Source: an archaeon
GTDB lineage: Archaea > Micrarchaeota > Micrarchaeia > Norongarragalinales > UBA97
Assembly: GCA_020057405.1 (NCBI GenBank)
Contig: JAGVFW010000007.1
Location: 1-59,371, forward strand
DNA length: 59,371 nt
Direction of reading: 5' to 3'
This document shows, in pieces, positions 1-59,371 of the stretch. Made by a program: the position numbers and the translations under genes. Below the pieces are notes generated by a model. That model did not search any database. It saw only the letters and a program-made list of their open reading frames with translations, and was not told the DNA's origin. How positions within the stretch are numbered: the stretch's first letter is position 1; each line of letters starts with the position of its first letter.

Positions 1-360
1 GTTGTTGTAGCGGAAGAGGTTGCTTGCAGTGCCTGAAGCGCCAGTGGCGCCTTCGCCGACGGTGTTGTTGTAGATGGTGGCGTTGACTTTCGAGATGTCA
101 GAATAGCCGTTGGTGTCTACTATAGTGCAGTTGCACCACACGCGGGTGGTGGTTGCGGCAGTCAGCGTGACGGCATTCTGGCCTGTTCCGCTGACATAAC
201 ACGTGCCCATGACTGGCGCCTGGTTTCCGATAGTTGTCTGGGTTGTGGCCGAACCTTGAGCTGCGGCTCCAGTGATGTAAGGGTAGAAGAAGAACATTGC
301 TGCAACTGCGATTGCCGCGAGTGCAATTGCGATGAATGAACTGGAACCGTTATTTGCCAT
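1..360 (-). CDS. Secreted or membrane-anchored surface protein, N-terminal part (3' end outside window)
   Basis: An open frame of 120 codons runs from an ATG at 360 off the left edge of the window. The ATG has a GAGGTG ribosome site 5 nt upstream and a TATA-like GTTTAAAAG near 408. Residues 9-28 form one hydrophobic segment followed by an Ala/Gly region, which fits a signal peptide or signal anchor. The exported part is Thr/Ser/Asn-rich with several N-glycosylation sequons (NCT, NAT, NNT), the same composition as the giant surface protein encoded next to it in the same direction. I recognise no domain in the visible part. It is probably another extracellular adhesin-like or pilin-like protein, but the missing C-terminus prevents a firmer call. 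Confidence 0.75.
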   Translation of the reverse strand, partial: MANNGSSSFIAIALAAIAVAAMFFFYPYITGAAAQGSATTQTTIGNQAPVMGTCYVSGTGQNAVTLTAATTTRVWCNCTIVDTNGYSDISKVNATIYNNTVGEGATGASGTASNLFRYNN

Positions 361-418
361 TTGAGCACCTCAATGTAACAATCTTTACTACTGCGAACTT
401 CTGCTTTTAAACTTATCC

Positions 419-769
419 TTAACCTGTTGGCGTTGCTTCGCCTGCGGGCGGCTGGGGCAAGTCCGCTGGCGTTTGCTCGTTTATTACCTGTACCTTGGTC
501 ACGATGCTTTCAGGATTGTAAACGCGAACAACTGTCTTGATTGCCTGCATGCTGTAGTCCCGTGCTGGTACGACTGACGCGACTCCCTTGCCTTCAGACC
601 GGGGAGCGGATAGGACGTAAGACCAAACCAAGAGCGCGGCTATCGCAAGGATGACGAAAACGCCGACTGCAGTGCGAGAATCGACGAATTGATTGGAGGA
701 AGGGGCGGGGTTCAGGCGCGTTTTGCGAACCGATTTAGATAGCTTGGCCCGCTTTGTCTTTCTCTTCAT
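419..769 (-). CDS. Small single-pass membrane protein, unknown function
   Basis: This 116-aa protein has a strongly basic N-terminus (many Lys/Arg in the first 20 residues), one transmembrane segment at about residues 33-54, and an external region ending in a Pro-rich tail. The basic tail before the membrane segment predicts an inside N-terminus. A TATA-like TTTAATAAG lies about 27 nt before the ATG, consistent with its own leaderless transcript. It lies between the giant surface-protein gene (upstream on this strand) and the truncated secreted-protein gene, so a role in assembling or anchoring surface structures is possible but is only inferred from position. No family recognised. Confidence 0.7.
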   Translation of the reverse strand: MKRKTKRAKLSKSVRKTRLNPAPSSNQFVDSRTAVGVFVILAIAALLVWSYVLSAPRSEGKGVASVVPARDYSMQAIKTVVRVYNPESIVTKVQVINEQTPADLPQPPAGEATPTG

Positions 770-895
770 AGCAAGAATTCATTTGACCGTGCTTATTAAA
801 GATTAGCATTGGCCGGGGGGGGGAGAACCTGCATTTGCCGATTAAGGCCTTGCGGGACAGGCTGGATTTTCTTCCACTTTTATTCCGGGCGCAGA

Positions 896-3800
896 TTAGC
901 TTTGGCTTGCGACAAAGTCGATAAAGCCGTTGTAGGTGTCGGCGATAATGCCGCTTGGTACGTGCAGGTCAAAGTAGTGCGTGCGGTTTGATGTCAACGC
1001 AACTGTCGCTACTGCGAGGTCATAAGACGAGTTTGGCGTGCTGTCGCCGCCGCGCTCGGTAAACGCCGTTTCGTCGGACATTGTGGTGTCCCAGGCGTAT
1101 TTGATGTTGTCAAAGGTGATGTTCCTGAAGTTTGGCGTAGGGCCAGTGAGGTTGGTATCCTGGTAGGTCATGTCGAGGACGGTGTTGCCCCAGTTAGTCA
1201 CGTTGAGGGATTGCGCCGTTGAGGTGCCGCCCGGGCTTATCGTGCCGAAGGCAACCGCCGACGGGTTGACGGTTATTGCGACGAGCGTGTTTACTGTTGC
1301 AGTCGTGGTTCTCGAAGCCGTGCTTGCGGCGGCGTCGCTTGCGTTAACCGTACACGACCAGCTGCCGGCAGGGTAGAAGTACCGCATTTGGAAGCTGCAG
1401 TTTGCAGTGCCGCCTGTCGAGTTGGCAGAAACGGTAGAGCAGCTGGCGTTGTAGATGCCGATGCGCTGGTACGACGCGTTGTAGAACGACAGCGTCACGT
1501 TTTTCAGGAAAGCCGAGTAGTTGCTTGAGGTGGCGTTGAAGCTCGCGCGGAACTGGGATATCTTGCCAACCGCTCCCGTTACCGAGGCATTGCCGTTGCC
1601 GTAGTACTCCTGCGTCCACGCGCTCCAGTTGCTTTCCTGTCCCGAGCCGTTTGAGGGCGCTCCCTGGCCGTAGAGTGCGGTGATTTCTGCCGCGGTGATG
1701 CTTCGGTTCCAAATCTTGACGGCGTCAATCGAGCCGTCCCAGTAGTTGTTGGAACTTCCGGTTATTTGCTGTGGCGAGCCTATGCGGACATTCACGGCTG
1801 GAACCGTAGTCCACGTGGCGTCAACGTAGGGTGTTGAGTTCACCAGGCTGCCATCAACATAGACGCTCATGTGCGTGAGGTTGTACTGCCCTACTATGAA
1901 GTGCCATAGGTTGTCGTTTATTGCAGGCCCTCCCGCCGCTATTTGGTAGACGGTGCCCGTGTAGGCCATGAATCCGGCCTTGAAACTCGAGTTCATCAAG
2001 AGGCCGCCGTAGACGTAGAAGTTGCCGGAGACTTCGCTGTTCGGTTGTCCAACTATAGCCTTGCTGCTGGCGACTGCCGAGCCCGTCTTGACCCAAGCTG
2101 CGTAAGTCACGCCGGACTGGTTGAACCATCCAGCTGGAATCGTAAGCGAAGTTAAGGCTATTTGTCGTTTTACCCCGCCAAAATCAAGGCACCGCCCAAC
2201 TACGCAGCTTGTAGTGTTGAGCGTCGGGAATAAGCTCGCGTTCGTGGTGTTGGCGAAAGTGGCAATATACCCTTTTCCGCTTAGGTCCAAGCTTTTCAAA
2301 GCTTCAGTCTCATTGCCGGAACTGTCGCCCAAGTCCCACCAACCAACAAGCTGCGAATCGTTGAACGTGTAGTTCTTGGCTCTGAAAGCGAGGCTCACGT
2401 TGGTGAAGTTGTGGATGAAGCCCTCGTTGCCGCGGTTGTCGCTGTTGTTCTCCCAAGCAATTAGTTGGCTTATTTCGCTTGATGTAAGGCTGCGGTTCCA
2501 GATGTGGAGCTCGTCAACCGAACCGTTGTAGAAGGATGAACTGGCGCCTCTGGCGCCAACGCTCAGCAGGTCTGAATTGTTGATGTCGCCCGCCATTATG
2601 GTAAAGTTGCCGCTGCCTACCATCGTTCCGTCAACGTAAAGCACTATAGACCTGTTGGTTAGTTGCGTTCCGTTGACAACGCCAGCAACGTGGTGCCAGC
2701 CTCCGCCGCTTATGTCTCCGCCAGTAACTCCGGGATTGAGCGTGCCGTTGTAAATTAAGAACCTGACTTGCCTCGCGCTTCCGGACGGTAGGCTTCTGAA
2801 TGCAAACGGGTATCCTCCGTTGCCCGCCCACTTTTCTACAAGCGCACCGTTTGTGGCACTCTGGTTGTCCTTTACCCAGAAGGCAATAGTGTATTCGTTC
2901 GTGCGGTTGAAGTTTAGTTCGCCGTTTTTCAACCGCAGGAACTGGTTAAAGCCGTTGAATTGGAAACAGCCGCCAATCTTGCAGGAATTGTTGAAGATGG
3001 GCGTTGCGGCAACCGTTCCGTTTCCAAGCGAACCCGAGTTGTTGAATCGGCTGGAGTCTTTCGTGTCGTTCTCAAAATGCAAAGAAGCGATTACGACATC
3101 CTCTGCGTTCAAGCCCGCCGCCTCAAACCAGCTCCAGTTAGCCTGCGCTAGGGTGGTTCCCGAACTGGCGCCGCTTGGCCGAAGGGGTGTGCTGAAGTAA
3201 GTGCCGTTGGTGGGGGTGAATGAGTTTGACCGGTAGGGGCTAAACACGCTTGCGCTGTCGTTGACGACCGTGTTGTTCATCACGCCAAGCGACAAGTTGG
3301 CCGTCCCGTACGCGGATAGTTTAGTGTAGAGCGCGGTTTCCTCTAGGGTGCCGGAAGCGGTTGCGCTGCCAAAGCCGTTGAAGTCAATTAGCGTGGACCA
3401 GCAGGCGATAGACGTGTTGTCTGGCCCCGGGGTAAGGTCGATTGTCGCGGGGCCGACGGTGACTGACCCAAGATATAGCCCGTTGTTTGAGAAAGTAATC
3501 CACACCGTCTGGCTGGCGTTCATCGTCGCGTTTGTCGTATTCGTGTTCGAGTAGTTGACTGCAGTGAGCACGTGCGGAGTGTAGTTGGCGTTCACCGTGT
3601 TGTTGCCGATAAACTGCGTGACTGTGAACCAGCCGGTCACGCCAGTCGAGTCGGTAACAAGATTGCTGAGCAGCGGGTTCGTCGTCGCCGAAGTGGCGTT
3701 GGTGATGTTGACATAAGCGCCCGGAATCACGGTGTAGTTGCTCCAGGTGACGTTCGCGCGAACGAACCAGTCTATCGTTAGGTTGTTGTTGGCGCTGACA

Positions 3801-6800
3801 TCCCAGAGGACCGCGCTTCGGTTAAACGTCGTGTTAAGCAGCCGCAGGTCGGAACTTGTGGACATGTTGATGTCGAAGTAGCCCGCGTCGCAGCCCGCGG
3901 TGCAGTAGTTGATGGTGCCGTTTATGAACTGGTTACCAAGCGCGTTGTCCGCCTTGATGCCGCCGGCCCGCGATGTTATTGTCGTATTGGTGAAGTTAGT
4001 TGCATAGGCGTCCTGCATGTACACGCCGTACGCACCAGTGCCGTTTGTGGAGATGGCGTTGCCGGTGAAGTTGATGTCGGCCGGCGGGAAGGTTCCCGTC
4101 TGTCCGTATATGCCGTGTGCCGAAGTGCCGTTAGTCAGGATGTTGTTGTAGGAATAGTTCACGAACTGCTGGGCGCTTCCAAGCGAAGTTAGGTAAATGC
4201 CATAGCTGCTGGTGCCGAAAGTCTTGAGGTAGTTGTAGCTGATGTTGTTGTTGGTGCCGTCCTGCCCGTGGAGGGCAGTGGCAGACGTTCCGTTGGTGAT
4301 GAGGATGTTGTATTCCGCCACGTTGTCGCTGTTGCCGCTGGTGCATTTGGACAGGGCCAGCGCGTTTGCGGAGGAGCCGTTGGTGTAAATCGTGTTGTTG
4401 GAGAGTATGCCGTTAGTTGACCCGCAGTCTGAAATTCCGTTTGACGAGGTGCCGTTGGTGACAATCGTGTTTTCGGTGATTATTGGCGTGCTTTGGCTAC
4501 TTGCTATTGAAATGCCGTTTGAGTTGTCTCCCCACGTCGTTATTGAATTGCGGGTGACGTTGAACATCATGCCGACCGAAGAACTGCCAGTGGCGATGCC
4601 GGGTGCGCTTGCTCCCCGCGTTACGATGGTGTTACCCGTGACGTTCGCCTTCGCGTTTGTCGGGAAGAGTATGCCGTTTGCGGAGGAGCCGTTGGTGGTA
4701 ATCGTGTTGCTGATTATCCAGTTGTTCAGTGAGCTTATGCCGACGTTTATTCCGACCGCGTTCGAGCCGTTGGTGTAAAGCGTGTTCGCGGTGATGTTGG
4801 TAGAGTTGGTTGTCCTAAGGCCGATTGCGGGCGAACGCGAGCCGTTTGCAGTAAGCGTGTTTGCGAAAATGGTGACCGAACTGGAGTTGGTGATGTTTAG
4901 CGCACCTGCAGTCGTGCCGTTGGTGACAACCGTGTTTAGCGTGATGTTGAGCGTACGGGTATTGTTGAACAGGATGCCAATCGAGCTGGCGCCGTTTGTC
5001 AAAATCGTGTTGTTGCGTATCGTCAGGTTAATCGCGATGTTGTTTCCCGTGCCGTTCAAGTAGATGGCGCTTGAGTTCTGGCTGGTTCCGTTCTGGACGA
5101 ACGTGCACCCTCGGATGGTGATGTTGTCAAAGCCCTCGGCGCTGAAGTTCACGCCCAAGCCGATGCCGGTCTGGGCGTAGAAGACGTTGTACCCCAGGCA
5201 GTCTAGCGTGACATTGGGGCTGGTGATGGTAAAGCAGTTGGCGTCTGAAGCTACGTCGGTTGTGAGCGTGTAGAGCGAGTTTTCAGCCTCCTCTGCCCCC
5301 CGATAGGCAAGCGCTCCGCAGGTTTGTGATGTTGCGGGAGTGACCTGCGTCAGGGCCACCCAGACGGTCTGAGACCGGTTGACTGTCGCGTTAGTGCCGT
5401 TAAACTGCCACGTGCCCTGCGAGTAGTTGGTTGCGGAGAAGTTGTGCGGCGTGTAAGTGACGTTGGCCGTGTTGTTGCCGAAGAATTGCGTTACGACCCA
5501 CCAGGGAGTTGCGCCGTCAGCGCCCGCGACGAGGTTGAGGAACATCGGGTTTGTCGTCGCGCTCGTCGCGTTTGTGACATTGACGTTGGCGCCGTTGATT
5601 GGCGTGGAATTCGTCCACGTTACGTTCGCCCGCGCGTACCACTGGATGGTCAGGTTGTTTGCCAATCCGGCTCCCCAGTTGATGGCGCTTTGGTTGATTG
5701 TCGTGTTAAGCAGCCGCAGGTCCGAGTTTCCAGTCAGGTTTACGTCAAAGTAGTTCGCGTCGCAGCCGGCAGTGCAGTAGTTGATGGTGCCGTTGACGAA
5801 CTGGTTGGCGTACGAGCCGTTTGACGCAATTGCTCCGGCCCGCGATGTTATCGTGGTGTTTGTGAAGTTGACTGCCGTTGCCCTCTCGAGCAGGATGCCG
5901 TAAGCGCCAGTTCCGTTGGTTGAGATTGCGTTGCCGGTGAAGTTTATTATCCCGACCGTGCCGCTTGAGGCGGCCACGTAAATGCCGTGCGCGTAAGAGT
6001 CGTTGGTCAGGATGTTGTTGTAGGAGAAGTTGACGAAACCCTGCGTGGTTGTCCGAATGACGTAAATTCCGTAGCTTTGGCTGCCGAAAGTCTTGATGTA
6101 ATTGTAGCTGACGTTCACTCCGCTTCCGTCGGATTCGTAAATTCCCTGGGAGCCGGTCGCGTTTAGCTTGATTTGGTTGCCCTCGATTGCCATGAGCGTG
6201 TTGCCGGAGATGCTTGTGAAAGACTTGATTGCTATGGCGTTCGTGCCGTTTCCTTGGATGGTGTTGTTGTTTATGATTCCTCCATCCAATTGTGCAACCG
6301 AGATTCCAATCGAGCCCGTGTTGTTGAGGAAGATTGTGTTTTCAGTAATGTACTTGACTGTCGTAGTGCCGCCGCCGCTGATGCCGGTTTCACTTGTGCC
6401 CAACAACGTAATTCGGTTACCAGTTATGTTGCCTGCCACGTTGATTCCGCCCGCGGTGGCACCCCGGAGTACTATGGTGTTCGAAGTAGCATTTACGACG
6501 CCAGTGTAAGCCCCAGAAATTGCCGAGCCACCCGAGCCATTTGTGCTAATTACGTTTCCTGTTACGAACATCGTGGTGCCCGTGTTTCCATTCGATATGG
6601 TAATTGCCGCGGCGCCGGTTGAGTTGATGTCGATAGTGTTTCGTGATATGTTAACGGCCCCGAAGCCTACCGTGCCTCCGGCCGATATGTATATTCCGTA
6701 GATGGTAGGCGAATTCGAGCCGTTTATCCGGATTGTGTTGCCGGTGATGTTTTCGCCAGTGGCATACATGCCGAATTGAATTCCGGTGGATGTATTCGAC

Positions 6801-9800
6801 ACTATGCTGTTGCCGGTGATGTTCGTGTAGTTGTTGCTGGTTTTGAAATAGATGGGGACTGCGTTTGTCGCGTTTGTCGTCATCACGTTGGTTGCAATCC
6901 AGATGTAGGATGAGTTTGAATAGTTTAGTGCAACGGCCCCCCAGCCGGTTGTCGTGAAAATGTTGCCCGTGACGTTCGTCTGGTTTGAATTTTCAATCTG
7001 AACGCCGACCGACTGGAGCGAGTTGGTCCTGAACGAGTTGTTGTAGATTGTTATGTTCTTTGAGGCATCTGTTGGCGTGCCGTTGAAGTAAATGCCGGTC
7101 GAGTTGGCCGATGTGGAGTTCTCCCAGAAGTTGCATCCCTGCACAGTGATGTTGTCAAGGCCGGTTGTGCTGAAGTTGGCCCCCATGCCGGTTCCCGATT
7201 GAGCGTAGTAGACGTTGTATCCGAGGCAATCGAGCGTAATGTTCGGAGTGGTGAAGGTAAAGCAATTGCCGGCCGAGGCAACGTCGTTTGATAGGGTGTA
7301 GAGTGAGTTTAGGCCGCGTTCGGCGCCGTGGTAGGCTAGGGCGCCGCAGGAGGAGGGCGTGGTTTGCGAGAGGGTAATCCAGACGGTCATGCTCGCATTC
7401 ATGGTGGCGTTCGTATTGTTCAACTGCCACGCGGACTGCGAGTAGTTCACGACCGTGAAGTTGTGGGGCGTGTAGCTGAAGTTGGCCGTGTTGTTGCCTT
7501 CAAACTGCGTAACTAGCGACCAGGCGGTCGCGCCGTCGGAACCGACGAGAAGGTTCGCGTGCATTTGGTTTCCTGCAGCGCTTGTGGCATTGGTGATGTT
7601 TACCCGGGCCCCGACTATGGGTGTGTAGTTGGTCCAGGTGACGTTCGCCCGCGCGTACCACCGGATGGTCAGGTTGTTCTTTGTGCCGGAGCCCCAGCTT
7701 ACTGCACTCTGGTTGAATGTTGCGTTCACCGCGGTTAGGTTTGAATCGTATTCAAGGATGAAGTCGGCGTAAGTCGATGCGCATGCGCCGCACCTTATTA
7801 TCGAGTCCATTTCCAGCGTGTTGTTGCGGGAGCTCCTTGTGGAGTTGACTCCGCCGGAGTTGGCTTGCATGGTGTTCAAGCTAGAGTTGGTGCCGTTGCT
7901 TGCGAAGAGCAGGAGTGCAAAGGCAGCTGAACCCGTGGCGTTGAGCGTGTTTGATCTGATTATCGCGAAATTGGAGTCGCGGGCGTAGAGCGCCGAGCTT
8001 TCGGCGCCGTAGGTTCTAACGCGGTTAAACGTGATGTTGTTGAGTGGCGCTGTCGTCAGGTTGATGCCGCTGGAGTTGACGCCGGTCGTGTTTATCGTGT
8101 TGCCAATCACTACGTTGCCGGTTGCAGAACTCCCGAGCAGCACGATGCCGGAGGACAGGTTGCCGGTGGTGTTGATTGTGTTGGACTGGAGGATGTTGTT
8201 GTTGCCTTGAACTAGGATGCCGTGGCCGAGCGTGCCGGTGGTGTTTATTGTGTTGAAGCGGATGGTGTTGTTGTTAGCGCTGGTCCTCAGCCATATTGGA
8301 TGCCCTATGTTTCCAAAAGCAGGGCTCGCCGTGTCGAAAACAAGGTTGTATTCAAAAGTGTTGTTGATGACGGCCTGCCCGCCGGTTTGATATCCGTTTG
8401 TCGAGCCTCCGGTAACGGTAATGTTATTGGCGCGGAATGTGTTGCCGTAAGCGGTGCCGCCGTAGCCGATTGCCGAATAGCCTGCAAACAAGTCCATGAT
8501 GTTGTTGGACGCGAAGAACGTGTTGTGGACCGCCTCCAGCTCAAGGGCGACCTCGCCGGCTATGTGCGTTACGTTGTTGCTCGACATGTTCGAGTTTGAA
8601 ACGAAGGTCATGAGGACGTTGAACGTGCGGAAGGGCCAGTCGCCGTTGGAGACCAGCGTGTTGTTGTATATTGTGATGTTGTTGGAGTAGTCGCCGGAAG
8701 CCCCGGTTATGTTGAGGGCGGTCGTAATATTCATTACACTGCTGTTGGCATCGAAGATGCAGCCCCTTATCGTGACATTGTCAAGGCCCAATGTGCTGAA
8801 GTTGACGCCGGAGCCGTTCAGCGTCTGGGCGTACCTTATCCTGTGCCCAAGGCAGTCTAGCGTGACATTGTTTCCTGCGATGGTGTAGCACGTGCCTGCT
8901 GCAGTGAGGTCGGCGCCGACGGTGTAAAGGGTGTTCCAGCCGTCAGTGGCTCCGGTGTAGTAAAGGGGTCCGCAATTCGTGGTGGGCACTGAAGACAGCG
9001 TAATCCATACCGTCTGGGTCGAGGTGACGCTCGCGTTGGTGGAGTTGAAGTTGCTTATCGTCCCTGCCGTGAGGTTGTAGGCGGTAAAGTTGTGCGGCGT
9101 GTAAGTGACGTTGGCCGTGCTGTTTCCAATAAACTCGGTTACGAGGAGCCATCCGGTGGCGCCGGTTGAGTCCGCCGGCTGGTTGAAGTGCAGCGGGTTT
9201 GTGGCCGGGTTCGTCGCGTTGGTGACATTGACGAAGGCGCCGACTATCGGCGTGGAGTTAGTCCAAGTCACATTCGCGCGGGCGTACCATTTCTGCGTTA
9301 TGGCATTGGCGGTGCCGAATTGGTAGCTTATTTTCTTCGGCGGAATTTCGGTGTTGATCTGGGTGGTGGTGTTCGTCAGGGTGGCGTTTGAATCAAGCGT
9401 TACGGCTACGCTGACTCCGCTTGTAATGCTCCCGATTTTTATCGTGTCGTTGGTGAACGTGCTCAGTCTCGAGTTGGTGAGGTTTAGCATAGTGGACTTT
9501 CCGTTGCCGTCAATGACATCGTATGACGAGGCGGTGTAGTTGCTTCCGTTTAAGTAAAGCGAGTAGGGCCCGATTGCCCCAGGCCTGAACGTGTTGTGCG
9601 AGAGGGTGTTGTTCAGCGAGTTGTAGAAGTGCGCGGCGTGGGCTTCGCCGGTGCCGGCGGTTGTGACTGTGTTGTTGGTGTAGTTGCCGTAGTGGCTTGC
9701 GGAGGCGTAAATGCCCATCGCTTGGGCGCCGTAGGTGTAAACTGCGTTTTCGCTCACGTTGCTGCCATCTGCAGCTCCAACTCCGGAGTTGCCGTCGATG

Positions 9801-12800
9801 TAGACGCCGTGGGCGGTAGTGCCGCTGGTGTTGACCGCATTGTCAGTCACGTTGGCCCAGTTCGCGGCGGCTAGATAGATGCCGTGGGAAGTCGAACCCG
9901 TGGTGTTGACGGAATTTCTCCACACGACCGTGCTGTCAACGGTTCCGCCTTGGTTTTCTATCCTGATGCCGGTGCCGGTTGCGCCGAAAGTGGAGACTAC
10001 GTTGCTCTGGATTGTGTTGCTGTTGCAGTTGCCGCCGTCGCTTGCGCAACTAACCCCTATGCCATAGCCCGTGGTTGCGTTGTTTTGGACCAGGTTGTTT
10101 TCAATTATGTTGTTTTGTACCGCGGGACCGCCGAATGCGTAAATCCTGATGCCGGCGAGGCTCGAGGCGTTTGCGTATACGGTGTTTCGAGACACCAGCT
10201 GCGAGCTGGAATCGCCTATTTGGATTCCATCCCCGCTCTGCGTTCTGACCGTGTTGAAGCTGAAGTTGTTAACGGTGCTGAGGGAATTTCCGTAAATTCC
10301 GTAGGCGATGCTTCCGTTGGTGCCTATAGTGTTGAAGTCAACCGTGTTGCTGCCGGCCTGATAGAGTTGTATGCCATAACTGCTGGTGCCGTTGGTATAC
10401 ACTGTGTTTGATGTGACGTTGCTGGCAAACGAGCTGGACAGCAAGATGCCGTTTGAGGCTTCACTGATAGAGCCGTTGATGTTTATGGTGTTGAGCGCAA
10501 TCCTCTCAAGGTAGCCCTGGTGGATGTAGGCTGCCGTCGAGGTGTTCAAAATGAAGACATTGGACGAGAGGTTGGTGTTGTTCGTCGTTTGCAGGTAAAC
10601 ACCGTATGCCCCTGTCGCGTTTGTGGTAATCGTGTTGTTGGAGATTGTAAGCGAGCTTGAGTTGGTGACGTTGACTGCATGAGCGGAGGCGCCGTTGGTG
10701 TAGATTGAGCTTTTGGATATGTTGACCGTAAGCGTGTTATTCAGGTAGATTCCCGACGCGCCGGCTCCGTTTGTTACAATGCTGTTGTTGAATAGGGTTA
10801 GGTTTGTCGCCTTGTTCGCGGCGGTGCCGTTAAAGTAGAGTGCTGGGGAGTTGCTGGCTGCCGAGTTGTTGCTGATGAAGTTACACCCCCGTATCGTGAC
10901 GTTGTCGAGGCCGGTTGTGCTGAAGTTGACGCCCATGCCCGGACCGGCCTGGCCGTAGTAGACGCGGTGGCCAAGGCAATCGAGAGTTACGTTCGAAGTT
11001 GTGATTGTAAAGCAGTTGGCGGATGCAGCGATGTCGGCACTAAGGGTGTAAAGCGAGTTGAGGCCCTCCTCGGTTCCCCTGTAGGCAAGCGAGTCGCAGT
11101 TGGTGTGCGTTATGGACGACATCGTAATCCAGGCGGTCTGGCTGGAGTTGATTGTCGCGTTGGTGGAGTTGAAGTTGCTTATCGCGCCTGATGTGAGGTT
11201 GTAGGCAGTGAAGTTGTGGGGTGTGAAGCTCGTGTTGACGGTGTTGTTGCCGAAGAATTGCGTTACGGTCCACCACGGCGTTGCGCCGTCAGTACCTGCA
11301 ACTAGGTTGGCAAACATCGGGTTTGTCGCCGGATTCGTCGCGTTAGTGATGTTGACTAGCGCGCCGACTATTGGCGTGGAGTTCGTCCAGGTGACGTTCG
11401 CGCGGGCGTACCAGTCGAGCGTCAGGTTGTTTCCAGTACCCGCTCCCCACGTCACTGCGCTTCGGTTGAAGGTGGTGTTAAGCAGCCGCAGGCCGGAATT
11501 GCCTGACAGGTTGAGGTCAAAGTAGGCGGCGTCACAGCCTGAAGTGCAGGGTGTTATTGAGCCGTTGACGAACTGGATTGAGGCCGAGCCGTTGACCGCA
11601 AGCGCCCCTCCGCGAGAAGCTATCGTGGTGTTTGTGAAGTTGACTGAAGTCGCCTTCTCGATGAGCACTCCGTAAGCGCCTGTTCCGTTTGTCAAAATAG
11701 TGTTGCCGGTAAAGTTCACTTTTGCAACTACGCTTGAGATGTAAATGCCGTGGGCGTAGGAGCCGTTTGTCAGGATGTTGTTATAGGAGAAGTTTACGAA
11801 ATTCTGCGTGGTGGTTCCCGACACGTAAATTCCGTAACCCTGGGTGCCGGATGTCTTGATGTAGTTGAAGCTTACATTCACGTTTGTGCCGTCAACCTCC
11901 CTTATGCCGACGGCGCTCGTGCCGTTTGAGATAATTACGTTGTTGTCAATGCGGTTGTTCGCATTACCGCCAAGGGCCCAACTAACGCTGATTCCATTGT
12001 TTGACGTGCTGTTAGTGTAGATTGTGTTGTTCGAGATGATGACGTTGCTAATTGCGCTCAGGGAAATTCCGTTTCCCGAGCCGTTAATTACGATTGTATT
12101 TCCAGAAATCCAGCCGCCTGCCATGCCGTTTGATGAGGCAAAACCGCTGCCGCCGCCCCAGGTTGTTATCGAGTTTCCCGTGACATTTACCGAAGCAGCT
12201 GCAGATATTCCCGCAGCCGTGCCTCTGGCAACTAGCGTGTTGCCCGTGATGTTGGCGTTGGCGGTTGATGCAACGCTAATCGGGTTTCCCGAGCTATTTG
12301 TCCGCAGCGTGTTGCTTTGGATGAATAGGTTTTGGTTTGAGCCAGAGAAAATTACTGCATATGCCGCAGTCCCGTTCAGGTCAATCGTGTTTTCGGAGAC
12401 GTTTAGGAAGCCAAAGGCCGTGACGGTTTGAATGCCGTTTGACGAAGTTCCATTTGTTACTATTGTGTTCTTGGAAACGTTTTGGTTTACCGCATAGGCG
12501 GCGAAGTAAATGCCGGTTGAGGTGTTGGTATTGATTACGTTGCTCGTAATATTGGAGAAGTTGCTGTTGAGCACGAAAATACCGTAGGCGTTTGAGGCGT
12601 TTGTCGTCATCACGTTAGTTGCAATCCACGAGTAGGTGGAGTTGGTCAGGTTGATGGCATGGGCTGTTGAGCCGTTTGCGGTAAAAGTGTTGCCAGTGAT
12701 GTTCGTCTGGTTGGCTGTTGCAACCTGCACGCCGACTGACCGAAGCGAGTTGGTCCGAAACGAGTTGTTGTAGATTGTGAGGTTGAGTGCCAGCGTGCTA

Positions 12801-15800
12801 GGGCTGCCGTTGAAGAAAATTCCGCTTGAGGCGGTTGACGCAGTTCCGTTCTCCCAGAAGTTGCACCCGCGGACGGTGATGTTGTCGAGGCCGGTTGTGC
12901 TGAAGTTGGCCCCCATGCCCGGGCCGGCTTGGGCGTAGAAGATGTTGTACCCGCCGCAGTCAAGGGTGACGTTCGAGGTGGTGAAGGCAAAGCAGTTGGC
13001 GTTGTTTGCCACGCTCGTGTTTAGTTGGTAGAGTGAATTCCACCCGTCCTGCGCTCCGCGGTAGGAGAGCGCCTGGCAACCGGAAATTGCGTATGCGTTG
13101 GTCGTGGTGAGCGTGAAGATTGGCGTCACGTTCATCGCGATTTCATTGTCCCAGACGTAAACTCTCCAGCGGAGTGTCGCGCCCGGCGTGGAGTTTAGCA
13201 CTGCAGTCATGTTCGTCTGGTTGACTGTGCCGTTGAGGGCGGCGTTTACCGTCACGTTGTAGAACGTGCCGTTGCCGTTGTCAAACTCAAACGAGTAGTT
13301 CATCAGCTGGATGTCGTCCGTCCAGTTGACGATGAACTTTGTCGACTGGCCGGCTTGAGCCCCATCAGTGCGGTTGTTCGACCACTGGGGCGGCTGGGCG
13401 GTGGCGTAGCTGACGTCGAGGTACGGCCTCCAGCCGGGCGTGGCGTGGTCGCCGGCCGCCCACGAGCCGTTTAGGGAGCCGGCTCCGCTGCCGCTTACGT
13501 TGAAGCCGACTTTGAACAGGTCGTCGCCTGCAGCAACGCTACTGATGTTCAATAACGCATTGGCGTTCATGGTGAAGTTAACGAGTCCGCTTGCGGTTTT
13601 GCAGAGGGTGCTCTGGTTGTACAGCGTGCCGTTGTTGATGTCGGCCCACAGCAGCGTGTTGCCGGCAGTGTTGTCGCCGTAGGCACTCACATTCGCGTTA
13701 AGCTCGTTGAACGCGCAGCGTGGCGCCTGAGTCGTTGGGTTGAGATAAATGGTTATGTTAGCTGCCGAGATGCTCGCGCCGCTGGGTATGGTGCTGACGT
13801 TGAAGACCAGGAACGCAAGAAAGTTTGATTCTTCAGACGCGCCGCAGGCAAGGGACCAAACATCGAACCCATTCAAATTGGTGTTAGTGTGCCTGATGTA
13901 GGCGCTGGCGTCGCAGGCTATGCCGATGTGGCCGTCGGAAGTGCCGGTGGTGTTGGTGTAGAAGCGGACGGTCGTCGGCTGTGAGGTGGGGTACGCGCCG
14001 TGGTACTGCAGCTGGACTGTTTGGCTTGAGGTGAGGGAGAAGTTAGTCGTATTATAGTAAGTCAGGTTGAACCACGAGAAGTTGTAGGGCGTGTAGTTGA
14101 TGTTGGTTGCGGCGTTGCCGATTGATTGCGTGATGAGTAGCCAGCTTGTGAGGCCGCTTGAGTCGGTCACCTGGTTTAGGTACATCGGGTTGGTGTTGAG
14201 GCCCGAGGCGTTTGAGACATTCACGCGCGCGCCGGGGATGAGCGTGCCGTTGTCAAAGCTCGCGTTCGCCCGCACGTACCACTGGATTGTCAGGTTGTTG
14301 CCACTGCCAGCTCCCCACGCGACTACCGACTGCGAGAAAGTCGTGTTCTTCACCGTCAGGTTCGAGCTGTCGCCAAGGAACAAGTCATCAGTGAGGCTTG
14401 CGCAGCCGGAACTGCAGGTGTTGATGACGCTATTGTTCATCAAAGTCAGGCGCGAGTTGCTCGCGTTGAAGCCCGCCTGCTTGTAGGTGACAGTCAGGTT
14501 CTCGAATGTCGTGTAGTTGGTCGCGTTGAGGAACACGCCTGTCGACGTGGTTGCCGAGACTGTTGCCACGTCGCTTGTAATCGTGGCGTTAGTGCTGTTG
14601 ACTAAGATTAGGCCGTGGGAAGTTGCACCCGACGTTGTGTAGTTGTTTGCAGATGCAGTCAAGCCCGCAATGTCAGTTAGCACGGCGGCGTGCGAGCTGG
14701 ATGTCGTCGTCATCACCGCGTTATTAAGCAGCGTGAGGTTGCCCGCCGGGTTGCCCGTGCCCGAGCCGTTAAGGTAGATTGCGGGCGAGCCGGTGCTCGA
14801 CGAGTTTTGGAAGAACTTGCAGTTCTTTATCGTCACGTTGTCCCAGCCCGTGGCGCTGAAGTTGATGCCAACGCCGGGGTTGCTCTGGCCGTAGAAGATG
14901 GAATAACCTGCGCAGTCTAAAGTCACGTTCGCCGAGCCAATGGTGAGGCAGTTGCTAGCGCCGAACATGCTCTGGTTTACACTGTAAAGCGAGTTCCATC
15001 CCGCGCCACTCGTAGGGCCGTTGTATGCAACCGTTTGGCAACTGCCGACCGTGCCGCCGCCCTCGGGCGCGCCTGCAGTGTAGCGTACGATGAGCCTTGG
15101 TTTCCAGGCGGCGGTTGCGCTTTCACTTGAGGAGATTAAGCCGATTACCATGGTGTTTCCGTCCTGGCTTGAGTTGATGCCGAGCCGGAACAAGTTGTTG
15201 CCCGTCAGGACGCTTTGTATGTCCGTTAGCGCCTGTGCGGTGAGCGTGACGTTCTTCAGGCCGGTTGAGGTGCACCAGTTACTGTAATTGTAGGCCGTGC
15301 CGTTGTTCATGTCAGCAAAGAATGCCGCGTTGCCGGCTGCATTGTCGGCGTAGTCGCTTGCATTGGCGTCAAGGGGCATGATTCCGCAGTTGTTATTGCC
15401 AACCCCGGTTTCCACGTAGGCGGTCAGGTTTACCTCGTTTATTGTTGACGTGCTCGGAATGTAGGTGGTGTTGAAGATTATCCATGCCCGATAGTTGACG
15501 GGGCCGGTATCACAGGGCGGCACCATCGTGCTCTTGCCGATGCTCAGCGTGCTTCCGGAAGTGGTGCGCGTGTAGGTGGGGCACTCGTCGTCGCCGATGT
15601 GCCCGTCGCTGGTGCTCGTCTGGTTGATGTAGAGCCCTATCGTGGGGTCGATTGTGACAGGGTACTGGCGGCCCGCGTCTGCAAGCCAAATTGGGTCGGC
15701 GTTCACGGTGATGCGCTTGCCGTTGCCCGAGAGCGTCATCGTCACTGCGTTTGAGAATGCGCCTGCGGCGTCTGTCATGAATGGTGCTTGCGCCACGAAG

Positions 15801-17683
15801 ACGGGAGCGCTCGAGCGGCTGTCCGTAAAGAGTATGTCGTTGCCCGACTGCTCGGCGTCAAGGTTGCGCGTGTTGATGTTGTAGGTGAAGGTGGTCGGGG
15901 CCTGGACGGTATTGAGGATGATTTCCTCCTTTATGCCCGCGCTCGTGCTGGTCAGCTTGAGGTCGGTGTTTGCAAAGGCAGTGGCGTATGTTACGCTGTT
16001 TGCGTCTGAAGCGGCGATTGCGCTGTTGCGGGCACCCACGAGCTTGAATTCCACGCGGGCATCTCCCGCCTCGATTTCGTAGTCCGTGGGGCTTGCAAGG
16101 TCGCCTGAGAAAGTGCCCTTGACCTTATTGGCTTTGGTGCGCAGTTTCTGGCCGACTTGCTCTAGCGCCGTGTCAATCTCTACGAGCTGGCCGTTTTCCT
16201 CGAAAAATAGGTCGCCGGAAGAGATTTCGGCTGTTATCGAGCCGTCGTCGTTGAGGAAATGCCTAGAGAACTTGCTGCGTTTTTCAACAAGCTCGCGCAG
16301 GCGCTTTACTGCTTTCTTTTCGTCCTTCGCGAGCTTCTTTCTCAGCTTCTCGCTGGAGACGAAGGTGAATACGTCTGTCGCATTCCAGTTGCCGTAGGAG
16401 TCGTTTGCGAAGACGCGCCAGCGCGAGGTGCCGTTGGCGGTGACGGCCTTCGAACGGCTGCTGTAGTTTGCAACGCCGTTCATCTCGGTCCAAGAGTCGT
16501 TGGAAAAGTTGCCATTGCCATCGTCAAACTCGAGGATAAAGCCCGAAAGGCTCGTGTTGTCCACCCAAAAGACGGAGAACGTAGTAAGCAGAGACTTGTC
16601 GTCCTCAGTTGTCGTGTTTTCAAACCATTTTGGCGCCTCGGTATCAAAAGGCAATGGCGTCGGGGTCGCGGTTGCTTGCGGGGCCGGCGTTAGCACGAGC
16701 TTGCGGACGCCTAACTTCACCGCGTCAAGGGCCAGCAGGACTTTTGGAAGCTGCGTGCTTGCGACGAGCTTGAATTTCATCGGCGCTGCAATCATGCCAA
16801 GCGTGTCCGCGTTTGCAGTGCATTCTTGGGTCTCAAGTTGCCCGCCGATTTCAATTCCGGGGCAAACGAGAGTCCACGTGTTGTCAATGAGTGCATACAC
16901 GTCAACAGTTGCCGCAGCTGAAGCGCTTTGGAAGAACACCGCGCGCGGGCCCGACGAGAAGTTGCCACCCGGAGTAGGCGTCGGGGTTGGAGTAGGTTCG
17001 GGCGTGGGTTCCGGCGTCGGCGTTTCAGCCGGCTGCGGAGTCGGCGTTATCTCCGGCGTTGGCTCGGGAGTCGGCGTCTCAGTAGCTTGCGGCGTCGGAG
17101 TAATTGTTTCGTTAGTCTCATTCGCCGCCGGCGTCGGGGTGATAGTTTCATTTGTTTCATTGCCAGCGGGCGTCGGGGTTATTGTTTCGTCAACCACATT
17201 CACGCCGCCAGCTTGCGGCGTCGGAGTAGCAGGTTCGACACTCGCCTCGACGCTTGGCTCCGGGGTTATTGTTTCATTCGCTTCCGGCGTCGCCTCAAGC
17301 ACCTCTGCCGCCGAGGCGGTTATCGCGATGGTAAACGAACTCCAGTCCTCCGGCGCTTCGCTTGCATTAAACTCGAGCTCAATTGAAGTCTGGTTCGGCG
17401 TTGCAAGCGGCAAGTCGGCGGTAATGCCGTCCTCCTCGTAGACCTGCAAAGTTATGACCGACGGCACAACGCCTGCGACGACTGCACTGTCAAGCGACAT
17501 CATCATAGCGCCGCCAAAGCCGCCGAAAAGAACGCCCGTAATTTCCTGGCTCAAAAGCCAGCCGAGCAGCACGAGCACAGTGGAGACTACGACTACGGTA
17601 GTTAAGGAAACTAGCCAGTCAGGCCTTTCCTTCCCTCCTCTCGACGCACCGCTAGTAGCGATGCTGGATGCCCTGCCGTGCAT
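896..17683 (-). CDS. Giant modular surface protein with DNRLRE-like, beta-helix and LamG domains
   Basis: One uninterrupted frame encodes about 5,595 aa. I start it at the ATG at 17683, since a TATA box lies 30 nt upstream; an in-frame TTG at 17701 is the alternative. Order: transmembrane anchor (residues ~22-50); Pro/Thr-rich stalk (~128-234); Fn3-like segment (~348-428); a region ending in a YPVTIDPT motif (~676) as found before DNRLRE domains; DNRLRE-like modules (~681-874 and ~1231-1431); six right-handed beta-helix blocks, each opening with a conserved Cys-containing segment (...LDCxGYxxxYAQ...) and closing with a WYxRANVTW cap domain; two LamG/concanavalin-like domains (~4861-5078, ~5108-5338); a C-terminal Ig-like domain. 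It is very rich in Asn-X-Thr/Ser sequons. There is no C-terminal anchor, so it probably projects outward from the N-terminal membrane segment. An adhesin or carbohydrate-binding role is inferred. Confidence 0.93.
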   Translation of the reverse strand: MHGRASSIATSGASRGGKERPDWLVSLTTVVVVSTVLVLLGWLLSQEITGVLFGGFGGAMMMSLDSAVVAGVVPSVITLQVYEEDGITADLPLATPNQTSIELEFNASEAPEDWSSFTIAITASAAEVLEATPEANETITPEPSVEASVEPATPTPQAGGVNVVDETITPTPAGNETNETITPTPAANETNETITPTPQATETPTPEPTPEITPTPQPAETPTPEPTPEPTPTPTPTPGGNFSSGPRAVFFQSASAAATVDVYALIDNTWTLVCPGIEIGGQLETQECTANADTLGMIAAPMKFKLVASTQLPKVLLALDAVKLGVRKLVLTPAPQATATPTPLPFDTEAPKWFENTTTEDDKSLLTTFSVFWVDNTSLSGFILEFDDGNGNFSNDSWTEMNGVANYSSRSKAVTANGTSRWRVFANDSYGNWNATDVFTFVSSEKLRKKLAKDEKKAVKRLRELVEKRSKFSRHFLNDDGSITAEISSGDLFFEENGQLVEIDTALEQVGQKLRTKANKVKGTFSGDLASPTDYEIEAGDARVEFKLVGARNSAIAASDANSVTYATAFANTDLKLTSTSAGIKEEIILNTVQAPTTFTYNINTRNLDAEQSGNDILFTDSRSSAPVFVAQAPFMTDAAGAFSNAVTMTLSGNGKRITVNADPIWLADAGRQYPVTIDPTIGLYINQTSTSDGHIGDDECPTYTRTTSGSTLSIGKSTMVPPCDTGPVNYRAWIIFNTTYIPSTSTINEVNLTAYVETGVGNNNCGIMPLDANASDYADNAAGNAAFFADMNNGTAYNYSNWCTSTGLKNVTLTAQALTDIQSVLTGNNLFRLGINSSQDGNTMVIGLISSSESATAAWKPRLIVRYTAGAPEGGGTVGSCQTVAYNGPTSGAGWNSLYSVNQSMFGASNCLTIGSANVTLDCAGYSIFYGQSNPGVGINFSATGWDNVTIKNCKFFQNSSSTGSPAIYLNGSGTGNPAGNLTLLNNAVMTTTSSSHAAVLTDIAGLTASANNYTTSGATSHGLILVNSTNATITSDVATVSATTSTGVFLNATNYTTFENLTVTYKQAGFNASNSRLTLMNNSVINTCSSGCASLTDDLFLGDSSNLTVKNTTFSQSVVAWGAGSGNNLTIQWYVRANASFDNGTLIPGARVNVSNASGLNTNPMYLNQVTDSSGLTSWLLITQSIGNAATNINYTPYNFSWFNLTYYNTTNFSLTSSQTVQLQYHGAYPTSQPTTVRFYTNTTGTSDGHIGIACDASAYIRHTNTNLNGFDVWSLACGASEESNFLAFLVFNVSTIPSGASISAANITIYLNPTTQAPRCAFNELNANVSAYGDNTAGNTLLWADINNGTLYNQSTLCKTASGLVNFTMNANALLNISSVAAGDDLFKVGFNVSGSGAGSLNGSWAAGDHATPGWRPYLDVSYATAQPPQWSNNRTDGAQAGQSTKFIVNWTDDIQLMNYSFEFDNGNGTFYNVTVNAALNGTVNQTNMTAVLNSTPGATLRWRVYVWDNEIAMNVTPIFTLTTTNAYAISGCQALSYRGAQDGWNSLYQLNTSVANNANCFAFTTSNVTLDCGGYNIFYAQAGPGMGANFSTTGLDNITVRGCNFWENGTASTASSGIFFNGSPSTLALNLTIYNNSFRTNSLRSVGVQVATANQTNITGNTFTANGSTAHAINLTNSTYSWIATNVMTTNASNAYGIFVLNSNFSNITSNVINTNTSTGIYFAAYAVNQNVSKNTIVTNGTSSNGIQTVTAFGFLNVSENTIDLNGTAAYAVIFSGSNQNLFIQSNTLRTNSSGNPISVASTANANITGNTLVARGTAAGISAAASVNVTGNSITTWGGGSGFASSNGMAGGWISGNTIVINGSGNGISLSAISNVIISNNTIYTNSTSNNGISVSWALGGNANNRIDNNVIISNGTSAVGIREVDGTNVNVSFNYIKTSGTQGYGIYVSGTTTQNFVNFSYNNILTNGSYAHGIYISSVVAKVNFTGNTILTNGTGAYGVLIEKATSVNFTNTTIASRGGALAVNGSASIQFVNGSITPCTSGCDAAYFDLNLSGNSGLRLLNTTFNRSAVTWGAGTGNNLTLDWYARANVTWTNSTPIVGALVNITNATNPATNPMFANLVAGTDGATPWWTVTQFFGNNTVNTSFTPHNFTAYNLTSGAISNFNSTNATINSSQTAWITMSSITHTNCDSLAYRGTEEGLNSLYTLSADIAASANCFTITTSNVTLDCLGHRVYYGQAGPGMGVNFSTTGLDNVTIRGCNFISNNSAASNSPALYFNGTAANKATNLTLFNNSIVTNGAGASGIYLNNTLTVNISKSSIYTNGASAHAVNVTNSSSLTISNNTITTNATGAYGVYLQTTNNTNLSSNVFILNTSTAAYIHQGYLERIALNTININGSISEASNGILLSSSFASNVTSNTVYTNGTSSYGIQLYQAGSNTVDFNTIGTNGSIAYGIYGNSLSTVNNFSFNTVRTQSGDGIQIGDSSSQLVSRNTVYANASSLAGIRIYAFGGPAVQNNIIENNLVQNNATTGYGIGVSCASDGGNCNSNTIQSNVVSTFGATGTGIRIENQGGTVDSTVVWRNSVNTTGSTSHGIYLAAANWANVTDNAVNTSGTTAHGVYIDGNSGVGAADGSNVSENAVYTYGAQAMGIYASASHYGNYTNNTVTTAGTGEAHAAHFYNSLNNTLSHNTFRPGAIGPYSLYLNGSNYTASSYDVIDGNGKSTMLNLTNSRLSTFTNDTIKIGSITSGVSVAVTLDSNATLTNTTTQINTEIPPKKISYQFGTANAITQKWYARANVTWTNSTPIVGAFVNVTNATNPATNPLHFNQPADSTGATGWLLVTEFIGNSTANVTYTPHNFTAYNLTAGTISNFNSTNASVTSTQTVWITLSSVPTTNCGPLYYTGATDGWNTLYTVGADLTAAGTCYTIAGNNVTLDCLGHRIRYAQTLNGSGVNFSTLGLDNVTIRGCIFDANSSVMNITTALNITGASGDYSNNITIYNNTLVSNGDWPFRTFNVLMTFVSNSNMSSNNVTHIAGEVALELEAVHNTFFASNNIMDLFAGYSAIGYGGTAYGNTFRANNITVTGGSTNGYQTGGQAVINNTFEYNLVFDTASPAFGNIGHPIWLRTSANNNTIRFNTINTTGTLGHGILVQGNNNILQSNTINTTGNLSSGIVLLGSSATGNVVIGNTINTTGVNSSGINLTTAPLNNITFNRVRTYGAESSALYARDSNFAIIRSNTLNATGSAAFALLLFASNGTNSSLNTMQANSGGVNSTRSSRNNTLEMDSIIRCGACASTYADFILEYDSNLTAVNATFNQSAVSWGSGTKNNLTIRWYARANVTWTNYTPIVGARVNITNATSAAGNQMHANLLVGSDGATAWSLVTQFEGNNTANFSYTPHNFTVVNYSQSAWQLNNTNATMNASMTVWITLSQTTPSSCGALAYHGAERGLNSLYTLSNDVASAGNCFTFTTPNITLDCLGYNVYYAQSGTGMGANFSTTGLDNITVQGCNFWENSTSANSTGIYFNGTPTDASKNITIYNNSFRTNSLQSVGVQIENSNQTNVTGNIFTTTGWGAVALNYSNSSYIWIATNVMTTNATNAVPIYFKTSNNYTNITGNSIVSNTSTGIQFGMYATGENITGNTIRINGSNSPTIYGIYISAGGTVGFGAVNISRNTIDINSTGAAAITISNGNTGTTMFVTGNVISTNGSGGSAISGAYTGVVNATSNTIVLRGATAGGINVAGNITGNRITLLGTSETGISGGGTTTVKYITENTIFLNNTGSIGISVAQLDGGIINNNTIQGNGTNAIAIKSFTSISGNTLMAIEGNQIKLNATGSQGIYESDGSGVNVSYNYIKTFGSQSYGIYVIRTTTQGFVNFSYNNILTNDSYAHGIYVAASSGTVGIINFTGNAISTNGTGAYGILLERATAVNFTNTTITSRAGAIASNGSYANQFVNGTINYCTAGCDANYFDVNLTGNSDLRLLNTTINQSAINWGAGLANNLTIQWYARANVTWTNSTPINGANVNVTNATSATTNPMFLNLVAGADGATPWWVVTQFFGNNTANVTYTPHNFSATNYSQGTWQFNGTNATVNRSQTVWVALTQVTPATSQTCGALAYRGAEEAENSLYTLTTDVASDANCFTITSPNVTLDCLGYNVFYAQTGIGLGVNFSAEGFDNITIRGCTFVQNGTSQNSSAIYLNGTGNNIAINLTIRNNTILTNGASSIGILFNNTRTLNITLNTVVTNGTTAGALNITNSSSVTIFANTLTANGSRSPAIGLRTTNSTNITANTLYTNGSNAVGINVGISSLNNWIISNTITTNGSSANGILFPTNAKANVTGNTIVTRGASAPGIATGSSSVGMMFNVTRNSITTWGDNSNGISIASSQSTPIITENTIVTNGTSSNGISDCGSTNGILSNNTIYTNGSSANALALSKCTSGNSDNVAEYNILITNGTSATALHGQDGTNNNISYNYLKTFGTSSYGIYLTSLGSAQQFVNYSYNNILTNGTSAHGIYGQTGTFPPADINFTGNAISTNGTGAYGVYMQDAYATNFTNTTITSRAGGIKADNALGNQFINGTINYCTAGCDAGYFDINMSTSSDLRLLNTTFNRSAVLWDVSANNNLTIDWFVRANVTWSNYTVIPGAYVNITNATSATTNPLLSNLVTDSTGVTGWFTVTQFIGNNTVNANYTPHVLTAVNYSNTNTTNATMNASQTVWITFSNNGLYLGSVTVGPATIDLTPGPDNTSIACWSTLIDFNGFGSATASGTLEETALYTKLSAYGTANLSLGVMNNTVVNDSASVFSPYRSNSFTPTNGTYFSTPLRPSGASSGTTLAQANWSWFEAAGLNAEDVVIASLHFENDTKDSSRFNNSGSLGNGTVAATPIFNNSCKIGGCFQFNGFNQFLRLKNGELNFNRTNEYTIAFWVKDNQSATNGALVEKWAGNGGYPFAFRSLPSGSARQVRFLIYNGTLNPGVTGGDISGGGWHHVAGVVNGTQLTNRSIVLYVDGTMVGSGNFTIMAGDINNSDLLSVGARGASSSFYNGSVDELHIWNRSLTSSEISQLIAWENNSDNRGNEGFIHNFTNVSLAFRAKNYTFNDSQLVGWWDLGDSSGNETEALKSLDLSGKGYIATFANTTNASLFPTLNTTSCVVGRCLDFGGVKRQIALTSLTIPAGWFNQSGVTYAAWVKTGSAVASSKAIVGQPNSEVSGNFYVYGGLLMNSSFKAGFMAYTGTVYQIAAGGPAINDNLWHFIVGQYNLTHMSVYVDGSLVNSTPYVDATWTTVPAVNVRIGSPQQITGSSNNYWDGSIDAVKIWNRSITAAEITALYGQGAPSNGSGQESNWSAWTQEYYGNGNASVTGAVGKISQFRASFNATSSNYSAFLKNVTLSFYNASYQRIGIYNASCSTVSANSTGGTANCSFQMRYFYPAGSWSCTVNASDAAASTASRTTTATVNTLVAITVNPSAVAFGTISPGGTSTAQSLNVTNWGNTVLDMTYQDTNLTGPTPNFRNITFDNIKYAWDTTMSDETAFTERGGDSTPNSSYDLAVATVALTSNRTHYFDLHVPSGIIADTYNGFIDFVASQS

Positions 17684-17709
17684 GGCACGAAAAGAAGGCA
17701 AAAGGGCAC

Positions 17710-17716
17710 TTAAATA
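17710..17716 (-). promoter_or_regulatory. TATA box of the giant surface-protein gene
   Basis: Read on the minus strand this is GTATTTAAG. It is centred about 30 nt before the ATG at 17683, the spacing expected for a leaderless archaeal transcript. It supports that ATG over the upstream TTG, which would lie before the predicted transcription start. Confidence 0.6.
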
Positions 17717-17743
17717 CTACGCCGTCAGAGGTTTTCCCGAAAA

Positions 17744-18595
17744 CTAGATGCTTTCAAGGACTGCCGCGAGTGCTAGTGCCGCTATGGAATTAAAGAGCAG
17801 AAGCCCGATGTCGATTGCAATGAGCTTGAACTGGGGTTTAGTGTGGTGCTTGTGCATAATCGCAACGCTAAGCACGCCCCCCGCAATCGCCGCGAGGAAA
17901 TACGCCCCGACTTCAAGCATGCCGTGCGGGAGGATGCGGATGAACACGCTGACGAACTCGCCAAAACCGAACTGCCTAAACTGCTCGCCGATGAAAATGC
18001 CAATGACGCTCGCATTCCACAAAAGCAAGTAGATGGCGCCGACCCCGTAGATGAAGCTGAAGAAGAACATGAACAGAAGCACGACCGTATTGTGTTCAAA
18101 GAGCTTCCAAGCCAGGCCGGGCTTGATCACGCGGCCGCTCACCTCGTAGATGCGCACGAAATTCTGGCCGTTCTCGTTAACCACTTCCGAGCGCGTGGTC
18201 TTGACAAACTCGACTCCAAGGCGCGAGATTTCCTGCTGCTGGGGCCCGAACACGGTTGCGCCAATGGCATCGGGAAGAAACGCGTACCAAAGCAGGTAGG
18301 CGACGAAAGCGCCGGCAAAAAAGAGGGAAAACACCTTCAAAAGCGGCAAGTGGTACTGCCACGCGCGCTTTTGCTCAAGAAGCGCGAGCCGCTTTTCCTC
18401 CTCGTCCTCCTCTTTTATCAAAAGCGAGAGGATAAGCGGGATTGCGGGCGCAAAAGCAAACGTGAGGGCCGCCCCAGCCAGATTGGGCAACGCGATGTTG
18501 ATGAGCACTGCCAAGGACACGAAAAGAACGGCGAGAAAGAAAATCAGGCTCGGCCGTTCCCTAGCGTAACTCGGGTCAACAATTTCCTCAAGCAT
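17744..18595 (-). CDS. SpoIIM/stage II sporulation protein M-like membrane protein
   Basis: This polytopic membrane protein of about 283 aa has hydrophobic helices near residues 15-60, 90-110, 165-195 and at the C-terminus. The segment ILPHGMLEVGAYFLAAIAGG matches the signature region of the SpoIIM family (PF01944), which is widespread in archaea and not tied to sporulation there. A charged Glu/Lys/Arg-rich cytoplasmic loop lies near residue 65. The start is the ATG at 18595, which has GAGGAG 9 nt upstream; an upstream TTG at 18619 is less likely. It lies directly upstream of the giant surface-protein gene in the same direction, but the TATA box between them suggests separate transcription. 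The molecular role of archaeal SpoIIM homologues is not established. Confidence 0.85.
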   Translation of the reverse strand: MLEEIVDPSYARERPSLIFFLAVLFVSLAVLINIALPNLAGAALTFAFAPAIPLILSLLIKEEDEEEKRLALLEQKRAWQYHLPLLKVFSLFFAGAFVAYLLWYAFLPDAIGATVFGPQQQEISRLGVEFVKTTRSEVVNENGQNFVRIYEVSGRVIKPGLAWKLFEHNTVVLLFMFFFSFIYGVGAIYLLLWNASVIGIFIGEQFRQFGFGEFVSVFIRILPHGMLEVGAYFLAAIAGGVLSVAIMHKHHTKPQFKLIAIDIGLLLFNSIAALALAAVLESI

Positions 18596-18780
18596 AGTCG
18601 CGGTCTCCTCGCCACGCAAATAAATGCGGTGTAGTTAATAAAGAAAACGCAAGGACGACCGCACTTTGCGACGAAAAGGCTCGGCGCCCATTGCAGGAGC
18701 AGAATTGCCAGTTCGGCGCCCTTTTAAATCCGGCCTGATTTAAATAATCCGAGCGTCTTTTATTGTGTTGGTGAAGTTAG

Positions 18781-18972
18781 ATGGAAGTTGACATTAACCT
18801 CTTGTACAAGGAGATGAAGACCTTGCACAAGGAAGTCGAAAAAAACAATGCCCTTCTTCTTAGCCTAATTCCTGAGGAGAAAGTCAGCGGAAAGGAACTG
18901 GCGCAGCTGCGCAAGATAAAGGCTGAAATGGATTCTGGCAAGGCCACGCCTTACTCGAAGTCGCTCTTCTAG
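18781..18972 (+). CDS. Putative antitoxin of a RelE-type toxin-antitoxin pair
   Basis: This 63-aa, highly charged, helical protein lies immediately upstream of a RelE/ParE-like toxin gene. The start ATG has GGTGAAG 4-5 nt upstream, and TATA-like GATTTAAATAA lies about 39 nt upstream. Size, charge and gene order fit a type II antitoxin: a DNA- or toxin-binding helix at the N-terminus and a lysine-rich tail. I do not recognise a named antitoxin family, so the call rests mainly on its partner. The stop is 17 nt before the toxin start. Confidence 0.7.
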   Translation: MEVDINLLYKEMKTLHKEVEKNNALLLSLIPEEKVSGKELAQLRKIKAEMDSGKATPYSKSLF

Positions 18973-18989
18973 TTTTACGGTGATTTTCC

Positions 18990-19256
18990 TTGTTTTCCGT
19001 TGTGCTAAGCAACAATGCGCTCAAGGCGTTGCGCAAGTCCGACGCAAAGATGCGCAAGAGAGTGCACGCCGTCATTGCCGTCCTTGGCAGCGAGCCAGTG
19101 CCGGTAAAACATTTCGACGTTTTGAAGCTTGAAGGAGCCGATGGCTACTACCGCATTAGGCTCTCAAGCTACCGACTCAAGTACTTTGTCAACTGGAACG
19201 ACAAGAAAATCCAAATTCTCGACTTTGAACGAAGAGACGAGCACACTTACGGATAA
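18990..19256 (+). CDS. RelE/ParE-family toxin (putative mRNA interferase)
   Basis: This 88-aa protein has the compact RelE/ParE pattern: an N-terminal strand, two helices rich in Lys/Arg (KALRKSDAKMRKRV), a central KLEGADGYYRIRLSSYRLKY region, and a terminal FERRDEHTYG motif. This family usually cleaves mRNA at the ribosome or poisons gyrase. The TTG start at 18990 is preceded by GGTGAT. It follows the antitoxin gene directly, so the two are probably co-transcribed and form one of three toxin-antitoxin pairs in the window. The conserved basic and Tyr/Arg residues suggest an intact toxin. Confidence 0.87.
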   Translation: MFSVVLSNNALKALRKSDAKMRKRVHAVIAVLGSEPVPVKHFDVLKLEGADGYYRIRLSSYRLKYFVNWNDKKIQILDFERRDEHTYG

Positions 19257-19301
19257 GGCCGGCACTGAACTAGGAATACCGCGCCAAAGCAAGGGGGAGA
19301 A

Positions 19302-19373
19302 AGCCTCCGAAGGGATTTGAACCCTCGACCTGTCGCTTACGAAGCGACCGCTCTACCGCTGAGCTACAGAGGC
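19302..19373 (-). tRNA. tRNA-Thr(CGT)
   Basis: The minus strand folds into a full cloverleaf. The acceptor GCCTCTG pairs with CGGAGGC, the anticodon stem GTCGC/GCGAC encloses loop TTCGTAA (anticodon CGT), and the T arm is GAGGG-TTCAAAT-CCCTT. The discriminator base is U, as is usual for archaeal tRNA-Thr. There is no intron. CCA is not encoded. Confidence 0.95.
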
Positions 19374-19400
19374 GCAAAATAATTAGCTTCGCGAATTCTC

Positions 19401-19688
19401 TTAAAGCCTTTGAAAGCCCTGGCCGGGAGCCGTGCATGCCTTGCGCGACATTTCAGTCACGATGTCGACCCTCGCGGCAATGGGCCGCGTCGTACGCAGG
19501 CTATTGGCAAAAGCGTCGACCCGCTCGGGAGTCGAGCAGGCGAGTATTTCGACGCTGCCGTCAGCAGAGTTCTTTGCGTAGCCCGCCACGCCGTGCTTGA
19601 CTGCCAGATTGTGGCAGTGTTCGCGGTAGCTCACGCCCTGCACTTTTCCTTGGACTAAAAACAGCGCTTCAACAAACTTGCCGGCCAT
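19401..19688 (-). CDS. acyP: Acylphosphatase
   Basis: This 95-aa protein has the acylphosphatase signature GKVQGVSYR at residues 14-22, with the catalytic Arg22, and Asn40 in the GYAKN segment, the two residues needed for hydrolysis of acyl phosphates. It is of normal family length and has the ferredoxin-like alpha/beta pattern. The ATG at 19688 follows a GAGTGA ribosome site and lies 6 nt after the stop of the CBS-domain gene, so it looks like the last gene of the aMBF1-protease-CBS-acyP operon. It is a cytosolic enzyme; possible substrates include carbamoyl phosphate or 1,3-bisphosphoglycerate. Confidence 0.93.
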   Translation of the reverse strand: MAGKFVEALFLVQGKVQGVSYREHCHNLAVKHGVAGYAKNSADGSVEILACSTPERVDAFANSLRTTRPIAARVDIVTEMSRKACTAPGQGFQRL

Positions 19689-19694
19689 AGGATT

Positions 19695-20834
19695 TCACTC
19701 GCCTTGCCAGTGGCGTTCCGGCTTGTTTTTCCGGTGGTACTTGTCGGCAGCCTGGTTTGAAAGCTCCTCAAGCACTTCCTTAACCGCCAGGTGCGCGTCC
19801 CAAACGCTCTTGTGGCCAGTCGTATCAGGCGTGCCCGCAGAGATGACGCGGCCCTTGACAAAGAGCCTTGCGCGAACCGCATAGCGGCGCTTGGCGCCCT
19901 CCTGTCTGCTCTTGATGTGGATAGTAAGCATGTCCGCGGCCACGGTTTTGCCGACTTTCTTCAAAAACTCCGCGCCAGTCTCTTCAATGCTCTTTTTGAA
20001 CGCCCGCTCGTCGTCGCGAAGGCCAAGGACGACGACGCTCTCGGGCTCGTCCTTTAAGCAGCAGTGCAGCACGCCAGTTGCAGTCAAGAGGCCGACGGGC
20101 TTGCCGTTCTCGATGACGGGGAGGGCCGTGACGTTCTCGGCGCGCATCAGCCTAGCAGCTTCCTCAAGCGTCGCGTCGGACCGAATCTGCTTTGGCAGCG
20201 AATTCATCACGCTAGTCACGCTCTCGCTGTCAACGCCTTCCATCGTAACCGGCCCGCGGTCAGTGCGGAATTGAGTGCGGTAATGCGGAACCACGTTGAC
20301 TGCAATGTCATAGCTTGTGAGGAACCCCGCCATCCTGCCCGAGTCCCCAATTACGATGACGTGATAGGCGTTGTTTTCCCTCATGCGCGAAATCGCTTGC
20401 GCAAGCGAGACGCCTTCGGAAACGATGACTGCGGGATGCATGTACTCGCTCACGCGCTTTCCCTTCACCGCCTGCGTCCCGGCAAGCAATCCGAGCACGC
20501 TAGCGCGCGTGATGCAACCGGCGAGCTTCTTTTTCTTGAGCACCGGGAGCACGCGGGCATGCGAGTTGAGGAAAAAGTTGACTGCGTCCTCGGCAGTGTT
20601 CACATCAATGTCAAAAAGCATCGTCTTTTCAGCCAAGCCCTTGGCCTTAGTCAGCTCGGCGTCCTCCCGGATGCCGCGAAGAGTGCGGTCGTCGATAACG
20701 CCCGTGACATTTCGCCGGTCGTCAATGACTGCAACCCCGTGCGCGTGGCCGCGAGAGAGAACGGCAATAGCCCGCGACAGCTTGCTATCTGCTGACACGA
20801 CCGGCAATTCCTCGATGACTTCACGCAGTTCCAT
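19695..20834 (-). CDS. Four-CBS-domain protein with C-terminal HPF-like domain
   Basis: This protein of about 379 aa carries four CBS repeats (roughly residues 1-60, 65-120, 130-185 and 205-255), i.e. two Bateman modules that typically bind adenine nucleotides or SAM. Residues ~285-370 resemble the hibernation-promoting-factor/S30AE fold: a long strand pair (DMLTIHIKSR, YAVRARLFVKGRVISA) followed by a helix with VWDAHLAVKEVLEEL and a basic tail ending in HRKNKPERHW. The HPF assignment is from pattern only. The ATG at 20834 has GGAG upstream, whereas a GTG at 20843 would lie too close to it. The gene starts 15 nt after the protease stop in the same operon. Adenylate-controlled ribosome binding is a possible role. 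Confidence 0.8.
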   Translation of the reverse strand: MELREVIEELPVVSADSKLSRAIAVLSRGHAHGVAVIDDRRNVTGVIDDRTLRGIREDAELTKAKGLAEKTMLFDIDVNTAEDAVNFFLNSHARVLPVLKKKKLAGCITRASVLGLLAGTQAVKGKRVSEYMHPAVIVSEGVSLAQAISRMRENNAYHVIVIGDSGRMAGFLTSYDIAVNVVPHYRTQFRTDRGPVTMEGVDSESVTSVMNSLPKQIRSDATLEEAARLMRAENVTALPVIENGKPVGLLTATGVLHCCLKDEPESVVVLGLRDDERAFKKSIEETGAEFLKKVGKTVAADMLTIHIKSRQEGAKRRYAVRARLFVKGRVISAGTPDTTGHKSVWDAHLAVKEVLEELSNQAADKYHRKNKPERHWQGE

Positions 20835-20849
20835 ATTTCTCACGCTCCG

Positions 20850-22424
20850 TTAGAAGAACTTAAACCACCTGGCCAGGTTCACAAGCAGCAGGCCGAGGAT
20901 AAAAATGCTTGCGGCGAGAGTCGCATTGCGCGCCAACCGCTCGCGTTTTTTGCCAAGCGTCGCGCACAGCTCTTCATAAGCAATGCGATAGCCGTCGGTA
21001 GTGAATACCGGCAGGATGTTGACAATCGCGAGCGCGAAGCTGAGAAACGCCGTCAGTCCGAGTATAGTAAGGACAAAAAGCACCGGCTCATAAACCGGCC
21101 GGTATCCCGGCAGCGGTTCGTTCTCAAAGGCAAACGCGGGTGCCTGCATGAGTGAAATGCCGAGCTTGCCGTCCGCGTTAAGCGTGACGCGCCGCTCTTG
21201 CCCGCCGGTCAAAGTAATCGTGAGCGCCTCGCCGGGCTTCTTCCTTGAAATCTCGTCTTTCGCCTCGCCCGTCGTGCGCACGGCAACGCCGCCAATCTTG
21301 TCAATGACATCGCCTGCCGCCAGGATGCCGGTCGAGGGAGAGCCCTTGGGAATATCGCTGACTACAAGCTGCGAGACCTTGCCGGAGTAACTCCGGCCGT
21401 CAGAGGTCCGCAAGTCAACGCTCTTGCTCAAAAGCACTGCGGACATGACGAGGCCAGAACTGCCCTTGGACCCGTCGACAGTGGTGATGACCGTGCCTGC
21501 AGTCAGGAAAGTGGCGAGCGTAGAATTTGATTCAATGGCCGTTACTTGGACTCCGGCAAGCATCATTGGAGCGAGTGACGAGGCGCCCGCGTAGAGCGCG
21601 AAGAAAAGCAGGAAGAAGACGAAGTTCGAAGTCGTCCCCGCAATCAGGATGCGGCGTTTCTTCTCAAGCGCAAGCTTGGTGAATGCGCGCTCGTCGGGCT
21701 CGACAAAAGCGCCAATGGGAAGAAAACCGAAGAGCAATAGCCCGCTTGAATGGATTTTCAGGTTCACCACGCGCGCCAGAATGCCGTGGGAAAGCTCGTG
21801 GACGGCGACGACAATCGCAAGCGCAATCAACCCCTCCCAAAGGGGAATCGTGATGCCGGGAATGACCGGGGCGACACTGGATGGCGCAGTCTTGAGCGTC
21901 AGGATGGCTGCTGTTGACGAAATGAGGGAAATCAGCCCAAGGCCCAACAAGCCCGTCGTCAGGCCGATGAGAAGCGTGAAGCTGTTTAGAAGCGAGTTGG
22001 CTGCCGGCAGGCTCTGCAGCCACCAGTAGAAGGCGGCGACGAGCACTGCGTGAACCCCAAGTTTGCGCCACTCGCTGCGGAAAACATGCGCGGCAATGGG
22101 CAGGCCGTAACTAATTGTGAAGCCGAAGTCCGCAATGGCTTTTGCGGGCCCGGGATACGCCCGCGCAAGGTCATCCATTGCCTTTAGGCCCTTCTTGCTC
22201 CTAAGCATCACGACGCCGTACCAGCCTTCAGAACGGGTTAGGCGGGCAAATATTGTCCCGCTAAAGGACAGGTCGGCCAGAATCACTATCGCTTTTAGGA
22301 AAGTTTCCGCAGTGCTAAACGCGGTTGCAAAGAAAACCACGGCGCTAACGACAATGACCGCCCACGCAGCCGCCTTTTCGTTGCCCGTCATGCTTGAACC
22401 AACAAGTGCTTTTGCCTGAGTCAT
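20850..22424 (-). CDS. Site-2 protease family (M50) membrane metalloprotease with PDZ domain(s)
   Basis: This 524-aa polytopic protein has the zinc motif HELSH at residues 209-213 inside a membrane helix and the partner motif NILPVFTTDG at about 469-478, whose Asp477 is the third zinc ligand. Between them lies a periplasm-like region (about 300-420) with PDZ-type sequence (GILAAGDVIDKIGGVAV). The N-terminal 190 residues add extra membrane helices. Such enzymes cleave membrane-bound regulators within the bilayer. The start overlaps the aMBF1 stop by 4 nt (ATGA), indicating translational coupling with a transcription coactivator gene upstream. The substrate is unknown. Confidence 0.92.
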   Translation of the reverse strand: MTQAKALVGSSMTGNEKAAAWAVIVVSAVVFFATAFSTAETFLKAIVILADLSFSGTIFARLTRSEGWYGVVMLRSKKGLKAMDDLARAYPGPAKAIADFGFTISYGLPIAAHVFRSEWRKLGVHAVLVAAFYWWLQSLPAANSLLNSFTLLIGLTTGLLGLGLISLISSTAAILTLKTAPSSVAPVIPGITIPLWEGLIALAIVVAVHELSHGILARVVNLKIHSSGLLLFGFLPIGAFVEPDERAFTKLALEKKRRILIAGTTSNFVFFLLFFALYAGASSLAPMMLAGVQVTAIESNSTLATFLTAGTVITTVDGSKGSSGLVMSAVLLSKSVDLRTSDGRSYSGKVSQLVVSDIPKGSPSTGILAAGDVIDKIGGVAVRTTGEAKDEISRKKPGEALTITLTGGQERRVTLNADGKLGISLMQAPAFAFENEPLPGYRPVYEPVLFVLTILGLTAFLSFALAIVNILPVFTTDGYRIAYEELCATLGKKRERLARNATLAASIFILGLLLVNLARWFKFF

Positions 22425-22864
22425 TTTTTTCCCTTCCTGATTTGAGCCACGTCGGCCAGAGTAAATTCGCCACTGCCTTTGGCGGCCTTTGCAACTGCAG
22501 CACCCTGCGCAGCCGATTCGACGACAAGAGTAATGCCAAGCGCTTTTTCGAGCTTTCGGGCCGTCTTCTCGTCAGGCACGCGCTTGCCGGCAATAATTTG
22601 GCGCAGGTAATCGGCGTTGATGAACTGAGTGCGGGCATAATCGTCGGGAGCCTTTCCCATTCGCGTAATCGCGCTTAAGACTATCGGGCCAAACCCGTCG
22701 ACGACCTCGAACTCCTTTTGCGGCGCAAGCGACCGAGCGCTGGGCGAGGCATCCAAAACCGCCTCGCGGCCGTAAGCGACGCAGTTGGCGCACACGTCAA
22801 GCATCGCACCCTCAATATGCGCACGCGTGACGGCCAGCCTCCCGCAAATTGAACAGTCTGTCAA
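22421..22864 (-). CDS. Archaeal multiprotein bridging factor aMBF1
   Basis: This 147-aa protein starts with a zinc-ribbon (CSIC at residues 4-7, CANC further on) and ends with a helix-turn-helix domain (FINADYLRQIIAGKRVPDEK), the arrangement of archaeal MBF1, a transcription/ribosome-associated cofactor. The TTG start has GGAGTGGG upstream. It is the first gene of an operon with an intramembrane protease, a CBS/HPF-like protein and acylphosphatase. Archaeal MBF1 has been linked to ribosomes, so the presence of an HPF-like domain protein in the same operon is of interest. Confidence 0.92.
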   Translation of the reverse strand: MTDCSICGRLAVTRAHIEGAMLDVCANCVAYGREAVLDASPSARSLAPQKEFEVVDGFGPIVLSAITRMGKAPDDYARTQFINADYLRQIIAGKRVPDEKTARKLEKALGITLVVESAAQGAAVAKAAKGSGEFTLADVAQIRKGKK

Positions 22865-22949
22865 ATACCCACTCCCCTTTCCCAGACTATCCTACTGCGC
22901 CAACTTTTATTTAGCTATGGTTTTAATACAGTCCAGAGCGTGCGTCCAA

Positions 22950-23981
22950 ATGGGAGTAGACTTAGCAGGAATTCTTCAAAAACACCCTACCTCGTTTGAG
23001 GAACTGCGCGGAAAGCGCATCGCAATCGACGCCTTCAACACGCTCTACCAGTTTTTGACAATCATCCGCCAGCCTGACGGCACGCCTCTGCAGGACTCGC
23101 GCGGCCGGATTACTTCCCACTTAAGCGGGCTCTTCTACCGCACGTGCAGCCTCCTCGAGAAGGGCATCCGGCCGGTATTCGTTTTCGACGGCGAGCCATC
23201 GCCACTAAAGGCAAAAACGATTGCCGAACGAGTTGCCAGAAAGCGCGAGGCCGAAGAGGCGATGAAGCGCGCCATTGCCGAGGGGCGGACCGCCGAGGCG
23301 GCAATGCTTGCCCAGCGCACAGCACGGTTGACGCGCGAAATGGTCGAGGAAAGCAAAAAACTGCTCTCGCTTCTCGGCGTGCCGTGGGTGCAGGCGCCCT
23401 CGGAGGGCGAGGCGCAATGCGCTGCAATGGCGGCCGAGGGCATTGTCAACGCCGTCGGCTCCCAGGACTACGACTCCATTCTTTTCGGCGCCCCCGTCCT
23501 CGTCCGTAACCTCACTGTAGCCGGAAAAAGGAAAGTGCCAAAGCGCAGCATCTACGTTGACGTCGAGCCAGAGGAGTTCACCCTCTCCGAGAACTTGACG
23601 CACCTTGGCATCACGCGGCAAAAACTGATTTGGATTGGCTTGCTTGCCGGCACCGACTTCAACGAGGGAGTGCACGGCATTGGCGCGAAAAAGGGCCTCA
23701 AGCTGGTGACAGAGCACGAGTCGTTTGACGAAATTACTAAAGCGCTTGGCCCGCGCGCCGAGGGATTCGACTCCAAGCTCATCGAGGACCTGTTCATGAA
23801 TCCGCCGTCAGTGAAGGTCTCCGAAGACGACCTGCGCTTTGGCGAGCTAAGGCGCGACGGGATAATCGAGCTGATGTACGAGGAGCACGACTTTTCGAAA
23901 GAGCGGCTAGAGTCATCGCTTGCAAAAGCCTTCAACGAACCGCTTGACTCAAGCCAGGCGTCGCTGAAAAAGTGGTTCTAA
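22950..23981 (+). CDS. fen: Flap endonuclease 1
   Basis: This 343-aa protein is a full-length archaeal FEN-1. It begins with the family's MGVDLAGIL, has Asp27 (IAIDAFN), VFVFDGE, SEGEAQ and QDYDS metal-binding motifs, and ends with the PCNA-binding box QASLKKWF at the extreme C-terminus. It removes 5' flaps during Okazaki fragment maturation and repair. The MGVDL start at 22950 is chosen because it is invariant in the family; a TATA-like TTTTAATAC lies about 25 nt upstream, giving a leaderless mRNA. In-frame codons upstream to 22785 lie over the aMBF1 gene and are not coding. The 3' end overlaps the convergent Yip1-like gene by 4 nt. Confidence 0.97.
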   Translation: MGVDLAGILQKHPTSFEELRGKRIAIDAFNTLYQFLTIIRQPDGTPLQDSRGRITSHLSGLFYRTCSLLEKGIRPVFVFDGEPSPLKAKTIAERVARKREAEEAMKRAIAEGRTAEAAMLAQRTARLTREMVEESKKLLSLLGVPWVQAPSEGEAQCAAMAAEGIVNAVGSQDYDSILFGAPVLVRNLTVAGKRKVPKRSIYVDVEPEEFTLSENLTHLGITRQKLIWIGLLAGTDFNEGVHGIGAKKGLKLVTEHESFDEITKALGPRAEGFDSKLIEDLFMNPPSVKVSEDDLRFGELRRDGIIELMYEEHDFSKERLESSLAKAFNEPLDSSQASLKKWF

Positions 23982-24925
23982 GACAAGAGCGCGTATGCCA
24001 CGAACGCCGCGGCGCCAAGCACCGGGATTAACCAGACTGCGGCAAACGCCTTTACCGTTGAAATCGACTGCGCCTCGCGGACGGCATAAACCGGCAGTAT
24101 GACGAGCGCGTGCACAACGAGGGCAAGCGCAATGAGTGCGGACACGCCCGCGGTTATTGACAACGGCGCCCCTGCGGCACTCAAGCCAACGAAGGCGGCC
24201 ATGGCAAACGGCACCGCGGGCACTAGAAGCGCAAGCGACCCGGCAAATGCGATTGAAAGCGTGTAAGACTGCTGCTTGAACGTCGCCTTGCCCCCCATGG
24301 CCCTGGCGATGAAGTGCGGCAACACGCTTTTGATGAAACCAGAGACTGCGCCGGCAACGAAGATGAGGGCAAGGAAGGCCGCGGCCGTGACTGGACCCGC
24401 GTCCATTAGCGCGGCGTCAGCATCCAGTATTACAGTTGCTGGCAAATCAGCAAGAAAGCCTGCGTTGCTAAGAAAGTCAATCGCCCCAACTGATGACGCG
24501 ACAATCATCAAAAGCGCGATAAACGCTGGCGGCAGCCCGAAGCCAAGGACGGCCTTGAGATACCCCGCGTGATACCGCGACTTGCGGAAAGTGATTACGG
24601 GGTTGGTGATGCAGGTGAACCACGCCGCCATAGTCGGAAAGTGCGAGGCATCCTCGCCACCAATCTTGACGACATCAAGAATTTTTGACGCCTCATCGGC
24701 CTTTGCGCGCTCGGTCTGCATCAGTTCCTTGCCAGCGTCAAAATCGCTGGTCTCAAGCTGGGCCTTGGTAAACTCCTTTTGCCCCAAGGAGGCGGCAACT
24801 GCAATCGCTTCGCGCACATCCTCGCCACGCCAGCCGGCCGCCTCAAGCGTCTGGATAATGTCCGTCTCCTCGTAGCCTAACGACCGGGCGCCGCGGACAA
24901 AATCAACCAAATCCTGATAAACCAT
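23978..24925 (-). CDS. Yip1-domain-like integral membrane protein
   Basis: This 315-aa protein has an N-terminal soluble region (1-100) with a UBA-like helical segment (EETDIIQTLEAAGWRGEDVREAI), followed by five or six membrane helices. The stretch AMGGKATFKQQSYTLSIAF resembles the conserved core of Yip1 family proteins (PF04893), which in archaea are membrane proteins of unknown role. The ATG at 24925 has GAGGT about 9 nt upstream and lies 11 nt after the stop of the VTT-domain gene, so the two membrane proteins are likely co-transcribed. The function is unassigned. Confidence 0.8.
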   Translation of the reverse strand: MVYQDLVDFVRGARSLGYEETDIIQTLEAAGWRGEDVREAIAVAASLGQKEFTKAQLETSDFDAGKELMQTERAKADEASKILDVVKIGGEDASHFPTMAAWFTCITNPVITFRKSRYHAGYLKAVLGFGLPPAFIALLMIVASSVGAIDFLSNAGFLADLPATVILDADAALMDAGPVTAAAFLALIFVAGAVSGFIKSVLPHFIARAMGGKATFKQQSYTLSIAFAGSLALLVPAVPFAMAAFVGLSAAGAPLSITAGVSALIALALVVHALVILPVYAVREAQSISTVKAFAAVWLIPVLGAAAFVAYALLS

Positions 24926-24936
24926 TTACGATGACC

Positions 24937-25500
24937 TCAGATGCCCAGTCCCTTCGCGGCTATAGCGAGGACAGCAAAGTGCGCCACGCGCGAAACCAGC
25001 AGGAAAGCCCCGAATTTTGCCACATCCATCCTACTCATTCCGGCAATAAAAGTCAGCGGGTCGAACACCGCGCTAAGCGGCAGCACGCCAAAAACCAAAA
25101 GGGCGATGCCACCCCATTGGTTGAACCACTCGCGCGCCTGGCCAACTGCCTCCTTCCCGACCTGCTTTTCAACCCACTTTTCACTCAAGACGAAGGCCAT
25201 GGCGTAGTTGATGAAGCCACCGATAATCGAGGCAACCACTGCGACGACGAAGAGCGCGAACGGGTCGTTGAACACTTGGAGTGACGCAATGAAATAGACG
25301 TCAACGCTAAATGGCAACAGCGTGCTGCCCAAAAGCACCACTAGAAACGTGCCAAACAGGCCGTACTTTCCGGCAATCCCGCGGACGCTTTCAGCCGCGC
25401 CGGGAAACGCGAGCACTAAAAGCTTTAGCGCGACGAGCACGACGAGCAAAAGCGCGAGTGCGACACCGACGGTCTTGAGCAGTTCCCGTTTTTTCCTCAT
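24937..25500 (-). CDS. VTT-domain (DedA/SNARE-associated) membrane protein
   Basis: This 187-aa protein has an N-terminal membrane helix and then the VTT/DedA core: LFGTFLVVLLGSTLLPFSVDVYFIAS, a re-entrant-like region, and FGVLPLSAVFDPLTFIAGMSRM. DedA/VTT proteins flip or move lipids or affect proton-motive force. In archaea they are common but poorly defined. The ATG at 25500 has AAGGTTGTG upstream. It is the first gene of a probable two-gene operon with the Yip1-like protein; both are families linked to membrane lipid organisation in eukaryotes. Confidence 0.87.
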   Translation of the reverse strand: MRKKRELLKTVGVALALLLVVLVALKLLVLAFPGAAESVRGIAGKYGLFGTFLVVLLGSTLLPFSVDVYFIASLQVFNDPFALFVVAVVASIIGGFINYAMAFVLSEKWVEKQVGKEAVGQAREWFNQWGGIALLVFGVLPLSAVFDPLTFIAGMSRMDVAKFGAFLLVSRVAHFAVLAIAAKGLGI

Positions 25501-25550
25501 TTTAACACAACCTTACTTGCCCCCCATTTTTAATCCAATGCGGCCCATCA

Positions 25551-26099
25551 TTACTTTCCATAGAGGGGCTCAAGTAAGTCCGCGCGGGAAACCACCCCGA
25601 CAATCTTGCCGCGTTGTGCAACGACAACAAGCGGACAAAACCGCAGGAGGCTTGAGACCGCCTTAATCGACGCTTCAGGCGACACTGTCGGCGGCGCGTC
25701 TTCCATCACTTCTTTCACCGCCGCCGCGTGCTTGCCCTCAACCATCGCCGCCAGGACATCGTTTTCGGAAACAACGCCGACCGCGTGGCCGCCTTCAAAG
25801 ACGGGCATTTGGGAAATGTCGTGCTCGCGGAACTTGCGCACGGCCTCCTTAAGCGACGAGCCCGGAGTAACCGAGACGATGCGCTTGCTCATCACAGCTC
25901 GCGCGTTAAGCTCCTTTTCCCGGCCGTACCCCTCAAGCGTCTCAAACAGCTTCACGGCCTTCGAGTACCCCGGGTCAATCTCGCCGTACTCGACTTTTGC
26001 CACAAACGACTGCGAAAAGCCCGCCGCGCGCGCAAGCTGGGACTGCGTCAGGCCAAGACGCCGCCGCATCACACGCACCTCGCTTAATGGTTGGAACAT
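25551..26099 (-). CDS. HTH-CBS transcriptional regulator
   Basis: This protein of 182 aa has an N-terminal XRE-type helix-turn-helix (residues ~6-60: LTQSQLARAAGFSQSFVAKVEYG) and two CBS domains (about 70-125 and 130-180). This HTH plus CBS-pair architecture is a known archaeal regulator type whose CBS module likely senses an adenine-containing ligand such as SAM or ATP. I start it at the ATG at 26099, with TATA-like TTTATTAT about 27 nt upstream; longer in-frame sequence to 26195 would start before the promoter. It is divergent from metK, separated by 129 nt, so SAM-dependent regulation of metK is an attractive but untested idea. Confidence 0.9.
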   Translation of the reverse strand: MFQPLSEVRVMRRRLGLTQSQLARAAGFSQSFVAKVEYGEIDPGYSKAVKLFETLEGYGREKELNARAVMSKRIVSVTPGSSLKEAVRKFREHDISQMPVFEGGHAVGVVSENDVLAAMVEGKHAAAVKEVMEDAPPTVSPEASIKAVSSLLRFCPLVVVAQRGKIVGVVSRADLLEPLYGK

Positions 26100-26228
26100 A
26101 GGGCTATCAGGCGATTTTAGATAATAAACCTTTGCCCTAGATATTCCGATTAGAATAATTGTGCCACCAAGATATATTAGGTTCCGCGGGGCCAACTAAT
26201 TAAGAAAAAACTTCCAAGGTGAGGATAC

Positions 26229-27386
26229 ATGGCAGAAAAGCAATTGTTTACTTCAGAGTCGGTAACTGAAGGTCACCCTGACAAGATTTGCGACCACATC
26301 TCGGACGCTTTCCTTGATGAGATTCTGCGCCAGGACCCCAACGGGCGCGTGGCTGTCGAGACGCTCACTTCAACCGGCCTCATCCTCGTTGCGGGCGAGG
26401 TGACGACAAAGGGCTATGTCGACGTGCAGCGCATTGTGCGCGAGACGCTAAAAGAAATCGGTTACACCAACCCCGAGTTCGGCCTTGACTACCAGGACTG
26501 CTGCGTGCTAACTGCCATCCACGAGCAGAGCCGCAACATCGCAGTCGGCGTTGACTCCGGCGCCCAAAAAGAGCAGGGTGCCGGCGACCAGGGCATGATG
26601 TTCGGGTTTGCGTGCAACGAAACACCCGAGCTAATGCCGCTCCCAATCATGCTTGCCCACGGCCTGACGCGCCGGCTGGCGCAGGTGCGAAAACAAAAGA
26701 CTCTTTCTTGGGTGAGGCCCGATGGGAAAGCGCAAGTGACTGTCGAGTACGAGGGCGGCAAGCCCAAGCGGGTCGACACTGTCGTCGTCGCAGTCCATCA
26801 TGACCCGAGCGTAACGGCTGAGAAAATCAAGGCCGACGTGATGGAGCACGTCATCAAGCCTGTCTGCGGCAAGTGGATTGACGCTGCGACGAAGTTCCAC
26901 ATTAACTCAACCGGCATTTTCGTCGTCGGCGGCCCAGAGGCGGATACGGGTGTCACGGGCAGGAAAATCATCGTCGACACTTACGGGGGATACGCGCGCC
27001 ACGGCGGCGGGGCGTTCTCAGGGAAAGACCCGTCGAAAGTCGACCGCTCGGGCGCCTACGCGTGCCGTTACATCGCAAAGAACATCGTCGCAGCCGGCCT
27101 CGCCGACAAGTGCGAAGTGCAGCTCTCCTACAGCATCGGCGTTGCCGAGCCGGTTTCAGTGCTCGTCGAGACTTTCGGCACGGGCAAGATAAGCAGCGAG
27201 AAGCTCACTGCGCTTGTGCGCAAGCACTTTCCCATAAAACCCGCCGACATTATTTCCCACCTCAAGCTCTTGCGTCCAATCTACAAGAAGACCGCGGCCT
27301 ACGGCCACTTCGGACGCGAGGACCCGGATTTTACTTGGGAACTAAAGGACAAAGTCGAGCTTCTAAAGCGCGAAGCTGGAATCTAA
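26229..27386 (+). CDS. metK: S-adenosylmethionine synthetase, bacterial type
   Basis: This 385-aa protein makes S-adenosylmethionine from ATP and methionine. It contains the bacterial/eukaryotic-type motifs GHPDK (15-19), [10 protein letters not shown] and [16 protein letters not shown]. Most archaea use an unrelated-looking archaeal-type enzyme (PF01941), so this gene points to acquisition from bacteria by the lineage. The ATG has GGTGAGG upstream. It is full length and all visible motifs are intact. It is divergent from an HTH-CBS regulator gene and its 3' end faces tRNA-Ile. Confidence 0.97.
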
Positions 27387-27397
27387 AAAAAGTTTAG

Positions 27398-27517
27398 TGG
27401 GCCCGAAGGGATTTTCGCGGCCTTTTCTTTTCACTCGCTAGCTTAAGAAAAGGCTTTCGAACCCTCGAACCTTTCGATTATCAGTCGAACGCTCTGACCA
27501 GGCTGAGCTACGAGCCC
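27398..27517 (-). tRNA. tRNA-Ile(GAT) with a 44-nt intron in the T loop
   Basis: On the minus strand the 5' part reads as a normal tRNA-Ile: acceptor GGGCTCG, D arm GCTC...GAGC, anticodon stem TTCGA/TCGAA with loop CTGATAA (anticodon GAT), T-stem GAGGG and TTCGAA. The remaining T-loop base, CCCTT, CGGGCCC and discriminator A appear only 44 nt later. Removing about 27412-27455 gives a 76-nt mature tRNA with TTCGAAT in the T loop. The inserted segment forms a perfect 10-bp helix (GCCTTTTCTT with AAGAAAAGGC, at 27420-27429 and 27445-27454), as expected for a bulge-helix-bulge-type intron. The exact junction can shift by about one base because of repeated A. Confidence 0.9.
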
Positions 27518-27629
27518 ACGGATTACATAGTGTTGGGATTATGGTATTAAAGGTGTCGAAAAAGAGGGGAAGCGAAAGGGAGTTAACAAAGGTGAACGCG
27601 CTTCACGGTTAAATCCGCGCGTCTTCATC

Positions 27630-27646
27630 CGCCCCAAACAGGGGCG
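27630..27646 (-). terminator. Hairpin downstream of the Lys-rich micro-ORF
   Basis: CGCCCC and GGGGCG form a 6-bp stem around a 5-nt loop, 11 nt after the stop of the minus-strand micro-ORF. No U-run follows, so a terminator role is only suggested by position. Confidence 0.35.
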
Positions 27647-27657
27647 TTAATCAAGGC

Positions 27658-27687
27658 TTATTTCTTCTTCTTCTTCTTGGCTGCCAT
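27658..27687 (-). CDS. Micro-ORF encoding a 9-aa poly-lysine peptide
   Basis: The ATG at 27687 starts a 9-codon frame: Met-Ala-Ala followed by six Lys codons and TAA. GGTGGTGA, a near-perfect Shine-Dalgarno match, lies 8 nt before the ATG. A TATA box (TTTATAAG, minus strand, about 27752-27759) predicts a transcript start near 27730, giving a leader of about 40 nt. The same frame is open upstream to an ATG at 27741 (27 aa in all), but that start lies before the predicted transcription start. A strong promoter and ribosome site argue that something is translated here. Whether a 9-mer peptide is functional, or the ORF is a leader, is unknown. Confidence 0.4.
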   Translation of the reverse strand: MAAKKKKKK

Positions 27688-27814
27688 TACGTTTTTCACC
27701 ACCGAATTTTTGAAAAACCGTTTTCGGTTTTGTAACATCATTCAGCAGTTACTTATAAACTTTATGCACGAACAATCTATTAGCACAACCGGGAGTGCGC
27801 ACCAAGTTTTCGCC

Positions 27815-27889
27815 GCTCCGATCGTCTAGCCCGGTCAAGGACGCAGGACTCTCAATCCTGCAACCCGGGTTCGAATCCCGGCCGGAGCA
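27815..27889 (+). tRNA. tRNA-Glu(CTC)
   Basis: Cloverleaf: acceptor GCTCCGA with CCGGAGC (last pair A-C mismatched), anticodon stem CAGGA/TCCTG with loop CTCTCAA (anticodon CTC), T arm CCGGG-TTCGAAT-CCCGG, discriminator A. There is no intron and no encoded CCA. Its 3' end is repeated twice downstream (about 28418 and 28859), marking it as an integration target. Confidence 0.95.
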
Positions 27890-27913
27890 CTATCATTTTT
27901 TGCAAATGCTCGC
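27854..27913 (+). repeat. tRNA-Glu 3'-end repeat, copy 1 (in the intact tRNA)
   Basis: About 60 nt from the anticodon arm through the tRNA 3' end and on to GCAAATGCTC. The match to the copy at 28859 continues about 24 nt beyond the tRNA, so the duplicated unit includes tRNA and flanking sequence, as in attachment sites. Confidence 0.8.
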
Positions 27914-27958
27914 TTTTCATTTCGATAGTGTTAAAAGCGTCCAGAGGCAAATTTGTTC

Positions 27959-28192
27959 ATGGAATTTACTGCCATAATAAAGAAAGGGGAAAAGCAGTTC
28001 GTTGCATTGTGCCCCGAATTGGATGTTGTCAGCCAAGGCCGTACTGTTGATAAAGCCATAGACAATCTCAGGGAAGCTGTCGAGCTCTACATTGAGGAGA
28101 TGGGCGTTCCCAAAGGTACGGGAAGCAGGAAAACTATCGTCGCTAGCTTTGAGGTAGATGCGCATGCCAAAGCTTCCCCATCTGTCGGGTAA
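27959..28192 (+). CDS. hicB: HicB-family antitoxin
   Basis: This 77-aa protein has the HicB pattern: EFTAIIKKGEKQFVALCPELDVVSQGRTVDKAIDNLREAVELYIEE, the partial RNase H-like fold used by HicB antitoxins to bind HicA. The ATG at 27959 is preferred over a TTG six bases earlier. The gene overlaps the downstream HicA gene, the usual arrangement when antitoxin and toxin are co-translated. The pair sits between the tRNA-Glu 3' end and a degenerate copy of it, so it was probably inserted there. Confidence 0.88.
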   Translation: MEFTAIIKKGEKQFVALCPELDVVSQGRTVDKAIDNLREAVELYIEEMGVPKGTGSRKTIVASFEVDAHAKASPSVG

Positions 28193-28391
28193 AGAAGTAA
28201 TCAAGGCGCTTTCCAAAGCAGGTTTTAATCCCGTCCGCCAGAAAGGAAGCCACGTAATTCTCGTAAAGCCATCTCCTGAAGGAGAACGGGCGCTCGTGGT
28301 GCCGTTGCACAGGGAAATTGATGTCGGAACTCTTCTCGAAATAATTCGCCAGGCTGGTTTGAAAAGGGACGCGTTTCTAAAATTGCTGTAG
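28164..28391 (+). CDS. hicA: HicA-family toxin (mRNA interferase)
   Basis: This 75-aa protein is a double-stranded-RNA-binding-like HicA toxin: SGKEVIKALSKAGFNPVRQKGSHVILVKP carries the conserved GSH with the catalytic His, followed by VVPLHREIDVGTLLEIIRQAGL. The ATG at 28164 has GAGGT 8 nt upstream, inside the hicB frame; an ATG at 28158 is too close to it. HicA toxins cleave mRNA and are neutralised by HicB. The key motif is intact, so the pair is likely active. Confidence 0.9.
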   Translation: MPKLPHLSGKEVIKALSKAGFNPVRQKGSHVILVKPSPEGERALVVPLHREIDVGTLLEIIRQAGLKRDAFLKLL

Positions 28392-28417
28392 AATAGAGCA
28401 CTTCGACTATTTACAGT

Positions 28418-28440
28418 TCCCGGCCGGAACACTTTTGATT
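28418..28440 (+). repeat. Degenerate tRNA-Glu 3'-end repeat, copy 2
   Basis: TTCCCGGCCGGAACACTTTT matches the tRNA-Glu end ATCCCGGCCGGAGCACTATC with few differences. It lies 26 nt after the hicA stop and divides HicBA from the next gene, so each gene unit has its own boundary repeat. Confidence 0.65.
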
Positions 28441-28444
28441 TTCA

Positions 28445-28813
28445 CTAATATCCGGTTCTGCCGAGTATCCAAGACCAGCCAGCCTTTGGCTGTTCGTGTT
28501 CTGCCACGATTTTGATTGTTAGCACGGAATCTTTTTCAGAGAACTGGTAATGTGCGCCCCATCGCTGGTCTATGCGACTATTGTCTTTTACTTGCGAGTA
28601 AACCGAATTCAACTGCTGTTGTAAAGTTTTATCGAATGGCACTGCTTTTTTGATTACAAAGCCTTTTTTGAGAGTTATTTTGAGGGTGCTTTCAGACGCG
28701 CGTTCGTGCTTAAAGTCTCCAAACTCGTAGTGTGCGCCCAGAGATTGGCTCAAGTAATCCAGGCCTGCCTTATGCACTTCCCTTTGCTCCTTCGGATTCA
28801 TTTCGGGTCTCAT
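28445..28813 (-). CDS. Hypothetical protein in the tRNA-Glu insertion
   Basis: This 122-aa hydrophilic protein contains two similar halves: GAHYEFGDFKHERASESTLKITLKKG and GAHYQFSEKDSVLTIKIVAEH, which look like an internal duplication of a beta-hairpin unit starting with GAHYxF. No known family recognised. The ATG at 28813 has GGAGGG upstream. It is transcribed against HicBA and lies between tRNA-Glu repeat copies 2 and 3, so it is a separate inserted unit. It has no membrane segment. Confidence 0.65.
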   Translation of the reverse strand: MRPEMNPKEQREVHKAGLDYLSQSLGAHYEFGDFKHERASESTLKITLKKGFVIKKAVPFDKTLQQQLNSVYSQVKDNSRIDQRWGAHYQFSEKDSVLTIKIVAEHEQPKAGWSWILGRTGY

Positions 28814-28858
28814 CTTTTCTCCCTCCTATGTGCACTCTATCAGGTTCAAGTGGTTTTT

Positions 28859-28917
28859 AATCCTGCAACCAGGGTTCGAATTCGGGCCGGAGCACTTCTA
28901 TTTTTGCAAATGCTCTA
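28859..28917 (+). repeat. tRNA-Glu 3'-end repeat, copy 3
   Basis: AATCCTGCAACC, then the T-arm and acceptor sequence with several substitutions, then a tract ending GCAAATGCTC. It reproduces the tRNA-Glu 3' half plus about 24 nt of downstream flank without the tRNA 5' half. It marks the far end of the roughly 1-kb insertion. Confidence 0.8.
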
Positions 28918-28957
28918 ATTATTTAATTTGTTTGGCGTATGAATTGCAGGTGGGTTC

Positions 28958-29956
28958 ATGGATTTCTATTCTGCCGCGTTGGTTGTTGGCGAAATCGTCG
29001 GCGTAATGCTTGCGGCATTCGTTGTCGGCAAGTTTCTCTACAAGATTTTCCTCTCGCTTGCAAAGCGACTAACTGCAGCGACTAAGACTAACCTCGATGA
29101 CTTCATTTTGCAGGCAGTCGAAGGCCCGCTTGAGGCGGTATTCATAGTGCTCGTTGTTTTCCTTGCATCTGACTACCTTGCAAACGTCGAGTTTGTCGGA
29201 AACCTGATTTTGAGTTACTCGTACGCAATCACGATATTGCTAGCAGCCTACCTGTTGGCGGAAGTTGTCGGCGCGGTTCTGCGCTGGTACTATGAAGAGG
29301 GCCGGGCGCACTCTCGCTTCAAGATGGATGTCACCCTGCTTCCGTTCCTCCGAAAAGTTAGCCGGGGGGTCATCCTCATCCTCGGAATCACTTCGGCCCT
29401 CGCGGTAGTTGGCTTTGACATCAGTGGCGTAATCGCTGTTGCCAGCGTAACTTCACTCATATTAGGTCTTGCCTCGCAGGAGACGCTTGCAAACATCTTC
29501 GCAGGTCTTGCCCTGCAGCTTGACCGGCAGGTAGTCTACGGCGAGTACCTGCGCTTTACGAGCGGCGAAGTCGCGAGGCTCAAGCACATAGGCGTTCGAA
29601 GCACGCAGCTCGATGACGGCAACGGCAGCATCATCGTCATTTCAAACAGCGAGTTTGCAAAACAGCGCCTCACCAACCTCTCGCGGCCGGTCCAGTCGTT
29701 CAAGTCGTCCCTGCAGGTGGCGCTACCGCTAAAGAAAGGCGTTTTCGCAAGGTTTGAGAAATTCATCGCTGGTGAAGTCAAGTCCTCAAAGCTTGCGGGC
29801 CTGAAGGCCGATTCGTGCGAAGTCAGGCTTGACCACGTGGGCGTTGAGGCACTAACGGCCACCGTTTCTTTCTGGGTTGAGGACTACCCTTCATTGGCTG
29901 CGGCCAAGGACTTTATCAACCGCCGCGCGCTCGCGTTTGTCGAGGGAGCGAAGTGA
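28958..29956 (+). CDS. MscS-family mechanosensitive ion channel
   Basis: This 332-aa protein has four or five membrane helices (about residues 8-30, 60-78, 88-108, 130-175) and then the MscS beta domain and C-terminal domain. The pore-helix segment near 150-185 (GVIAVASVTSLILGLASQETLANIFAGL) and the following QLDRQVVYGEYL match the family core. It would open under membrane tension to release solutes. The ATG follows GGTGGG, and an AT-rich TATA-like element (ATTATTTAATTTG) lies about 30 nt upstream. Its last 66 nt overlap the convergent hydrogenase large-subunit gene. Confidence 0.92.
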   Translation: MDFYSAALVVGEIVGVMLAAFVVGKFLYKIFLSLAKRLTAATKTNLDDFILQAVEGPLEAVFIVLVVFLASDYLANVEFVGNLILSYSYAITILLAAYLLAEVVGAVLRWYYEEGRAHSRFKMDVTLLPFLRKVSRGVILILGITSALAVVGFDISGVIAVASVTSLILGLASQETLANIFAGLALQLDRQVVYGEYLRFTSGEVARLKHIGVRSTQLDDGNGSIIVISNSEFAKQRLTNLSRPVQSFKSSLQVALPLKKGVFARFEKFIAGEVKSSKLAGLKADSCEVRLDHVGVEALTATVSFWVEDYPSLAAAKDFINRRALAFVEGAK

Positions 29957-31264
29957 ACCGCGCTTTGGGCTTTGCTTCCGCTTCTTGCCGACCCACTTGA
30001 CTTTCAAAAAGTGAGTCGAGCACGAGAAGCACGGGTCGTAGCTGCGGATTAGCTTCTCAATTTGCATCACGAGCGTCTTGTCGTCTCCCACAAGCAGGCT
30101 TGGCAGGATTGCGCGAATGTCCTCCTCCATCTTGCGCAGGTTCTGCGCGGTGGGCGTGACGATGTTTGCAAAATCGATTTTTCCCTCAGCAGTGATGACG
30201 TACTCGTGCCAGAGGATTCCTCTGGGGACTTCAGTTGCCGAAATTCCGCGCGACTCGTACGGGGTAAACTCGACGATGGGCTCGGGTTTGATTGACTTAA
30301 GCTGCCTGCAGATGCCTGCCGCCTCGTCGGCGTAATGCACGAGCTCAAGGGCTTGTGCGAAGTTGTTGACGTAAGGATTGTAGTCCGGGAAAAGCACGCC
30401 CGTGTCTTTTGCAATCGCCCGTGCCTTTGGCGAGAGGAAGCGGAAGTTGTTGTTGATGCGGGCAAGGGCACCGACGAAGTAAGTCTTTCCTTCCTTGACG
30501 ACGAAATTGGCGGTCGAGTAAGGCTCGTGGTATTCGGCGATGTAGCTGGCGTAGTCGTCCGGCGAAAACATTCGCGTCTCGCTTTTTAGGTTGCTTGAAA
30601 ACATCGGGTAGTCGACGCCGTTGTAAAGCGAGAAACTGTCGGCAGGTGCTTCGAAGTCGGGGTTTTTCAGGCCGCCAAACAGCCGCGCGGTTGCCTCGAC
30701 GTCAGGGGCGATGCCCTTTAGCTGTTCCTGCAAGTAAGCCATCTTCTCGGCTGGCGGGAATTTGAGGAACCCGCCGATTGCGGCTGACACGGGATGCAAG
30801 TCGCGGCCGCCGACGGTGCGGATGATTTCGTTGCCGGCCTTCATCATCCGAAGGGCGCTTTTTACCTGCGGCTTGTACTTTGGCAGCATGCTGAAAACCG
30901 ACTCGTGACCAAGGTAGTCCGGCAGGGCGAGGAAGTAGAGGTGCGTCGCGTGGCTCCGGATGCGCTCGCCGATTGCGAGGAGCTTGCGCAACTGCATCGT
31001 CTGCTTTGACGGCACGACGCCGAACGCGTTCTCAACCGCGTGAATGGCGCCAAGAGTGTGCGCGCAGCTGCAGATGCCGCAAATGCGCGAGCTCAGTTCG
31101 GAAGCCTCGTAGTAATACCGTCCTTTGAGTATTCCCTCGAAATAGCGTGACCCCTCAATCGACGATAGGTGGCACTGCTTGACCTTGCCCGCGTCCACTT
31201 CTAGGGTGAGCGTGGCATGGCCCTCGATTTTAGTCAAGTGGCTAAGGCTTATTGTTTGCGGCAC
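29891..31264 (-). CDS. NiFe hydrogenase alpha (large) subunit, group 3b-like
   Basis: This 457-aa protein holds the NiFe site: RICGICSCAHT at 60-70 (Cys62, Cys65) and DPCFSCSTH at the C-terminus (Cys412, Cys415). With the beta, gamma and delta genes upstream it matches the soluble group 3b hydrogenases that couple H2 and NADP(H), some also reducing sulfur. After His418 a 39-residue basic tail follows, presumably removed by the maturation protease encoded at 35967. The GTG start overlaps the delta gene by 23 nt. The 3' 66 nt overlap the MscS gene on the other strand, and this overlap encodes only the removable tail. Confidence 0.95.
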   Translation of the reverse strand: MPQTISLSHLTKIEGHATLTLEVDAGKVKQCHLSSIEGSRYFEGILKGRYYYEASELSSRICGICSCAHTLGAIHAVENAFGVVPSKQTMQLRKLLAIGERIRSHATHLYFLALPDYLGHESVFSMLPKYKPQVKSALRMMKAGNEIIRTVGGRDLHPVSAAIGGFLKFPPAEKMAYLQEQLKGIAPDVEATARLFGGLKNPDFEAPADSFSLYNGVDYPMFSSNLKSETRMFSPDDYASYIAEYHEPYSTANFVVKEGKTYFVGALARINNNFRFLSPKARAIAKDTGVLFPDYNPYVNNFAQALELVHYADEAAGICRQLKSIKPEPIVEFTPYESRGISATEVPRGILWHEYVITAEGKIDFANIVTPTAQNLRKMEEDIRAILPSLLVGDDKTLVMQIEKLIRSYDPCFSCSTHFLKVKWVGKKRKQSPKRGSLRSLDKRERAAVDKVLGRSQ

Positions 31265-32087
31265 GGAAAATTATCTCCACTTCAGCAGGCATTTTCAGCC
31301 CGGCGAACATCCTCATCCTGTCGCGGATGAACTCCTTCGAATAACCTTTTTCCTCAAGCAGCTTCACCATTGCCGGCACATTCGCGTCGTCTGTGAGGCC
31401 CCGGCAACCCCAGCACTCAAACCCGCCATTGACGCAAACGGCGTTGCAGCCTCCCCGCGTGACGGGACCGAGGCACGGCTTTCCGGACTCGAGGAGGCAC
31501 GCGTTGTTGTTGCGGCGGCATTCAATGCACACCGGGTTGTTGAACGTCTTGGGTTTGTTGCCCCCGACGATGTCTGTGATGAATGAGAGGATTTCCCGCT
31601 TGTCGGGCGGGCAGCCCGGAATGGTGTGATCGATTTTCACGTAGTCGTCAACCGGGCTTGGGTTTATGTCCTCGATACCCCGGTCTTTTACGTAAAGAAG
31701 GTGCTCGTAGTTTTCCTTCAGCGTGAAGTTCCTGTAGGCTGGCACGCAGCCCGTGTGCGCGCAGGCGCCCAATGCCACGAGGACTTTGGTCCTCTCGCGC
31801 AGCTTTTGGAGCGTCTCAAGGTCGTTTCGCGACGCGACTAACCCCTCGACGAAGAGAAAGTCGAAGTCCCGCTCGATGTTACGCTCGCGCACGAACGGAA
31901 ATGCGGTCACGTCGATGATTTCAACGAGCCGCAGGATTTCATCCTCGTTAAAGAGCACGCTAAGCTGGCAGCCAGCGCAGCCGGTGAGGCCAAAGAAGCC
32001 GACGCGCAATTTTGGGTTAGTGTCAGTTGGCTTGGGCCAGAAGACCGGGCCTGCCGGGGCGGCGTGAACTTGCGTTTGTTCAGTCAC
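31242..32087 (-). CDS. NiFe hydrogenase delta (small) subunit
   Basis: This 281-aa protein is the electron-transferring small subunit. GLTGCAGCQ near residue 35 gives the proximal cluster CxxC; GACAHTGC and GCPP provide further ligands; the C-terminal half has CIECRRNNNACLLESGKPCLGP and GGCNAVCVNGGFECWGC for additional FeS clusters. There is no signal peptide, so the enzyme is cytosolic. The GTG start overlaps the gamma stop by 4 nt (GTGA). Gene order is beta-gamma-delta-alpha, as in Pyrococcus-type soluble hydrogenases. Confidence 0.95.
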   Translation of the reverse strand: MTEQTQVHAAPAGPVFWPKPTDTNPKLRVGFFGLTGCAGCQLSVLFNEDEILRLVEIIDVTAFPFVRERNIERDFDFLFVEGLVASRNDLETLQKLRERTKVLVALGACAHTGCVPAYRNFTLKENYEHLLYVKDRGIEDINPSPVDDYVKIDHTIPGCPPDKREILSFITDIVGGNKPKTFNNPVCIECRRNNNACLLESGKPCLGPVTRGGCNAVCVNGGFECWGCRGLTDDANVPAMVKLLEEKGYSKEFIRDRMRMFAGLKMPAEVEIIFRAANNKP

Positions 32088-32935
32088 TCTTGAATCCCCC
32101 CGATTTCATCATACCTAAAGACCGGCCCGTCGATGCAGGTGAACTTCTCGCGAATCATGCAGTGGCAGCACTTGCCGATGGCGCAGTACATCAGGCGCTC
32201 GGCGCTTACGAAAATCTGGTCGTCGTGAAAGCCCTTTGCGTGCAGCACTTGCGCAGCGGCAGCCATCATCTTGGGCGGGCCGCACATGAAAGCCACGCTG
32301 CCGTCCTTCTCAAGCGACGCTTTCTCAAGCATTGCCGTCACAAAACCCACGTTTCCCTCAAAGCACGTGTTGGCCGGGTTCTGGTCGACGCTTAAGCTCA
32401 GGTCAAATTTGTCTTTCCACCTATTGTGGTGCTCCTTGAAGAGCAGGTCTTCGGGAGTCCTGCATCCGAAGAACAACTGGATTTTGCCGTAATCCGCACG
32501 GTGGCGTTCGACATACTCGATAATCCCCTTGAGGGGCGCGATGCCGCAGCCGCCGCCAATCATGATTAGGTTGTTGCCCTTGAGTTCCTTGACGGGATAC
32601 CCTTTGCCGTACGGCCCGCGGATGTAGACCGTGTCGCCCTTGCGAAGCTCGGCGAGGGCGTTAGTCATGTTGCCAACTTGCTTGATGTTGAGTTCCAGCT
32701 CCTCGCCCGAATACGAGCTGATTGAGATGGGGCATTCGCCAACGCGGGGGAGAGTCACCTGCACGAATTGGCCCGGCTCGTGTACGAGCTTGGCCGATAG
32801 CTTTAGAGTGTAAGTGTCGGTAGTCTGGCGTTCAAACTTGGTTACCTTACATTCGGTGGGCATGAACGGGTTGCTTACCGTCAGGGCGATTGCTTTCTTG
32901 GCCGTGCGGGCCCGCGGTTTGCTTTTAGTTTCCAT
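32084..32935 (-). CDS. Hydrogenase gamma subunit (FAD/NAD(P)-binding oxidoreductase)
   Basis: This 283-aa protein is a ferredoxin-NADP reductase-type diaphorase. It has the FAD-binding region PISISSYSGEELELNIKQ, the nucleotide-binding GGGCGIAPLKGI motif, FFGCRTPEDLLFK, and a C-terminal 2Fe-2S ligand set (CAIGKCCHCMIREKFTCIDGP). It passes electrons between NAD(P)H and the beta subunit. The ATG at 32935 overlaps the stop codon of the beta gene (TAATG), and its own stop overlaps the delta start, so the four genes are translated as one coupled unit. Confidence 0.94.
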   Translation of the reverse strand: METKSKPRARTAKKAIALTVSNPFMPTECKVTKFERQTTDTYTLKLSAKLVHEPGQFVQVTLPRVGECPISISSYSGEELELNIKQVGNMTNALAELRKGDTVYIRGPYGKGYPVKELKGNNLIMIGGGCGIAPLKGIIEYVERHRADYGKIQLFFGCRTPEDLLFKEHHNRWKDKFDLSLSVDQNPANTCFEGNVGFVTAMLEKASLEKDGSVAFMCGPPKMMAAAAQVLHAKGFHDDQIFVSAERLMYCAIGKCCHCMIREKFTCIDGPVFRYDEIGGIQE

Positions 32936-33906
32936 TACGCCTTCATCTCGTTGATTCCCGTCACGAAGTCAATGCGCGTGGGGCATCCCGTGATGCACCT
33001 GCCGCAGCCGACGCACAAGTTGACTCCGTTCTTTTCCTTGAAGTAGTCGAGCTGGTGGAATATGCGGTGCTTGAACCGGTCCTCGCGGCTCTCGCGGTAG
33101 ACGAAACCCCCGGAGACTTTGGTGAATTCCTTGAGTTGGCAGGACGACCACTCGCGCACGCGCTCGGAACTCTCGTCCTGCAAGGAAGGCACTTCGCGAA
33201 GCTCGAAGCAATAGCAAGTCGGGCAAAGCGTGGTGCATGCCCCGCAGCTAAGGCAGGCGTCGACCATGGGCTTCCAACCCGGATTGTCGTAGACGCCCGA
33301 AATGTCCTTGACTTTGAGCTTGTCCACGCCTTCAATGAACCTGTCCTCGTCGGTCACCGCGTAGTCGGACGCGGTGAAGAATTTTTTGAATTTCTTGAGG
33401 AAAGCCGCGCCCTTGCCGCTGCCAACCTGGACGAGGTAGGCTTCGCCGCGGTCGAAAAACATGAGGTCGTGGAAGTCCTTGAGGTCAAGCGAGCCACAAA
33501 AACAGTGTTCGCTAGGTGCTTCGTTGCAGTGGAATCCGATGAGTAGCGAGTCCTCCCGTTGGGCCGCGTAGTACGGGTCGGCAACGCCTGACGAGAAGAC
33601 CATGTCCTGGTGCAGCACGCCGTTTAAGTCGCACCTCCGAACGCCGAAGAACACGCGCTTTGGCGCCTTCTTTAGGGGCGCGGTGAAGCGCTTGCCGTCA
33701 AACTTGAGTATTACTTCGTGCTTGCGGAAGAAAAATTCCTTTAGGGGAAAGAAAGGCTGTTCGTCAAGGCAAATTTTTGCAGGGTCACTAACGGCCTCGA
33801 AGCGCACGATATCCGTCCGGACGGGCGCAATCAGCTCGAAGTCTCCGGCGATTGCCGATAGGAATGGATTGAGGTTTGCCCTGTTCATTGAGTAGGCTGC
33901 CGTCAT
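32935..33906 (-). CDS. Hydrogenase beta subunit (4Fe-4S electron transfer)
   Basis: This protein of about 323 aa resembles the beta subunit of soluble hydrogenase and anaerobic sulfite reductase subunit A. It has two 4Fe-4S motifs, CLSCGACTTLCPTCYC and CVGCGRCITGCPTRID, in its C-terminal third. The first gene of the hydrogenase operon, it starts at an ATG (33906) with GTGAGTGAG just upstream. A TTG at 33957 would add 17 residues and is the alternative. A TATAAAT element at 33960-33968 lies between this gene and the divergent hypA. Confidence 0.92.
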   Translation of the reverse strand: MTAAYSMNRANLNPFLSAIAGDFELIAPVRTDIVRFEAVSDPAKICLDEQPFFPLKEFFFRKHEVILKFDGKRFTAPLKKAPKRVFFGVRRCDLNGVLHQDMVFSSGVADPYYAAQREDSLLIGFHCNEAPSEHCFCGSLDLKDFHDLMFFDRGEAYLVQVGSGKGAAFLKKFKKFFTASDYAVTDEDRFIEGVDKLKVKDISGVYDNPGWKPMVDACLSCGACTTLCPTCYCFELREVPSLQDESSERVREWSSCQLKEFTKVSGGFVYRESREDRFKHRIFHQLDYFKEKNGVNLCVGCGRCITGCPTRIDFVTGINEMKA

Positions 33907-33959
33907 CTTCTCACTCACGAGGGCAATTACCGAGCCAGCGAATTTAACGGTTTGCAACG

Positions 33960-33968
33960 GGTATAAAT
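33960..33968. promoter_or_regulatory. TATA box between hydrogenase operon and hypA
   Basis: GTATAAATG on the plus strand, centred 28 nt before the hypA ATG, fits a leaderless hypA mRNA. Read on the minus strand it is CATTTATAC and could also direct the hydrogenase operon with a leader of about 30 nt before the ATG at 33906. Confidence 0.5.
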
Positions 33969-33991
33969 GGCAAAATGCCTTTTACTCAAGC

Positions 33992-34318
33992 ATGCACGAT
34001 GCGGTGATGGCGGTCCAGATTACGGCGGCAGTCAAGAAAAGCGCCAAAGGAAAGCCAGTCAAGTCCGTCACGTTATTGCTTGGCGAGTACTCTGGCTTTG
34101 AGAACCACGACATCAAGGGCGCACTCGAGGCCGTTTCAGGCTGGAAAGTCAGGGTTGAAATCGAGAAGGCGTCGGCCAAGTGCTCGTGCGGCTTTACGGG
34201 CCGGCCGAAGCTCCTTGAGCGCGGCCACGACTTTTGCCTCTACGAGTGCCCCAAGTGCGGCAAAGTGCCGAAGCTAGTCGAGGGCGGCGAGATTGCAGTT
34301 AAGGAAGTGGTTTGCTGA
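33992..34318 (+). CDS. hypA: Hydrogenase nickel-incorporation protein HypA
   Basis: This 108-aa protein delivers nickel to the hydrogenase large subunit. It has the N-terminal His2 nickel ligand (MHD; many homologues have MHE) and the zinc site CSC (about 63-65) and CPKC in the C-terminal half. It is of normal length. The ATG is 28 nt from a TATA box. It is divergent from the hydrogenase genes and overlaps hypC at TGATG. HypB, HypD, HypE and HypF are not in this window. Confidence 0.92.
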   Translation: MHDAVMAVQITAAVKKSAKGKPVKSVTLLLGEYSGFENHDIKGALEAVSGWKVRVEIEKASAKCSCGFTGRPKLLERGHDFCLYECPKCGKVPKLVEGGEIAVKEVVC

Positions 34319-34527
34319 TGTGCCTGGCTTATCCCGGAAAGATTATTGGAATAAAAGGCGATTCCGCAACCGTTGACTACGGGTCGGAAAAACGCGTGGC
34401 AAAGTTAATTGAGCGCAAGTACAAAGTAGGCGACTATGTCGTCGTGCAGGGAAAAGTCGTTATCGAGAAGATTCCGACGAGGGACGCGGTGAAGTGGCTT
34501 GAAACAATCAAAAACGGCACCTGCTAG
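34318..34527 (+). CDS. hypC: Hydrogenase assembly chaperone HypC
   Basis: This 69-aa protein begins MCLAYPGK, with the essential Cys2 that carries the Fe(CN)2CO unit during hydrogenase assembly. The body is the usual small beta-barrel (VGDYVVVQGKVVIEKI). The ATG at 34318 overlaps the hypA stop. An ATG-like start two codons upstream would bury Cys2 and is rejected. The 3' end overlaps the next gene by 29 nt. Confidence 0.93.
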   Translation: MCLAYPGKIIGIKGDSATVDYGSEKRVAKLIERKYKVGDYVVVQGKVVIEKIPTRDAVKWLETIKNGTC

Positions 34528-35020
34528 ACGCGGCAGCGGCGGGGAGCTTCTCCCTGAAGTTTACTTCCTGCGCTACGCCTTTCCCTGCACGTTCGTCATC
34601 AAGATGCGAGGCCAGGTTGACGACGCAACTTTTCAGCTGCTTGAGAAAAACGCGATTGACGGCAAGCCCGTTGCCAGAACAGTCCTAGAGCGCGTTTACA
34701 AAAAGGCATTTGCGCGCATGAAGCAGGTCGCAAAAGACCTGGGCAAGGCAAGTTATTGGGACAACGAAGTCATTCGCGAGTATTTTGTCAACCGCCACAA
34801 CCCGATGATTGCCCGCGACCCGGAGTATGAGTCCGCGCCCGAGTCAATCCGCGAGCTTTGCAAGACGGTAACCGCCAAGATTGTCGAAAAACGCGACGGC
34901 TTTCTCATCGTGAAGTACGGCGCGGGCAAGACGCGCGTCGTTGGTTCAGTCTTCGTTCCCGAAGCTAAAGTCGGTGACGAAGTAATACTCCACTACGGGT
35001 TTGCAATAGAGAAAGCCTAA
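34499..35020 (+). CDS. HypC-domain fusion protein with a novel N-terminal domain
   Basis: This 173-aa protein has an N-terminal region of about 115 residues with no family I recognise (helical, rich in Lys/Arg and Tyr) and a C-terminal segment that reads like HypC: AKIVEKRDGFLIVKYG...KVGDEVILHYGFAIEKA. The HypC-type N-terminal Cys is absent. The TTG start at 34499 lies inside hypC and has GGTGA 6-7 nt upstream, so translation is probably coupled to hypC. Position between hypC and the maturation protease suggests a hydrogenase assembly role, perhaps a chaperone for the large subunit; that is inference. Confidence 0.7.
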   Translation: MKQSKTAPARRGSGGELLPEVYFLRYAFPCTFVIKMRGQVDDATFQLLEKNAIDGKPVARTVLERVYKKAFARMKQVAKDLGKASYWDNEVIREYFVNRHNPMIARDPEYESAPESIRELCKTVTAKIVEKRDGFLIVKYGAGKTRVVGSVFVPEAKVGDEVILHYGFAIEKA

Positions 35021-35916
35021 GCCCGGATTGCGCTTGCCGCCGGAGCGGTTGATTCAACAGACTTTATTGCGAGCACCGCGCCCGCCGCGAGCAGGATTGC
35101 CCCAATCGTCTGGCCGGCGGTTACCTGCGTTCCTGCAAAAGCGTAGTTTAGCGCCGTCGTAATCGGAGAGCCGAGCAGAAGGATGCAAGTCGCGGCAGTT
35201 GCGCTCACGCGCGAGAGGCCGTGGTACCAGGTCCAGTTATAGGCCAAGAGGATTACTGCCGAGGCGGCGATCCACGAGAGCTGGCTGGCCGAAAGCTTCG
35301 CCGCAAGCGAGAGCTCTCCCGTGGCGGCCATGTAGATGGCGACGAAAACCGCGCCAAAGAACATGCGGCCAAAGGCCAGGGCGCCGGGTTGGATTTCGGC
35401 AAGCAAGTGCTTTGAAAAAGTGTTTTCAACTGCCCACAAGACTGTCGCCGCAAGAATAAGCAAGTTGCCGGCAGTCAACGCGGCCGGAGCGCCGCCTAGG
35501 AACAGGAAGTTGCCGGCAAGCAGGGCGGCTGCGGCCGCAAGCATTTTCTTGTCAAGCTTTTCCTTGAGGAAAACGACTGCAAGGGCCGCCACGAAGACGA
35601 ACATGGTCTTTTGGATGAATGCTGATTCGGCACTCGTCGTCAGCTGGAGGCCGCGGAAGAAAAGCAGGAACGGTATTGAACCCCCTACGAGGCCGACGGC
35701 CGTCAAGGAAGCCCACTGGCGCTTTGAGAGCCCGACGATGCTGGCGAAATTGCGTTGCAGCAGGATGATTGCGGCTAGGCTGGCCGCGACGAGAATGCCC
35801 CTGGCGAGGACGTAGAGGTCCGAGTTTATTCCCGCAACGCCGAACTTGTTGAGGAAAATCGAGGCGCCGCTGATGCCTGCGGTTGCCAAAACAAGCGCAA
35901 GTCCGTTCTTGTCCAC
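35017..35916 (-). CDS. EamA/DMT-family transporter
   Basis: This 299-aa protein has about ten membrane helices in two homologous halves, typical of the drug/metabolite transporter superfamily. The halves include FLFFRGLQLTTSAESAFIQKTMFVFVALAVVF-like and YNWTWYHGLSRVSATAATCILLLGSPI-like regions. The substrate cannot be predicted. The GTG start is 24 nt from a TATA box that also faces the divergent hydrogenase maturation protease gene. The 3' end overlaps the HypC-fusion gene by 4 nt. Confidence 0.88.
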   Translation of the reverse strand: MDKNGLALVLATAGISGASIFLNKFGVAGINSDLYVLARGILVAASLAAIILLQRNFASIVGLSKRQWASLTAVGLVGGSIPFLLFFRGLQLTTSAESAFIQKTMFVFVAALAVVFLKEKLDKKMLAAAAALLAGNFLFLGGAPAALTAGNLLILAATVLWAVENTFSKHLLAEIQPGALAFGRMFFGAVFVAIYMAATGELSLAAKLSASQLSWIAASAVILLAYNWTWYHGLSRVSATAATCILLLGSPITTALNYAFAGTQVTAGQTIGAILLAAGAVLAIKSVESTAPAASAIRA

Positions 35917-35937
35917 GAAATGCTTACTGAAGCAAGA

Positions 35938-35942
35938 TTTAA
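35938..35942. promoter_or_regulatory. Shared TATA box between transporter and protease genes
   Basis: TTTAA core (GATTTAAG plus, CTTAAATC minus) centred 27 nt before the GTG at 35967 and 24 nt before the GTG at 35916. One near-symmetrical box lies at the right distance from both divergent leaderless starts; no second TATA is visible between them. Confidence 0.5.
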
Positions 35943-35966
35943 GTTGCTTTCGAGCGTAGGAGGCTA

Positions 35967-36362
35967 GTGGCCAAGCTCAAAAACCGGTTCGTGCTGGTTT
36001 TCGGCAATCCTTTTATCAAAGGCGATGCCACCGGCCCCGGGCTTTCACATTTTCTTGAGAAAAAAGGCTTTACCGTAATCAAGTGCTCTGCTGCCGACGA
36101 GCTCCTTTTCTATCTCGACCGCGACTTTGCAATCCTAGACGCGGCGAAAGGAATACGGAAGACGACGCTCTTTTCCGACGCAGAAAGCATCGCGGCGGGC
36201 AAGCTTGTCTCACTCCACGATTTTGACCTGGGTTTTTTCCTCAAGCTCTTGGCGAAGACAGGGCTAAAAAAGAAAGTCAGGATAATCGCGGTTCCCTACG
36301 GTTCAAGGCCCGCTGATGTCGAGGACGACGTGGCCGCGGCTTTGGAAAAGGCCTTCAAGTAA
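35967..36362 (+). CDS. Hydrogenase maturation endopeptidase (HycI/M52 family)
   Basis: This 131-aa protein has the maturation protease pattern: FGNPFIKGDATGPGL near the N-terminus with an acidic nickel-sensing residue, an aspartate in the AILDAAKG segment, and a His in SLHDFDLG. It removes the C-terminal tail of the NiFe large subunit after nickel insertion, here the 39-aa tail of the gene at 29891. The start is GTG at 35967, with a TATA box 27 nt upstream and GGAGG very close. The protein is slightly shorter than most members. Confidence 0.88.
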   Translation: MAKLKNRFVLVFGNPFIKGDATGPGLSHFLEKKGFTVIKCSAADELLFYLDRDFAILDAAKGIRKTTLFSDAESIAAGKLVSLHDFDLGFFLKLLAKTGLKKKVRIIAVPYGSRPADVEDDVAAALEKAFK

Positions 36363-36443
36363 AGGCAGGAAATTTCCCGAAGCGGGAGTTGCGGGAACGC
36401 CGGTAAATTGACATTATTAAGCGTTGGCCGAGAAAAAACTTTC

Positions 36444-38444
36444 ATGCGATTTGCCGAACGGGCGGCCGGACTGTTTTTTGAGCACAGGCTTCTGGCCTGC
36501 CTCAGCGCCACCCTAGTTGCATTCGCGCTCTACGCCGGGGCAACCCCACTCCTTGCGCTTTCACTCGTCCTCTTTGCAATCCTGCCCGGCTACCTGCTGC
36601 TCTTGCTCATTATCGAGCAAACTGACCTTGAGCGCGTGCTCATGGCCGTGCCGGCAAGCATTGCCTTTGTCAGCGCAGTCACCTTAGTGCCGAACATCTT
36701 GCTCGACGTAAAGTCAGTTGACGCGAATCTCGTCATAATCGAAACGCTTGTGCTGCTTGCCTTGCTTTTTGTCCGCGGGGCCAAGCATACGGCGCGCGAG
36801 TCGACGACGACCGTCGCGATAGTCGTGGTGCTTCTTCTCGCAGCCTCGATTTTCTCCATCCATCTTCTCGGCTCGACGCTTGGCAACGACCTGCCCCTTG
36901 CGGTGCACTCCCTTGACAGCGCGGACCAGATTACCCAAATCCAGTGGAACGCGAAAAGCCACGACAGCACGCTCTCGACGACATACACGTTCGGGGAAAA
37001 AGTGTTTAACACCGCCCTGACCCCGCCTTCGATACTCACGCAGGTGCTCATGGTGCAATTTTCTGGTGCCGAGGCGTGGAACGCCAACGACGCGTTCCTC
37101 CTGCTAATCTACGTGACGATGGTGCTTGGCGTTTTTCTGCTATTCCGCCGCTGCGCGGGAGAGATGGCGGGAATCGCCTGCGCCGTTTCACTCATCGTGC
37201 CGCTAAACCTGCTTTACGTCTCGCCATTCTACTTCGGCCTCTGGCGACTCGTCTTCTCGATGTTCATCATTCCCTTCTTGATTTACTTTAGCCTCGCGTT
37301 TTTTGACGGCCGCGGAAAAGACGCGCCGGCGGCGCTCGCAATTCTATTGTTCGTACTACTCCTGACGCACCCGACCGACATTGTCGCGGCGGCAGCTTCC
37401 CTTGCTTTCGTGGCGGCCTTTGCCATCTCAAGCGGCCGGTACCGCGAGTTCTTTGCACCCGCAGCAGTCGCGGCGCCGGTTTTCATCCTCATTGCTTTCC
37501 CGCTTTTCGTCCAGTACTGGGCTGGTCTCTTCGCGCCCGCTGCTGCATCGTCGGGATTCTTTTCGCTTGGCTTTGATGCCGATAAAGTTTACGGGTCGGT
37601 CCTTGGTCCCACGCTAATCAAGCTCGCCGCGCACTGGCCGGTTCTCCTCGCGGGATTCTTGGTTTCCCTCGCGCTGTTTGTTGCTGCGGTAAGGCGGGGT
37701 CGCGGTGAAGCGCTTGCCGCAGACTGGCGCGTGCACTTGTTCGCAAATCTCGCGATTTGCTTTGGCGCAGCTTTTGGGGCGCTCCCAGTGCTTGGCCAGT
37801 ACATTCCAAAGCTGCGCTACGTCCTGTATTCCGACTTCATCCTGCCGCTGATCGGGTTGGGTGCCTTCTTCATTGCCAAAGAAGCGCTTCGGCAGGCTGG
37901 CGTCCGAAATTCCGCCGCGGCAATGGCTTGCGCTTGCGTCGCCCTGGTGATTCTTGCCGCGCCCTGGGCTTACGGCTTTTACACTCCCGACGAAGGCTGG
38001 CTGAAGGGCAGCGCTGGCGAGATACTGCTTGCCTTGCGTGACCACGTGCCGGACAACGCGAAAGTTTTGTTCCTCACCTACTATTGGCAGCACATGGGCT
38101 GCATTTCGGGCCACTCGTGCTTCCAGGGTTCCCAGGCAGGCCTTGCCGAGATGGCCGCGGCGAACAAGTTCTCAAGGCGTTTCCCGATTGACCCGCCTTG
38201 CTGGCCGGCGATGAAAAAAGTGGGTTTCCTAAACTACGAGCTCGTCCCAAACTGCTCTCCGGGCTTTGACTATGGCAACATCTGCAACTACGACATCATC
38301 GTAGTCGGCCACTTGCCCAGTTACTCAAACTACACGCTTGCCCTCGTTGACAAGCTAAACGGCCACTACGCCTACTTGTACCAAAAGGGCGGCTTTTCGG
38401 TCCAAAAGCGAGTCTCAAGCGACGCAAACTGCTTGCCGGAGTAA
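36444..38444 (+). CDS. Large polytopic membrane protein, possibly GT-C-like
   Basis: This 666-aa protein has about 13-14 membrane helices and a C-terminal soluble region of about 140 residues with several Cys (HMGCISGHSCF, PPCWP, NICNY). The membrane part, an external loop with SLDSADQITQIQW after the first helix bundle, and the overall size recall GT-C membrane glycosyltransferases such as those acting on lipid-linked sugars, but no decisive motif is visible. The ATG at 36444 is 27 nt from TATA-like ATTATTAAG; codons upstream to 36408 would precede the transcript. A role in glycosylating surface proteins like the giant one is speculative. Confidence 0.8.
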   Translation: MRFAERAAGLFFEHRLLACLSATLVAFALYAGATPLLALSLVLFAILPGYLLLLLIIEQTDLERVLMAVPASIAFVSAVTLVPNILLDVKSVDANLVIIETLVLLALLFVRGAKHTARESTTTVAIVVVLLLAASIFSIHLLGSTLGNDLPLAVHSLDSADQITQIQWNAKSHDSTLSTTYTFGEKVFNTALTPPSILTQVLMVQFSGAEAWNANDAFLLLIYVTMVLGVFLLFRRCAGEMAGIACAVSLIVPLNLLYVSPFYFGLWRLVFSMFIIPFLIYFSLAFFDGRGKDAPAALAILLFVLLLTHPTDIVAAAASLAFVAAFAISSGRYREFFAPAAVAAPVFILIAFPLFVQYWAGLFAPAAASSGFFSLGFDADKVYGSVLGPTLIKLAAHWPVLLAGFLVSLALFVAAVRRGRGEALAADWRVHLFANLAICFGAAFGALPVLGQYIPKLRYVLYSDFILPLIGLGAFFIAKEALRQAGVRNSAAAMACACVALVILAAPWAYGFYTPDEGWLKGSAGEILLALRDHVPDNAKVLFLTYYWQHMGCISGHSCFQGSQAGLAEMAAANKFSRRFPIDPPCWPAMKKVGFLNYELVPNCSPGFDYGNICNYDIIVVGHLPSYSNYTLALVDKLNGHYAYLYQKGGFSVQKRVSSDANCLPE

Positions 38445-38500
38445 CCGGTTGTGCATCAGTTTTAAATCACCAAACGCAGTCAATTTGCTGACTCCCCCCG

Positions 38501-38926
38501 ATGAACAAAGTTTTGCTCAGGATGTTTTACCTCTTGCTCGCCGCAATCGCCTTTTTCGAGCTAGTTTTAAGCAACTTGTTTACCCTCGCGTTTAACCTTG
38601 GTCCGACTGCGCGGACTGCAGGCCTGACTGTGCAGATGGAAATCCTCCGGCTTGCAATCCTCATTGCCTTGGACGCGGCCGCCGGCCTTGGCGCCCTTGC
38701 CGCCTCCGAGGCCGTGCGGCGCCAAGACTCTAGCTTGCTCAAGAAAACCTCGCTCTTGGCATTCATCGGCTTTGGCGTCTACGCGCTCTACCAGCTAGCA
38801 TCCTCTTGGCTGCTTCTTTCCTCCGAGTTTAAGCTTCCCACGGCCTTAGCCGGCCTTGCCTACGGCGCGTTTGGAATCCTGGCGTTCCACTTCGGCCGCA
38901 CGAAATTCCCTCGGCAAGCGGGCTAG
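38501..38926 (+). CDS. Small four-helix membrane protein, unknown
   Basis: This 141-aa protein has four predicted membrane helices (about residues 7-30, 45-68, 80-100, 112-133) and a short basic C-terminus. No family recognised. It has TATA-like TTTTAAATC about 38 nt upstream and no clear ribosome site. It lies 56 nt after the large polytopic protein in the same direction and could be co-expressed. Confidence 0.7.
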   Translation: MNKVLLRMFYLLLAAIAFFELVLSNLFTLAFNLGPTARTAGLTVQMEILRLAILIALDAAAGLGALAASEAVRRQDSSLLKKTSLLAFIGFGVYALYQLASSWLLLSSEFKLPTALAGLAYGAFGILAFHFGRTKFPRQAG

Positions 38927-38976
38927 CCCCCAAAACCACCTTCTTTTAAATAATGCCGTTGCGTGAGTGTAAACAA

Positions 38977-39489
38977 ATGAAGCTCGCGTTCATCGACGTA
39001 ACCGGCAACAAGCTAGACGCATATGAAGCCTGCACGCAATTGTGCGAGTCTCACGTGGCCGACGTAACTTTAAGCCGCATAACCGCACCAGACCTGCTAA
39101 AGGTGCCAGTGTGCGCCAAACGCGCGCTCGAGGAAGGCGCCGAGGCGGCAATCGTCTTCTACAACGCGACTGCTGAAGACAGCCACGCCCTCGACTTAGT
39201 GCACGAGAAAATTATTGACGTCGAGCTCGAGTCACGCAAGTTCGTGTTCTTCACACTCGTCTTTGAGGACGAGTGGCGTTCGCCCCAACAGCTTGCCGAA
39301 GTGGCCCAGGAGCGGCTCGCCCAATCGCTTGAGGCGCTCTTCCGTTCAGTGCATTCCGAGTCGTCGGAGCCGGTTGAGCAAGCACCCGTTCCAGAGGAAG
39401 GCTCGATGGGAATGTTCGCTCAAAACCAAGAGTCTGAAGAACAGGCGCCTGAACTCCCTCCGTCCGGTGGCGGACGCGGGCTATTCTAG
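38977..39489 (+). CDS. Archaeal riboflavin synthase/lumazine synthase-like protein
   Basis: This protein of 170 aa matches the archaeal RibC/lumazine-synthase fold: an N-terminal strand (MKLAFIDVTG), then RITAPDLLKVPVCAKRALEEGAEAAIVF, which aligns with the conserved central region of archaeal riboflavin synthase, and a HEKIIDVELESRKFVFFTLVFEDE segment. The last 45 residues form an acidic, Pro/Glu-rich tail ending GGRGLF not typical of the enzyme. The ATG at 38977 is 27 nt after TTTTAAATA, giving a leaderless mRNA; an upstream ATG at 38953 would lie inside the promoter. Catalytic competence is uncertain. Confidence 0.75.
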   Translation: MKLAFIDVTGNKLDAYEACTQLCESHVADVTLSRITAPDLLKVPVCAKRALEEGAEAAIVFYNATAEDSHALDLVHEKIIDVELESRKFVFFTLVFEDEWRSPQQLAEVAQERLAQSLEALFRSVHSESSEPVEQAPVPEEGSMGMFAQNQESEEQAPELPPSGGGRGLF

Positions 39490-39492
39490 ATT

Positions 39493-40269
39493 TTACTCGC
39501 TCCATTCAAGGAGCCCGCGTGCTTCGGGTGACTCGAGACCGCAAACGAATGCCACGAGCAACAGCGTGAAGCCCGAAAGGAAGGAAAGGAAGATGGCGTT
39601 TACCTTCCCAATTACCGCAAGCCACGTTATCGCCATTGCGACTATGACGAACAGGCCGATTACGAGGGCTTGGCTGTCGTGCAGTTTTGTCGAACCGCGC
39701 AGGCCGCGGCCGACTGTCTTAATCCGGCCCCGCACGCTGCCGCTAAACGGAAACAGCCAGTTCACGCCGGATGGCGTTAGCGAGTCGTGGTAAAGATGGA
39801 GGAGCGCACCTCCGACCATGCCCTCGAGGACGAGGGAAGTGATTGCAAGCGGCAGGATGTTGAAGTAACTGAACGCATTGAAGATAATTGCCCAAAAGGC
39901 GCTCGTCAAGGCGACTCCAGCAAGCGAGTGCATGAACCCGCGGTGCTTTGCCGCCTGCGAGTGCCCTGCGAGCCTTACGAAAAACGCTATCGGCTCGTAG
40001 AAGAGATAGCGGGTGACGTAGCCCACGATTTGAAACGGCGTGCTTGCTGCCCGCGAGTCTATTTTCGCGTAAGCGCCGAGCAACCCGCTGCTTTGGCGGT
40101 GTAACATCCGCGAGTCAACTGCGTCGGAGTCGGGGATGAGAACTCCTAAAAGCGTGCCGAATAAGAAGAGTGCCGCTCCGGCGGCGGTGATGTACCCCTG
40201 GTCTGCAAACGCGTAGGCGAGCGGCAGGAAAAGCAGGGCCGCGAGCAGCAGGTGGGTTTTTCCAAGCAT
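39493..40269 (-). CDS. YdjM/DUF457-family membrane protein (metal-dependent hydrolase-like)
   Basis: This 258-aa membrane protein has five or six helices and the histidine-rich motifs of the YdjM family (PF04307): GKTHLL at the start, KHRGFMHSL near 110, and HLYHDSLTPSGVNWLFPF near 160. These likely bind metal at the membrane surface. The family is often called an inner-membrane metal-dependent hydrolase, but its substrate is not known. The start ATG at 40269 follows GGT. It is convergent with the riboflavin-synthase-like gene (3 nt apart). Confidence 0.9.
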   Translation of the reverse strand: MLGKTHLLLAALLFLPLAYAFADQGYITAAGAALFLFGTLLGVLIPDSDAVDSRMLHRQSSGLLGAYAKIDSRAASTPFQIVGYVTRYLFYEPIAFFVRLAGHSQAAKHRGFMHSLAGVALTSAFWAIIFNAFSYFNILPLAITSLVLEGMVGGALLHLYHDSLTPSGVNWLFPFSGSVRGRIKTVGRGLRGSTKLHDSQALVIGLFVIVAMAITWLAVIGKVNAIFLSFLSGFTLLLVAFVCGLESPEARGLLEWSE

Positions 40270-40340
40270 GTGACCTGCATTAGGTTTCTTGAGTTAAAAA
40301 AGGGTTTCGCGACCCGCGTATCGGCCGGGGGGAGGCGGCT

Positions 40341-40622
40341 CTACCTCTTGTAAGCGTCGTCGTGGTGCTCGAGGCGGTCGAACAGTATGAACCGCTCTTT
40401 CTTGAACACTCGGAAAAACAGCACGAAACTGCCTATATGCACGCGTTTGTAGTCGCTTAAGTCATGCCGCAGGTTCTTGTAGTGGTCTATCGTGCTTTCG
40501 TCGTTAAGCTGCGTTACCTGCTCGATTTTTGCAAAAACGGCCTTTGCAAGCGCGGGATTCCTCTTGGCCGCCTTGCGAAGCACTTCCTTAAGTTCGTCTG
40601 TCAGGTCAAACTTGAAGGCCAA
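40341..40622 (-). CDS. RelE-family toxin
   Basis: This 93-aa protein has the RelE pattern: helices with EVLRKAAKRNPALAKAVFAKI, then LRHDLSDYKRVHIGSFVLFFRV and a terminal FILFDRLEHHDDAYKR. The basic residues and the terminal HHDDAY segment fit an mRNA interferase. The TTG start is 5 nt after the stop of the antitoxin gene, so the pair is one transcript. It is the third toxin-antitoxin pair in the window and is not flanked by tRNA repeats. Confidence 0.88.
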   Translation of the reverse strand: MAFKFDLTDELKEVLRKAAKRNPALAKAVFAKIEQVTQLNDESTIDHYKNLRHDLSDYKRVHIGSFVLFFRVFKKERFILFDRLEHHDDAYKR

Positions 40623-40627
40623 GTGAA

Positions 40628-40885
40628 TCAGTCCCCGGCGAGCCTACGCAATTGCGCAACGCTGGTAGTCCGAAAGCCGTGCTTTTCCACGTGCGCGTCG
40701 GTCGAACGGATTATCTTGCGCACCAGCTCGTCCTTCACTTCAGATTCGACAAACTGTTCGCCGTAAAGCTCTGCAAACTTGTCAAGCGCCTCGCCCTTGT
40801 CCTTAAGCCCGTACTTTTCCTTGACTACCCCTAGAACCCGGTTAGTCCGGTCTTTTACCTTAAGGTTGACAGTCACGAAAGCCAA
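40628..40885 (-). CDS. Antitoxin partner (DUF2683-like)
   Basis: This 85-aa protein begins with a strand (FVTVNLKVKDRTNRVLGVVKEKYGLKDKGEALDKFAELYG) of the type seen in archaeal antitoxins with a ribbon-helix-helix-like N-terminus, followed by a charged helical tail that would wrap the toxin. The TTG start has GGTGAGG upstream, and TATA-like TTTAAATATT lies before it on this strand. It is translated first, ahead of the RelE-type toxin. Confidence 0.82.
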   Translation of the reverse strand: MAFVTVNLKVKDRTNRVLGVVKEKYGLKDKGEALDKFAELYGEQFVESEVKDELVRKIIRSTDAHVEKHGFRTTSVAQLRRLAGD

Positions 40886-41014
40886 ATTGCCTCACCTAAC
40901 ATAAACTTAGCTCAAGTAATATTTAAACCAAACGGTGCCAAAACGGCGCGCCAATCCGGACGCGATTAACTCGACTAAAAACAATTATTTGCCTACTCCC
41001 GCACAAGCTTACTG

Positions 41015-41737
41015 ATGGAAGAGCGGTTTTGGGAACTTGACGCACTGCGCGGGCTTGCCGTAGTGGGCATGGTGGTATTCCATGCCGCGTTCGACTTGAG
41101 CTACTTTAGGGGATTTCCCTTCGACGTAACGAACGGGTTCTGGTGGCTTCTCGCGCGGGCTGTCGCAACGACTTTCGTGCTAGTGTCCGGTTGTGTGCTC
41201 GCCATCAGCTATGGAAAGGTGGCTAACGGCGGCATCCGGACGGCGTTTGACAAGATTTTCCCGCGCTCGCTAAGGATTTTCGCCCTCGCCCTCGTCGTGA
41301 CTGCCGCGACTTTTCTGTTCCTCTCGGGAAACGGCACGATTTGGTTCGGCGTGCTGCACTTCATGGCAGTCGGCAGCCTCATCACGCTGTTATTCATGGG
41401 CCTTGGGTGGCCCCAGCTGATTTGGACTGGCATCGTCATGGTTGCCGCCGGTTTTCTGCTCGAGTCAGTCACGGTCCAGACGCCCCTGCTATTGTGGCTT
41501 GGCTTGCGGCCCGCCGGCTTCTACACTTTCGACTACTTTCCCCTCCTCCCGTGGCTGGGCGTGCTGTTGTTCGGCGCGGCCATTGGGAAGAGATGGTACG
41601 GGAGCGGCGTGCGCGGCTTTCAGCTGCCAATTGGCGAAAACGGGTTGACGCGCGCACTTGCGTTCGTTGGCCGGCATTCGCTGGCGATTTACTTTATCCA
41701 CCAGCCGCTTCTTATCGGCGCTATATTGTTGGCTTAA
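41015..41737 (+). CDS. DUF1624/HGSNAT-like membrane acyltransferase
   Basis: This 240-aa protein has seven or so membrane helices and the start motif ELDALRGLAVVGMVVFHAAFDL found in heparan-alpha-glucosaminide N-acetyltransferase-type proteins (PF07786). The His in VFHAAFDL and a later FGVLHFMAVGSL are probable active-site parts. It may acetylate sugars at the membrane. The ATG is 29 nt after CAATTATTT, consistent with a leaderless mRNA. The 3' end overlaps the convergent glutaredoxin-like gene by 17 nt. Confidence 0.87.
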   Translation: MEERFWELDALRGLAVVGMVVFHAAFDLSYFRGFPFDVTNGFWWLLARAVATTFVLVSGCVLAISYGKVANGGIRTAFDKIFPRSLRIFALALVVTAATFLFLSGNGTIWFGVLHFMAVGSLITLLFMGLGWPQLIWTGIVMVAAGFLLESVTVQTPLLLWLGLRPAGFYTFDYFPLLPWLGVLLFGAAIGKRWYGSGVRGFQLPIGENGLTRALAFVGRHSLAIYFIHQPLLIGAILLA

Positions 41738-42002
41738 GACGGGAGAGCGCGCTTCGCAGGGCCATCTCGTCAGTGCCCTTGACTAGAGTGCCGGAAACGT
41801 CGACAATGGGCACTGAGGCAGAGCCGGTCTCGCGCAAAAGCTTTTCTGCTGCAAAAGCGCTGACTGTGACGTCGACTTCAGAGAACACCGCACCGGTGGT
41901 CAAGAGCACTTGGCGCACGCGCCGGTAGTTGGGGTCAACTGGCGACCCGTAGAGCGTGATTTCCTTGCCCTTTGAGAGCATGGCGTTTTTTCCGAATTCC
42001 AT
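41721..42002 (-). CDS. Glutaredoxin-fold protein lacking active-site cysteines
   Basis: This 93-aa protein follows the glutaredoxin pattern: strand ITLYGSP, helix RRVRQVLLTTG, strand SEVDVTV, the cis-Pro segment ASVPIVDVSGTLVKG and a final helix. Where glutaredoxins have CPYC it has PVDPN, and no Cys is present anywhere, so it cannot do thiol chemistry. It may be a binding or scaffold protein. The ATG is 29 nt from a TATA element (42027-42034) that also faces the MBL nuclease gene. Confidence 0.78.
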   Translation of the reverse strand: MEFGKNAMLSKGKEITLYGSPVDPNYRRVRQVLLTTGAVFSEVDVTVSAFAAEKLLRETGSASVPIVDVSGTLVKGTDEMALRSALSRLKPTI

Positions 42003-42026
42003 GGTTGGTAATTAGGTGGGGCAAGC

Positions 42027-42034
42027 ATTTTAAG
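42027..42034. promoter_or_regulatory. Shared TATA box between Grx-like and MBL genes
   Basis: ATTTTAAG plus, CTTAAAAT minus, centred 26 nt before the ATG at 42057 and 29 nt before the ATG at 42002. Only this TATA-like element exists in the 54-nt gap, and it suits both directions. Confidence 0.55.
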
Positions 42035-42056
42035 GCGAGCCTCAGTGTCCTACAAT

Positions 42057-43061
42057 ATGCGATTCAACCCACCTGAATCGTCACTAGCCATCGGCGGCCG
42101 GACGCTTGGCCTCGACAGCGACGGCGACGTGGCATTCGTTTCTCATGCGCACTCCGACCACACTTCTTTCTTGCGCAAGCGCCACACCGTCCTTGCAAGC
42201 GAGGCGACTCTAGACTTAATTGTCGCCCGCGGCGGCCGCCGGCACGAGCCGGCAGAAGTAAAATTTGATGGGGCGAAAATTTCACTGCACGAGGCCGGCC
42301 ATGTCCTCGGCGCCAGGCAGGTGGCGGCCGAGTTTGACGGCAGGAAATTCGTTTACACGGGCGACTTTAACGCAAGCGCCTCACTCACCTGCCCCGCGGC
42401 CGAAGCGGTTGCCTGCGATGAACTGCTTGTCGAGTGCACTTTTGGCTCGCCCGAATGGGTTTTTGACGACCGATTCAAGCAGTACGCGGAGATTGCAGAC
42501 TGGGTCAAACGGCAGAAAGAGCAGGGCAATGCCGTCCTCTTCGGATGCTACTCGCTTGGAAAGGCCCAAGAGATAGTCGCCGTGCTAAACGAGTACCTTG
42601 GCGAGGCGCCGGTCGTCTCCGGCACGGTTGAAAGCGTTTGCAACGTCTACAAACGCCACGGCGTCAAGCTTGATTTTGTGAGCGGCACGAGTGCCGAAGC
42701 CGAGCGCGCGTACAATGGCGCTTTTACCGCAATCGTCCCCTCCGGCTCGCTCTCGTTTGAGACAACCTTGGCAATTAGCGAGCGTTACCGCCGACCGGTG
42801 CGGACCGCAATTGCTACCGGCTGGGCGCTGCGCAATTCGTTTGCCGGCGTTGACGCGGCATTCCCGCTAAGCGACCACTCGGACTACAATGCTCTAAAGA
42901 AATTCGTCGAGGCGACTGGCGCGAGGAAAGTTTGGTGCACTTACGGTTTTGCAGAAGAGTTCGCCGCCGAGCTGCGCCGCGAGGGCGTTGACGCGTTTGC
43001 AGTAAGCGAGGAGTCGATGCAAAAGCAGTTGGTAGAGTACGCGGGTGATGGAGTTGTCTAG
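42057..43061 (+). CDS. Beta-CASP/MBL-fold RNA-processing nuclease-like protein
   Basis: This 334-aa protein has the metallo-beta-lactamase motif HAHSDH near residue 30, EAGHVLGARQ, the YTGDFNASASL metal-binding segment, and LSDHSDY near the C-terminus. This is the COG1236 pattern, exonucleases of the beta-lactamase fold acting in mRNA 3'-end processing. It is shorter than aCPSF1, lacks KH domains, and resembles aCPSF2-like forms. The ATG at 42057 is 26 nt after a TATA box; a GTG at 42045 is the alternative. The 3' end overlaps cutA. Confidence 0.9.
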   Translation: MRFNPPESSLAIGGRTLGLDSDGDVAFVSHAHSDHTSFLRKRHTVLASEATLDLIVARGGRRHEPAEVKFDGAKISLHEAGHVLGARQVAAEFDGRKFVYTGDFNASASLTCPAAEAVACDELLVECTFGSPEWVFDDRFKQYAEIADWVKRQKEQGNAVLFGCYSLGKAQEIVAVLNEYLGEAPVVSGTVESVCNVYKRHGVKLDFVSGTSAEAERAYNGAFTAIVPSGSLSFETTLAISERYRRPVRTAIATGWALRNSFAGVDAAFPLSDHSDYNALKKFVEATGARKVWCTYGFAEEFAAELRREGVDAFAVSEESMQKQLVEYAGDGVV

Positions 43062-43395
43062 CGGAATTCTCTTTGTTTACTGCACTTTCTCCACCAGGGC
43101 CGAGGCAGAACGCGTTAGCGCGCTGTTGGTCAAGGAAAACTTGGCAGCCTGCGCGAATGTCATGGCGGAATGCACGAGCTTCTTTAACTGGAAGGGCAAC
43201 TTCCAGACCGGTCGGGAAACACCTGCAGTTCTAAAGACAACGGCTAAGCGCTATCCGGCTTTAGAAAAACGCATCAGGCAACTGCACTCTTACGAAAACC
43301 CGGCGATAGTCGCCCTGCCGGTAACGAAAGGAAGCAAGCCGTACCTGAAGTGGGTTGGCGATTGCTGCAAGCCTGCTGGGGCTAGTAAGCACTAG
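43048..43395 (+). CDS. cutA: Divalent cation tolerance protein CutA
   Basis: This 115-aa protein has the CutA1 pattern: VYCTFSTRAEAERVSALLVKENLAACANV, then FFNWKGNFQTGRETPAVLKTTAKRYPALEKRI and HSYENPAIVALPV. CutA1 proteins are very stable trimers linked to copper tolerance in some bacteria. The start is the ATG at 43048, inside the end of the MBL nuclease gene, with GCGGGTG ahead of it; coupled translation is likely. Confidence 0.93.
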   Translation: MELSSGILFVYCTFSTRAEAERVSALLVKENLAACANVMAECTSFFNWKGNFQTGRETPAVLKTTAKRYPALEKRIRQLHSYENPAIVALPVTKGSKPYLKWVGDCCKPAGASKH

Positions 43396-43404
43396 CCTCA
43401 TTTT

Positions 43405-44898
43405 TTAGCCAGCGTATCCTGCAACGCACTGGCGGGTGGCTTGGCTCCACTGGCACTGGCCGCCAATGCATCCGCAGCCTGACGCGGTGTAGCACGCGTA
43501 CTCTGCCTTCCACTCGCAAGTGGTTATGATCGAATCCGAATTGCGGCTGCGGCACACTTGCCCGCTGCATCCGTCAACAACGCAGTCTGTGCTTGTGTTG
43601 CAAAGCACTATTGCTGTTGGAATTGGGGTCGGGAAGATGGTTGGGACAGGCGAAGGCTCGACTAACGGCAGCGAAAGAGTGCACGCTCCGGTAGCCTTCA
43701 CCCAATACCCTACGCCGGGCTCGAGTGCTTGCGAAGCAACATACCTGCTTAAGCGCGAGTCGTAGCGCCAAGGGCCGCTGGTTATCCCGCAATTGCGCGA
43801 GATGCGGTAAAAGTCAATTGATTGTGAGGGGGCGCCAATGAGGTTCCATCCTTGCACCAGGCCGACGTGGTACAGCGCCGGCGTGAGCACGCCACTGCCT
43901 TCAAATGTCATTGAGCAGCCGGCGCTCGCCCTGAACCAATAGCCCTTACCACCCGCAAGGCCGCTTGCGTCAACACGCCTGTAGGCGCCGTTGGTGTACT
44001 CCCAGAAAGAAGCGGCTGCGCAAGTGCTGTCCTTGAGCTTGACTGCAGGAAGGAGGGGTACGCTGAAGAGGTTCCAGCCGCTTGCGAAATAGATTGCGTA
44101 TGGATTGTTGCCAGGCGGGGGAGTTGGCTCGCCCGCGCCAAGGATGGCAAACGAGTCAGACGCACTCTCGAGGTGGACCGAGTACTGGCCCGACCTTGCA
44201 GGGTATTGCTCGCCAAGCCTTGTGTAGAGCTGCTGGTTCCAAGTGTGGCTTATGGTCTGGCCGGGCGACAGGTTCTTGACCTGGCACGGCCTGCCGAGGA
44301 TGGGGTTAGTGATGTATAGCTGCATCGAGTTTGAGCGCATGGAATAGAATACGCCGTCGCAATCCATGTACGAGACAACCGTGCTGCCGCCATTGTAGGC
44401 AGTGACCGCTACTTGCTCGCCGAGTGTGTAAAACTCCTCGTCAGCCCAGATGCGGATGCCGTCGCCCGACGAGGCTGGCCTGATTATGAAGTCAACGCGC
44501 ATCCCATTGAAGACGGCGTTGTACGCGCCGGGTGAGGCAAGCAGCCGCGTTCCGACTTCGTCATAGTAATTCTGGTCCCAGGTGGCGCTTGCGCTTTGGC
44601 CTGCCTGCAGTGACTTGGTAGTGCAGGGGTTGGCAAACCACCGGATGCGAGGGTCAGACAAAAGGAGTGCCTGGCCGTTGGGACCGTAGATGTCGGCGAA
44701 TATCTCGCCGTTGGTGCACTCGTTGTAGTCAATTGCGGTTGAACCGCGGTTGGTTAGGGTAAATGTGATGACCTCGCCGGGAGCGTAGGACTGTTCGTCG
44801 GTGCTGAATAGGAATGGCGCTAGTATGTTTGAGTCCGTCAGGGCTCCAGCCAATGCTGCTGCCAAAATAATGCCCAAAACAAAAAGTTTTTCCTTCAT
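43405..44898 (-). CDS. Secreted protein with BsuPI-like repeats and C-terminal Cys cluster
   Basis: This 497-aa protein has a signal peptide (residues 1-20), two beta-rich repeats (about 30-130 and 145-250) with the YAPGEVITFTLTNRG / YTLGEQVAVTAYNGG pattern of BsuPI-like inhibitor domains, two copies of a W-rich repeat (SGWNLFSVPLL...GKGYWF and QGWNLIGAPS...GVGYWV), a short Pro-rich linker, and a C-terminal domain with ten Cys resembling the archaeal eight-cysteine-cluster domain. The ATG follows GGAAGGGGA. It is probably disulfide-stabilised outside the cell. A protease-inhibitor or surface role is inferred. Confidence 0.83.
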   Translation of the reverse strand: MKEKLFVLGIILAAALAGALTDSNILAPFLFSTDEQSYAPGEVITFTLTNRGSTAIDYNECTNGEIFADIYGPNGQALLLSDPRIRWFANPCTTKSLQAGQSASATWDQNYYDEVGTRLLASPGAYNAVFNGMRVDFIIRPASSGDGIRIWADEEFYTLGEQVAVTAYNGGSTVVSYMDCDGVFYSMRSNSMQLYITNPILGRPCQVKNLSPGQTISHTWNQQLYTRLGEQYPARSGQYSVHLESASDSFAILGAGEPTPPPGNNPYAIYFASGWNLFSVPLLPAVKLKDSTCAAASFWEYTNGAYRRVDASGLAGGKGYWFRASAGCSMTFEGSGVLTPALYHVGLVQGWNLIGAPSQSIDFYRISRNCGITSGPWRYDSRLSRYVASQALEPGVGYWVKATGACTLSLPLVEPSPVPTIFPTPIPTAIVLCNTSTDCVVDGCSGQVCRSRNSDSIITTCEWKAEYACYTASGCGCIGGQCQWSQATRQCVAGYAG

Positions 44899-44993
44899 TT
44901 GCTATCCCCTTCCACTACAATAGCTTGCGTTGATTTCGCTAATAAACAAAGCCAAATCATTAGCCCCCGCCTTAAGAATCAAAAAAAGTCGAG

Positions 44994-45066
44994 TGGGCCC
45001 GCGGAGAATCGGACTCCGAGTCTTCAGTGTGTGAGACTGACGTCTTAACCATTCGACTACGGGCCC
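44994..45066 (-). tRNA. tRNA-Val(CAC)
   Basis: Minus-strand cloverleaf: acceptor GGGCCCG/CGGGCCC, anticodon stem TCAGT/ACTGA around loop CTCACAC (anticodon CAC), T arm CGGAG-TCCGATT-CTCCG, discriminator A. No intron. The T loop begins TCC rather than TTC, a small deviation. Confidence 0.94.
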
Positions 45067-45115
45067 GTAGCTAAAATGGGGGGAACAGCGAAAGAATTAG
45101 TGGGCGCGCCAGAAT

Positions 45116-45550
45116 TTATTGGCTTTGCTCTTGGCGCTCGGCTGGAACTTCTTCCTCAACTTGCTCCTGGACTGGCGGTGCCTGGGCTACGGGAACCGGC
45201 TTGCTTGCCGCGGGGAGAGAAGGCCGATAAGCGTCGCGTGGCCGCGGGCCGTGGCCGCTTCCGCGGTTGGCGGCAAAGTTGGTGGGGTTCTCGCGCTCGC
45301 GTTCTCGGCGGCGCTCGTTCTGCTGCTTCTTCTTCTCGAAAATGCGGTTGTGCTTGCCGCAGGAAATGCAATAGCAAACTTCGCGGAAAATCGCGCGGCG
45401 GTAAGTCTCGCGCTCGGCGACCTGGTGGATTTCAAGCGGGTTGGTGAGCATTGGCTTGTCGATGTAGACTGCCTTGTCGCGCCTGACTTGCCGGCCGCAC
45501 TTTTCGCAACGCACAAGGCCTTCCTTGCCGCGTCCGCCTTTCTTTCCCAT
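45116..45550 (-). CDS. rps26e: Ribosomal protein eS26 with long C-terminal tail
   Basis: This 144-aa protein has the eS26 core in its first 75 residues: RCEKCGRQVRRDKAV and EVCYCISCGKHNRIFEKKK, with the zinc CxxC pairs. The other 70 residues form a low-complexity Arg/Glu then Pro/Gln/Glu-rich tail not found in standard eS26. In eukaryotes eS26 sits at the mRNA exit channel; it is patchily present in archaea. The ATG is 27 nt after CATTTAAAT, giving a leaderless mRNA. Confidence 0.9.
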   Translation of the reverse strand: MGKKGGRGKEGLVRCEKCGRQVRRDKAVYIDKPMLTNPLEIHQVAERETYRRAIFREVCYCISCGKHNRIFEKKKQQNERRRERERENPTNFAANRGSGHGPRPRDAYRPSLPAASKPVPVAQAPPVQEQVEEEVPAERQEQSQ

Positions 45551-45597
45551 AAAATTAGTTATGTGAGGAAAGCGATTTAAATGCGTCAGCCGCGCGT

Positions 45598-46350
45598 CTA
45601 TCGGCGAGTGCTCTTGGCTTTCTTGCGCAGCCCAAGAATTTGCCCCAGCCTCACCCCGTCAAGGAGTACCGCAGTGGCGTTCTCGACGTCAAAAAGCCGG
45701 TTTTTGAAGAGCGGGCCGAGCAAGTTTTCGGGCTTTTCCGCATTGAATGCGATGCCGCCGGAGAGCTGCGAGTAACACGGGAAGACTATTGCCTTCTGCT
45801 TGCGCGTGCCGAACTTCTTGCTTGCCTTGATGCGGCCCTCAATCCAGGCTTTCTTGAATTCTTTGTGCCCAAGGGCGTCCTCAAAGAGGATGGTCGGGTG
45901 GTTGTTGCCCATGAGAAGAACGTCTGCTGCCAAAAGCGCTTTTGCTGGCCATGCGTGGCCGTGGTGCATGCCGTAAGTTTTGCCTGCGGCAGTGAAAACG
46001 AAGCCCTCGGCGGGCACTAGGGTGATGCCCGGCATGCCGTCGAGGCCAGAATCGTGATTGCCCTTGCAGACCGTGACCGCGTCTACTGCAAGTGCGGCGA
46101 GAAATTCGTGCATCATCTTTCGCTCGCGTTCGTCAAACCCCAGACAATCGTGTTTGAGGTCGCCTAGGACGATTAGCTGCCTGCACTTGAATTGGCGCAA
46201 GAGCCGGTTTAGCCCGTCCGCGACTTTTTTGGGGCGCGGGTAGAGCCGCAGGCCCTTGCGCTGGAGTTCGTATTCGATGCCAAGGTGCACGTCGCTGACA
46301 ACTAGGGCGTTGCCAATGACTGCGGCGGGGACATTCGCGATGAAGCGCAT
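45598..46350 (-). CDS. Metallophosphoesterase
   Basis: This 250-aa calcineurin-like phosphoesterase has all the usual metal motifs: SDVHLG near residue 20, GDLKHD, GNHD and HHGHAW. It is of the archaeal ICC-like type (COG1407). The C-terminal part is specific to this group. It may act on phosphodiesters or nucleotides; the substrate is unknown. The ATG is 27 nt after the PGK stop, so it is likely co-transcribed with pgk. Confidence 0.9.
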   Translation of the reverse strand: MRFIANVPAAVIGNALVVSDVHLGIEYELQRKGLRLYPRPKKVADGLNRLLRQFKCRQLIVLGDLKHDCLGFDERERKMMHEFLAALAVDAVTVCKGNHDSGLDGMPGITLVPAEGFVFTAAGKTYGMHHGHAWPAKALLAADVLLMGNNHPTILFEDALGHKEFKKAWIEGRIKASKKFGTRKQKAIVFPCYSQLSGGIAFNAEKPENLLGPLFKNRLFDVENATAVLLDGVRLGQILGLRKKAKSTRR

Positions 46351-46377
46351 AAGGGAAAATAAGGAATCGGATGGCTT

Positions 46378-47661
46378 TTACTTCTTCGCCATCGTGTTCT
46401 TGAACTTCTTTGCAGCAGACTCGAGCGCGGTGATTGCGGGCAGTTCCTTGCCTTGCATGAGTTCGAGGAGCGCCCCGCCTGCTAGTGAGATGTGAGAAAT
46501 CTTGTCGGTGGGAATGCCGAACTTCTCAAAAGCCAAGAGCGTGTGGCCGCCGCCGACTAAAGTGTAGGCGCCGCTTCGGGCGACTGCGTCGAAGACTTGC
46601 CGGGTGCCGTTCTCAAACGGCTTTTCCTCGTACTTGCCGCAAGGGCCCTTGACGTAGACGGTCGCGGACTTGAGCACGATTTTTGAGTACTTGTTTGAAG
46701 TTTTGATGCCGATGTCGCCGGACGGAAGGTTGGCGACGACAAGCTGGGTTAGCAGCATTTCCTTGCGGTTACCGTTCTCGTCGGCAACTGCAAAGTCAAA
46801 CGGCGTTTCGATGAACTCGTTGTAGGCGTGGATGAGCTCTCGGACTTGCTGTAGCGCTGCAGTGAATGTCAGCTTGCCGGTAAAGCCCGACTTCTCCAAT
46901 TCCGCTATCTTAGCTTGGGGTAGTTTGTTGCCGCGCGCCATCAGGCACAGCTCGCCGATGATTCCGCTTGTGAGAATCTTGTCGACGATGCCTTTCTTGA
47001 GCGCGTAGTCCATTAGCTTGATGACTTCGTCGGGCTTGGCCCCGCCTAGGAGGTAGACGTTGGGGTGCTTGGCGTTCTCGCGCGCCTTTAGGGCGCCCTC
47101 AAACTCGTGTTCCATCACCGGACCGGCTGCTGAGGGGAGGACGGCGCAGAAGCCAACCATGCTGGCGTGGCCGCGGTGCGCGTTTGAGAACGCGTCGTCG
47201 ACGAAGAGGTCTGCAAGAGGCGCGAGTGCCTTGACTAGCGCGCTTTCTTTCGCGTGCTGTTCGGGCGTCTTCTCGACTGCCTCGTCTGCGAGGTAGCGGA
47301 CGTTGTCAAGGAGCATGATTTCGCCTGCTTTTAGGGCCGCAACAGCCTTCAGCGTCTTTTCGCCGACGACCGCCTTGTCCTCGGCAAAGAGGACTTTCTT
47401 TTCAACTAGCTTTGAGAGAATCGCCGCGTGGGACTTTAGCGAGGTGAAGTCCTTGTCGCCCTTTCGCCCCTGGTGCGCGAGTACTACGAGCTTGCAGCCT
47501 TTTGCCGAAAGCATCTTGACTGTCTCAGCGTGCGCGGTGAAGCGCGGGCCGCTCTGCACTTTCCCGCCTTCGATGGGGCTGTTGAGGTCGACGCGCAAAA
47601 GGACGGTCTTGCCGCGAAGAGTGCCGAAGTCGGCTACGGGAATTATTTGGGATACAGCCAT
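46378..47661 (-). CDS. pgk: Phosphoglycerate kinase, archaeal type
   Basis: This 427-aa enzyme transfers phosphate between 1,3-bisphosphoglycerate and ADP. It carries VLLRVDLNSPIEGGKV, LAHQGRKGDKDFTSLKSHA (archaeal form), FVDDAFSNAHRGHASMVG, the nucleotide-binding LGGAKPDEV and a glycine-rich VGGGHTL. The C-terminal GGALLELMQGKELPAI is also archaeal in style. The ATG at 47661 has GAGAGG 11 nt upstream; a GTG at 47670 is too close to that site. It follows GAPDH by 18 nt in the same direction, making a lower-glycolysis operon. Confidence 0.96.
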   Translation of the reverse strand: MAVSQIIPVADFGTLRGKTVLLRVDLNSPIEGGKVQSGPRFTAHAETVKMLSAKGCKLVVLAHQGRKGDKDFTSLKSHAAILSKLVEKKVLFAEDKAVVGEKTLKAVAALKAGEIMLLDNVRYLADEAVEKTPEQHAKESALVKALAPLADLFVDDAFSNAHRGHASMVGFCAVLPSAAGPVMEHEFEGALKARENAKHPNVYLLGGAKPDEVIKLMDYALKKGIVDKILTSGIIGELCLMARGNKLPQAKIAELEKSGFTGKLTFTAALQQVRELIHAYNEFIETPFDFAVADENGNRKEMLLTQLVVANLPSGDIGIKTSNKYSKIVLKSATVYVKGPCGKYEEKPFENGTRQVFDAVARSGAYTLVGGGHTLLAFEKFGIPTDKISHISLAGGALLELMQGKELPAITALESAAKKFKNTMAKK

Positions 47662-47679
47662 TGGAACCACTTCCTCTCC

Positions 47680-48777
<1,098 letters not shown>

Positions 48778-50025
48778 CTAAAGCCGCCCGCGCCGCCTCT
48801 CGGCTTCGAGGATGCGCTTTATCGACAGGATGTAGGCGCCCTGGCGCATTGAGTGCTTGCGGCCGTTTGTCGCGTCAAGCACTCCAGTGTAGGCCTTCAC
48901 GATGGTCTCCTCGAGGCGCTTGTTCACTTCGGCCTCGGTCCAGTACTCGCCGTCAAGGTTTTGCAGCCACTCGAAGTAGCTCACGCAAACTCCGCCGCTG
49001 TTGGCAAGAATGTCGGGAATGACGAACACGCCTTTTGCGTGCAAGATGTCATCTCCCTCGGCATCAACGGGGCCGTTTGCGAGCTCAAGCACAATTTTTG
49101 CCTTCACGCGGGACGCGTTGCCTGCGGTAATCTGGTTTTCAAGCGCCGCTGGGACAAGAATGTCAACAGGCAACTCAAGGAGCTCCTCGTTTGACACGCG
49201 CTTGCCTTCAATGCCGTCAAGGCGTTTTTGTTCGTATTGTGCGATGATGCCGGGGATGTCAAGGCCGTTCTCGTCATAGAGGCCGCCCTGAGAGTTGCTA
49301 ACGGCAACGACTTTGGCTCCCCATGAGTGCAGGATGCGGGCGGCGTGCATGCCGGCGTTGCCGAATCCCTGTATGGCTACTGAGGCGCCCTCTAGCTTCA
49401 TGTCAGCGGTCTTTAGGGCCTCGCGGAGAACAAAAGCCCCGCCCATCGAAGTGGAGTACTCGCGCCCTAGGCTGCCGCCGTTGCTGACGGGCTTACCTGT
49501 AATCACGCCTGGCGCGGGTTTGCCAAGCCACTTTTCGTACTCGTCGCGCATCCAGCTCATGACTTCGCCGTTGGTGTTCACATCAGGAGCAGGAATGTCA
49601 ATGCGCTCGCCGACGACTGGGGCGATTGAGCGGAAGTAGGCGCGAGAGAGTCGCTCGAGTTCCGCCTTGCTTAAGGCTTTCGGGTCGACGATGATGCCGC
49701 CCTTGCCCCCGCCAAGCGGGAGGTCAAGGACCGCGCACTTGAATCCCATCAAAAACGCGAGCGTCTTTACTTCCTCGAGGTTCACAGACTGGTGGTAGCG
49801 GATGCCGCCCTTGAATGGCCCGCGGGCGTCGTTTGCTTGCACGCGGTAGCCGAGGAAAATCCGCACTGTTCCGTCATCCATCTTGACAGGCAGGCTGACT
49901 GCTAGGACGCGCTGGGGTGTCGAGAGCAGCTCGAACTCGGCTTTCGAGAGGGCAATCTTGCCTTCCATCTTGCCTAAAAATTTCGCTGCCGTGTCGCAGG
50001 CAAACGAGTAATTGTCTTGGGCCAT
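48778..50025 (-). CDS. gdhA: Glutamate dehydrogenase
   Basis: This 415-aa enzyme interconverts glutamate and 2-oxoglutarate. It has PFKGGIRYHQSVN, the catalytic LPLGGGKGGIIVDP, PAPDVNTNGEVMSWM, TGKPVSNGGSLGR, and the Rossmann segment AIQGFGNAGMHAARIL. It is full length. The ATG at 50025 matches the expected N-terminus; a longer open frame up to 50367 only runs antisense to the lipoprotein gene and is not coding. It links carbon and nitrogen metabolism next to the gap-pgk genes. Confidence 0.96.
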   Translation of the reverse strand: MAQDNYSFACDTAAKFLGKMEGKIALSKAEFELLSTPQRVLAVSLPVKMDDGTVRIFLGYRVQANDARGPFKGGIRYHQSVNLEEVKTLAFLMGFKCAVLDLPLGGGKGGIIVDPKALSKAELERLSRAYFRSIAPVVGERIDIPAPDVNTNGEVMSWMRDEYEKWLGKPAPGVITGKPVSNGGSLGREYSTSMGGAFVLREALKTADMKLEGASVAIQGFGNAGMHAARILHSWGAKVVAVSNSQGGLYDENGLDIPGIIAQYEQKRLDGIEGKRVSNEELLELPVDILVPAALENQITAGNASRVKAKIVLELANGPVDAEGDDILHAKGVFVIPDILANSGGVCVSYFEWLQNLDGEYWTEAEVNKRLEETIVKAYTGVLDATNGRKHSMRQGAYILSIKRILEAERRRGRL

Positions 50026-50199
50026 CCTAAACCATTCCTCCAAAAAGCGGTAGTGGGAAGCATTGCTCCCTTCTGCTAGTTTGGCAGACAAGCTTTTTAC
50101 GCCTATTGCTTGCGGCCTTTCCTTTCCACAAGGATTAAAAGCTTGACTATCGTATTTGTGTTGGGCGTCCAACTCGACAACAATTTGAGGTGCTTTTTG

Positions 50200-50751
50200 A
50201 TGGAAACTAATTTGACGAGCGCAAGGAATTTCTTCGCAAGTTTTGCTGTTTTCGCACTCATGGGCTTTTTGCTCGCTGGCTGCCTGAACCAAAGCGGCAG
50301 CGCGACCCCGACGCCTTTTGTCAAGGACGATAGCGGCAACGGGACGGCTCCAACTCCGATTCCCCAAGTAATCGGCACGCCCATCCCGACAGTCACTGAA
50401 ACCAAGACAGGCATCGACAAAATCAATGACACGATTGCCTCAATAGTGCCGGACGGGACATACCAGCAAGACGCTAACTACTCGTACCCCAAGGGCACCA
50501 ACACCGTCCACTTCAGCGTTACCGTCGATGGTGACACCGTTACTAACGTGTCAGTTACTGCAGTTGGCGAGCTCGACCCGATTTCCACCAAGAAAGTCGC
50601 CGACTTTGGCGCGGCCCTCCCAAGCCTCGTCGTGGGCAAGAAAATCAACGAGCTTAACCTGCCTCGAAACGTCGCCGGCAGCTCGCTGACCAACGCGGCG
50701 TTCCAGTCTTATGTGGACGCGCTTGTGGCCAATCATGGCAGTGTAGCTTAA
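50200..50751 (+). CDS. FMN-binding-domain lipoprotein (probable ApbE substrate)
   Basis: This 183-aa protein has a lipoprotein signal peptide ending in LLAGC (Cys about residue 28), a Pro/Thr linker, and a C-terminal domain resembling the FMN-binding domain (PF04205): DGTY...YPKGTNTVHFSVTVDGDTVTNVSV...VVGKKINELNLPRNVAGSSLTNAAFQSYVDAL. AGSSLT aligns with the SGATxT flavinylation motif, with Ser at the acceptor place and the usual upstream Asp missing. The ATG at 50200 has GAGGTG upstream. The ApbE gene follows directly, which supports covalent FMN attachment. Confidence 0.82.
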   Translation: METNLTSARNFFASFAVFALMGFLLAGCLNQSGSATPTPFVKDDSGNGTAPTPIPQVIGTPIPTVTETKTGIDKINDTIASIVPDGTYQQDANYSYPKGTNTVHFSVTVDGDTVTNVSVTAVGELDPISTKKVADFGAALPSLVVGKKINELNLPRNVAGSSLTNAAFQSYVDALVANHGSVA

Positions 50752-50779
50752 AAACCTTCAAGGGGCTAAAAGCCCAGTG

Positions 50780-51667
50780 ATGGAACTGACGGCAAGGTCG
50801 GAACAAGTCCTCGGAACAACTATCGAGGTAAAAGTTCCAGCTGAAGCCGGCTGGTTTCTTCCCGACTGCTTTACCGAGCTCAAGCGCATCGAAGCGGCCT
50901 TTTCCCGATTTCTTGACGACTCGGAACTCTCCAAAATGAACTCGCGGCTGGGCGAGTGGCAGGCCTGTAGCGCCGAAATGGCCTTTCTTCTCTCAAAAGC
51001 GGTTGAAATCAACCGCGCTACTGACGGGAACTTTGACATCACGCTAAAAAATGCGCTTGAAAACCTGGGCTACGACCGGGAATACTCTTTCGTCCCAAAA
51101 GCATCTTCGGGCGCCGACGATAGCCCGCAGTCGCCGCAAGACGTGCAGGTCGACTTGGAGGGCAACCGCGTCAAGCTTCTAAAGCAAGTGGAGTTCGGCG
51201 GCTTTGGCAAAGGCTACGCGCTTGACTGCGTAAGCAATCTTCTTTTGAAAAACGGCGTCGAGCACTACTACATCAACGCGGGCGGCGACATTTACGCGAA
51301 AAAAGGAGCCGGCGGGGACGACTGGGTTGTGCTCCTTGAACACCCTGATGACCGGGAACGCGCCATTGGAACACTCAAGCTCGATGGCCTCTCGATTGCG
51401 GCCTCGGCGCCCAACCGGCGCAAGTGGGCTGGTGACAAGCACCACCTTCTCAACGCAAGGACGCGCCTGCCAGCGCAGGGAGTAAAGGCGATTTTCGTCA
51501 CAGCCAAGGCCGGGCTTGAAGCCGACGCTTATGCAACCGCAATCTTCACCGCAGGTTTTGACGAAGGCATTGCACTCTTTAGAAAGCTGCCTGTCGAAGT
51601 GCTCATGGTCTCAAGCGAAGACAAGATGTTTAAGAGCCCCGGGTTTGCCGGCGAACTGTTTTCCTAA
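50780..51667 (+). CDS. apbE: FAD:protein FMN transferase ApbE
   Basis: This 295-aa enzyme attaches FMN to Ser/Thr of target proteins outside the membrane. It has the family pattern: ALGTTIEVKV-like start (VLGTTIEVKV), the region SRFLDDSELSKMN, VDLEGNRVKL, GGFGKGYALDCV, YYINAGGDIYAKKG, and ADAYATAIFTAGF with its metal-binding Asp. No cleavable signal peptide is clear. The ATG at 50780 is 29 nt from CTTAAAAAC. It directly follows the FMN-binding lipoprotein and is convergent with an iron permease operon. Confidence 0.93.
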   Translation: MELTARSEQVLGTTIEVKVPAEAGWFLPDCFTELKRIEAAFSRFLDDSELSKMNSRLGEWQACSAEMAFLLSKAVEINRATDGNFDITLKNALENLGYDREYSFVPKASSGADDSPQSPQDVQVDLEGNRVKLLKQVEFGGFGKGYALDCVSNLLLKNGVEHYYINAGGDIYAKKGAGGDDWVVLLEHPDDRERAIGTLKLDGLSIAASAPNRRKWAGDKHHLLNARTRLPAQGVKAIFVTAKAGLEADAYATAIFTAGFDEGIALFRKLPVEVLMVSSEDKMFKSPGFAGELFS

Positions 51668-51675
51668 TCGGCCGC

Positions 51676-51822
51676 TCAATCTTCGGGGTGGACGAAGTGG
51701 AAGGCCACGCCGGCTCCGACCACCAGCAATCCAAGCCAGTCTCCGCTGGCTAGAAACCACAGGCCGCCAAGGCCGATTAGCACCCAGTCAAGGTACATCA
51801 TGCTCGAGTGTCCTCGGTTCAT
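51676..51822 (-). CDS. 48-aa membrane protein coupled to FTR1
   Basis: A 48-codon frame starts at an ATG (51822) overlapping the FTR1 stop as ATGA, so translation is probably coupled. The protein has two hydrophobic stretches (about residues 8-24 and 27-41: VLIGLGGLWFLASGDWLGLLVVGAGVAF, split by GD) and an acidic end. It is too short for usual gene calls. It may be a small accessory subunit of the iron permease. No family recognised. Confidence 0.65.
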   Translation of the reverse strand: MNRGHSSMMYLDWVLIGLGGLWFLASGDWLGLLVVGAGVAFHFVHPED

Positions 51823-52649
51823 TTCGCGTGCCCCCGTGAAATCTGCCGGTAAATCAAGTAAACTAGCGCCAGGTAGCCAAAATACGCGAGCAACTGCAAA
51901 AGCGACGGGCTGGTGTCGTAACCCACGATGCCCTTTAGCACGCCGCCAACCGCTCCCTTCTCGTGCAACAGCGGGAAAGTGCCGTCGGCGTTCAGAGCCG
52001 GCGTCACGTCGTAAATGTGCTCGATTAGGGGCGGGAGCACGCCAACTTCCTCGAGCTCGTGAACCCCCTGCGAGAGCAGCCCGGCCGCGAGCACCACGAG
52101 GACCGCGCTCGTTGCGAGAAAGAAAGTCTTGAAGTCAAGGCGGATGAAGCTCTTGAACACAAGATAGGCAAGAGCGGATGCGGCTAGCGCTCCCCCAAGC
52201 GCCCACGCTGCGCTGATGGCGCCGGTTGACAATGAAATGCCGTTGAGGAAGAGCACTACCTCGATTCCCTCGCGGAAGACGGCCACGAAGGCGAGTGCTG
52301 CAACGCCCAGCTCTTCCCCGACGTCGATTTTTTGCTTCAAGCCAGCCTCGACCTGCTTGGCCATGTTGCGCTGCCGAAACATCCAGAGGATGAGCCAAGT
52401 GACCAGGATTGCGGCCAAAACCAGCGTGACTCCCTCAAAAAGCGCTTCGTGTTCCTCAAACGTTTCGGCAGCAAAGCCGAACGCCCACGCGACTGCCACG
52501 CTCGCAAGAGCCGCGAGGGCCGAGCCGGCGACAACGAACTTGAGATAACGCGAGTTCCCGCTCTTCTGCAGGTAGGCAGCCATGATGCCTATAACCAAGA
52601 AGATTTCGAAGAACTCTCGGAAAGTTACTATGAATTCAGCTAAGGCCAT
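51819..52649 (-). CDS. FTR1-family iron permease
   Basis: This 276-aa membrane protein has seven helices and the two iron-binding REXXE motifs: REFFE at 11-15 and REGIE at 126-130, characteristic of FTR1/EfeU ferric/ferrous permeases. It would move iron into the cell. It lies next to an FMN-lipoprotein and ApbE, whose products could reduce ferric iron outside; that link is inference. The ATG at 52649 follows an AT-rich promoter region. A 48-aa membrane protein is coupled at its 3' end. Confidence 0.93.
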   Translation of the reverse strand: MALAEFIVTFREFFEIFLVIGIMAAYLQKSGNSRYLKFVVAGSALAALASVAVAWAFGFAAETFEEHEALFEGVTLVLAAILVTWLILWMFRQRNMAKQVEAGLKQKIDVGEELGVAALAFVAVFREGIEVVLFLNGISLSTGAISAAWALGGALAASALAYLVFKSFIRLDFKTFFLATSAVLVVLAAGLLSQGVHELEEVGVLPPLIEHIYDVTPALNADGTFPLLHEKGAVGGVLKGIVGYDTSPSLLQLLAYFGYLALVYLIYRQISRGHAK

Positions 52650-52889
52650 AAACTCACGACGAAAGTATAACAGAGTAATAACTGCTTATTAAGTGTGGCT
52701 TTCCGTTGGGAAAGTGCTCTCCCCCTGCACTTAGTCCTGGTCTAAGTTCACTCCCCCTGCACTGTCTCCTGGTCTCAGAGCGCAAGCCCGACCGGTTGCT
52801 CTGCGCAGATGTGCTGCATTTGGCATTTTAAAGCTCTCCAGCAATAGGTTCTTGTCGAGAGTTCTTGCGTCAATCAACTTGGTGAAAAA
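52650..52889. other. Intergenic region carrying tRNA-Leu-end repeats
   Basis: This 240-nt stretch holds two tandem CTCCCCCTGCA-type repeats (52719-52778) and a TATA-like CATTTTAAAG near 52829 for the following gene. Otherwise nothing recognised. Confidence 0.6.
52719..52778 (+). repeat. Tandem pair of tRNA-Leu 3'-end repeats (copies A1, A2)
   Basis: CTCCCCCTGCA (52719-52729) is followed by CTTAGTCCTGGTCTAAG, an imperfect palindrome; 32 nt later CTCCCCCTGCA (52751-52761) is followed by CTGTCTCCTGGTCTCAG. The same string, CTCCCCCTGCA then CTTAGACCTGGTCTAG, is the 3' end and flank of tRNA-Leu at 59160-59186. Confidence 0.8.
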
Positions 52890-53465
52890 ATGCCTGCACG
52901 TTTTTGGGGAAAGCCAGAAAATGCGCCTGCGCATTTGAATTTGTTTCCTCAAAATTCCGCCTGGTTTTCGCACCACCTGCATTCTTTTTCGGAAGCATCA
53001 AGAATACCGCGAGAAGGACTGCTTTCTCAAAAGGAAGCTAAACGACTTGGAATGTCAATTGGTATGACTAATTGGTGGACTGCACATCCGGATAATGATA
53101 ATATACTCCTCTATGAACTCCGCCATCCGTTGGAACGGTTGGAAAGCCAAGATAAGTTTGGAAAGATTCGTGTTCTAATGTGGGGAGACACGCCCACTAC
53201 GCGTGATGAATCTGGCTCATTAGTAAGCAAAACAAGAATTCCTGCAGATTCCGTTTGCGCATTTATTGTTCCAGACAAAGAGAAGCTCAACCCCGATTCA
53301 AACGAACTATCGTTTTTTTACACCGCTCCAAAAAGCAAAGAAAAAGGAGAACTCGCACCTCAAGAAAAAGAAGAGCTCAGGTCCTTTTTGAATGCCGCTA
53401 AAGAACAAGGTATCCCCGTCTACAGCCGCGATGGGGAAAGATTGTGGCCAAAAATCAAAAAGTAG
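52890..53465 (+). CDS. Hypothetical protein in a tRNA-Leu-repeat-bounded unit
   Basis: This 191-aa hydrophilic protein has no family I recognise. The middle contains LYELRHPLERLES and a Trp/Gly-rich stretch (SIGMTNWWTAHPDND); the C-terminus is Lys/Glu-rich. There is no membrane segment. The ATG has GGTGA 5 nt upstream. Its DNA is visibly AT-richer than neighbouring genes and uses AAA/GAA/AAT codons more, a sign of foreign origin. It lies between repeat copies A and B. Confidence 0.7.
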   Translation: MPARFWGKPENAPAHLNLFPQNSAWFSHHLHSFSEASRIPREGLLSQKEAKRLGMSIGMTNWWTAHPDNDNILLYELRHPLERLESQDKFGKIRVLMWGDTPTTRDESGSLVSKTRIPADSVCAFIVPDKEKLNPDSNELSFFYTAPKSKEKGELAPQEKEELRSFLNAAKEQGIPVYSRDGERLWPKIKK

Positions 53466-53540
53466 CACTTAGAGTCCAGGTCTCCGCTTACTCCCCCTGC
53501 ATAGGTCCACTTCTAGACTACGCCTAAGTGCACTTCTAGG
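53465..53540 (+). repeat. tRNA-Leu-end repeat, copy B
   Basis: GCACTTAGAGTCCAGGTCTC, then CTCCCCCTGCA (53491-53501), then GGTCCACTTCTAGACTACGCCTAAGTGCAC. The last part recurs at 54505-54533 with few changes, so copies B and C bracket the nucleotidyltransferase gene. Confidence 0.75.
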
Positions 53541-53644
53541 GATTTGAACATCCCATCTTGTTTTCACGCTGGGCTCAAGCTCAAGAACTATTTAAAGACT
53601 GCACCAGCATCGCCTTCAAATACTTACTTTTTCTATTTCGTAAT

Positions 53645-54460
53645 ATGAAGCGTTCGGCAGTAATCACAAACTCTCACGCATTGCCTGTGTTTGAATCATT
53701 GAAAGCCGCTTCCAAGCGCCTTCAGGTTCCAATTTTTCTTGGTGGAGGAAGTTTGCGAGGCTATCATCTGAGAGCATATCACGGCATTACTGCGCCGGAA
53801 CGCGACTATGACGTCTATGTTGCAAGTAATTTGCACGGGATACTGAAACAATTGAAAACCGAGTTTAAGGATGCAAGAATAACTCGTCACAATCTCACGG
53901 ACGGGATGCCTACGGTCGAAGTGGTGCTTCCGAATAACCTCGTCTTTCATTTTGCCACAATCCGTGGAAACGCCAACCTTTACGGGAAAGCTGAGATTGA
54001 GGTCAAAGCCCTGCTGAAAAGCCATGCCGTTACTGGTGCGGACTTCACGGCTAATGCAATGTACTTGGATGTTAACGACCTTAATGCCCCTTCGAGAGTA
54101 TTCGATCCATTTAACGGAAGGGTCGATATCAAGCGAAAAATTATCCGTGTCGTAAGTCCGTCGGTTTTCTCTTCACCGGGTTCTGAACAAGCATTACTCC
54201 GCGCAGCTAGGATGGCCCAGACAATGAAGGGCGAGTTTTCTGACGATACTGCAAGACTGATGAAAGAGAGTGCAGCTAGTGTCACTCGAGTACCGAACTA
54301 TCGGATTAGGCGAGAACTTGAAGCATTACTGAAAGGAGACGACCCGAGGCGGTGGCTTAAAGTGCTTTGGAATTCTGACGTCCTAAAACACCTGTTTCCA
54401 TCAATGACTGCACCTACCCGAGCACAAGTTAGAAGGGAATTGGAAAAACTTCCAAAGTAA
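53645..54460 (+). CDS. Poly(A)-polymerase/CCA-type nucleotidyltransferase-like protein
   Basis: This protein of 271 aa has the class II nucleotidyltransferase pattern: GGGSLRGYHLRAYHG, then RDYDVYVAS giving the catalytic Asp pair, a VEVVLPNNLVFHFATIRG strand pair, and SEQALLRAARMAQTMKGEF like the RNA-binding helix of bacterial CCA/poly(A) polymerases. The usual C-terminal domains are reduced. Native archaeal CCA-adding enzymes are class I, so this is probably foreign. The ATG at 53645 lies after TATA-like elements near 53593 or 53617; codons upstream are unlikely to be used. The DNA is AT-rich, and repeats B and C bracket the gene. Confidence 0.78.
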   Translation: MKRSAVITNSHALPVFESLKAASKRLQVPIFLGGGSLRGYHLRAYHGITAPERDYDVYVASNLHGILKQLKTEFKDARITRHNLTDGMPTVEVVLPNNLVFHFATIRGNANLYGKAEIEVKALLKSHAVTGADFTANAMYLDVNDLNAPSRVFDPFNGRVDIKRKIIRVVSPSVFSSPGSEQALLRAARMAQTMKGEFSDDTARLMKESAASVTRVPNYRIRRELEALLKGDDPRRWLKVLWNSDVLKHLFPSMTAPTRAQVRRELEKLPK

Positions 54461-54504
54461 AATTGAGGCTAGTTATAGATTGCGACTCAATCGTGTCCCG
54501 CAAA

Positions 54505-54543
54505 GTCCACTTCTAGACCCAGCCTAAGCGCACTCCCCCTGCA
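54505..54543 (+). repeat. tRNA-Leu-end repeat, copy C
   Basis: GTCCACTTCTAGACCCAGCCTAAGCGCA followed by CTCCCCCTGCA (54533-54543). The first 28 nt match copy B at 53506-53533; the last 11 match the tRNA-Leu 3' end. Confidence 0.75.
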
Positions 54544-54645
54544 TCTTGTATCTTTCTAGAGTCTTGACTTTTTCTCCTCGTCAATCCCCTAGAGGCTTCT
54601 CGTCGCTCGCCTAAGAAAGACAGACTCTAGTAAGAAGCTAGAGTT

Positions 54646-54667
54646 ACTCCCCCTAAAGCCCTTAGGC
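54646..54667 (+). repeat. Truncated tRNA-Leu-end repeat, copy D
   Basis: ACTCCCCCT followed by AAAGCCCTTAGG; it shares the CTCCCCCT core and a CTTAG element but lacks TGCA. It marks the right edge of the AT-rich block. Confidence 0.45.
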
Positions 54668-54714
54668 CCGGATACTTATTTCCTTGCAGATTTAAAAGAA
54701 GAGAAATTTTGCCG

Positions 54715-54753
54715 CTAGCAGCAGCAATCGCAGGGTTCGCCGGGTCCAGCCAT
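54715..54753 (-). CDS. 12-aa cysteine-terminated micropeptide
   Basis: The ATG at 54753 starts a 12-codon frame, MAGPGEPCDCCC, ending TAG. GAGG lies 8 nt before the ATG, inside the spacer after the zinc-ribbon-like gene that ends at 54771. Four of the last five residues are Cys. It resembles in its ending the two Cys-tailed peptides at 56016-56357. Too short to identify by family; the good ribosome site and recurring Cys ending support translation. Confidence 0.45.
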   Translation of the reverse strand: MAGPGEPCDCCC

Positions 54754-54770
54754 CTTCTTCGCCTCTTTTT

Positions 54771-54953
54771 TTACTTGACTGAACTGCTTTCGCACTTGCT
54801 TTTCGAGTAACTGCACACCACGCAGCACGAGGGCGGTTTGGCGGCGATGAGCTTGCCGCAGGAGGTGCATTTCGCGAAGGGCAGGCAGCCGTTCTTGGGC
54901 GTTTGCACTCCGGCTTCCATGCCGCACTCAGGGCAAGTTATTTTGGCCTTCAT
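54771..54953 (-). CDS. Small cysteine-rich (zinc-ribbon-like) protein
   Basis: This 60-aa protein has nine Cys: CPEC near residue 8, then CLPFAKCTSC in the middle, and SCCVVCSYS near the end, which resembles the DCCVxCSY signature of small archaeal/bacterial metal-binding proteins. It probably binds zinc or another metal. It starts 6 nt after the glutaredoxin stop, so the two are co-transcribed. Function unknown. Confidence 0.78.
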   Translation of the reverse strand: MKAKITCPECGMEAGVQTPKNGCLPFAKCTSCGKLIAAKPPSCCVVCSYSKSKCESSSVK

Positions 54954-54959
54954 TCCAGC

Positions 54960-55199
54960 TTAAAGTCCGAGGGCCTGCTTTATCGAGGGCTTGTCGAAGC
55001 CGACGATTATCTTGCCGTCGATTTCGATGACTGGCACGCCCATCTGGCCGCTGCGCTCTATCATTTCCTCGGCGCGCTCGCGGTCGCTGGCAACGTCAAA
55101 CTCAGAGTACTTCACATTGTTTTCCTTGAAGTACTGCTTTGCCAGCTTGCAGTAGACGCAAGTGGGGGTCGAGTAGATTGTTACTTTGTGGTCAGCCAT
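54960..55199 (-). CDS. Glutaredoxin-like protein
   Basis: This 79-aa thioredoxin-fold protein has the active site CVYC at residues 14-17 (STPTCVYCKLAKQYF), the cis-Pro region GVPVIEIDG and a terminal VGFDKPSIKQAL, as in NrdH/glutaredoxins. It reduces disulfides or carries metal/thiol chemistry in the cytosol. It lies between a CARF-like regulator gene (upstream) and a Cys-rich protein gene (downstream) in one direction, which suggests a redox or metal-responsive operon. Confidence 0.92.
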   Translation of the reverse strand: MADHKVTIYSTPTCVYCKLAKQYFKENNVKYSEFDVASDRERAEEMIERSGQMGVPVIEIDGKIIVGFDKPSIKQALGL

Positions 55200-55222
55200 G
55201 GTTCTCCAGTCCTCCTAGTAGT

Positions 55223-55918
55223 TCATTTCTTGTTTAATGCGATTGCGTGCGCAGCCCCGTGCTTGCGCTTGCCTTCTGACTCGGTGTCGACATAGCCGTT
55301 GACGATGAGGCGGCCAAGCGGCGTTAGCGTCACGCCAACAGACCCGCCCCTGCGGGTGCAGGTAATGAGGCCAAGCTCGTCGAGGCCGATTTTTTTCTTG
55401 CTGCCGCGCAGGTGGTAGATGACTAGGGGCAGGCTCATGCCCGCCGATGCCGAAAGCGCCTCAAGCGACTTGACTTCCTTCTCTGCAATCAGCTTGAGGA
55501 GATTTAGCTTCTTGTCTGAAATTGCCGAGTAGTAGCTGAACTTCATGATGGGGTAGGCGATGATGCGCTCGTCAAGCACGCCGATTGCCTGGATGCCGTT
55601 GACAAAGGCGGCTGAAAGGGCAATGCAGGAGGTGCGGTAGTCGGCATCGGTGTTGAGGACAATCTTCTTTCCGGGGTTGTCGGACTTGATTTCGGAAACG
55701 GCCCGAAAGACGCCCTCAAAACTCATTTCAGTGAGAGTGCGCGCCTCGACCTTCATCGACTTTGGCAGTTCACGGCTCACGCGCTTGACGTTGGCGTCCT
55801 TCCCCTCGCCATAAGTAAGCATGACGACCTTGTCGGCAGGAAAGAGGTTGAAGCCAAGCGAAAGCACTTCGCCGGCATCGTCGTCCGTCCCAATAATGGC
55901 TACACAAACAGTTTCCAC
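55223..55918 (-). CDS. CARF-like sensor with winged-helix domain (Csa3/HFX_2341-like)
   Basis: This protein of about 231 aa has an N-terminal Rossmann-type CARF-like domain (VCVAIIGTDDDAGEVL, VVMLTYGEGKD, IVLNTDADYRTSC) and a C-terminal winged helix (KLNLLKLIAEKEVKSLEALSASAGMSLPLVIYHLRG, LGLITCTRRGG). This is the layout of Csa3-like and HFX_2341-type archaeal regulators. There is no CRISPR array or cas gene in the window. The start is uncertain among TTG 55930, GTG 55924 and GTG 55918; I use 55918. Two AT-rich TATA-like elements lie at 55934-55960. It may control the glutaredoxin/Cys-rich genes downstream. Confidence 0.8.
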   Translation of the reverse strand: METVCVAIIGTDDDAGEVLSLGFNLFPADKVVMLTYGEGKDANVKRVSRELPKSMKVEARTLTEMSFEGVFRAVSEIKSDNPGKKIVLNTDADYRTSCIALSAAFVNGIQAIGVLDERIIAYPIMKFSYYSAISDKKLNLLKLIAEKEVKSLEALSASAGMSLPLVIYHLRGSKKKIGLDELGLITCTRRGGSVGVTLTPLGRLIVNGYVDTESEGKRKHGAAHAIALNKK

Positions 55919-56015
55919 AAACACACCCAATAGTTAAATAAAAACTTTAATATTTAAAGTATGGGTTTAACCGGCGTTTTGCCGGCTAAAGGCAGCTTAA
56001 GCTCCGGAAAGCCGC

Positions 56016-56177
56016 TTAGCAGCAGATGCAACCGCACTTGCACTTTGCCGTCGTGATGTCGCAGCAATTGCACGGGCACACGGAATTGGCTGCCTTGGGT
56101 CTTCCGATTGACTTGACAGTTGGCTTTGCAGGCTTGATTGTTTTGACTGACTTTGTAGGATGGATTGTTTTCTTCAT
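56016..56177 (-). CDS. 53-aa Lys-rich protein with cysteine-rich metal-binding-like tail
   Basis: The first 30 residues are Lys/Pro/Thr-rich (KSVKTIKPAKPTVKS) and the last 20 hold nine Cys: CPCNCC then CKCGCICC at the very C-terminus. GGTGAG lies 5 nt before the ATG at 56177, and ATTTAAC near 56212 is TATA-like. The Cys spacing suggests metal binding, as in metallothioneins, joined to a basic, perhaps nucleic-acid-binding, segment. No family recognised. A similar smaller gene lies just upstream at 56262-56357. Confidence 0.72.
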   Translation of the reverse strand: MKKTIHPTKSVKTIKPAKPTVKSIGRPKAANSVCPCNCCDITTAKCKCGCICC

Positions 56178-56261
56178 AACTCTCACCACGCTAATCCTTT
56201 CGCAGCCCCGAGGTTAAATTGCTTCGCTTAGCCCTACTATGATGCAATTGGCTACTGCAGC

Positions 56262-56357
56262 TTAGCAGCAATAGTGGCCGCACGAGCACGCCTTGCCCTT
56301 CGCCATCTTCGCAGTCTTCTTGGCCGTCTTTGCAATTTTCGTCGTCTTCTTTACCAT
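56262..56357 (-). CDS. 31-aa Lys-rich peptide with C-terminal Cys motif
   Basis: The ATG at 56357 has a strong GGGGTGA ribosome site 6 nt upstream and a TATA-like GTTTAAC near 56388. The peptide has a histone-tail-like Lys/Ala/Thr segment (KIAKTAKKTAKMAKGKA) and ends CSCGHYCC. It looks like a short paralogue of the 53-aa protein at 56016-56177: basic front, Cys-rich end with a terminal CC. The promoter and ribosome site support real expression. Function unknown; metal or nucleic-acid binding is inferred from composition. Confidence 0.68.
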   Translation of the reverse strand: MVKKTTKIAKTAKKTAKMAKGKACSCGHYCC

Positions 56358-56473
56358 GCGCTTTCACCCCTCACTAAATGCAAGTTGGTTAAACGCAGAG
56401 GCGATTAAAAAAACTTGAGTTGAAGTCCCGCCGGGCAAAGCCGTAAAAACCTCCGGCCAGCCTATTTTGCATT

Positions 56474-56809
56474 ATGAAGCGGGGCTTCCACTGGTTTACC
56501 TACGCCGAGTGGGCGTTCCTTTTGCTAACCGTGCTTTTAGCGCTCGGGGTGGCTTCGGATGGCTTTAGCGAACGATCAGTACTGGGCACGATTACCAACA
56601 CGTTCTTCGCTTTCCTCGACGTCATTGCCTTAGCCTTAACCGGCGCGGCCGCGGTAGTCGCGCTTGCAAACGGCCTTGGCGTGCTCGCTTTCTTCGCGCT
56701 TTTCGCACTCGGCCTGGTCTTCTTCCGCGAGCGCGTGCTCGAAATTGGCATGATTGCAGTCATCATGCTATTTGCAATAGCAGTTCTCTTTGGCGGCATC
56801 TACGCATAG
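56474..56809 (+). CDS. Small three-helix membrane protein, unknown
   Basis: This 111-aa protein has three or four hydrophobic helices (about 12-27, 40-66, 70-84, 88-109) and few charged residues. No family recognised. The ATG is about 28 nt after GTAAAAACC, consistent with a leaderless mRNA. It faces the lipoprotein gene across a terminator-like hairpin. Confidence 0.68.
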   Translation: MKRGFHWFTYAEWAFLLLTVLLALGVASDGFSERSVLGTITNTFFAFLDVIALALTGAAAVVALANGLGVLAFFALFALGLVFFRERVLEIGMIAVIMLFAIAVLFGGIYA

Positions 56810-56821
56810 CTTAAGCTGAGG

Positions 56822-56853
56822 AAAATAAAAAAAATTGTCCCGGCCAGCCGGGG
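56822..56853 (-). terminator. Terminator-like hairpin with U-run
   Basis: On the minus strand CCCGGC and GCCGGG form a 6-bp stem with a 2-nt loop, followed by CAATTTTTTTTATTTT. It lies about 20 nt after the lipoprotein gene stop and fits a termination signal. Confidence 0.6.
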
Positions 56854-56872
56854 GTTCTTGAAAAGCAGCTGC

Positions 56873-57574
56873 TTAGGCAGGGAGGGCGAAGTCGGCGTCG
56901 GCAACAGTTGCCGCGTAGGCGGTTGCCTTGGTCTCGGTCTGCACCGTCACGCCCGACTGCGTTGCGCTGTAAGAGACGAAGAGCGGCACGCAATCAGACG
57001 AGATGCAGTAGCGGATGTCGCCTTGCGCGTTGCTTCCCTTGAAGCAGTTGGCAGTCGTGCCTGCGACGCTCATCGTGCCGTCGGCAACATAGGTGTCTGC
57101 GTTTGCCTTAACGTCAGTCTCGACGTTGGTTGCGGGAACCTGCGATGCCTGGCAGTTCCAGCTTCCGCCGGCCTGGAAGCACGAGTTCACGGTCGTTCCA
57201 TCGACAAAAGTGCGGACTTCGACGCCGCTTGATGTGACGTCTGTGCGTATCTTGCCGTCCTTGAAGTACTGCGTCATCTGCACTTGCGAAGATTCGCCAT
57301 TGGTGACAGCTTTGACGGCGTAGTCGACCTTCCATGAGCGGCTGGCTGAAAGGCAAGTCGTGAGGGCTGATGTCTCGACTTTGGGGGTTGGAGTGGCGTC
57401 ATTGACCGCCGGAGTCGGCGTTGCGTCAAGGACTAAGGGCGTCGCAGTTGCAACCGCGACGGGAGTGGGCGTGGCTTCAATCACGGCTGGCGTCGGGGTA
57501 GCCGACGTTGCGCCATTGCCGACACAACCAAGAAGCAGCATCGAAACAGCTAGTAATCCAATAAACTCTTTCAC
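56873..57574 (-). CDS. Lipoprotein with Thr/Pro linker and LolA-like domain
   Basis: This protein of about 233 aa has a signal peptide ending in the lipobox LLLGC, a 50-residue Thr/Pro/Ala linker with repeated ATPTP units, and a globular domain (about 75-233) with WKVDYAVKAV, MTQYFKDGKIRTDV and several paired Cys, recalling LolA/DUF4412-type lipid- or ligand-binding proteins. I use the GTG at 57574, 8 nt after GAGGTG; a GTG at 57580 is too close. The linker resembles those in the FMN-lipoprotein and giant protein. Ligand unknown. Confidence 0.78.
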   Translation of the reverse strand: MKEFIGLLAVSMLLLGCVGNGATSATPTPAVIEATPTPVAVATATPLVLDATPTPAVNDATPTPKVETSALTTCLSASRSWKVDYAVKAVTNGESSQVQMTQYFKDGKIRTDVTSSGVEVRTFVDGTTVNSCFQAGGSWNCQASQVPATNVETDVKANADTYVADGTMSVAGTTANCFKGSNAQGDIRYCISSDCVPLFVSYSATQSGVTVQTETKATAYAATVADADFALPA

Positions 57575-57642
57575 GTACACTTCACCTCAGGAGTAAGGAA
57601 ACGCAGTAAACACTTTTAAAACCGGACCAAGCGCCCTCCCCC

Positions 57643-57879
57643 CTACCTTTTCTTCGCCTGCTTTACCTGGCTCTTTGCAAACTCGTGCAAAGCGATGCTT
57701 GAGTGGCTGCCCCCTGTGGCCCCCCTGTTGCCCTTGCCTTGAGGCATTGCGCCATACTCTTTTGCAAGCGACAGAATGCCTGCGCGGATGGCCTCTGCCC
57801 GTGTCTTGAAAAAGCCCTGAGCAATCAAACTTTCAAGCGCAGACTCAACAGCACCCTCAAGGCGAACAACAGTCTCCAT
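57643..57879 (-). CDS. Ribbon-helix-helix-like DNA-binding protein
   Basis: This 78-aa protein has an RHH-type N-terminal half: METVVRLEGAVESALESLIAQG strand-helix, then FKTRAEAIRAGILSLAKEYG. The C-terminal half is basic and probably flexible. Such proteins act as small repressors or antitoxins, but no toxin gene is adjacent. The ATG has GGTGAT 5 nt upstream, with an AT-rich TATA region (TTTAATAC) before it. Confidence 0.78.
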   Translation of the reverse strand: METVVRLEGAVESALESLIAQGFFKTRAEAIRAGILSLAKEYGAMPQGKGNRGATGGSHSSIALHEFAKSQVKQAKKR

Positions 57880-57989
57880 AAAATCACCTTTTTAGTATTA
57901 AATTGATATGAAAAAGTAGTATTTAAGTCTAACGGCACGACTAACTAGTCTTGACCTACACTAAATTACTATCAAAAACATATCAAAAA

Positions 57990-58976
57990 CTAGACTTTTC
58001 TCTGTTTTTTCCATTCGGAGACCATTTCGTGCGCTGCCTTTTGGAAGGTAGTCTTGGGCACCCAGCCTAAGAGGCGCCTTGCCTTGCTGACATCGTAGTA
58101 CCTATCGTGTGCGATTGTCTCAACTTCCTCGACAACTAGGGGCGGTTTTCTGCCAGTGAGCTTGTGGAACAGGCCGCCTGCCTTGGCAACCGAGTAGGCG
58201 AAGTGCAGGTTGACGTGCTTTGGTGCGAAAGGCACGCCCAGTTCCTTGCAAAGAAGCTTTATTGCTTCTTCCTGCCGGACCGGCTTGTCGCTTGCGATGA
58301 TGAAGTCCTCGTTTGCAATCGGCTTTTCGATTGCGAGGAGGTAGGCGGCAACGACATCGTCAACTGCAACCCAGGAAATGCGGTTCTTGCCGTCCCCGAC
58401 AATAGTCGCCCTGCCTTTTGCGGCTAGTGAAATGAATTTCCTGAAGTTGCTGACATACTCCTTGCCCACCATGACGGTGGGGCGGAGGATGACAAACGGA
58501 ATGCCGCTTGCGGCCACGGTCTCTTCAGCCGCCAGCTTGCTCTCGCCGTAGTAGTTGGTTGGCGTGGGCGGGTGGCCCTCAGTTATTGGCAGCTTGTGCG
58601 GCCGGCGAAAGACGCTGGTGCTTGAGGTGTAGATAAACTTCTTGACTCCGCCCGCCTTTAGGCAAGCCTGGATGAGGTTGACGGTCGCCTCGAAGTTCTC
58701 GCGGAAGAGTTTCTTGCGCGGCGCGAGGTAGTCGACAGTGCCGTAAACGTGGATGACGATGTCAGTGCCCTTGACAAACTGCTTGAGCAGCTCCGCCGGC
58801 GTCTCTCCTTCTTCCGCCAAATCGAGGAAGAGCCGCTTGCTGGCTTTCCTCGGCAGCTTGCTCGCGTCAAGTCTGGGCTGCATCACCAGGCGCACATCAT
58901 AGCCTTTCTTGAGGAGCGCGTCAAGCACGGCGTTGCCCAAGCGTCCGGGGCAACCCGTAAGCAGTACTTTCTTCAC
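57990..58976 (-). CDS. NAD-dependent epimerase/dehydratase (extended SDR)
   Basis: This 328-aa protein has an N-terminal Rossmann motif (KVLLTGCPGRLG, in place of GxxGxxG), TSSTSVFRR, the catalytic YYGESK (YxxxK), and a C-terminal domain ending in the DVSKARRLLGWVPKTTF region seen in nucleotide-sugar and steroid-type SDRs. The substrate is uncertain; a sugar-nucleotide epimerase serving surface glycans is one option. The GTG start is about 27 nt from ATTTTAATCC, giving a leaderless mRNA. Confidence 0.92.
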   Translation of the reverse strand: MKKVLLTGCPGRLGNAVLDALLKKGYDVRLVMQPRLDASKLPRKASKRLFLDLAEEGETPAELLKQFVKGTDIVIHVYGTVDYLAPRKKLFRENFEATVNLIQACLKAGGVKKFIYTSSTSVFRRPHKLPITEGHPPTPTNYYGESKLAAEETVAASGIPFVILRPTVMVGKEYVSNFRKFISLAAKGRATIVGDGKNRISWVAVDDVVAAYLLAIEKPIANEDFIIASDKPVRQEEAIKLLCKELGVPFAPKHVNLHFAYSVAKAGGLFHKLTGRKPPLVVEEVETIAHDRYYDVSKARRLLGWVPKTTFQKAAHEMVSEWKKQRKV

Positions 58977-59044
58977 GTAAAACTCAAGGTAAGCACGGAT
59001 TAAAATGCTTCCCGCACCACTCTAATAATCGACTCAGCGATTTT

Positions 59045-59170
59045 GCAGGGGTTGCCGAGTCTGGCCAAAGGCGCGAGCCTCAAGGTCTCTAAAATCATCG
59101 CGCCATTGACTTGAGGAGATGAGCAAGCTCGTCTCTCAGGAGTTCGGGGGTTCAAATCCCTCCCCCTGCA
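59045..59170 (+). tRNA. tRNA-Leu(CAA) with a 41-nt canonical intron
   Basis: Acceptor GCAGGGG/CCCCTGC, anticodon stem CGAGC/GCTCG, loop CTCAAGA with anticodon CAA, a long variable arm, T arm GGGGG-TTCAAAT-CCCTC, discriminator A. The intron is at 59085-59125, after base 37. The intron's CTTGAG (59110-59115) pairs with the exon CTCAAG, as in the archaeal bulge-helix-bulge. Its 3' end CTCCCCCTGCA is the repeat seen at 52.7-54.7 kb. Confidence 0.93.
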
Positions 59171-59371
59171 CTTAGACCTGGTCTAGAAGCAGACCTTGTC
59201 TCCTACGACTTGTTTTCATATCCAGAGACACAATTTCCCAGAATATAACCTATGCCCCACTTAGACGATGAATGTCTTTCACGATAACTATGGCACACTT
59301 TCCACCTAATGTTCTGGGTGGTGGAAAGTGGGTGTTTTGGAGAAGAAGCGTTTCTTCGTAAATCATTTGAA
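59171..59371. other. Region downstream of tRNA-Leu to window end
   Basis: It starts CTTAGACCTGGTCTAG, the palindrome also following repeat copy A1 at 52730, then AT-richer sequence. No convincing coding frame is complete before the edge. The composition resembles the 52.9-54.5 kb block. Confidence 0.55.
59296..59330. repeat. Perfect 11-bp inverted repeat
   Basis: CACTTTCCACC (59296-59306) and GGTGGAAAGTG (59320-59330) are exact inverse complements with a 13-nt loop. It may be a transcript hairpin or a protein-binding site in the material downstream of tRNA-Leu. Confidence 0.6.

What the first reader, a model, noticed from the sequence alone, without database searches (positions are those of the whole stretch)
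896..17683. 5,595-aa surface protein with six repeated beta-helix/cap modules
A single gene takes up over a quarter of the window. Six blocks share the opening Cys segment and the closing WYxRANVTW cap but differ greatly inside, with extreme density of N-glycosylation sequons. The repeats suggest growth by duplication and possible recombination. In a small-genome archaeon such a protein probably mediates contact with a host or partner cell.
Basis: partly seen in the sequence, partly recalled or inferred. Interest (0 to 1): 0.7.

Follow-up and report, generated by a model that had tools for sequence, protein, structure and literature searches.

The report
Giant glycosylated archaeal beta-helix surface protein
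A small-genome archaeon carries one 5,595-residue gene for a long, membrane-tethered rod of six repeated beta-helix modules studded with sugar-attachment sites, most likely a surface adhesin or coat protein; related giants occur across its phylum, so it is a fine but not unprecedented example.

Summary
One minus-strand frame (ATG 17683 to stop 896, 5,595 aa) contains six modules, each opening with a four-Cys head, continuing as a 25-residue-period right-handed parallel beta-helix, and closing with a ~100-aa WYxRANVTW domain. That "cap" is a transthyretin/CnaB-like beta-sandwich. Collapsed repeats did not create the frame: no exact repeat reaches 35 bp. The six closing domains plus a one-module paralogue (1,020 aa) form a supported clade apart from relatives, so the modules multiplied within this lineage; synonymous positions are near saturation, so the duplications are old, with no sign of recent recombination. 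Sequons look selected: 283 in the modules against 133±9 by chance, and Asn and the +2 Ser/Thr are kept or lost together (odds ratio 27; 1.2–1.8 at other offsets). The genome encodes AglB with WWDYG. Elsewhere: one N-terminal membrane segment, a Pro/Thr linker, Ig-like and DNRLRE-like parts, two C-terminal LamG domains. Best reading: a tethered, heavily N-glycosylated stalk-type adhesin/coat protein (contact role inferred). Same-phylum genomes have comparable 3,700–5,638-aa giants, one also with six caps; methanogen adhesin-like proteins share the architecture. New member of a known kind.

The parts
896..17683 (-). Giant surface protein gene, 5,595 aa from ATG 17683 (frame open to TTG 17701)
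17709..17716 (-). TATA-like box TATTTAAG, centred ~29 nt upstream of the ATG (leaderless transcript suggested)
   Evidence: sequence shown; inference
17552..17617 (-). N-terminal membrane segment (aa 29-50), the strongest hydrophobic stretch; signal anchor
   Evidence: Kyte-Doolittle 2.28; inference
17076..17190 (-). Pro/Thr-rich linker with a 39-bp tandem repeat, 2.9 copies
   Evidence: sequence
16352..16645 (-). Ig-like domain (aa ~353-450), 42% identical over 92 aa to a stretch of the paralogue
13994..15040 (-). Module M1 (aa 888-1236), short beta-helix; closing domain 14006-14299
13397..13960 (-). DNRLRE-like domain between M1 and M2 (below curated cut-off)
   Evidence: E 4e-4, 20.4 bits vs 34
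13079..13390 (-). Ig-like domain before M2, shared with the paralogue
11099..13078 (-). Module M2 (aa 1542-2201); closing domain 11123-11431
8975..11098 (-). Module M3 (aa 2202-2909); closing domain 8999-9307
7349..8974 (-). Module M4 (aa 2910-3451); closing domain 7373-7678
5321..7348 (-). Module M5 (aa 3452-4127); closing domain 5357-5659; structure predicted
3452..5320 (-). Module M6 (aa 4128-4750); closing domain 3494-3787
2468..2938 (-). First LamG / ConA-like lectin-fold domain (Laminin_G_3)
1712..2374 (-). Second LamG-like domain (approximate limits)
   Evidence: two stretches
896..1294 (-). C-terminal beta-rich domain; no C-terminal membrane segment
   Evidence: resembles by eye the C-termini of G047 proteins; no Pfam hit for this stretch

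Best explanation
A membrane-tethered, heavily N-glycosylated stalk-type surface protein. An N-terminal membrane segment holds it in the membrane; a flexible Pro/Thr linker carries it through the envelope; about 115 beta-helix rungs in six rods (roughly 55 nm at 0.48 nm per rung, inferred) joined by beta-sandwich domains project it outward; sequons on the rods are modified by AglB, making a stiff, sugar-coated shaft; the distal LamG lectin-fold domains and/or the rod grooves bind glycans of another cell or a surface. Module number grew by duplication inside this lineage. Shown: frame, modules, predicted fold, selection on sequons, lineage-specific duplication, AglB present. Inferred: topology, actual glycosylation, binding and its target.
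For: Beta-helix: 25-residue periodicity, Pfam Beta_helix/NosD over cut-off, M5 model pLDDT 77, Z 26-29 to AlgE4, pneumococcal adhesin PfbA and NosD. Closing domain: matches of 77-91 residues to transthyretin-like, CnaB2 and SlaB S-layer domains, Z 8.4-10.3. LamG E 2e-42. Strong membrane segment only at the N-terminus. Sequons: N with S/T at +2 in 0.52 vs 0.21-0.31 at other offsets; S/T kept 81% in sequons vs 49% elsewhere; co-retention odds ratio 27 vs 1.2-1.8, also 17 in head+cap and 23 in helix interior. AglB with WWDYG. Six caps plus own paralogue one clade 99/97, six alone 93/93. Giants in the phylum. Charge-poor modules, 7% DEKRH.
Against: No binding partner, host or glycan is known; LamG and beta-helix folds also occur in enzymes and structural coats. 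No covalent or C-terminal anchor. Models rest on 5-6 rows, the closing domain with pLDDT 50-85 in parts. The sequon comparisons are not independent and composition alone gives part of the odds ratio (about 4 from the baselines). Genome is 90.6% complete.
Confidence: 0.62

Rival explanations
1. It is mainly a structural coat (S-layer or glycocalyx component) of the cell itself, not an adhesin: rods pack on the surface and carry a dense glycan layer.
For: Sequon density 6-8 per 100 aa in the modules and selection on sequons; closing domain resembles an SlaB S-layer domain; weak, sub-threshold hit of one part to the ArtA-dependent S-layer glycoprotein.
Against: Distal LamG lectin-fold pair; six rods of unequal length do not suggest a regular lattice; related giants vary widely in size and module number and were not found in many relatives, unlike an essential lattice protein.
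Confidence: 0.22
2. It is a secreted or tethered polysaccharide-degrading or -modifying enzyme; each beta-helix is a lyase/epimerase/hydrolase unit.
For: Many of the best fold matches are carbohydrate enzymes and phage tailspikes.
Against: No DPH-type motif anywhere; modules only 7% charged; invariant columns across modules are mostly structural N/G/C/T, not a set of catalytic acids or lysines; a shared fold shows no function.
Confidence: 0.1
3. The frame is an assembly artefact joining several genes.
For: It comes from a 17-contig draft assembly and contains repeats.
Against: Longest exact repeat <35 bp, even codon-position GC, no stop in 5,601 codons; independent genomes carry similar giants.
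Confidence: 0.02

Closest known systems
Adhesin-like proteins (ALPs) of Methanobrevibacter smithii / Methanosphaera stadtmanae (PMC11532034)
   Same: Archaeal, membrane-anchoring segment, right-handed beta-helical domains (up to seven repeats in one protein), repeated beta-sandwich domains, occasional carboxypeptidase-regulatory-like domain; binding inferred only.
   Different: Here LamG and DNRLRE-like parts, a sandwich domain closing each helix, a fixed six-Cys pattern, very dense selected sequons; a different archaeal lineage.
SPEARE proteins of Nanohaloarchaeota (PMC6642349)
   Same: Giant (up to 8,553 aa) extracytoplasmic proteins of small-genome archaea, at least one laminin-G domain; proposed host interaction.
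   Different: No C-terminal membrane segment, no restriction-enzyme or protease domain found here.
NosD / PF13229-PF05048 beta-helix superfamily
   Same: Fold and profile match over cut-off.
   Different: No Nos ABC partners found among the neighbours scanned; used as a repeated surface module.
Other giants of the same phylum (G003 3,830 aa; G227 5,638 aa; G013 4,281 aa; G047 2,873 aa)
   Same: Same helix + closing-domain modules, high sequon density, in some a Pro/Thr linker; G227 also has six closing domains.
   Different: G003 has a C-terminal membrane segment with a basic tail, G013 and G227 a charged tail; closing domains of G003, G047 and G013 branch outside the window's clade.
EtpA, ETEC beta-helix adhesin (PMC11463764)
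   Same: Works-like analogy: elongated beta-helix with repeat modules and extensive N-linked glycans that binds glycans.
   Different: Bacterial two-partner secretion, another kind of N-glycosyltransferase; no homology claimed.

Membership tests
Archaeal adhesin-like proteins (RBH type) | membrane-anchoring segment | tested here: met
   single strong N-terminal hydrophobic segment, (hydropathy only)
Archaeal adhesin-like proteins (RBH type) | one or more right-handed beta-helical domains | tested here: met
Archaeal adhesin-like proteins (RBH type) | repeated archaeal big (Ig-like) domains | tested here: inconclusive
   repeated beta-sandwich closing domain is transthyretin/CnaB-like; no ABD model available
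Archaeal adhesin-like proteins (RBH type) | adhesion to other cells | not testable with these tools
   needs experiment
SPEARE proteins | at least one laminin-G domain | tested here: met
SPEARE proteins | cytoplasmic restriction-enzyme domain beyond a membrane segment near the C-terminus | tested here: not met
   no such Pfam hit; no C-terminal hydrophobic segment
SPEARE proteins | serine protease domain | tested here: not met
   no Pfam hit over the whole protein
PF13229 Beta_helix / PF05048 NosD | profile over gathering score and beta-helix fold | tested here: met
   98 and 58 bits; Z 26 to NosD
NosD (copper ABC system) | NosF/NosY partners nearby | tested here: not met
   none among the 20 window proteins scanned
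AlgE-type epimerase/lyase | DPH catalytic motif | tested here: not met
   no DPH in the protein
CnaB domain (closing domain) | beta-sandwich fold | tested here: inconclusive
   8bdw Z 8.5, 90 residues, rmsd 2.4; Z near the common background, Foldseek prob 1.00
CnaB domain (closing domain) | isopeptide-forming Lys | tested here: not met
   no invariant Lys in six copies
CarboxypepD_reg (PF13620) | profile over cut-off | tested here: not met
   best E 1.2 in one of six copies

The most novel reading that the evidence does not exclude
The protein is the main carrier of the cell's N-glycan layer, a modular glycan-presenting rod in which sequons are gained and lost as units and modules are multiplied lineage by lineage to set partner specificity in an otherwise reduced archaeon.
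Probability: 0.15. Interest if true: 0.6.

Novelty: new member of a known kind. Interest (0 to 1): 0.36.

Why it matters
It gives sequence-level evidence, without culture, that an uncultured small-genome archaeon really uses N-glycosylation: in duplicated modules the Asn and the +2 Ser/Thr are kept or lost together far more than at any other spacing. It also defines a recurring building block (four-Cys head, beta-helix, transthyretin/CnaB-like closing domain with no Pfam match) behind giant surface proteins of its phylum, candidates for how such cells touch partners.

Tried and rejected
Self-BLAST of the whole protein returned nothing usable, so modules were aligned directly. Recombination between modules: regional trees put M2 with M5 in the head (98%) and give no well-supported conflict elsewhere; same-codon fractions are near codon-usage expectation (0.49-0.60 vs 0.46-0.52), so no recent conversion. 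Viral or plasmid origin: no relative in viral contigs, phages or plasmids. Named relatives: only two far ones in genome contigs, whose SSU rRNAs are ~67% identical to the window genome's, so the phylum name was not established. SpoIIM gene as a functional partner: adjacent here and in G026 only, not in the other flanks examined. Pfam Toxin_R_bind_N over the LamG stretch is read as a lectin-fold cross-hit. NCBIfam TafC is far under its cut-off and lies on the LamG stretch.

Full report
Observation. The frame lies on the minus strand: 896..17701 without a stop, 5,601 codons from TTG, 5,595 from the first ATG at 17683. The window is the whole of a contig of a 1.22-Mb, 17-contig, 90.6%-complete genome with an archaeal SSU rRNA. 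The phylum name could not be established: the two named relatives found are MAGs labelled Nanoarchaeota and Nanoarchaeia, with SSU only ~67% identical.

Artefact check. No 35-mer is repeated within the gene, so repeat collapse or mis-joining through repeats is unlikely; codon-position GC is even along the frame.

Anatomy. An N-terminal membrane segment (aa 29-50) is the strongest hydrophobic stretch. A Pro/Thr-rich linker with a 39-bp tandem repeat follows, then an Ig-like part. Six modules come next: M1 is short and set apart from M2 by a DNRLRE-like and an Ig-like domain; M2 to M6 are head to tail. Each module has four Cys at fixed head positions and a Cys pair before the closing domain. Two LamG stretches and a beta-rich end complete the chain; there is no C-terminal anchor.

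Fold. The module interior shows 25-residue periodicity. Pfam Beta_helix and NosD match over cut-off. The AlphaFold2 model of M5 (pLDDT 77, pTM 0.76) is a right-handed parallel beta-helix, Z 26-29 to AlgE4, DFA-IIIase, the pneumococcal adhesin PfbA, NosD and tailspikes. A shared fold does not give function. It has no Pfam match over cut-off.

Origin of the modules. In a tree of 39 closing domains the six of this gene group together (93/93) and with the single copy of a 1,020-aa paralogue elsewhere in the genome (99/97, starred), apart from the three of the giant in a same-family genome. The modules therefore multiplied in this lineage after that split. At identical amino acids the codons agree hardly more than codon usage predicts, so the duplications are old; heads and caps are conserved by selection on the protein, not by recent conversion. 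Regional trees show no well-supported conflict.

Sequons. The modules and the short stretch between M1 and M2 hold 283 N-X-S/T against 133±9.4 in shuffles; Asn is followed by S/T at +2 in 52% of cases and at other offsets in 21-31%. Comparing modules, S/T in a sequon stays S/T in 81% of comparisons and elsewhere in 49%. If Asn is kept the +2 S/T is kept in 94%, if Asn is lost in 38%: odds ratio 27, against 1.2-1.8 at other offsets; 17 in heads and caps and 23 in helix interiors alone. Composition alone would give about 4 (baselines: 0.51 vs 0.21). The pairs are not independent, so no P value is claimed, but the specificity for +2 is clear. The genome has one STT3/AglB over cut-off with the WWDYG motif, beside a dehydratase-like sugar-nucleotide gene. 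Nine other window proteins have 0-0.8 sequons per 100 aa.

Distribution. The closing-domain profile hits 16 of 60 relatives, the module profile 76 of 295 genomes of the phylum, in frames up to 5,638 aa. G227 (same class, other family) has a 5,638-aa frame with six closing domains; G003 3,830 aa with three; others 3,700-4,700 aa. No viral, phage or plasmid relative was found.

Mechanism. A tethered, sugar-coated rod with distal lectin-fold domains is the most economical reading: about 115 rungs, some 55 nm of helix (inferred from module length over 25 and 0.48 nm per rung). Coat component and polysaccharide enzyme are the rivals; the latter is disfavoured by charge-poor modules without conserved catalytic residues. 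Binding, host contact and actual glycosylation are inferred.

Known kinds. By architecture it belongs beside methanogen adhesin-like proteins (PMC11532034), and by size and setting beside SPEARE proteins (PMC6642349), of which it lacks defining parts, and the giant proteins of Omnitrophota (PMC10066038). Verdict: real, ordinary for its kind, with an unusually clear selection signal on sequons.

Noticed in passing
window 17744-18619 (-) and L066: A SpoIIM-family membrane protein gene lies directly upstream of the giant gene; in relative G026 a SpoIIM gene also directly precedes a 1,979-aa module-bearing frame. Not seen in the other flanks examined.
   Followed up: partly
window 29891-33957 (-): Cluster with NiFe-hydrogenase large subunit, 20-kDa Oxidored_q6 subunit and Fer4_22 protein, like a cytosolic sulfhydrogenase (group 3b-like) set.
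   Followed up: no
L034 (G000:C5:50292-51572): AglB/STT3 with intact WWDYG motif and a Pro/Thr/Ser-rich tail, next to an RmlB-like nucleotide-sugar dehydratase.
   Followed up: partly
L028, minus-strand frame 3123-6182 counted on the reverse complement: 1,020-aa single-module paralogue with a signal-like N-terminus in the same genome, a convenient small stand-in for structural work.
   Followed up: partly
window 36408-38444 (+), 43405-44898 (-), 23978-24925 (-): Large frames without any Pfam match; 43405-44898 starts with a signal-like segment.
   Followed up: no
window 20850-22424 (-): Site-2-protease-like M50 peptidase with PDZ domain next to acylphosphatase, CBS and HTH genes.
   Followed up: no

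What the first reader, a model, noticed from the sequence alone, without database searches (positions are those of the whole stretch)
52719..54667. Single-gene cassettes separated by repeats of a tRNA-Leu 3' end
The string CTCCCCCTGCA, the end of tRNA-Leu(CAA) at 59160-59170, recurs exactly at 52719, 52751, 53491 and 54533, with a truncated copy at 54646. The copies carry CTTAGxCCTGGTCTAAG-type palindromes or a shared 28-nt element with TCTAGA (53506 and 54505). Between them lie one gene each: an orphan protein and a class II nucleotidyltransferase, both visibly AT-richer than their surroundings. No integrase or transposase is nearby. This looks like a cassette array whose recombination sites derive from a tRNA end, similar in layout to an integron but without recognisable attC sites.
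Basis: partly seen in the sequence, partly recalled or inferred. Interest (0 to 1): 0.88.

Follow-up and report, generated by a model that had tools for sequence, protein, structure and literature searches.

The report
tRNA-derived gene-cassette arrays in Micrarchaeota
A tiny archaeon carries strings of single-gene cassettes separated by copies of the end of a leucine tRNA gene, probably pasted in one after another by a tRNA-targeting recombinase; this looks like an integron-like way of swapping genes in archaea, and I found no earlier report of it in the literature I could search.

Summary
CTCCCCCTGCA occurs 5 times in the window (0.04 expected) and 18 times in the genome (reversed control: 0), mostly in arrays. 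Each site reads left arm, CTCCCCC, TGCA, right arm. The arms are imperfect palindromes of at least two types, and types mix within single sites.

A site model matches 21 of 29 genomes of this Micrarchaeota order. I read 15 arrays with 30 cassettes (median 827 bp), often toxin-antitoxin, Fic, acetyltransferase or orphan genes. Several arrays start exactly at a tRNA-Leu 3' end. One splits uvrA from uvrC, adjacent in seven relatives. The window's nucleotidyltransferase is absent from 300 other Micrarchaeota; its orphan protein has one relative there, also beside a site.

In relatives the site lies within 250 bp upstream of a ~400-aa zinc-ribbon tyrosine recombinase (10 of 25 genes; 2 of 338 control segments). 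This genome has only a distant homologue.

Best reading: tandem accretion of integrase-less, single-gene integrative elements at the tRNA-Leu end, moved in trans. They work like integron cassettes but are not integrons (no attC motifs, no shared fold, integrase far below the IntI cut-off). Movement was not observed.

The parts
52719..52729 (+). Core 1, CTCCCCCTGCA; first recognised site of the window array
   Evidence: Exact match. Left side resembles the sequence left of the C1 site, so it may be a third type of left arm.
52730..52750 (+). Fused right/left arm CTTAGTCCTGGTCTAAGTTCA: a 32-bp unit without a gene
   Evidence: Sequence and repeat families
52751..52761 (+). Core 2, CTCCCCCTGCA
   Evidence: Exact match
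52762..52780 (+). Right arm of the orphan cassette (CTGTCTCCTGGTCTCAGAG)
   Evidence: Sequence; site alignment
52890..53465 (+). Cassette gene 1: orphan protein, 191 aa, 44% GC
   Evidence: No Pfam, NCBIfam or PADLOC match. Only relative in 300 other Micrarchaeota genomes is in G028, beside a site.
53466..53490 (+). Left arm of the orphan cassette (CACTTAGAGTCCAGGTCTCCGCTTA)
   Evidence: Site alignment
53491..53501 (+). Core 3, CTCCCCCTGCA
   Evidence: Exact match
53505..53554 (-). Inverted site-like stretch: read on the minus strand, GTTCAAATCC-CTAGAAG-TGCA-CTTAGGCGTAGTCTAGAAG, i.e. a tRNA-end-like left half, a different 7-bp centre and a type 1 right arm
   Evidence: Sequence; arm match with 2 mismatches. 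Meaning not resolved.
53645..54460 (+). Cassette gene 2: class II (CCA-adding / poly(A) polymerase-type) nucleotidyltransferase, 271 aa, 47% GC
   Evidence: PF01743 2.1e-9, PF12627 3e-12; solved relatives; no relative in 300 other Micrarchaeota genomes
54505..54532 (+). Left arm, type 1 (CTTCTAGACCCAGCCTAAGCGCA)
   Evidence: 87% identical to the C6 left arm over 78 nt
54533..54543 (+). Core 4, CTCCCCCTGCA; hybrid site (left arm type 1, right arm type 2)
54544..54565 (+). Right arm, type 2 (TCTTGTATCTTTCTAGAGTCTT)
   Evidence: Same arm at C11 and in G028
54622..54646 (+). Left arm, type 2 (AGACTCTAGTAAGAAGCTAGAGTTA), closing a ~113-bp unit without a gene
   Evidence: Perfect match to the type 2 arm pattern
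54647..54654 (+). Truncated core CTCCCCC+T, then TAAAGCC; right end of the array, probably the far half of a non-tRNA target
   Evidence: Sequence; interpretation inferred
59045..59170 (+). Intron-bearing tRNA-Leu (CAA plausible); its 3' end 59160-59170 is the core
   Evidence: Rfam tRNA 37.8 bits
59171..59189 (+). Type 1 right arm CTTAGACCTGGTCTAGAAG following the tRNA; start of another cassette cut by the contig end
   Evidence: 119 nt, 92% identical to the C1 cassette start

Best explanation
These are arrays of small mobile cassettes made by tandem accretion. A tyrosine recombinase recognises a site made of two inverted half-sites (about GTCTAAGnGCA and TGCACTTAGAC) around a 7-bp centre, CTCCCCC. 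The 3' end of the tRNA-Leu gene carries that centre plus TGCA, so a circular element inserts there: the tRNA keeps its end and gains the element's right arm, while the left arm plus core marks the far boundary. The next element enters at the same core. The result is a row of units, each running from a right arm to a left arm. Most units lack an integrase and hold one gene or a toxin-antitoxin pair; they would be inserted, excised or shuffled in trans by the integrase of a fuller element. Arrays away from an intact tRNA (window, C1, C6) would arise by insertion at secondary sites that match the core, or beside tRNA remnants. Shown: site anatomy, arm types and hybrids, tRNA anchoring, the uninterrupted uvrA/uvrC site in relatives, sharing of cassettes between families, and an integrase beside the site in relatives. 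Inferred: the exact strand-exchange positions, action in trans, and current mobility.
For: 18 cores in the genome, none in the reversed control. Uniform left arm-core-right arm anatomy in 39 sites and junctions, with hybrid arm combinations. Arrays starting at tRNA-Leu ends here and in G001, G005, G010. uvrA and uvrC adjacent in seven relatives, split here. The same Fic gene in site-flanked cassettes of three families (f1, f4, f7), and beside tRNA-Leu or the integrase elsewhere. A small RelBE-like pair shared with a G003 array. Window genes absent from nearly all relatives. Core within 250 bp upstream of the integrase in 10 of 25 cases against 2 of 338 segments, p = 2e-11. A 5.7-kb island from tRNA-Leu to a site with this integrase at its end in G011.
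Against: The genome (about 91% complete) has no close cognate integrase; its one tyrosine recombinase is 33% identical to the cognate clade and has no site nearby. No excised circle or strain polymorphism could be examined. 15 of 25 clade integrases have no recognisable core upstream. In G001 uvrA is not followed by uvrC, so that gene pair is not universal. The window array has no confirmed left boundary or empty site.
Confidence: 0.82

Rival explanations
1. A true integron or CALIN: attC sites recombined as single-stranded hairpins by an IntI-type integrase.
For: Layout and cargo are integron-like: short single-gene units, toxin-antitoxin pairs and orphans. Arms are inverted relative to each other, and within-site pairing is slightly better than between sites (p = 0.02). 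Integrons exist in other archaea (PMC9668308).
Against: 0 of 18 sites have the attC boxes GTTRRRY or RYYYAAC. No shared single-strand fold. Integrases score 37-48 bits against the integron-integrase cut-off of 265. Hybrid sites pair arms of unrelated sequence. The core is the end of a tRNA gene.
Confidence: 0.04
2. Degraded remains: old accretions of ordinary integrative elements that lost their integrases, now immobile and kept by selection on cargo or by addiction modules.
For: No cognate integrase found in this genome. Some sites are decayed or truncated (54647). Units with no gene exist (32 and ~113 bp). Tandem archaeal integrations with lost integrases are known (PMC8371274).
Against: Cores are invariant while the arms vary. 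Cassettes are shared across families with different arms and neighbours. Very small single-gene units recur in many genomes.
Confidence: 0.12
3. Repeats with an RNA or regulatory role (terminators, tRNA-like processing signals) that merely lie between genes.
For: Palindromic arms; position between genes; identity with a tRNA 3' end.
Against: Two unrelated arm types around an invariant core, with hybrids; cassette genes on both strands relative to the site; an integrase beside the site in relatives; no shared fold.
Confidence: 0.02

Closest known systems
Accretion of cis-mobilizable elements: Dehalococcoides ssrA islands (PMC3146451); SGI1 tandem and secondary-site integration (PMC2297512, abstract seen only)
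   Same: Tandem units bounded by copies of the 3' end of an RNA gene; some units lack integration genes and are proposed to move by accretion.
   Different: There the recombinase is a serine recombinase and the units are islands with many genes; here a tyrosine recombinase, units of about 0.8 kb with one gene, two-arm sites of several types, and arrays away from the RNA gene.
Integrons and archaeal integrons (PMC9668308)
   Same: Arrays of short, often single-gene cassettes; integrase often absent from the array (as in CALINs); toxin-antitoxin and orphan cargo.
   Different: No attC boxes or fold, no IntI-type integrase, a tRNA-Leu end instead of attI, genes on both strands, sites split between neighbouring units.
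Archaeal tRNA-targeting integrases and integrated elements (reviews PMC8371274, PMC6563490)
   Same: Tyrosine recombinase, tRNA target, 7-bp overlap layout, tandem integrations reported.
   Different: Those are plasmids, proviruses or multigene elements; neither text mentions Micrarchaeota or single-gene cassette arrays in the passages found.
Tycheposons and pdif modules (from my own knowledge)
   Same: Small cargo units moved by tyrosine recombinases; tRNA targets (tycheposons) or single genes between Xer sites (pdif modules).
   Different: Different hosts, sites and recombinases; not compared by sequence here.

Membership tests
Integron / CALIN | attC sites with R' and R'' boxes (RYYYAAC / GTTRRRY) | tested here: not met
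   0 of 18 two-arm sites carry either box
Integron / CALIN | Conserved single-stranded folding of the site | tested here: not met
   RNAalifold predicts no consensus pair on 18 sites; hybrid sites have unrelated arms
Integron / CALIN | IntI-type integrase | tested here: not met
   Four cognate integrases score 37-48 bits on TIGR02249, cut-off 265
Integron / CALIN | Tandem array of short, mostly single-gene units between like sites | tested here: met
   30 units in 15 arrays, median 827 bp
tRNA-targeting integrative elements | Site contains the 3' end of a tRNA gene, which stays intact after insertion | tested here: met
   tRNA-Leu ends at C11, C16 and in G001, G005, G010, G011 and others
tRNA-targeting integrative elements | Integrase gene adjacent to the attachment site | tested here: met
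   In relatives, 10 of 25 against 2 of 338 segments; not in this genome
Accretion of cis-mobilizable elements | Units without integrase, bounded by functional-looking left and right sites, in tandem | tested here: met
   Site anatomy and cassette content
Accretion of cis-mobilizable elements | Empty target in relatives | tested here: met
   C1 array: uvrA-uvrC adjacent in seven relatives. For the window array the test was not possible.
Accretion of cis-mobilizable elements | Excision or circular form; action of the integrase in trans | not testable with these tools
   Needs reads or laboratory work

The most novel reading that the evidence does not exclude
Micrarchaeota have a dedicated gene-capture system that evolved independently of integrons: the tRNA-Leu 3' end is the landing platform, single genes with split tRNA-derived sites are the cassettes, and a clade-specific zinc-ribbon tyrosine recombinase actively shuffles them within and between genomes.
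Probability: 0.5. Interest if true: 0.88.

Novelty: new variant of a known kind. Interest (0 to 1): 0.76.

Why it matters
Micrarchaeota have very small genomes. A modular cassette system would help explain how such reduced genomes gain and swap toxin-antitoxin and accessory genes. It would also be a second, tRNA-derived route to integron-like arrays, convergent in layout with bacterial integrons. Its sites and integrase are defined well enough to test in a plasmid assay, and the site model gives a direct way to find cassette genes, many of them orphans, across the phylum.

Tried and rejected
Integron attC membership: rejected on motifs, fold and integrase.

The genome's own recombinase (C17) as the obvious partner: 33% identical to the cognate clade and no site nearby, so no support.

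Chance or scattered repeat: rejected; only C2:37374 looks like chance.

Empty-site test for the window array through FTR1: led nowhere, because close relatives lack the gene or have only a remote homologue. The uvrA test on C1 was used instead.

Viral origin: neither the core plus right-arm pattern nor the cognate integrase found a relative in IMG/VR.

A scan of GTDB species genomes for the exact site returned four hits: two Micrarchaeota, one Bdellovibrionales and one Candidimonas. The last two are within what I estimate chance would give.

One search failed on a wrong reading frame and was redone. One script stopped on an error after eight loci.

Full report
OBSERVATION. CTCCCCCTGCA is present exactly at 52719, 52751, 53491, 54533 and 59160. 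Chance predicts 0.04 matches and no shuffle reached five. The truncated copy is CTCCCCC at 54647-54653, followed by TAAAGCC. The genome (1.22 Mb in 17 contigs, about 91% complete) has 18 copies and none of the reversed control pattern: C1 (2), C2 (1), C6 (6), C11 (3 in an array plus 1 lone site) and C16, the window (5). The C2 copy has no arms and is probably chance.

HOST. The host is therefore taken to be a Micrarchaeota.

SITE ANATOMY. Thirty-nine sites and junctions from this genome and its relatives share the layout left arm - CTCCCCC - TGCA - right arm. In type 1 the left arm is about CTTCTAGACCnnGTCTAAGnGCA and the right side TGCACTTAGACCtgGTCTAGAAG. In type 2 they are about CAGACTCTAGn7CTAGAGTcA and TGCAtcttgTATCTTTCTAGAGTCT. 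Each arm is an imperfect palindrome, and the two arms face each other around the 7-bp centre. That is the layout described for tyrosine-recombinase cores with a 7-bp overlap (review PMC8371274). Arm types mix: window 54533 and one G003 site are left type 1 / right type 2, while C6:79610 and another G003 site are left type 2 / right type 1. At tRNA-Leu genes the left arm is replaced by the tRNA itself (GTTCAAATCC-CTCCCCC-TGCA). This is what tandem accretion predicts: tRNA-core-R1...L1-core-R2...L2-core.

WINDOW ARRAY, LEFT TO RIGHT. Core 1; a 32-bp unit of fused arms; core 2; the orphan gene 52890-53465; core 3; an inverted tRNA-end-like site with another centre (minus strand, 53505-53554); the nucleotidyltransferase gene 53645-54460; hybrid core 4; a unit of about 113 bp with type 2 arms and no gene; and the truncated core. 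The truncated core can be read as the far half of a non-tRNA target that matched only CTCCCCCT; this is inference. The sequence left of core 1 resembles that left of the C1 site, so a further element may lie upstream.

CASSETTES. In this genome the units between or beside sites hold VapBC-like pairs (AbrB/MazE-type antitoxin plus PIN), two Fic proteins, a TauE-type permease, a large secreted protein, an ArsR-type regulator, a GNAT acetyltransferase, an unassigned small gene pair that looks RelBE-like, the nucleotidyltransferase and orphans. In relatives they include a ribbon-helix-helix / DUF3368 pair, PIN, ParE, HicA, Fic, an AHSA1 protein and an AAA/DUF4143 protein. Thirty units in 15 arrays have a median length of 827 bp, range 32-3694 (lengths compiled). 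Genes lie on both strands. The window array has 46.7% GC against 55.5% for the window.

DISTRIBUTION. A sequence model of 18 two-arm sites (R1) finds 18 sites here and matches in 21 of 29 genomes of the order at E up to 0.05 per genome. Some of the weaker matches may be chance, and some sites were used to build the model. Arrays or cassettes anchored at a tRNA-Leu end were read in G010 (tRNA, RelE-like, Fic, third cassette), in G005 (three cassettes) and in G001.

MOBILITY EVIDENCE. (a) Empty site: uvrA is followed within about 210 bp by uvrC in G003, G004, G005, G011, G013, G014 and G023, whereas here the C1 array and a VapBC pair separate them; in G001 uvrA has another neighbour. (b) Shared cassettes: the Fic gene is in 35 of 301 genomes. 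It is flanked by sites in G000, G010 and G028, near a site in G001, next to tRNA-Leu in G146 and G148, and beside an integrase of the cognate clade in G126 and G133. The small RelBE-like pair is shared with a G003 array. The flanking arm types of the Fic cassette differ between genomes. (c) Restricted genes: the window nucleotidyltransferase has no relative in 300 other Micrarchaeota genomes. The orphan has one, in G028, beside a site (24% identity over the full length, E = 1.9e-5 in a small search).

INTEGRASE. The only tyrosine recombinase found here is on C17, without a site nearby. In relatives a clade of about 400 aa with a C-terminal zinc ribbon carries the core within 250 bp upstream of its start in 10 of 25 cases, against 2 of 338 other segments (p = 2e-11). 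In G011 a 5.7-kb island runs from tRNA-Leu to a site with this integrase at its end. The other 15 cases lack a recognisable core and some have different arms, so the clade probably has several targets.

WHAT IT IS NOT. No site has the attC box motifs, there is no shared single-strand fold, and the integrases fall far below the integron-integrase cut-off. Pairing of the two arms within a site is only slightly better than between sites.

COMPARISON AND NOVELTY. The proposed mechanism matches accretion of cis-mobilizable elements, as suggested for Dehalococcoides ssrA islands (PMC3146451). The layout and cargo resemble integrons (PMC9668308). Ten literature searches in an open-access library found no report of such arrays in Micrarchaeota. 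Most subscription papers and most preprints are not in that library, so prior description cannot be excluded.

LIMITS. The genomes are incomplete and no close strain was available. The exact crossover, action in trans and present activity are inferred. G003:C1 and G017:C53 share an identical stretch although binned in different families, so counts by genome may include a binning error.

Noticed in passing
window 53505-53554, minus strand: An inverted copy of a tRNA-end-like site (GTTCAAATCC-CTAGAAG-TGCACTTAGGCGTAGTCTAGAAG) in which the 7-bp centre is CTAGAAG instead of CTCCCCC. Its origin is unexplained.
   Followed up: partly
window 53645-54460: A bacterial-type class II nucleotidyltransferase head (CCA-adding / poly(A) polymerase family) in an archaeon, without a relative in 300 other Micrarchaeota genomes. 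Substrate and role unknown.
   Followed up: partly
L021 5235-5621 (G000 C6): The stop codon of a VapC-like gene lies inside the right arm of the site, and a fragment of the same C-terminal end recurs at L021 11799-11835: the arm doubles as coding sequence.
   Followed up: no
L021 8900-8925 and 13248-13279 (G000 C6): Two array sites carry tRNA T-arm remnants (GTTCAAA / GTTCAAATC) without an intact tRNA gene, suggesting an array moved from, or built on, a lost tRNA-Leu end.
   Followed up: no
L046 (G003:C1) and L050 (G017:C53): An identical stretch with tRNA-Leu and an AHSA1 cassette is binned in genomes of two different families; one bin is probably wrong.
   Followed up: no
L057, L078, L123 (integrases of G014, G003 C5, G126): Integrases of the same clade have palindromic upstream arms of other sequence and no CTCCCCCTGCA, suggesting sister systems with other targets.
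   Followed up: no
window 59171-59371; L019 7231-7340; L021 12690-12784; L048 7535-7640: Beyond the right arm, about 60-110 nt are conserved between type 1 cassettes (including GAGACACAATT, half of an 18-bp palindrome also seen left of left arms): possible accessory binding sites or a promoter.
   Followed up: no
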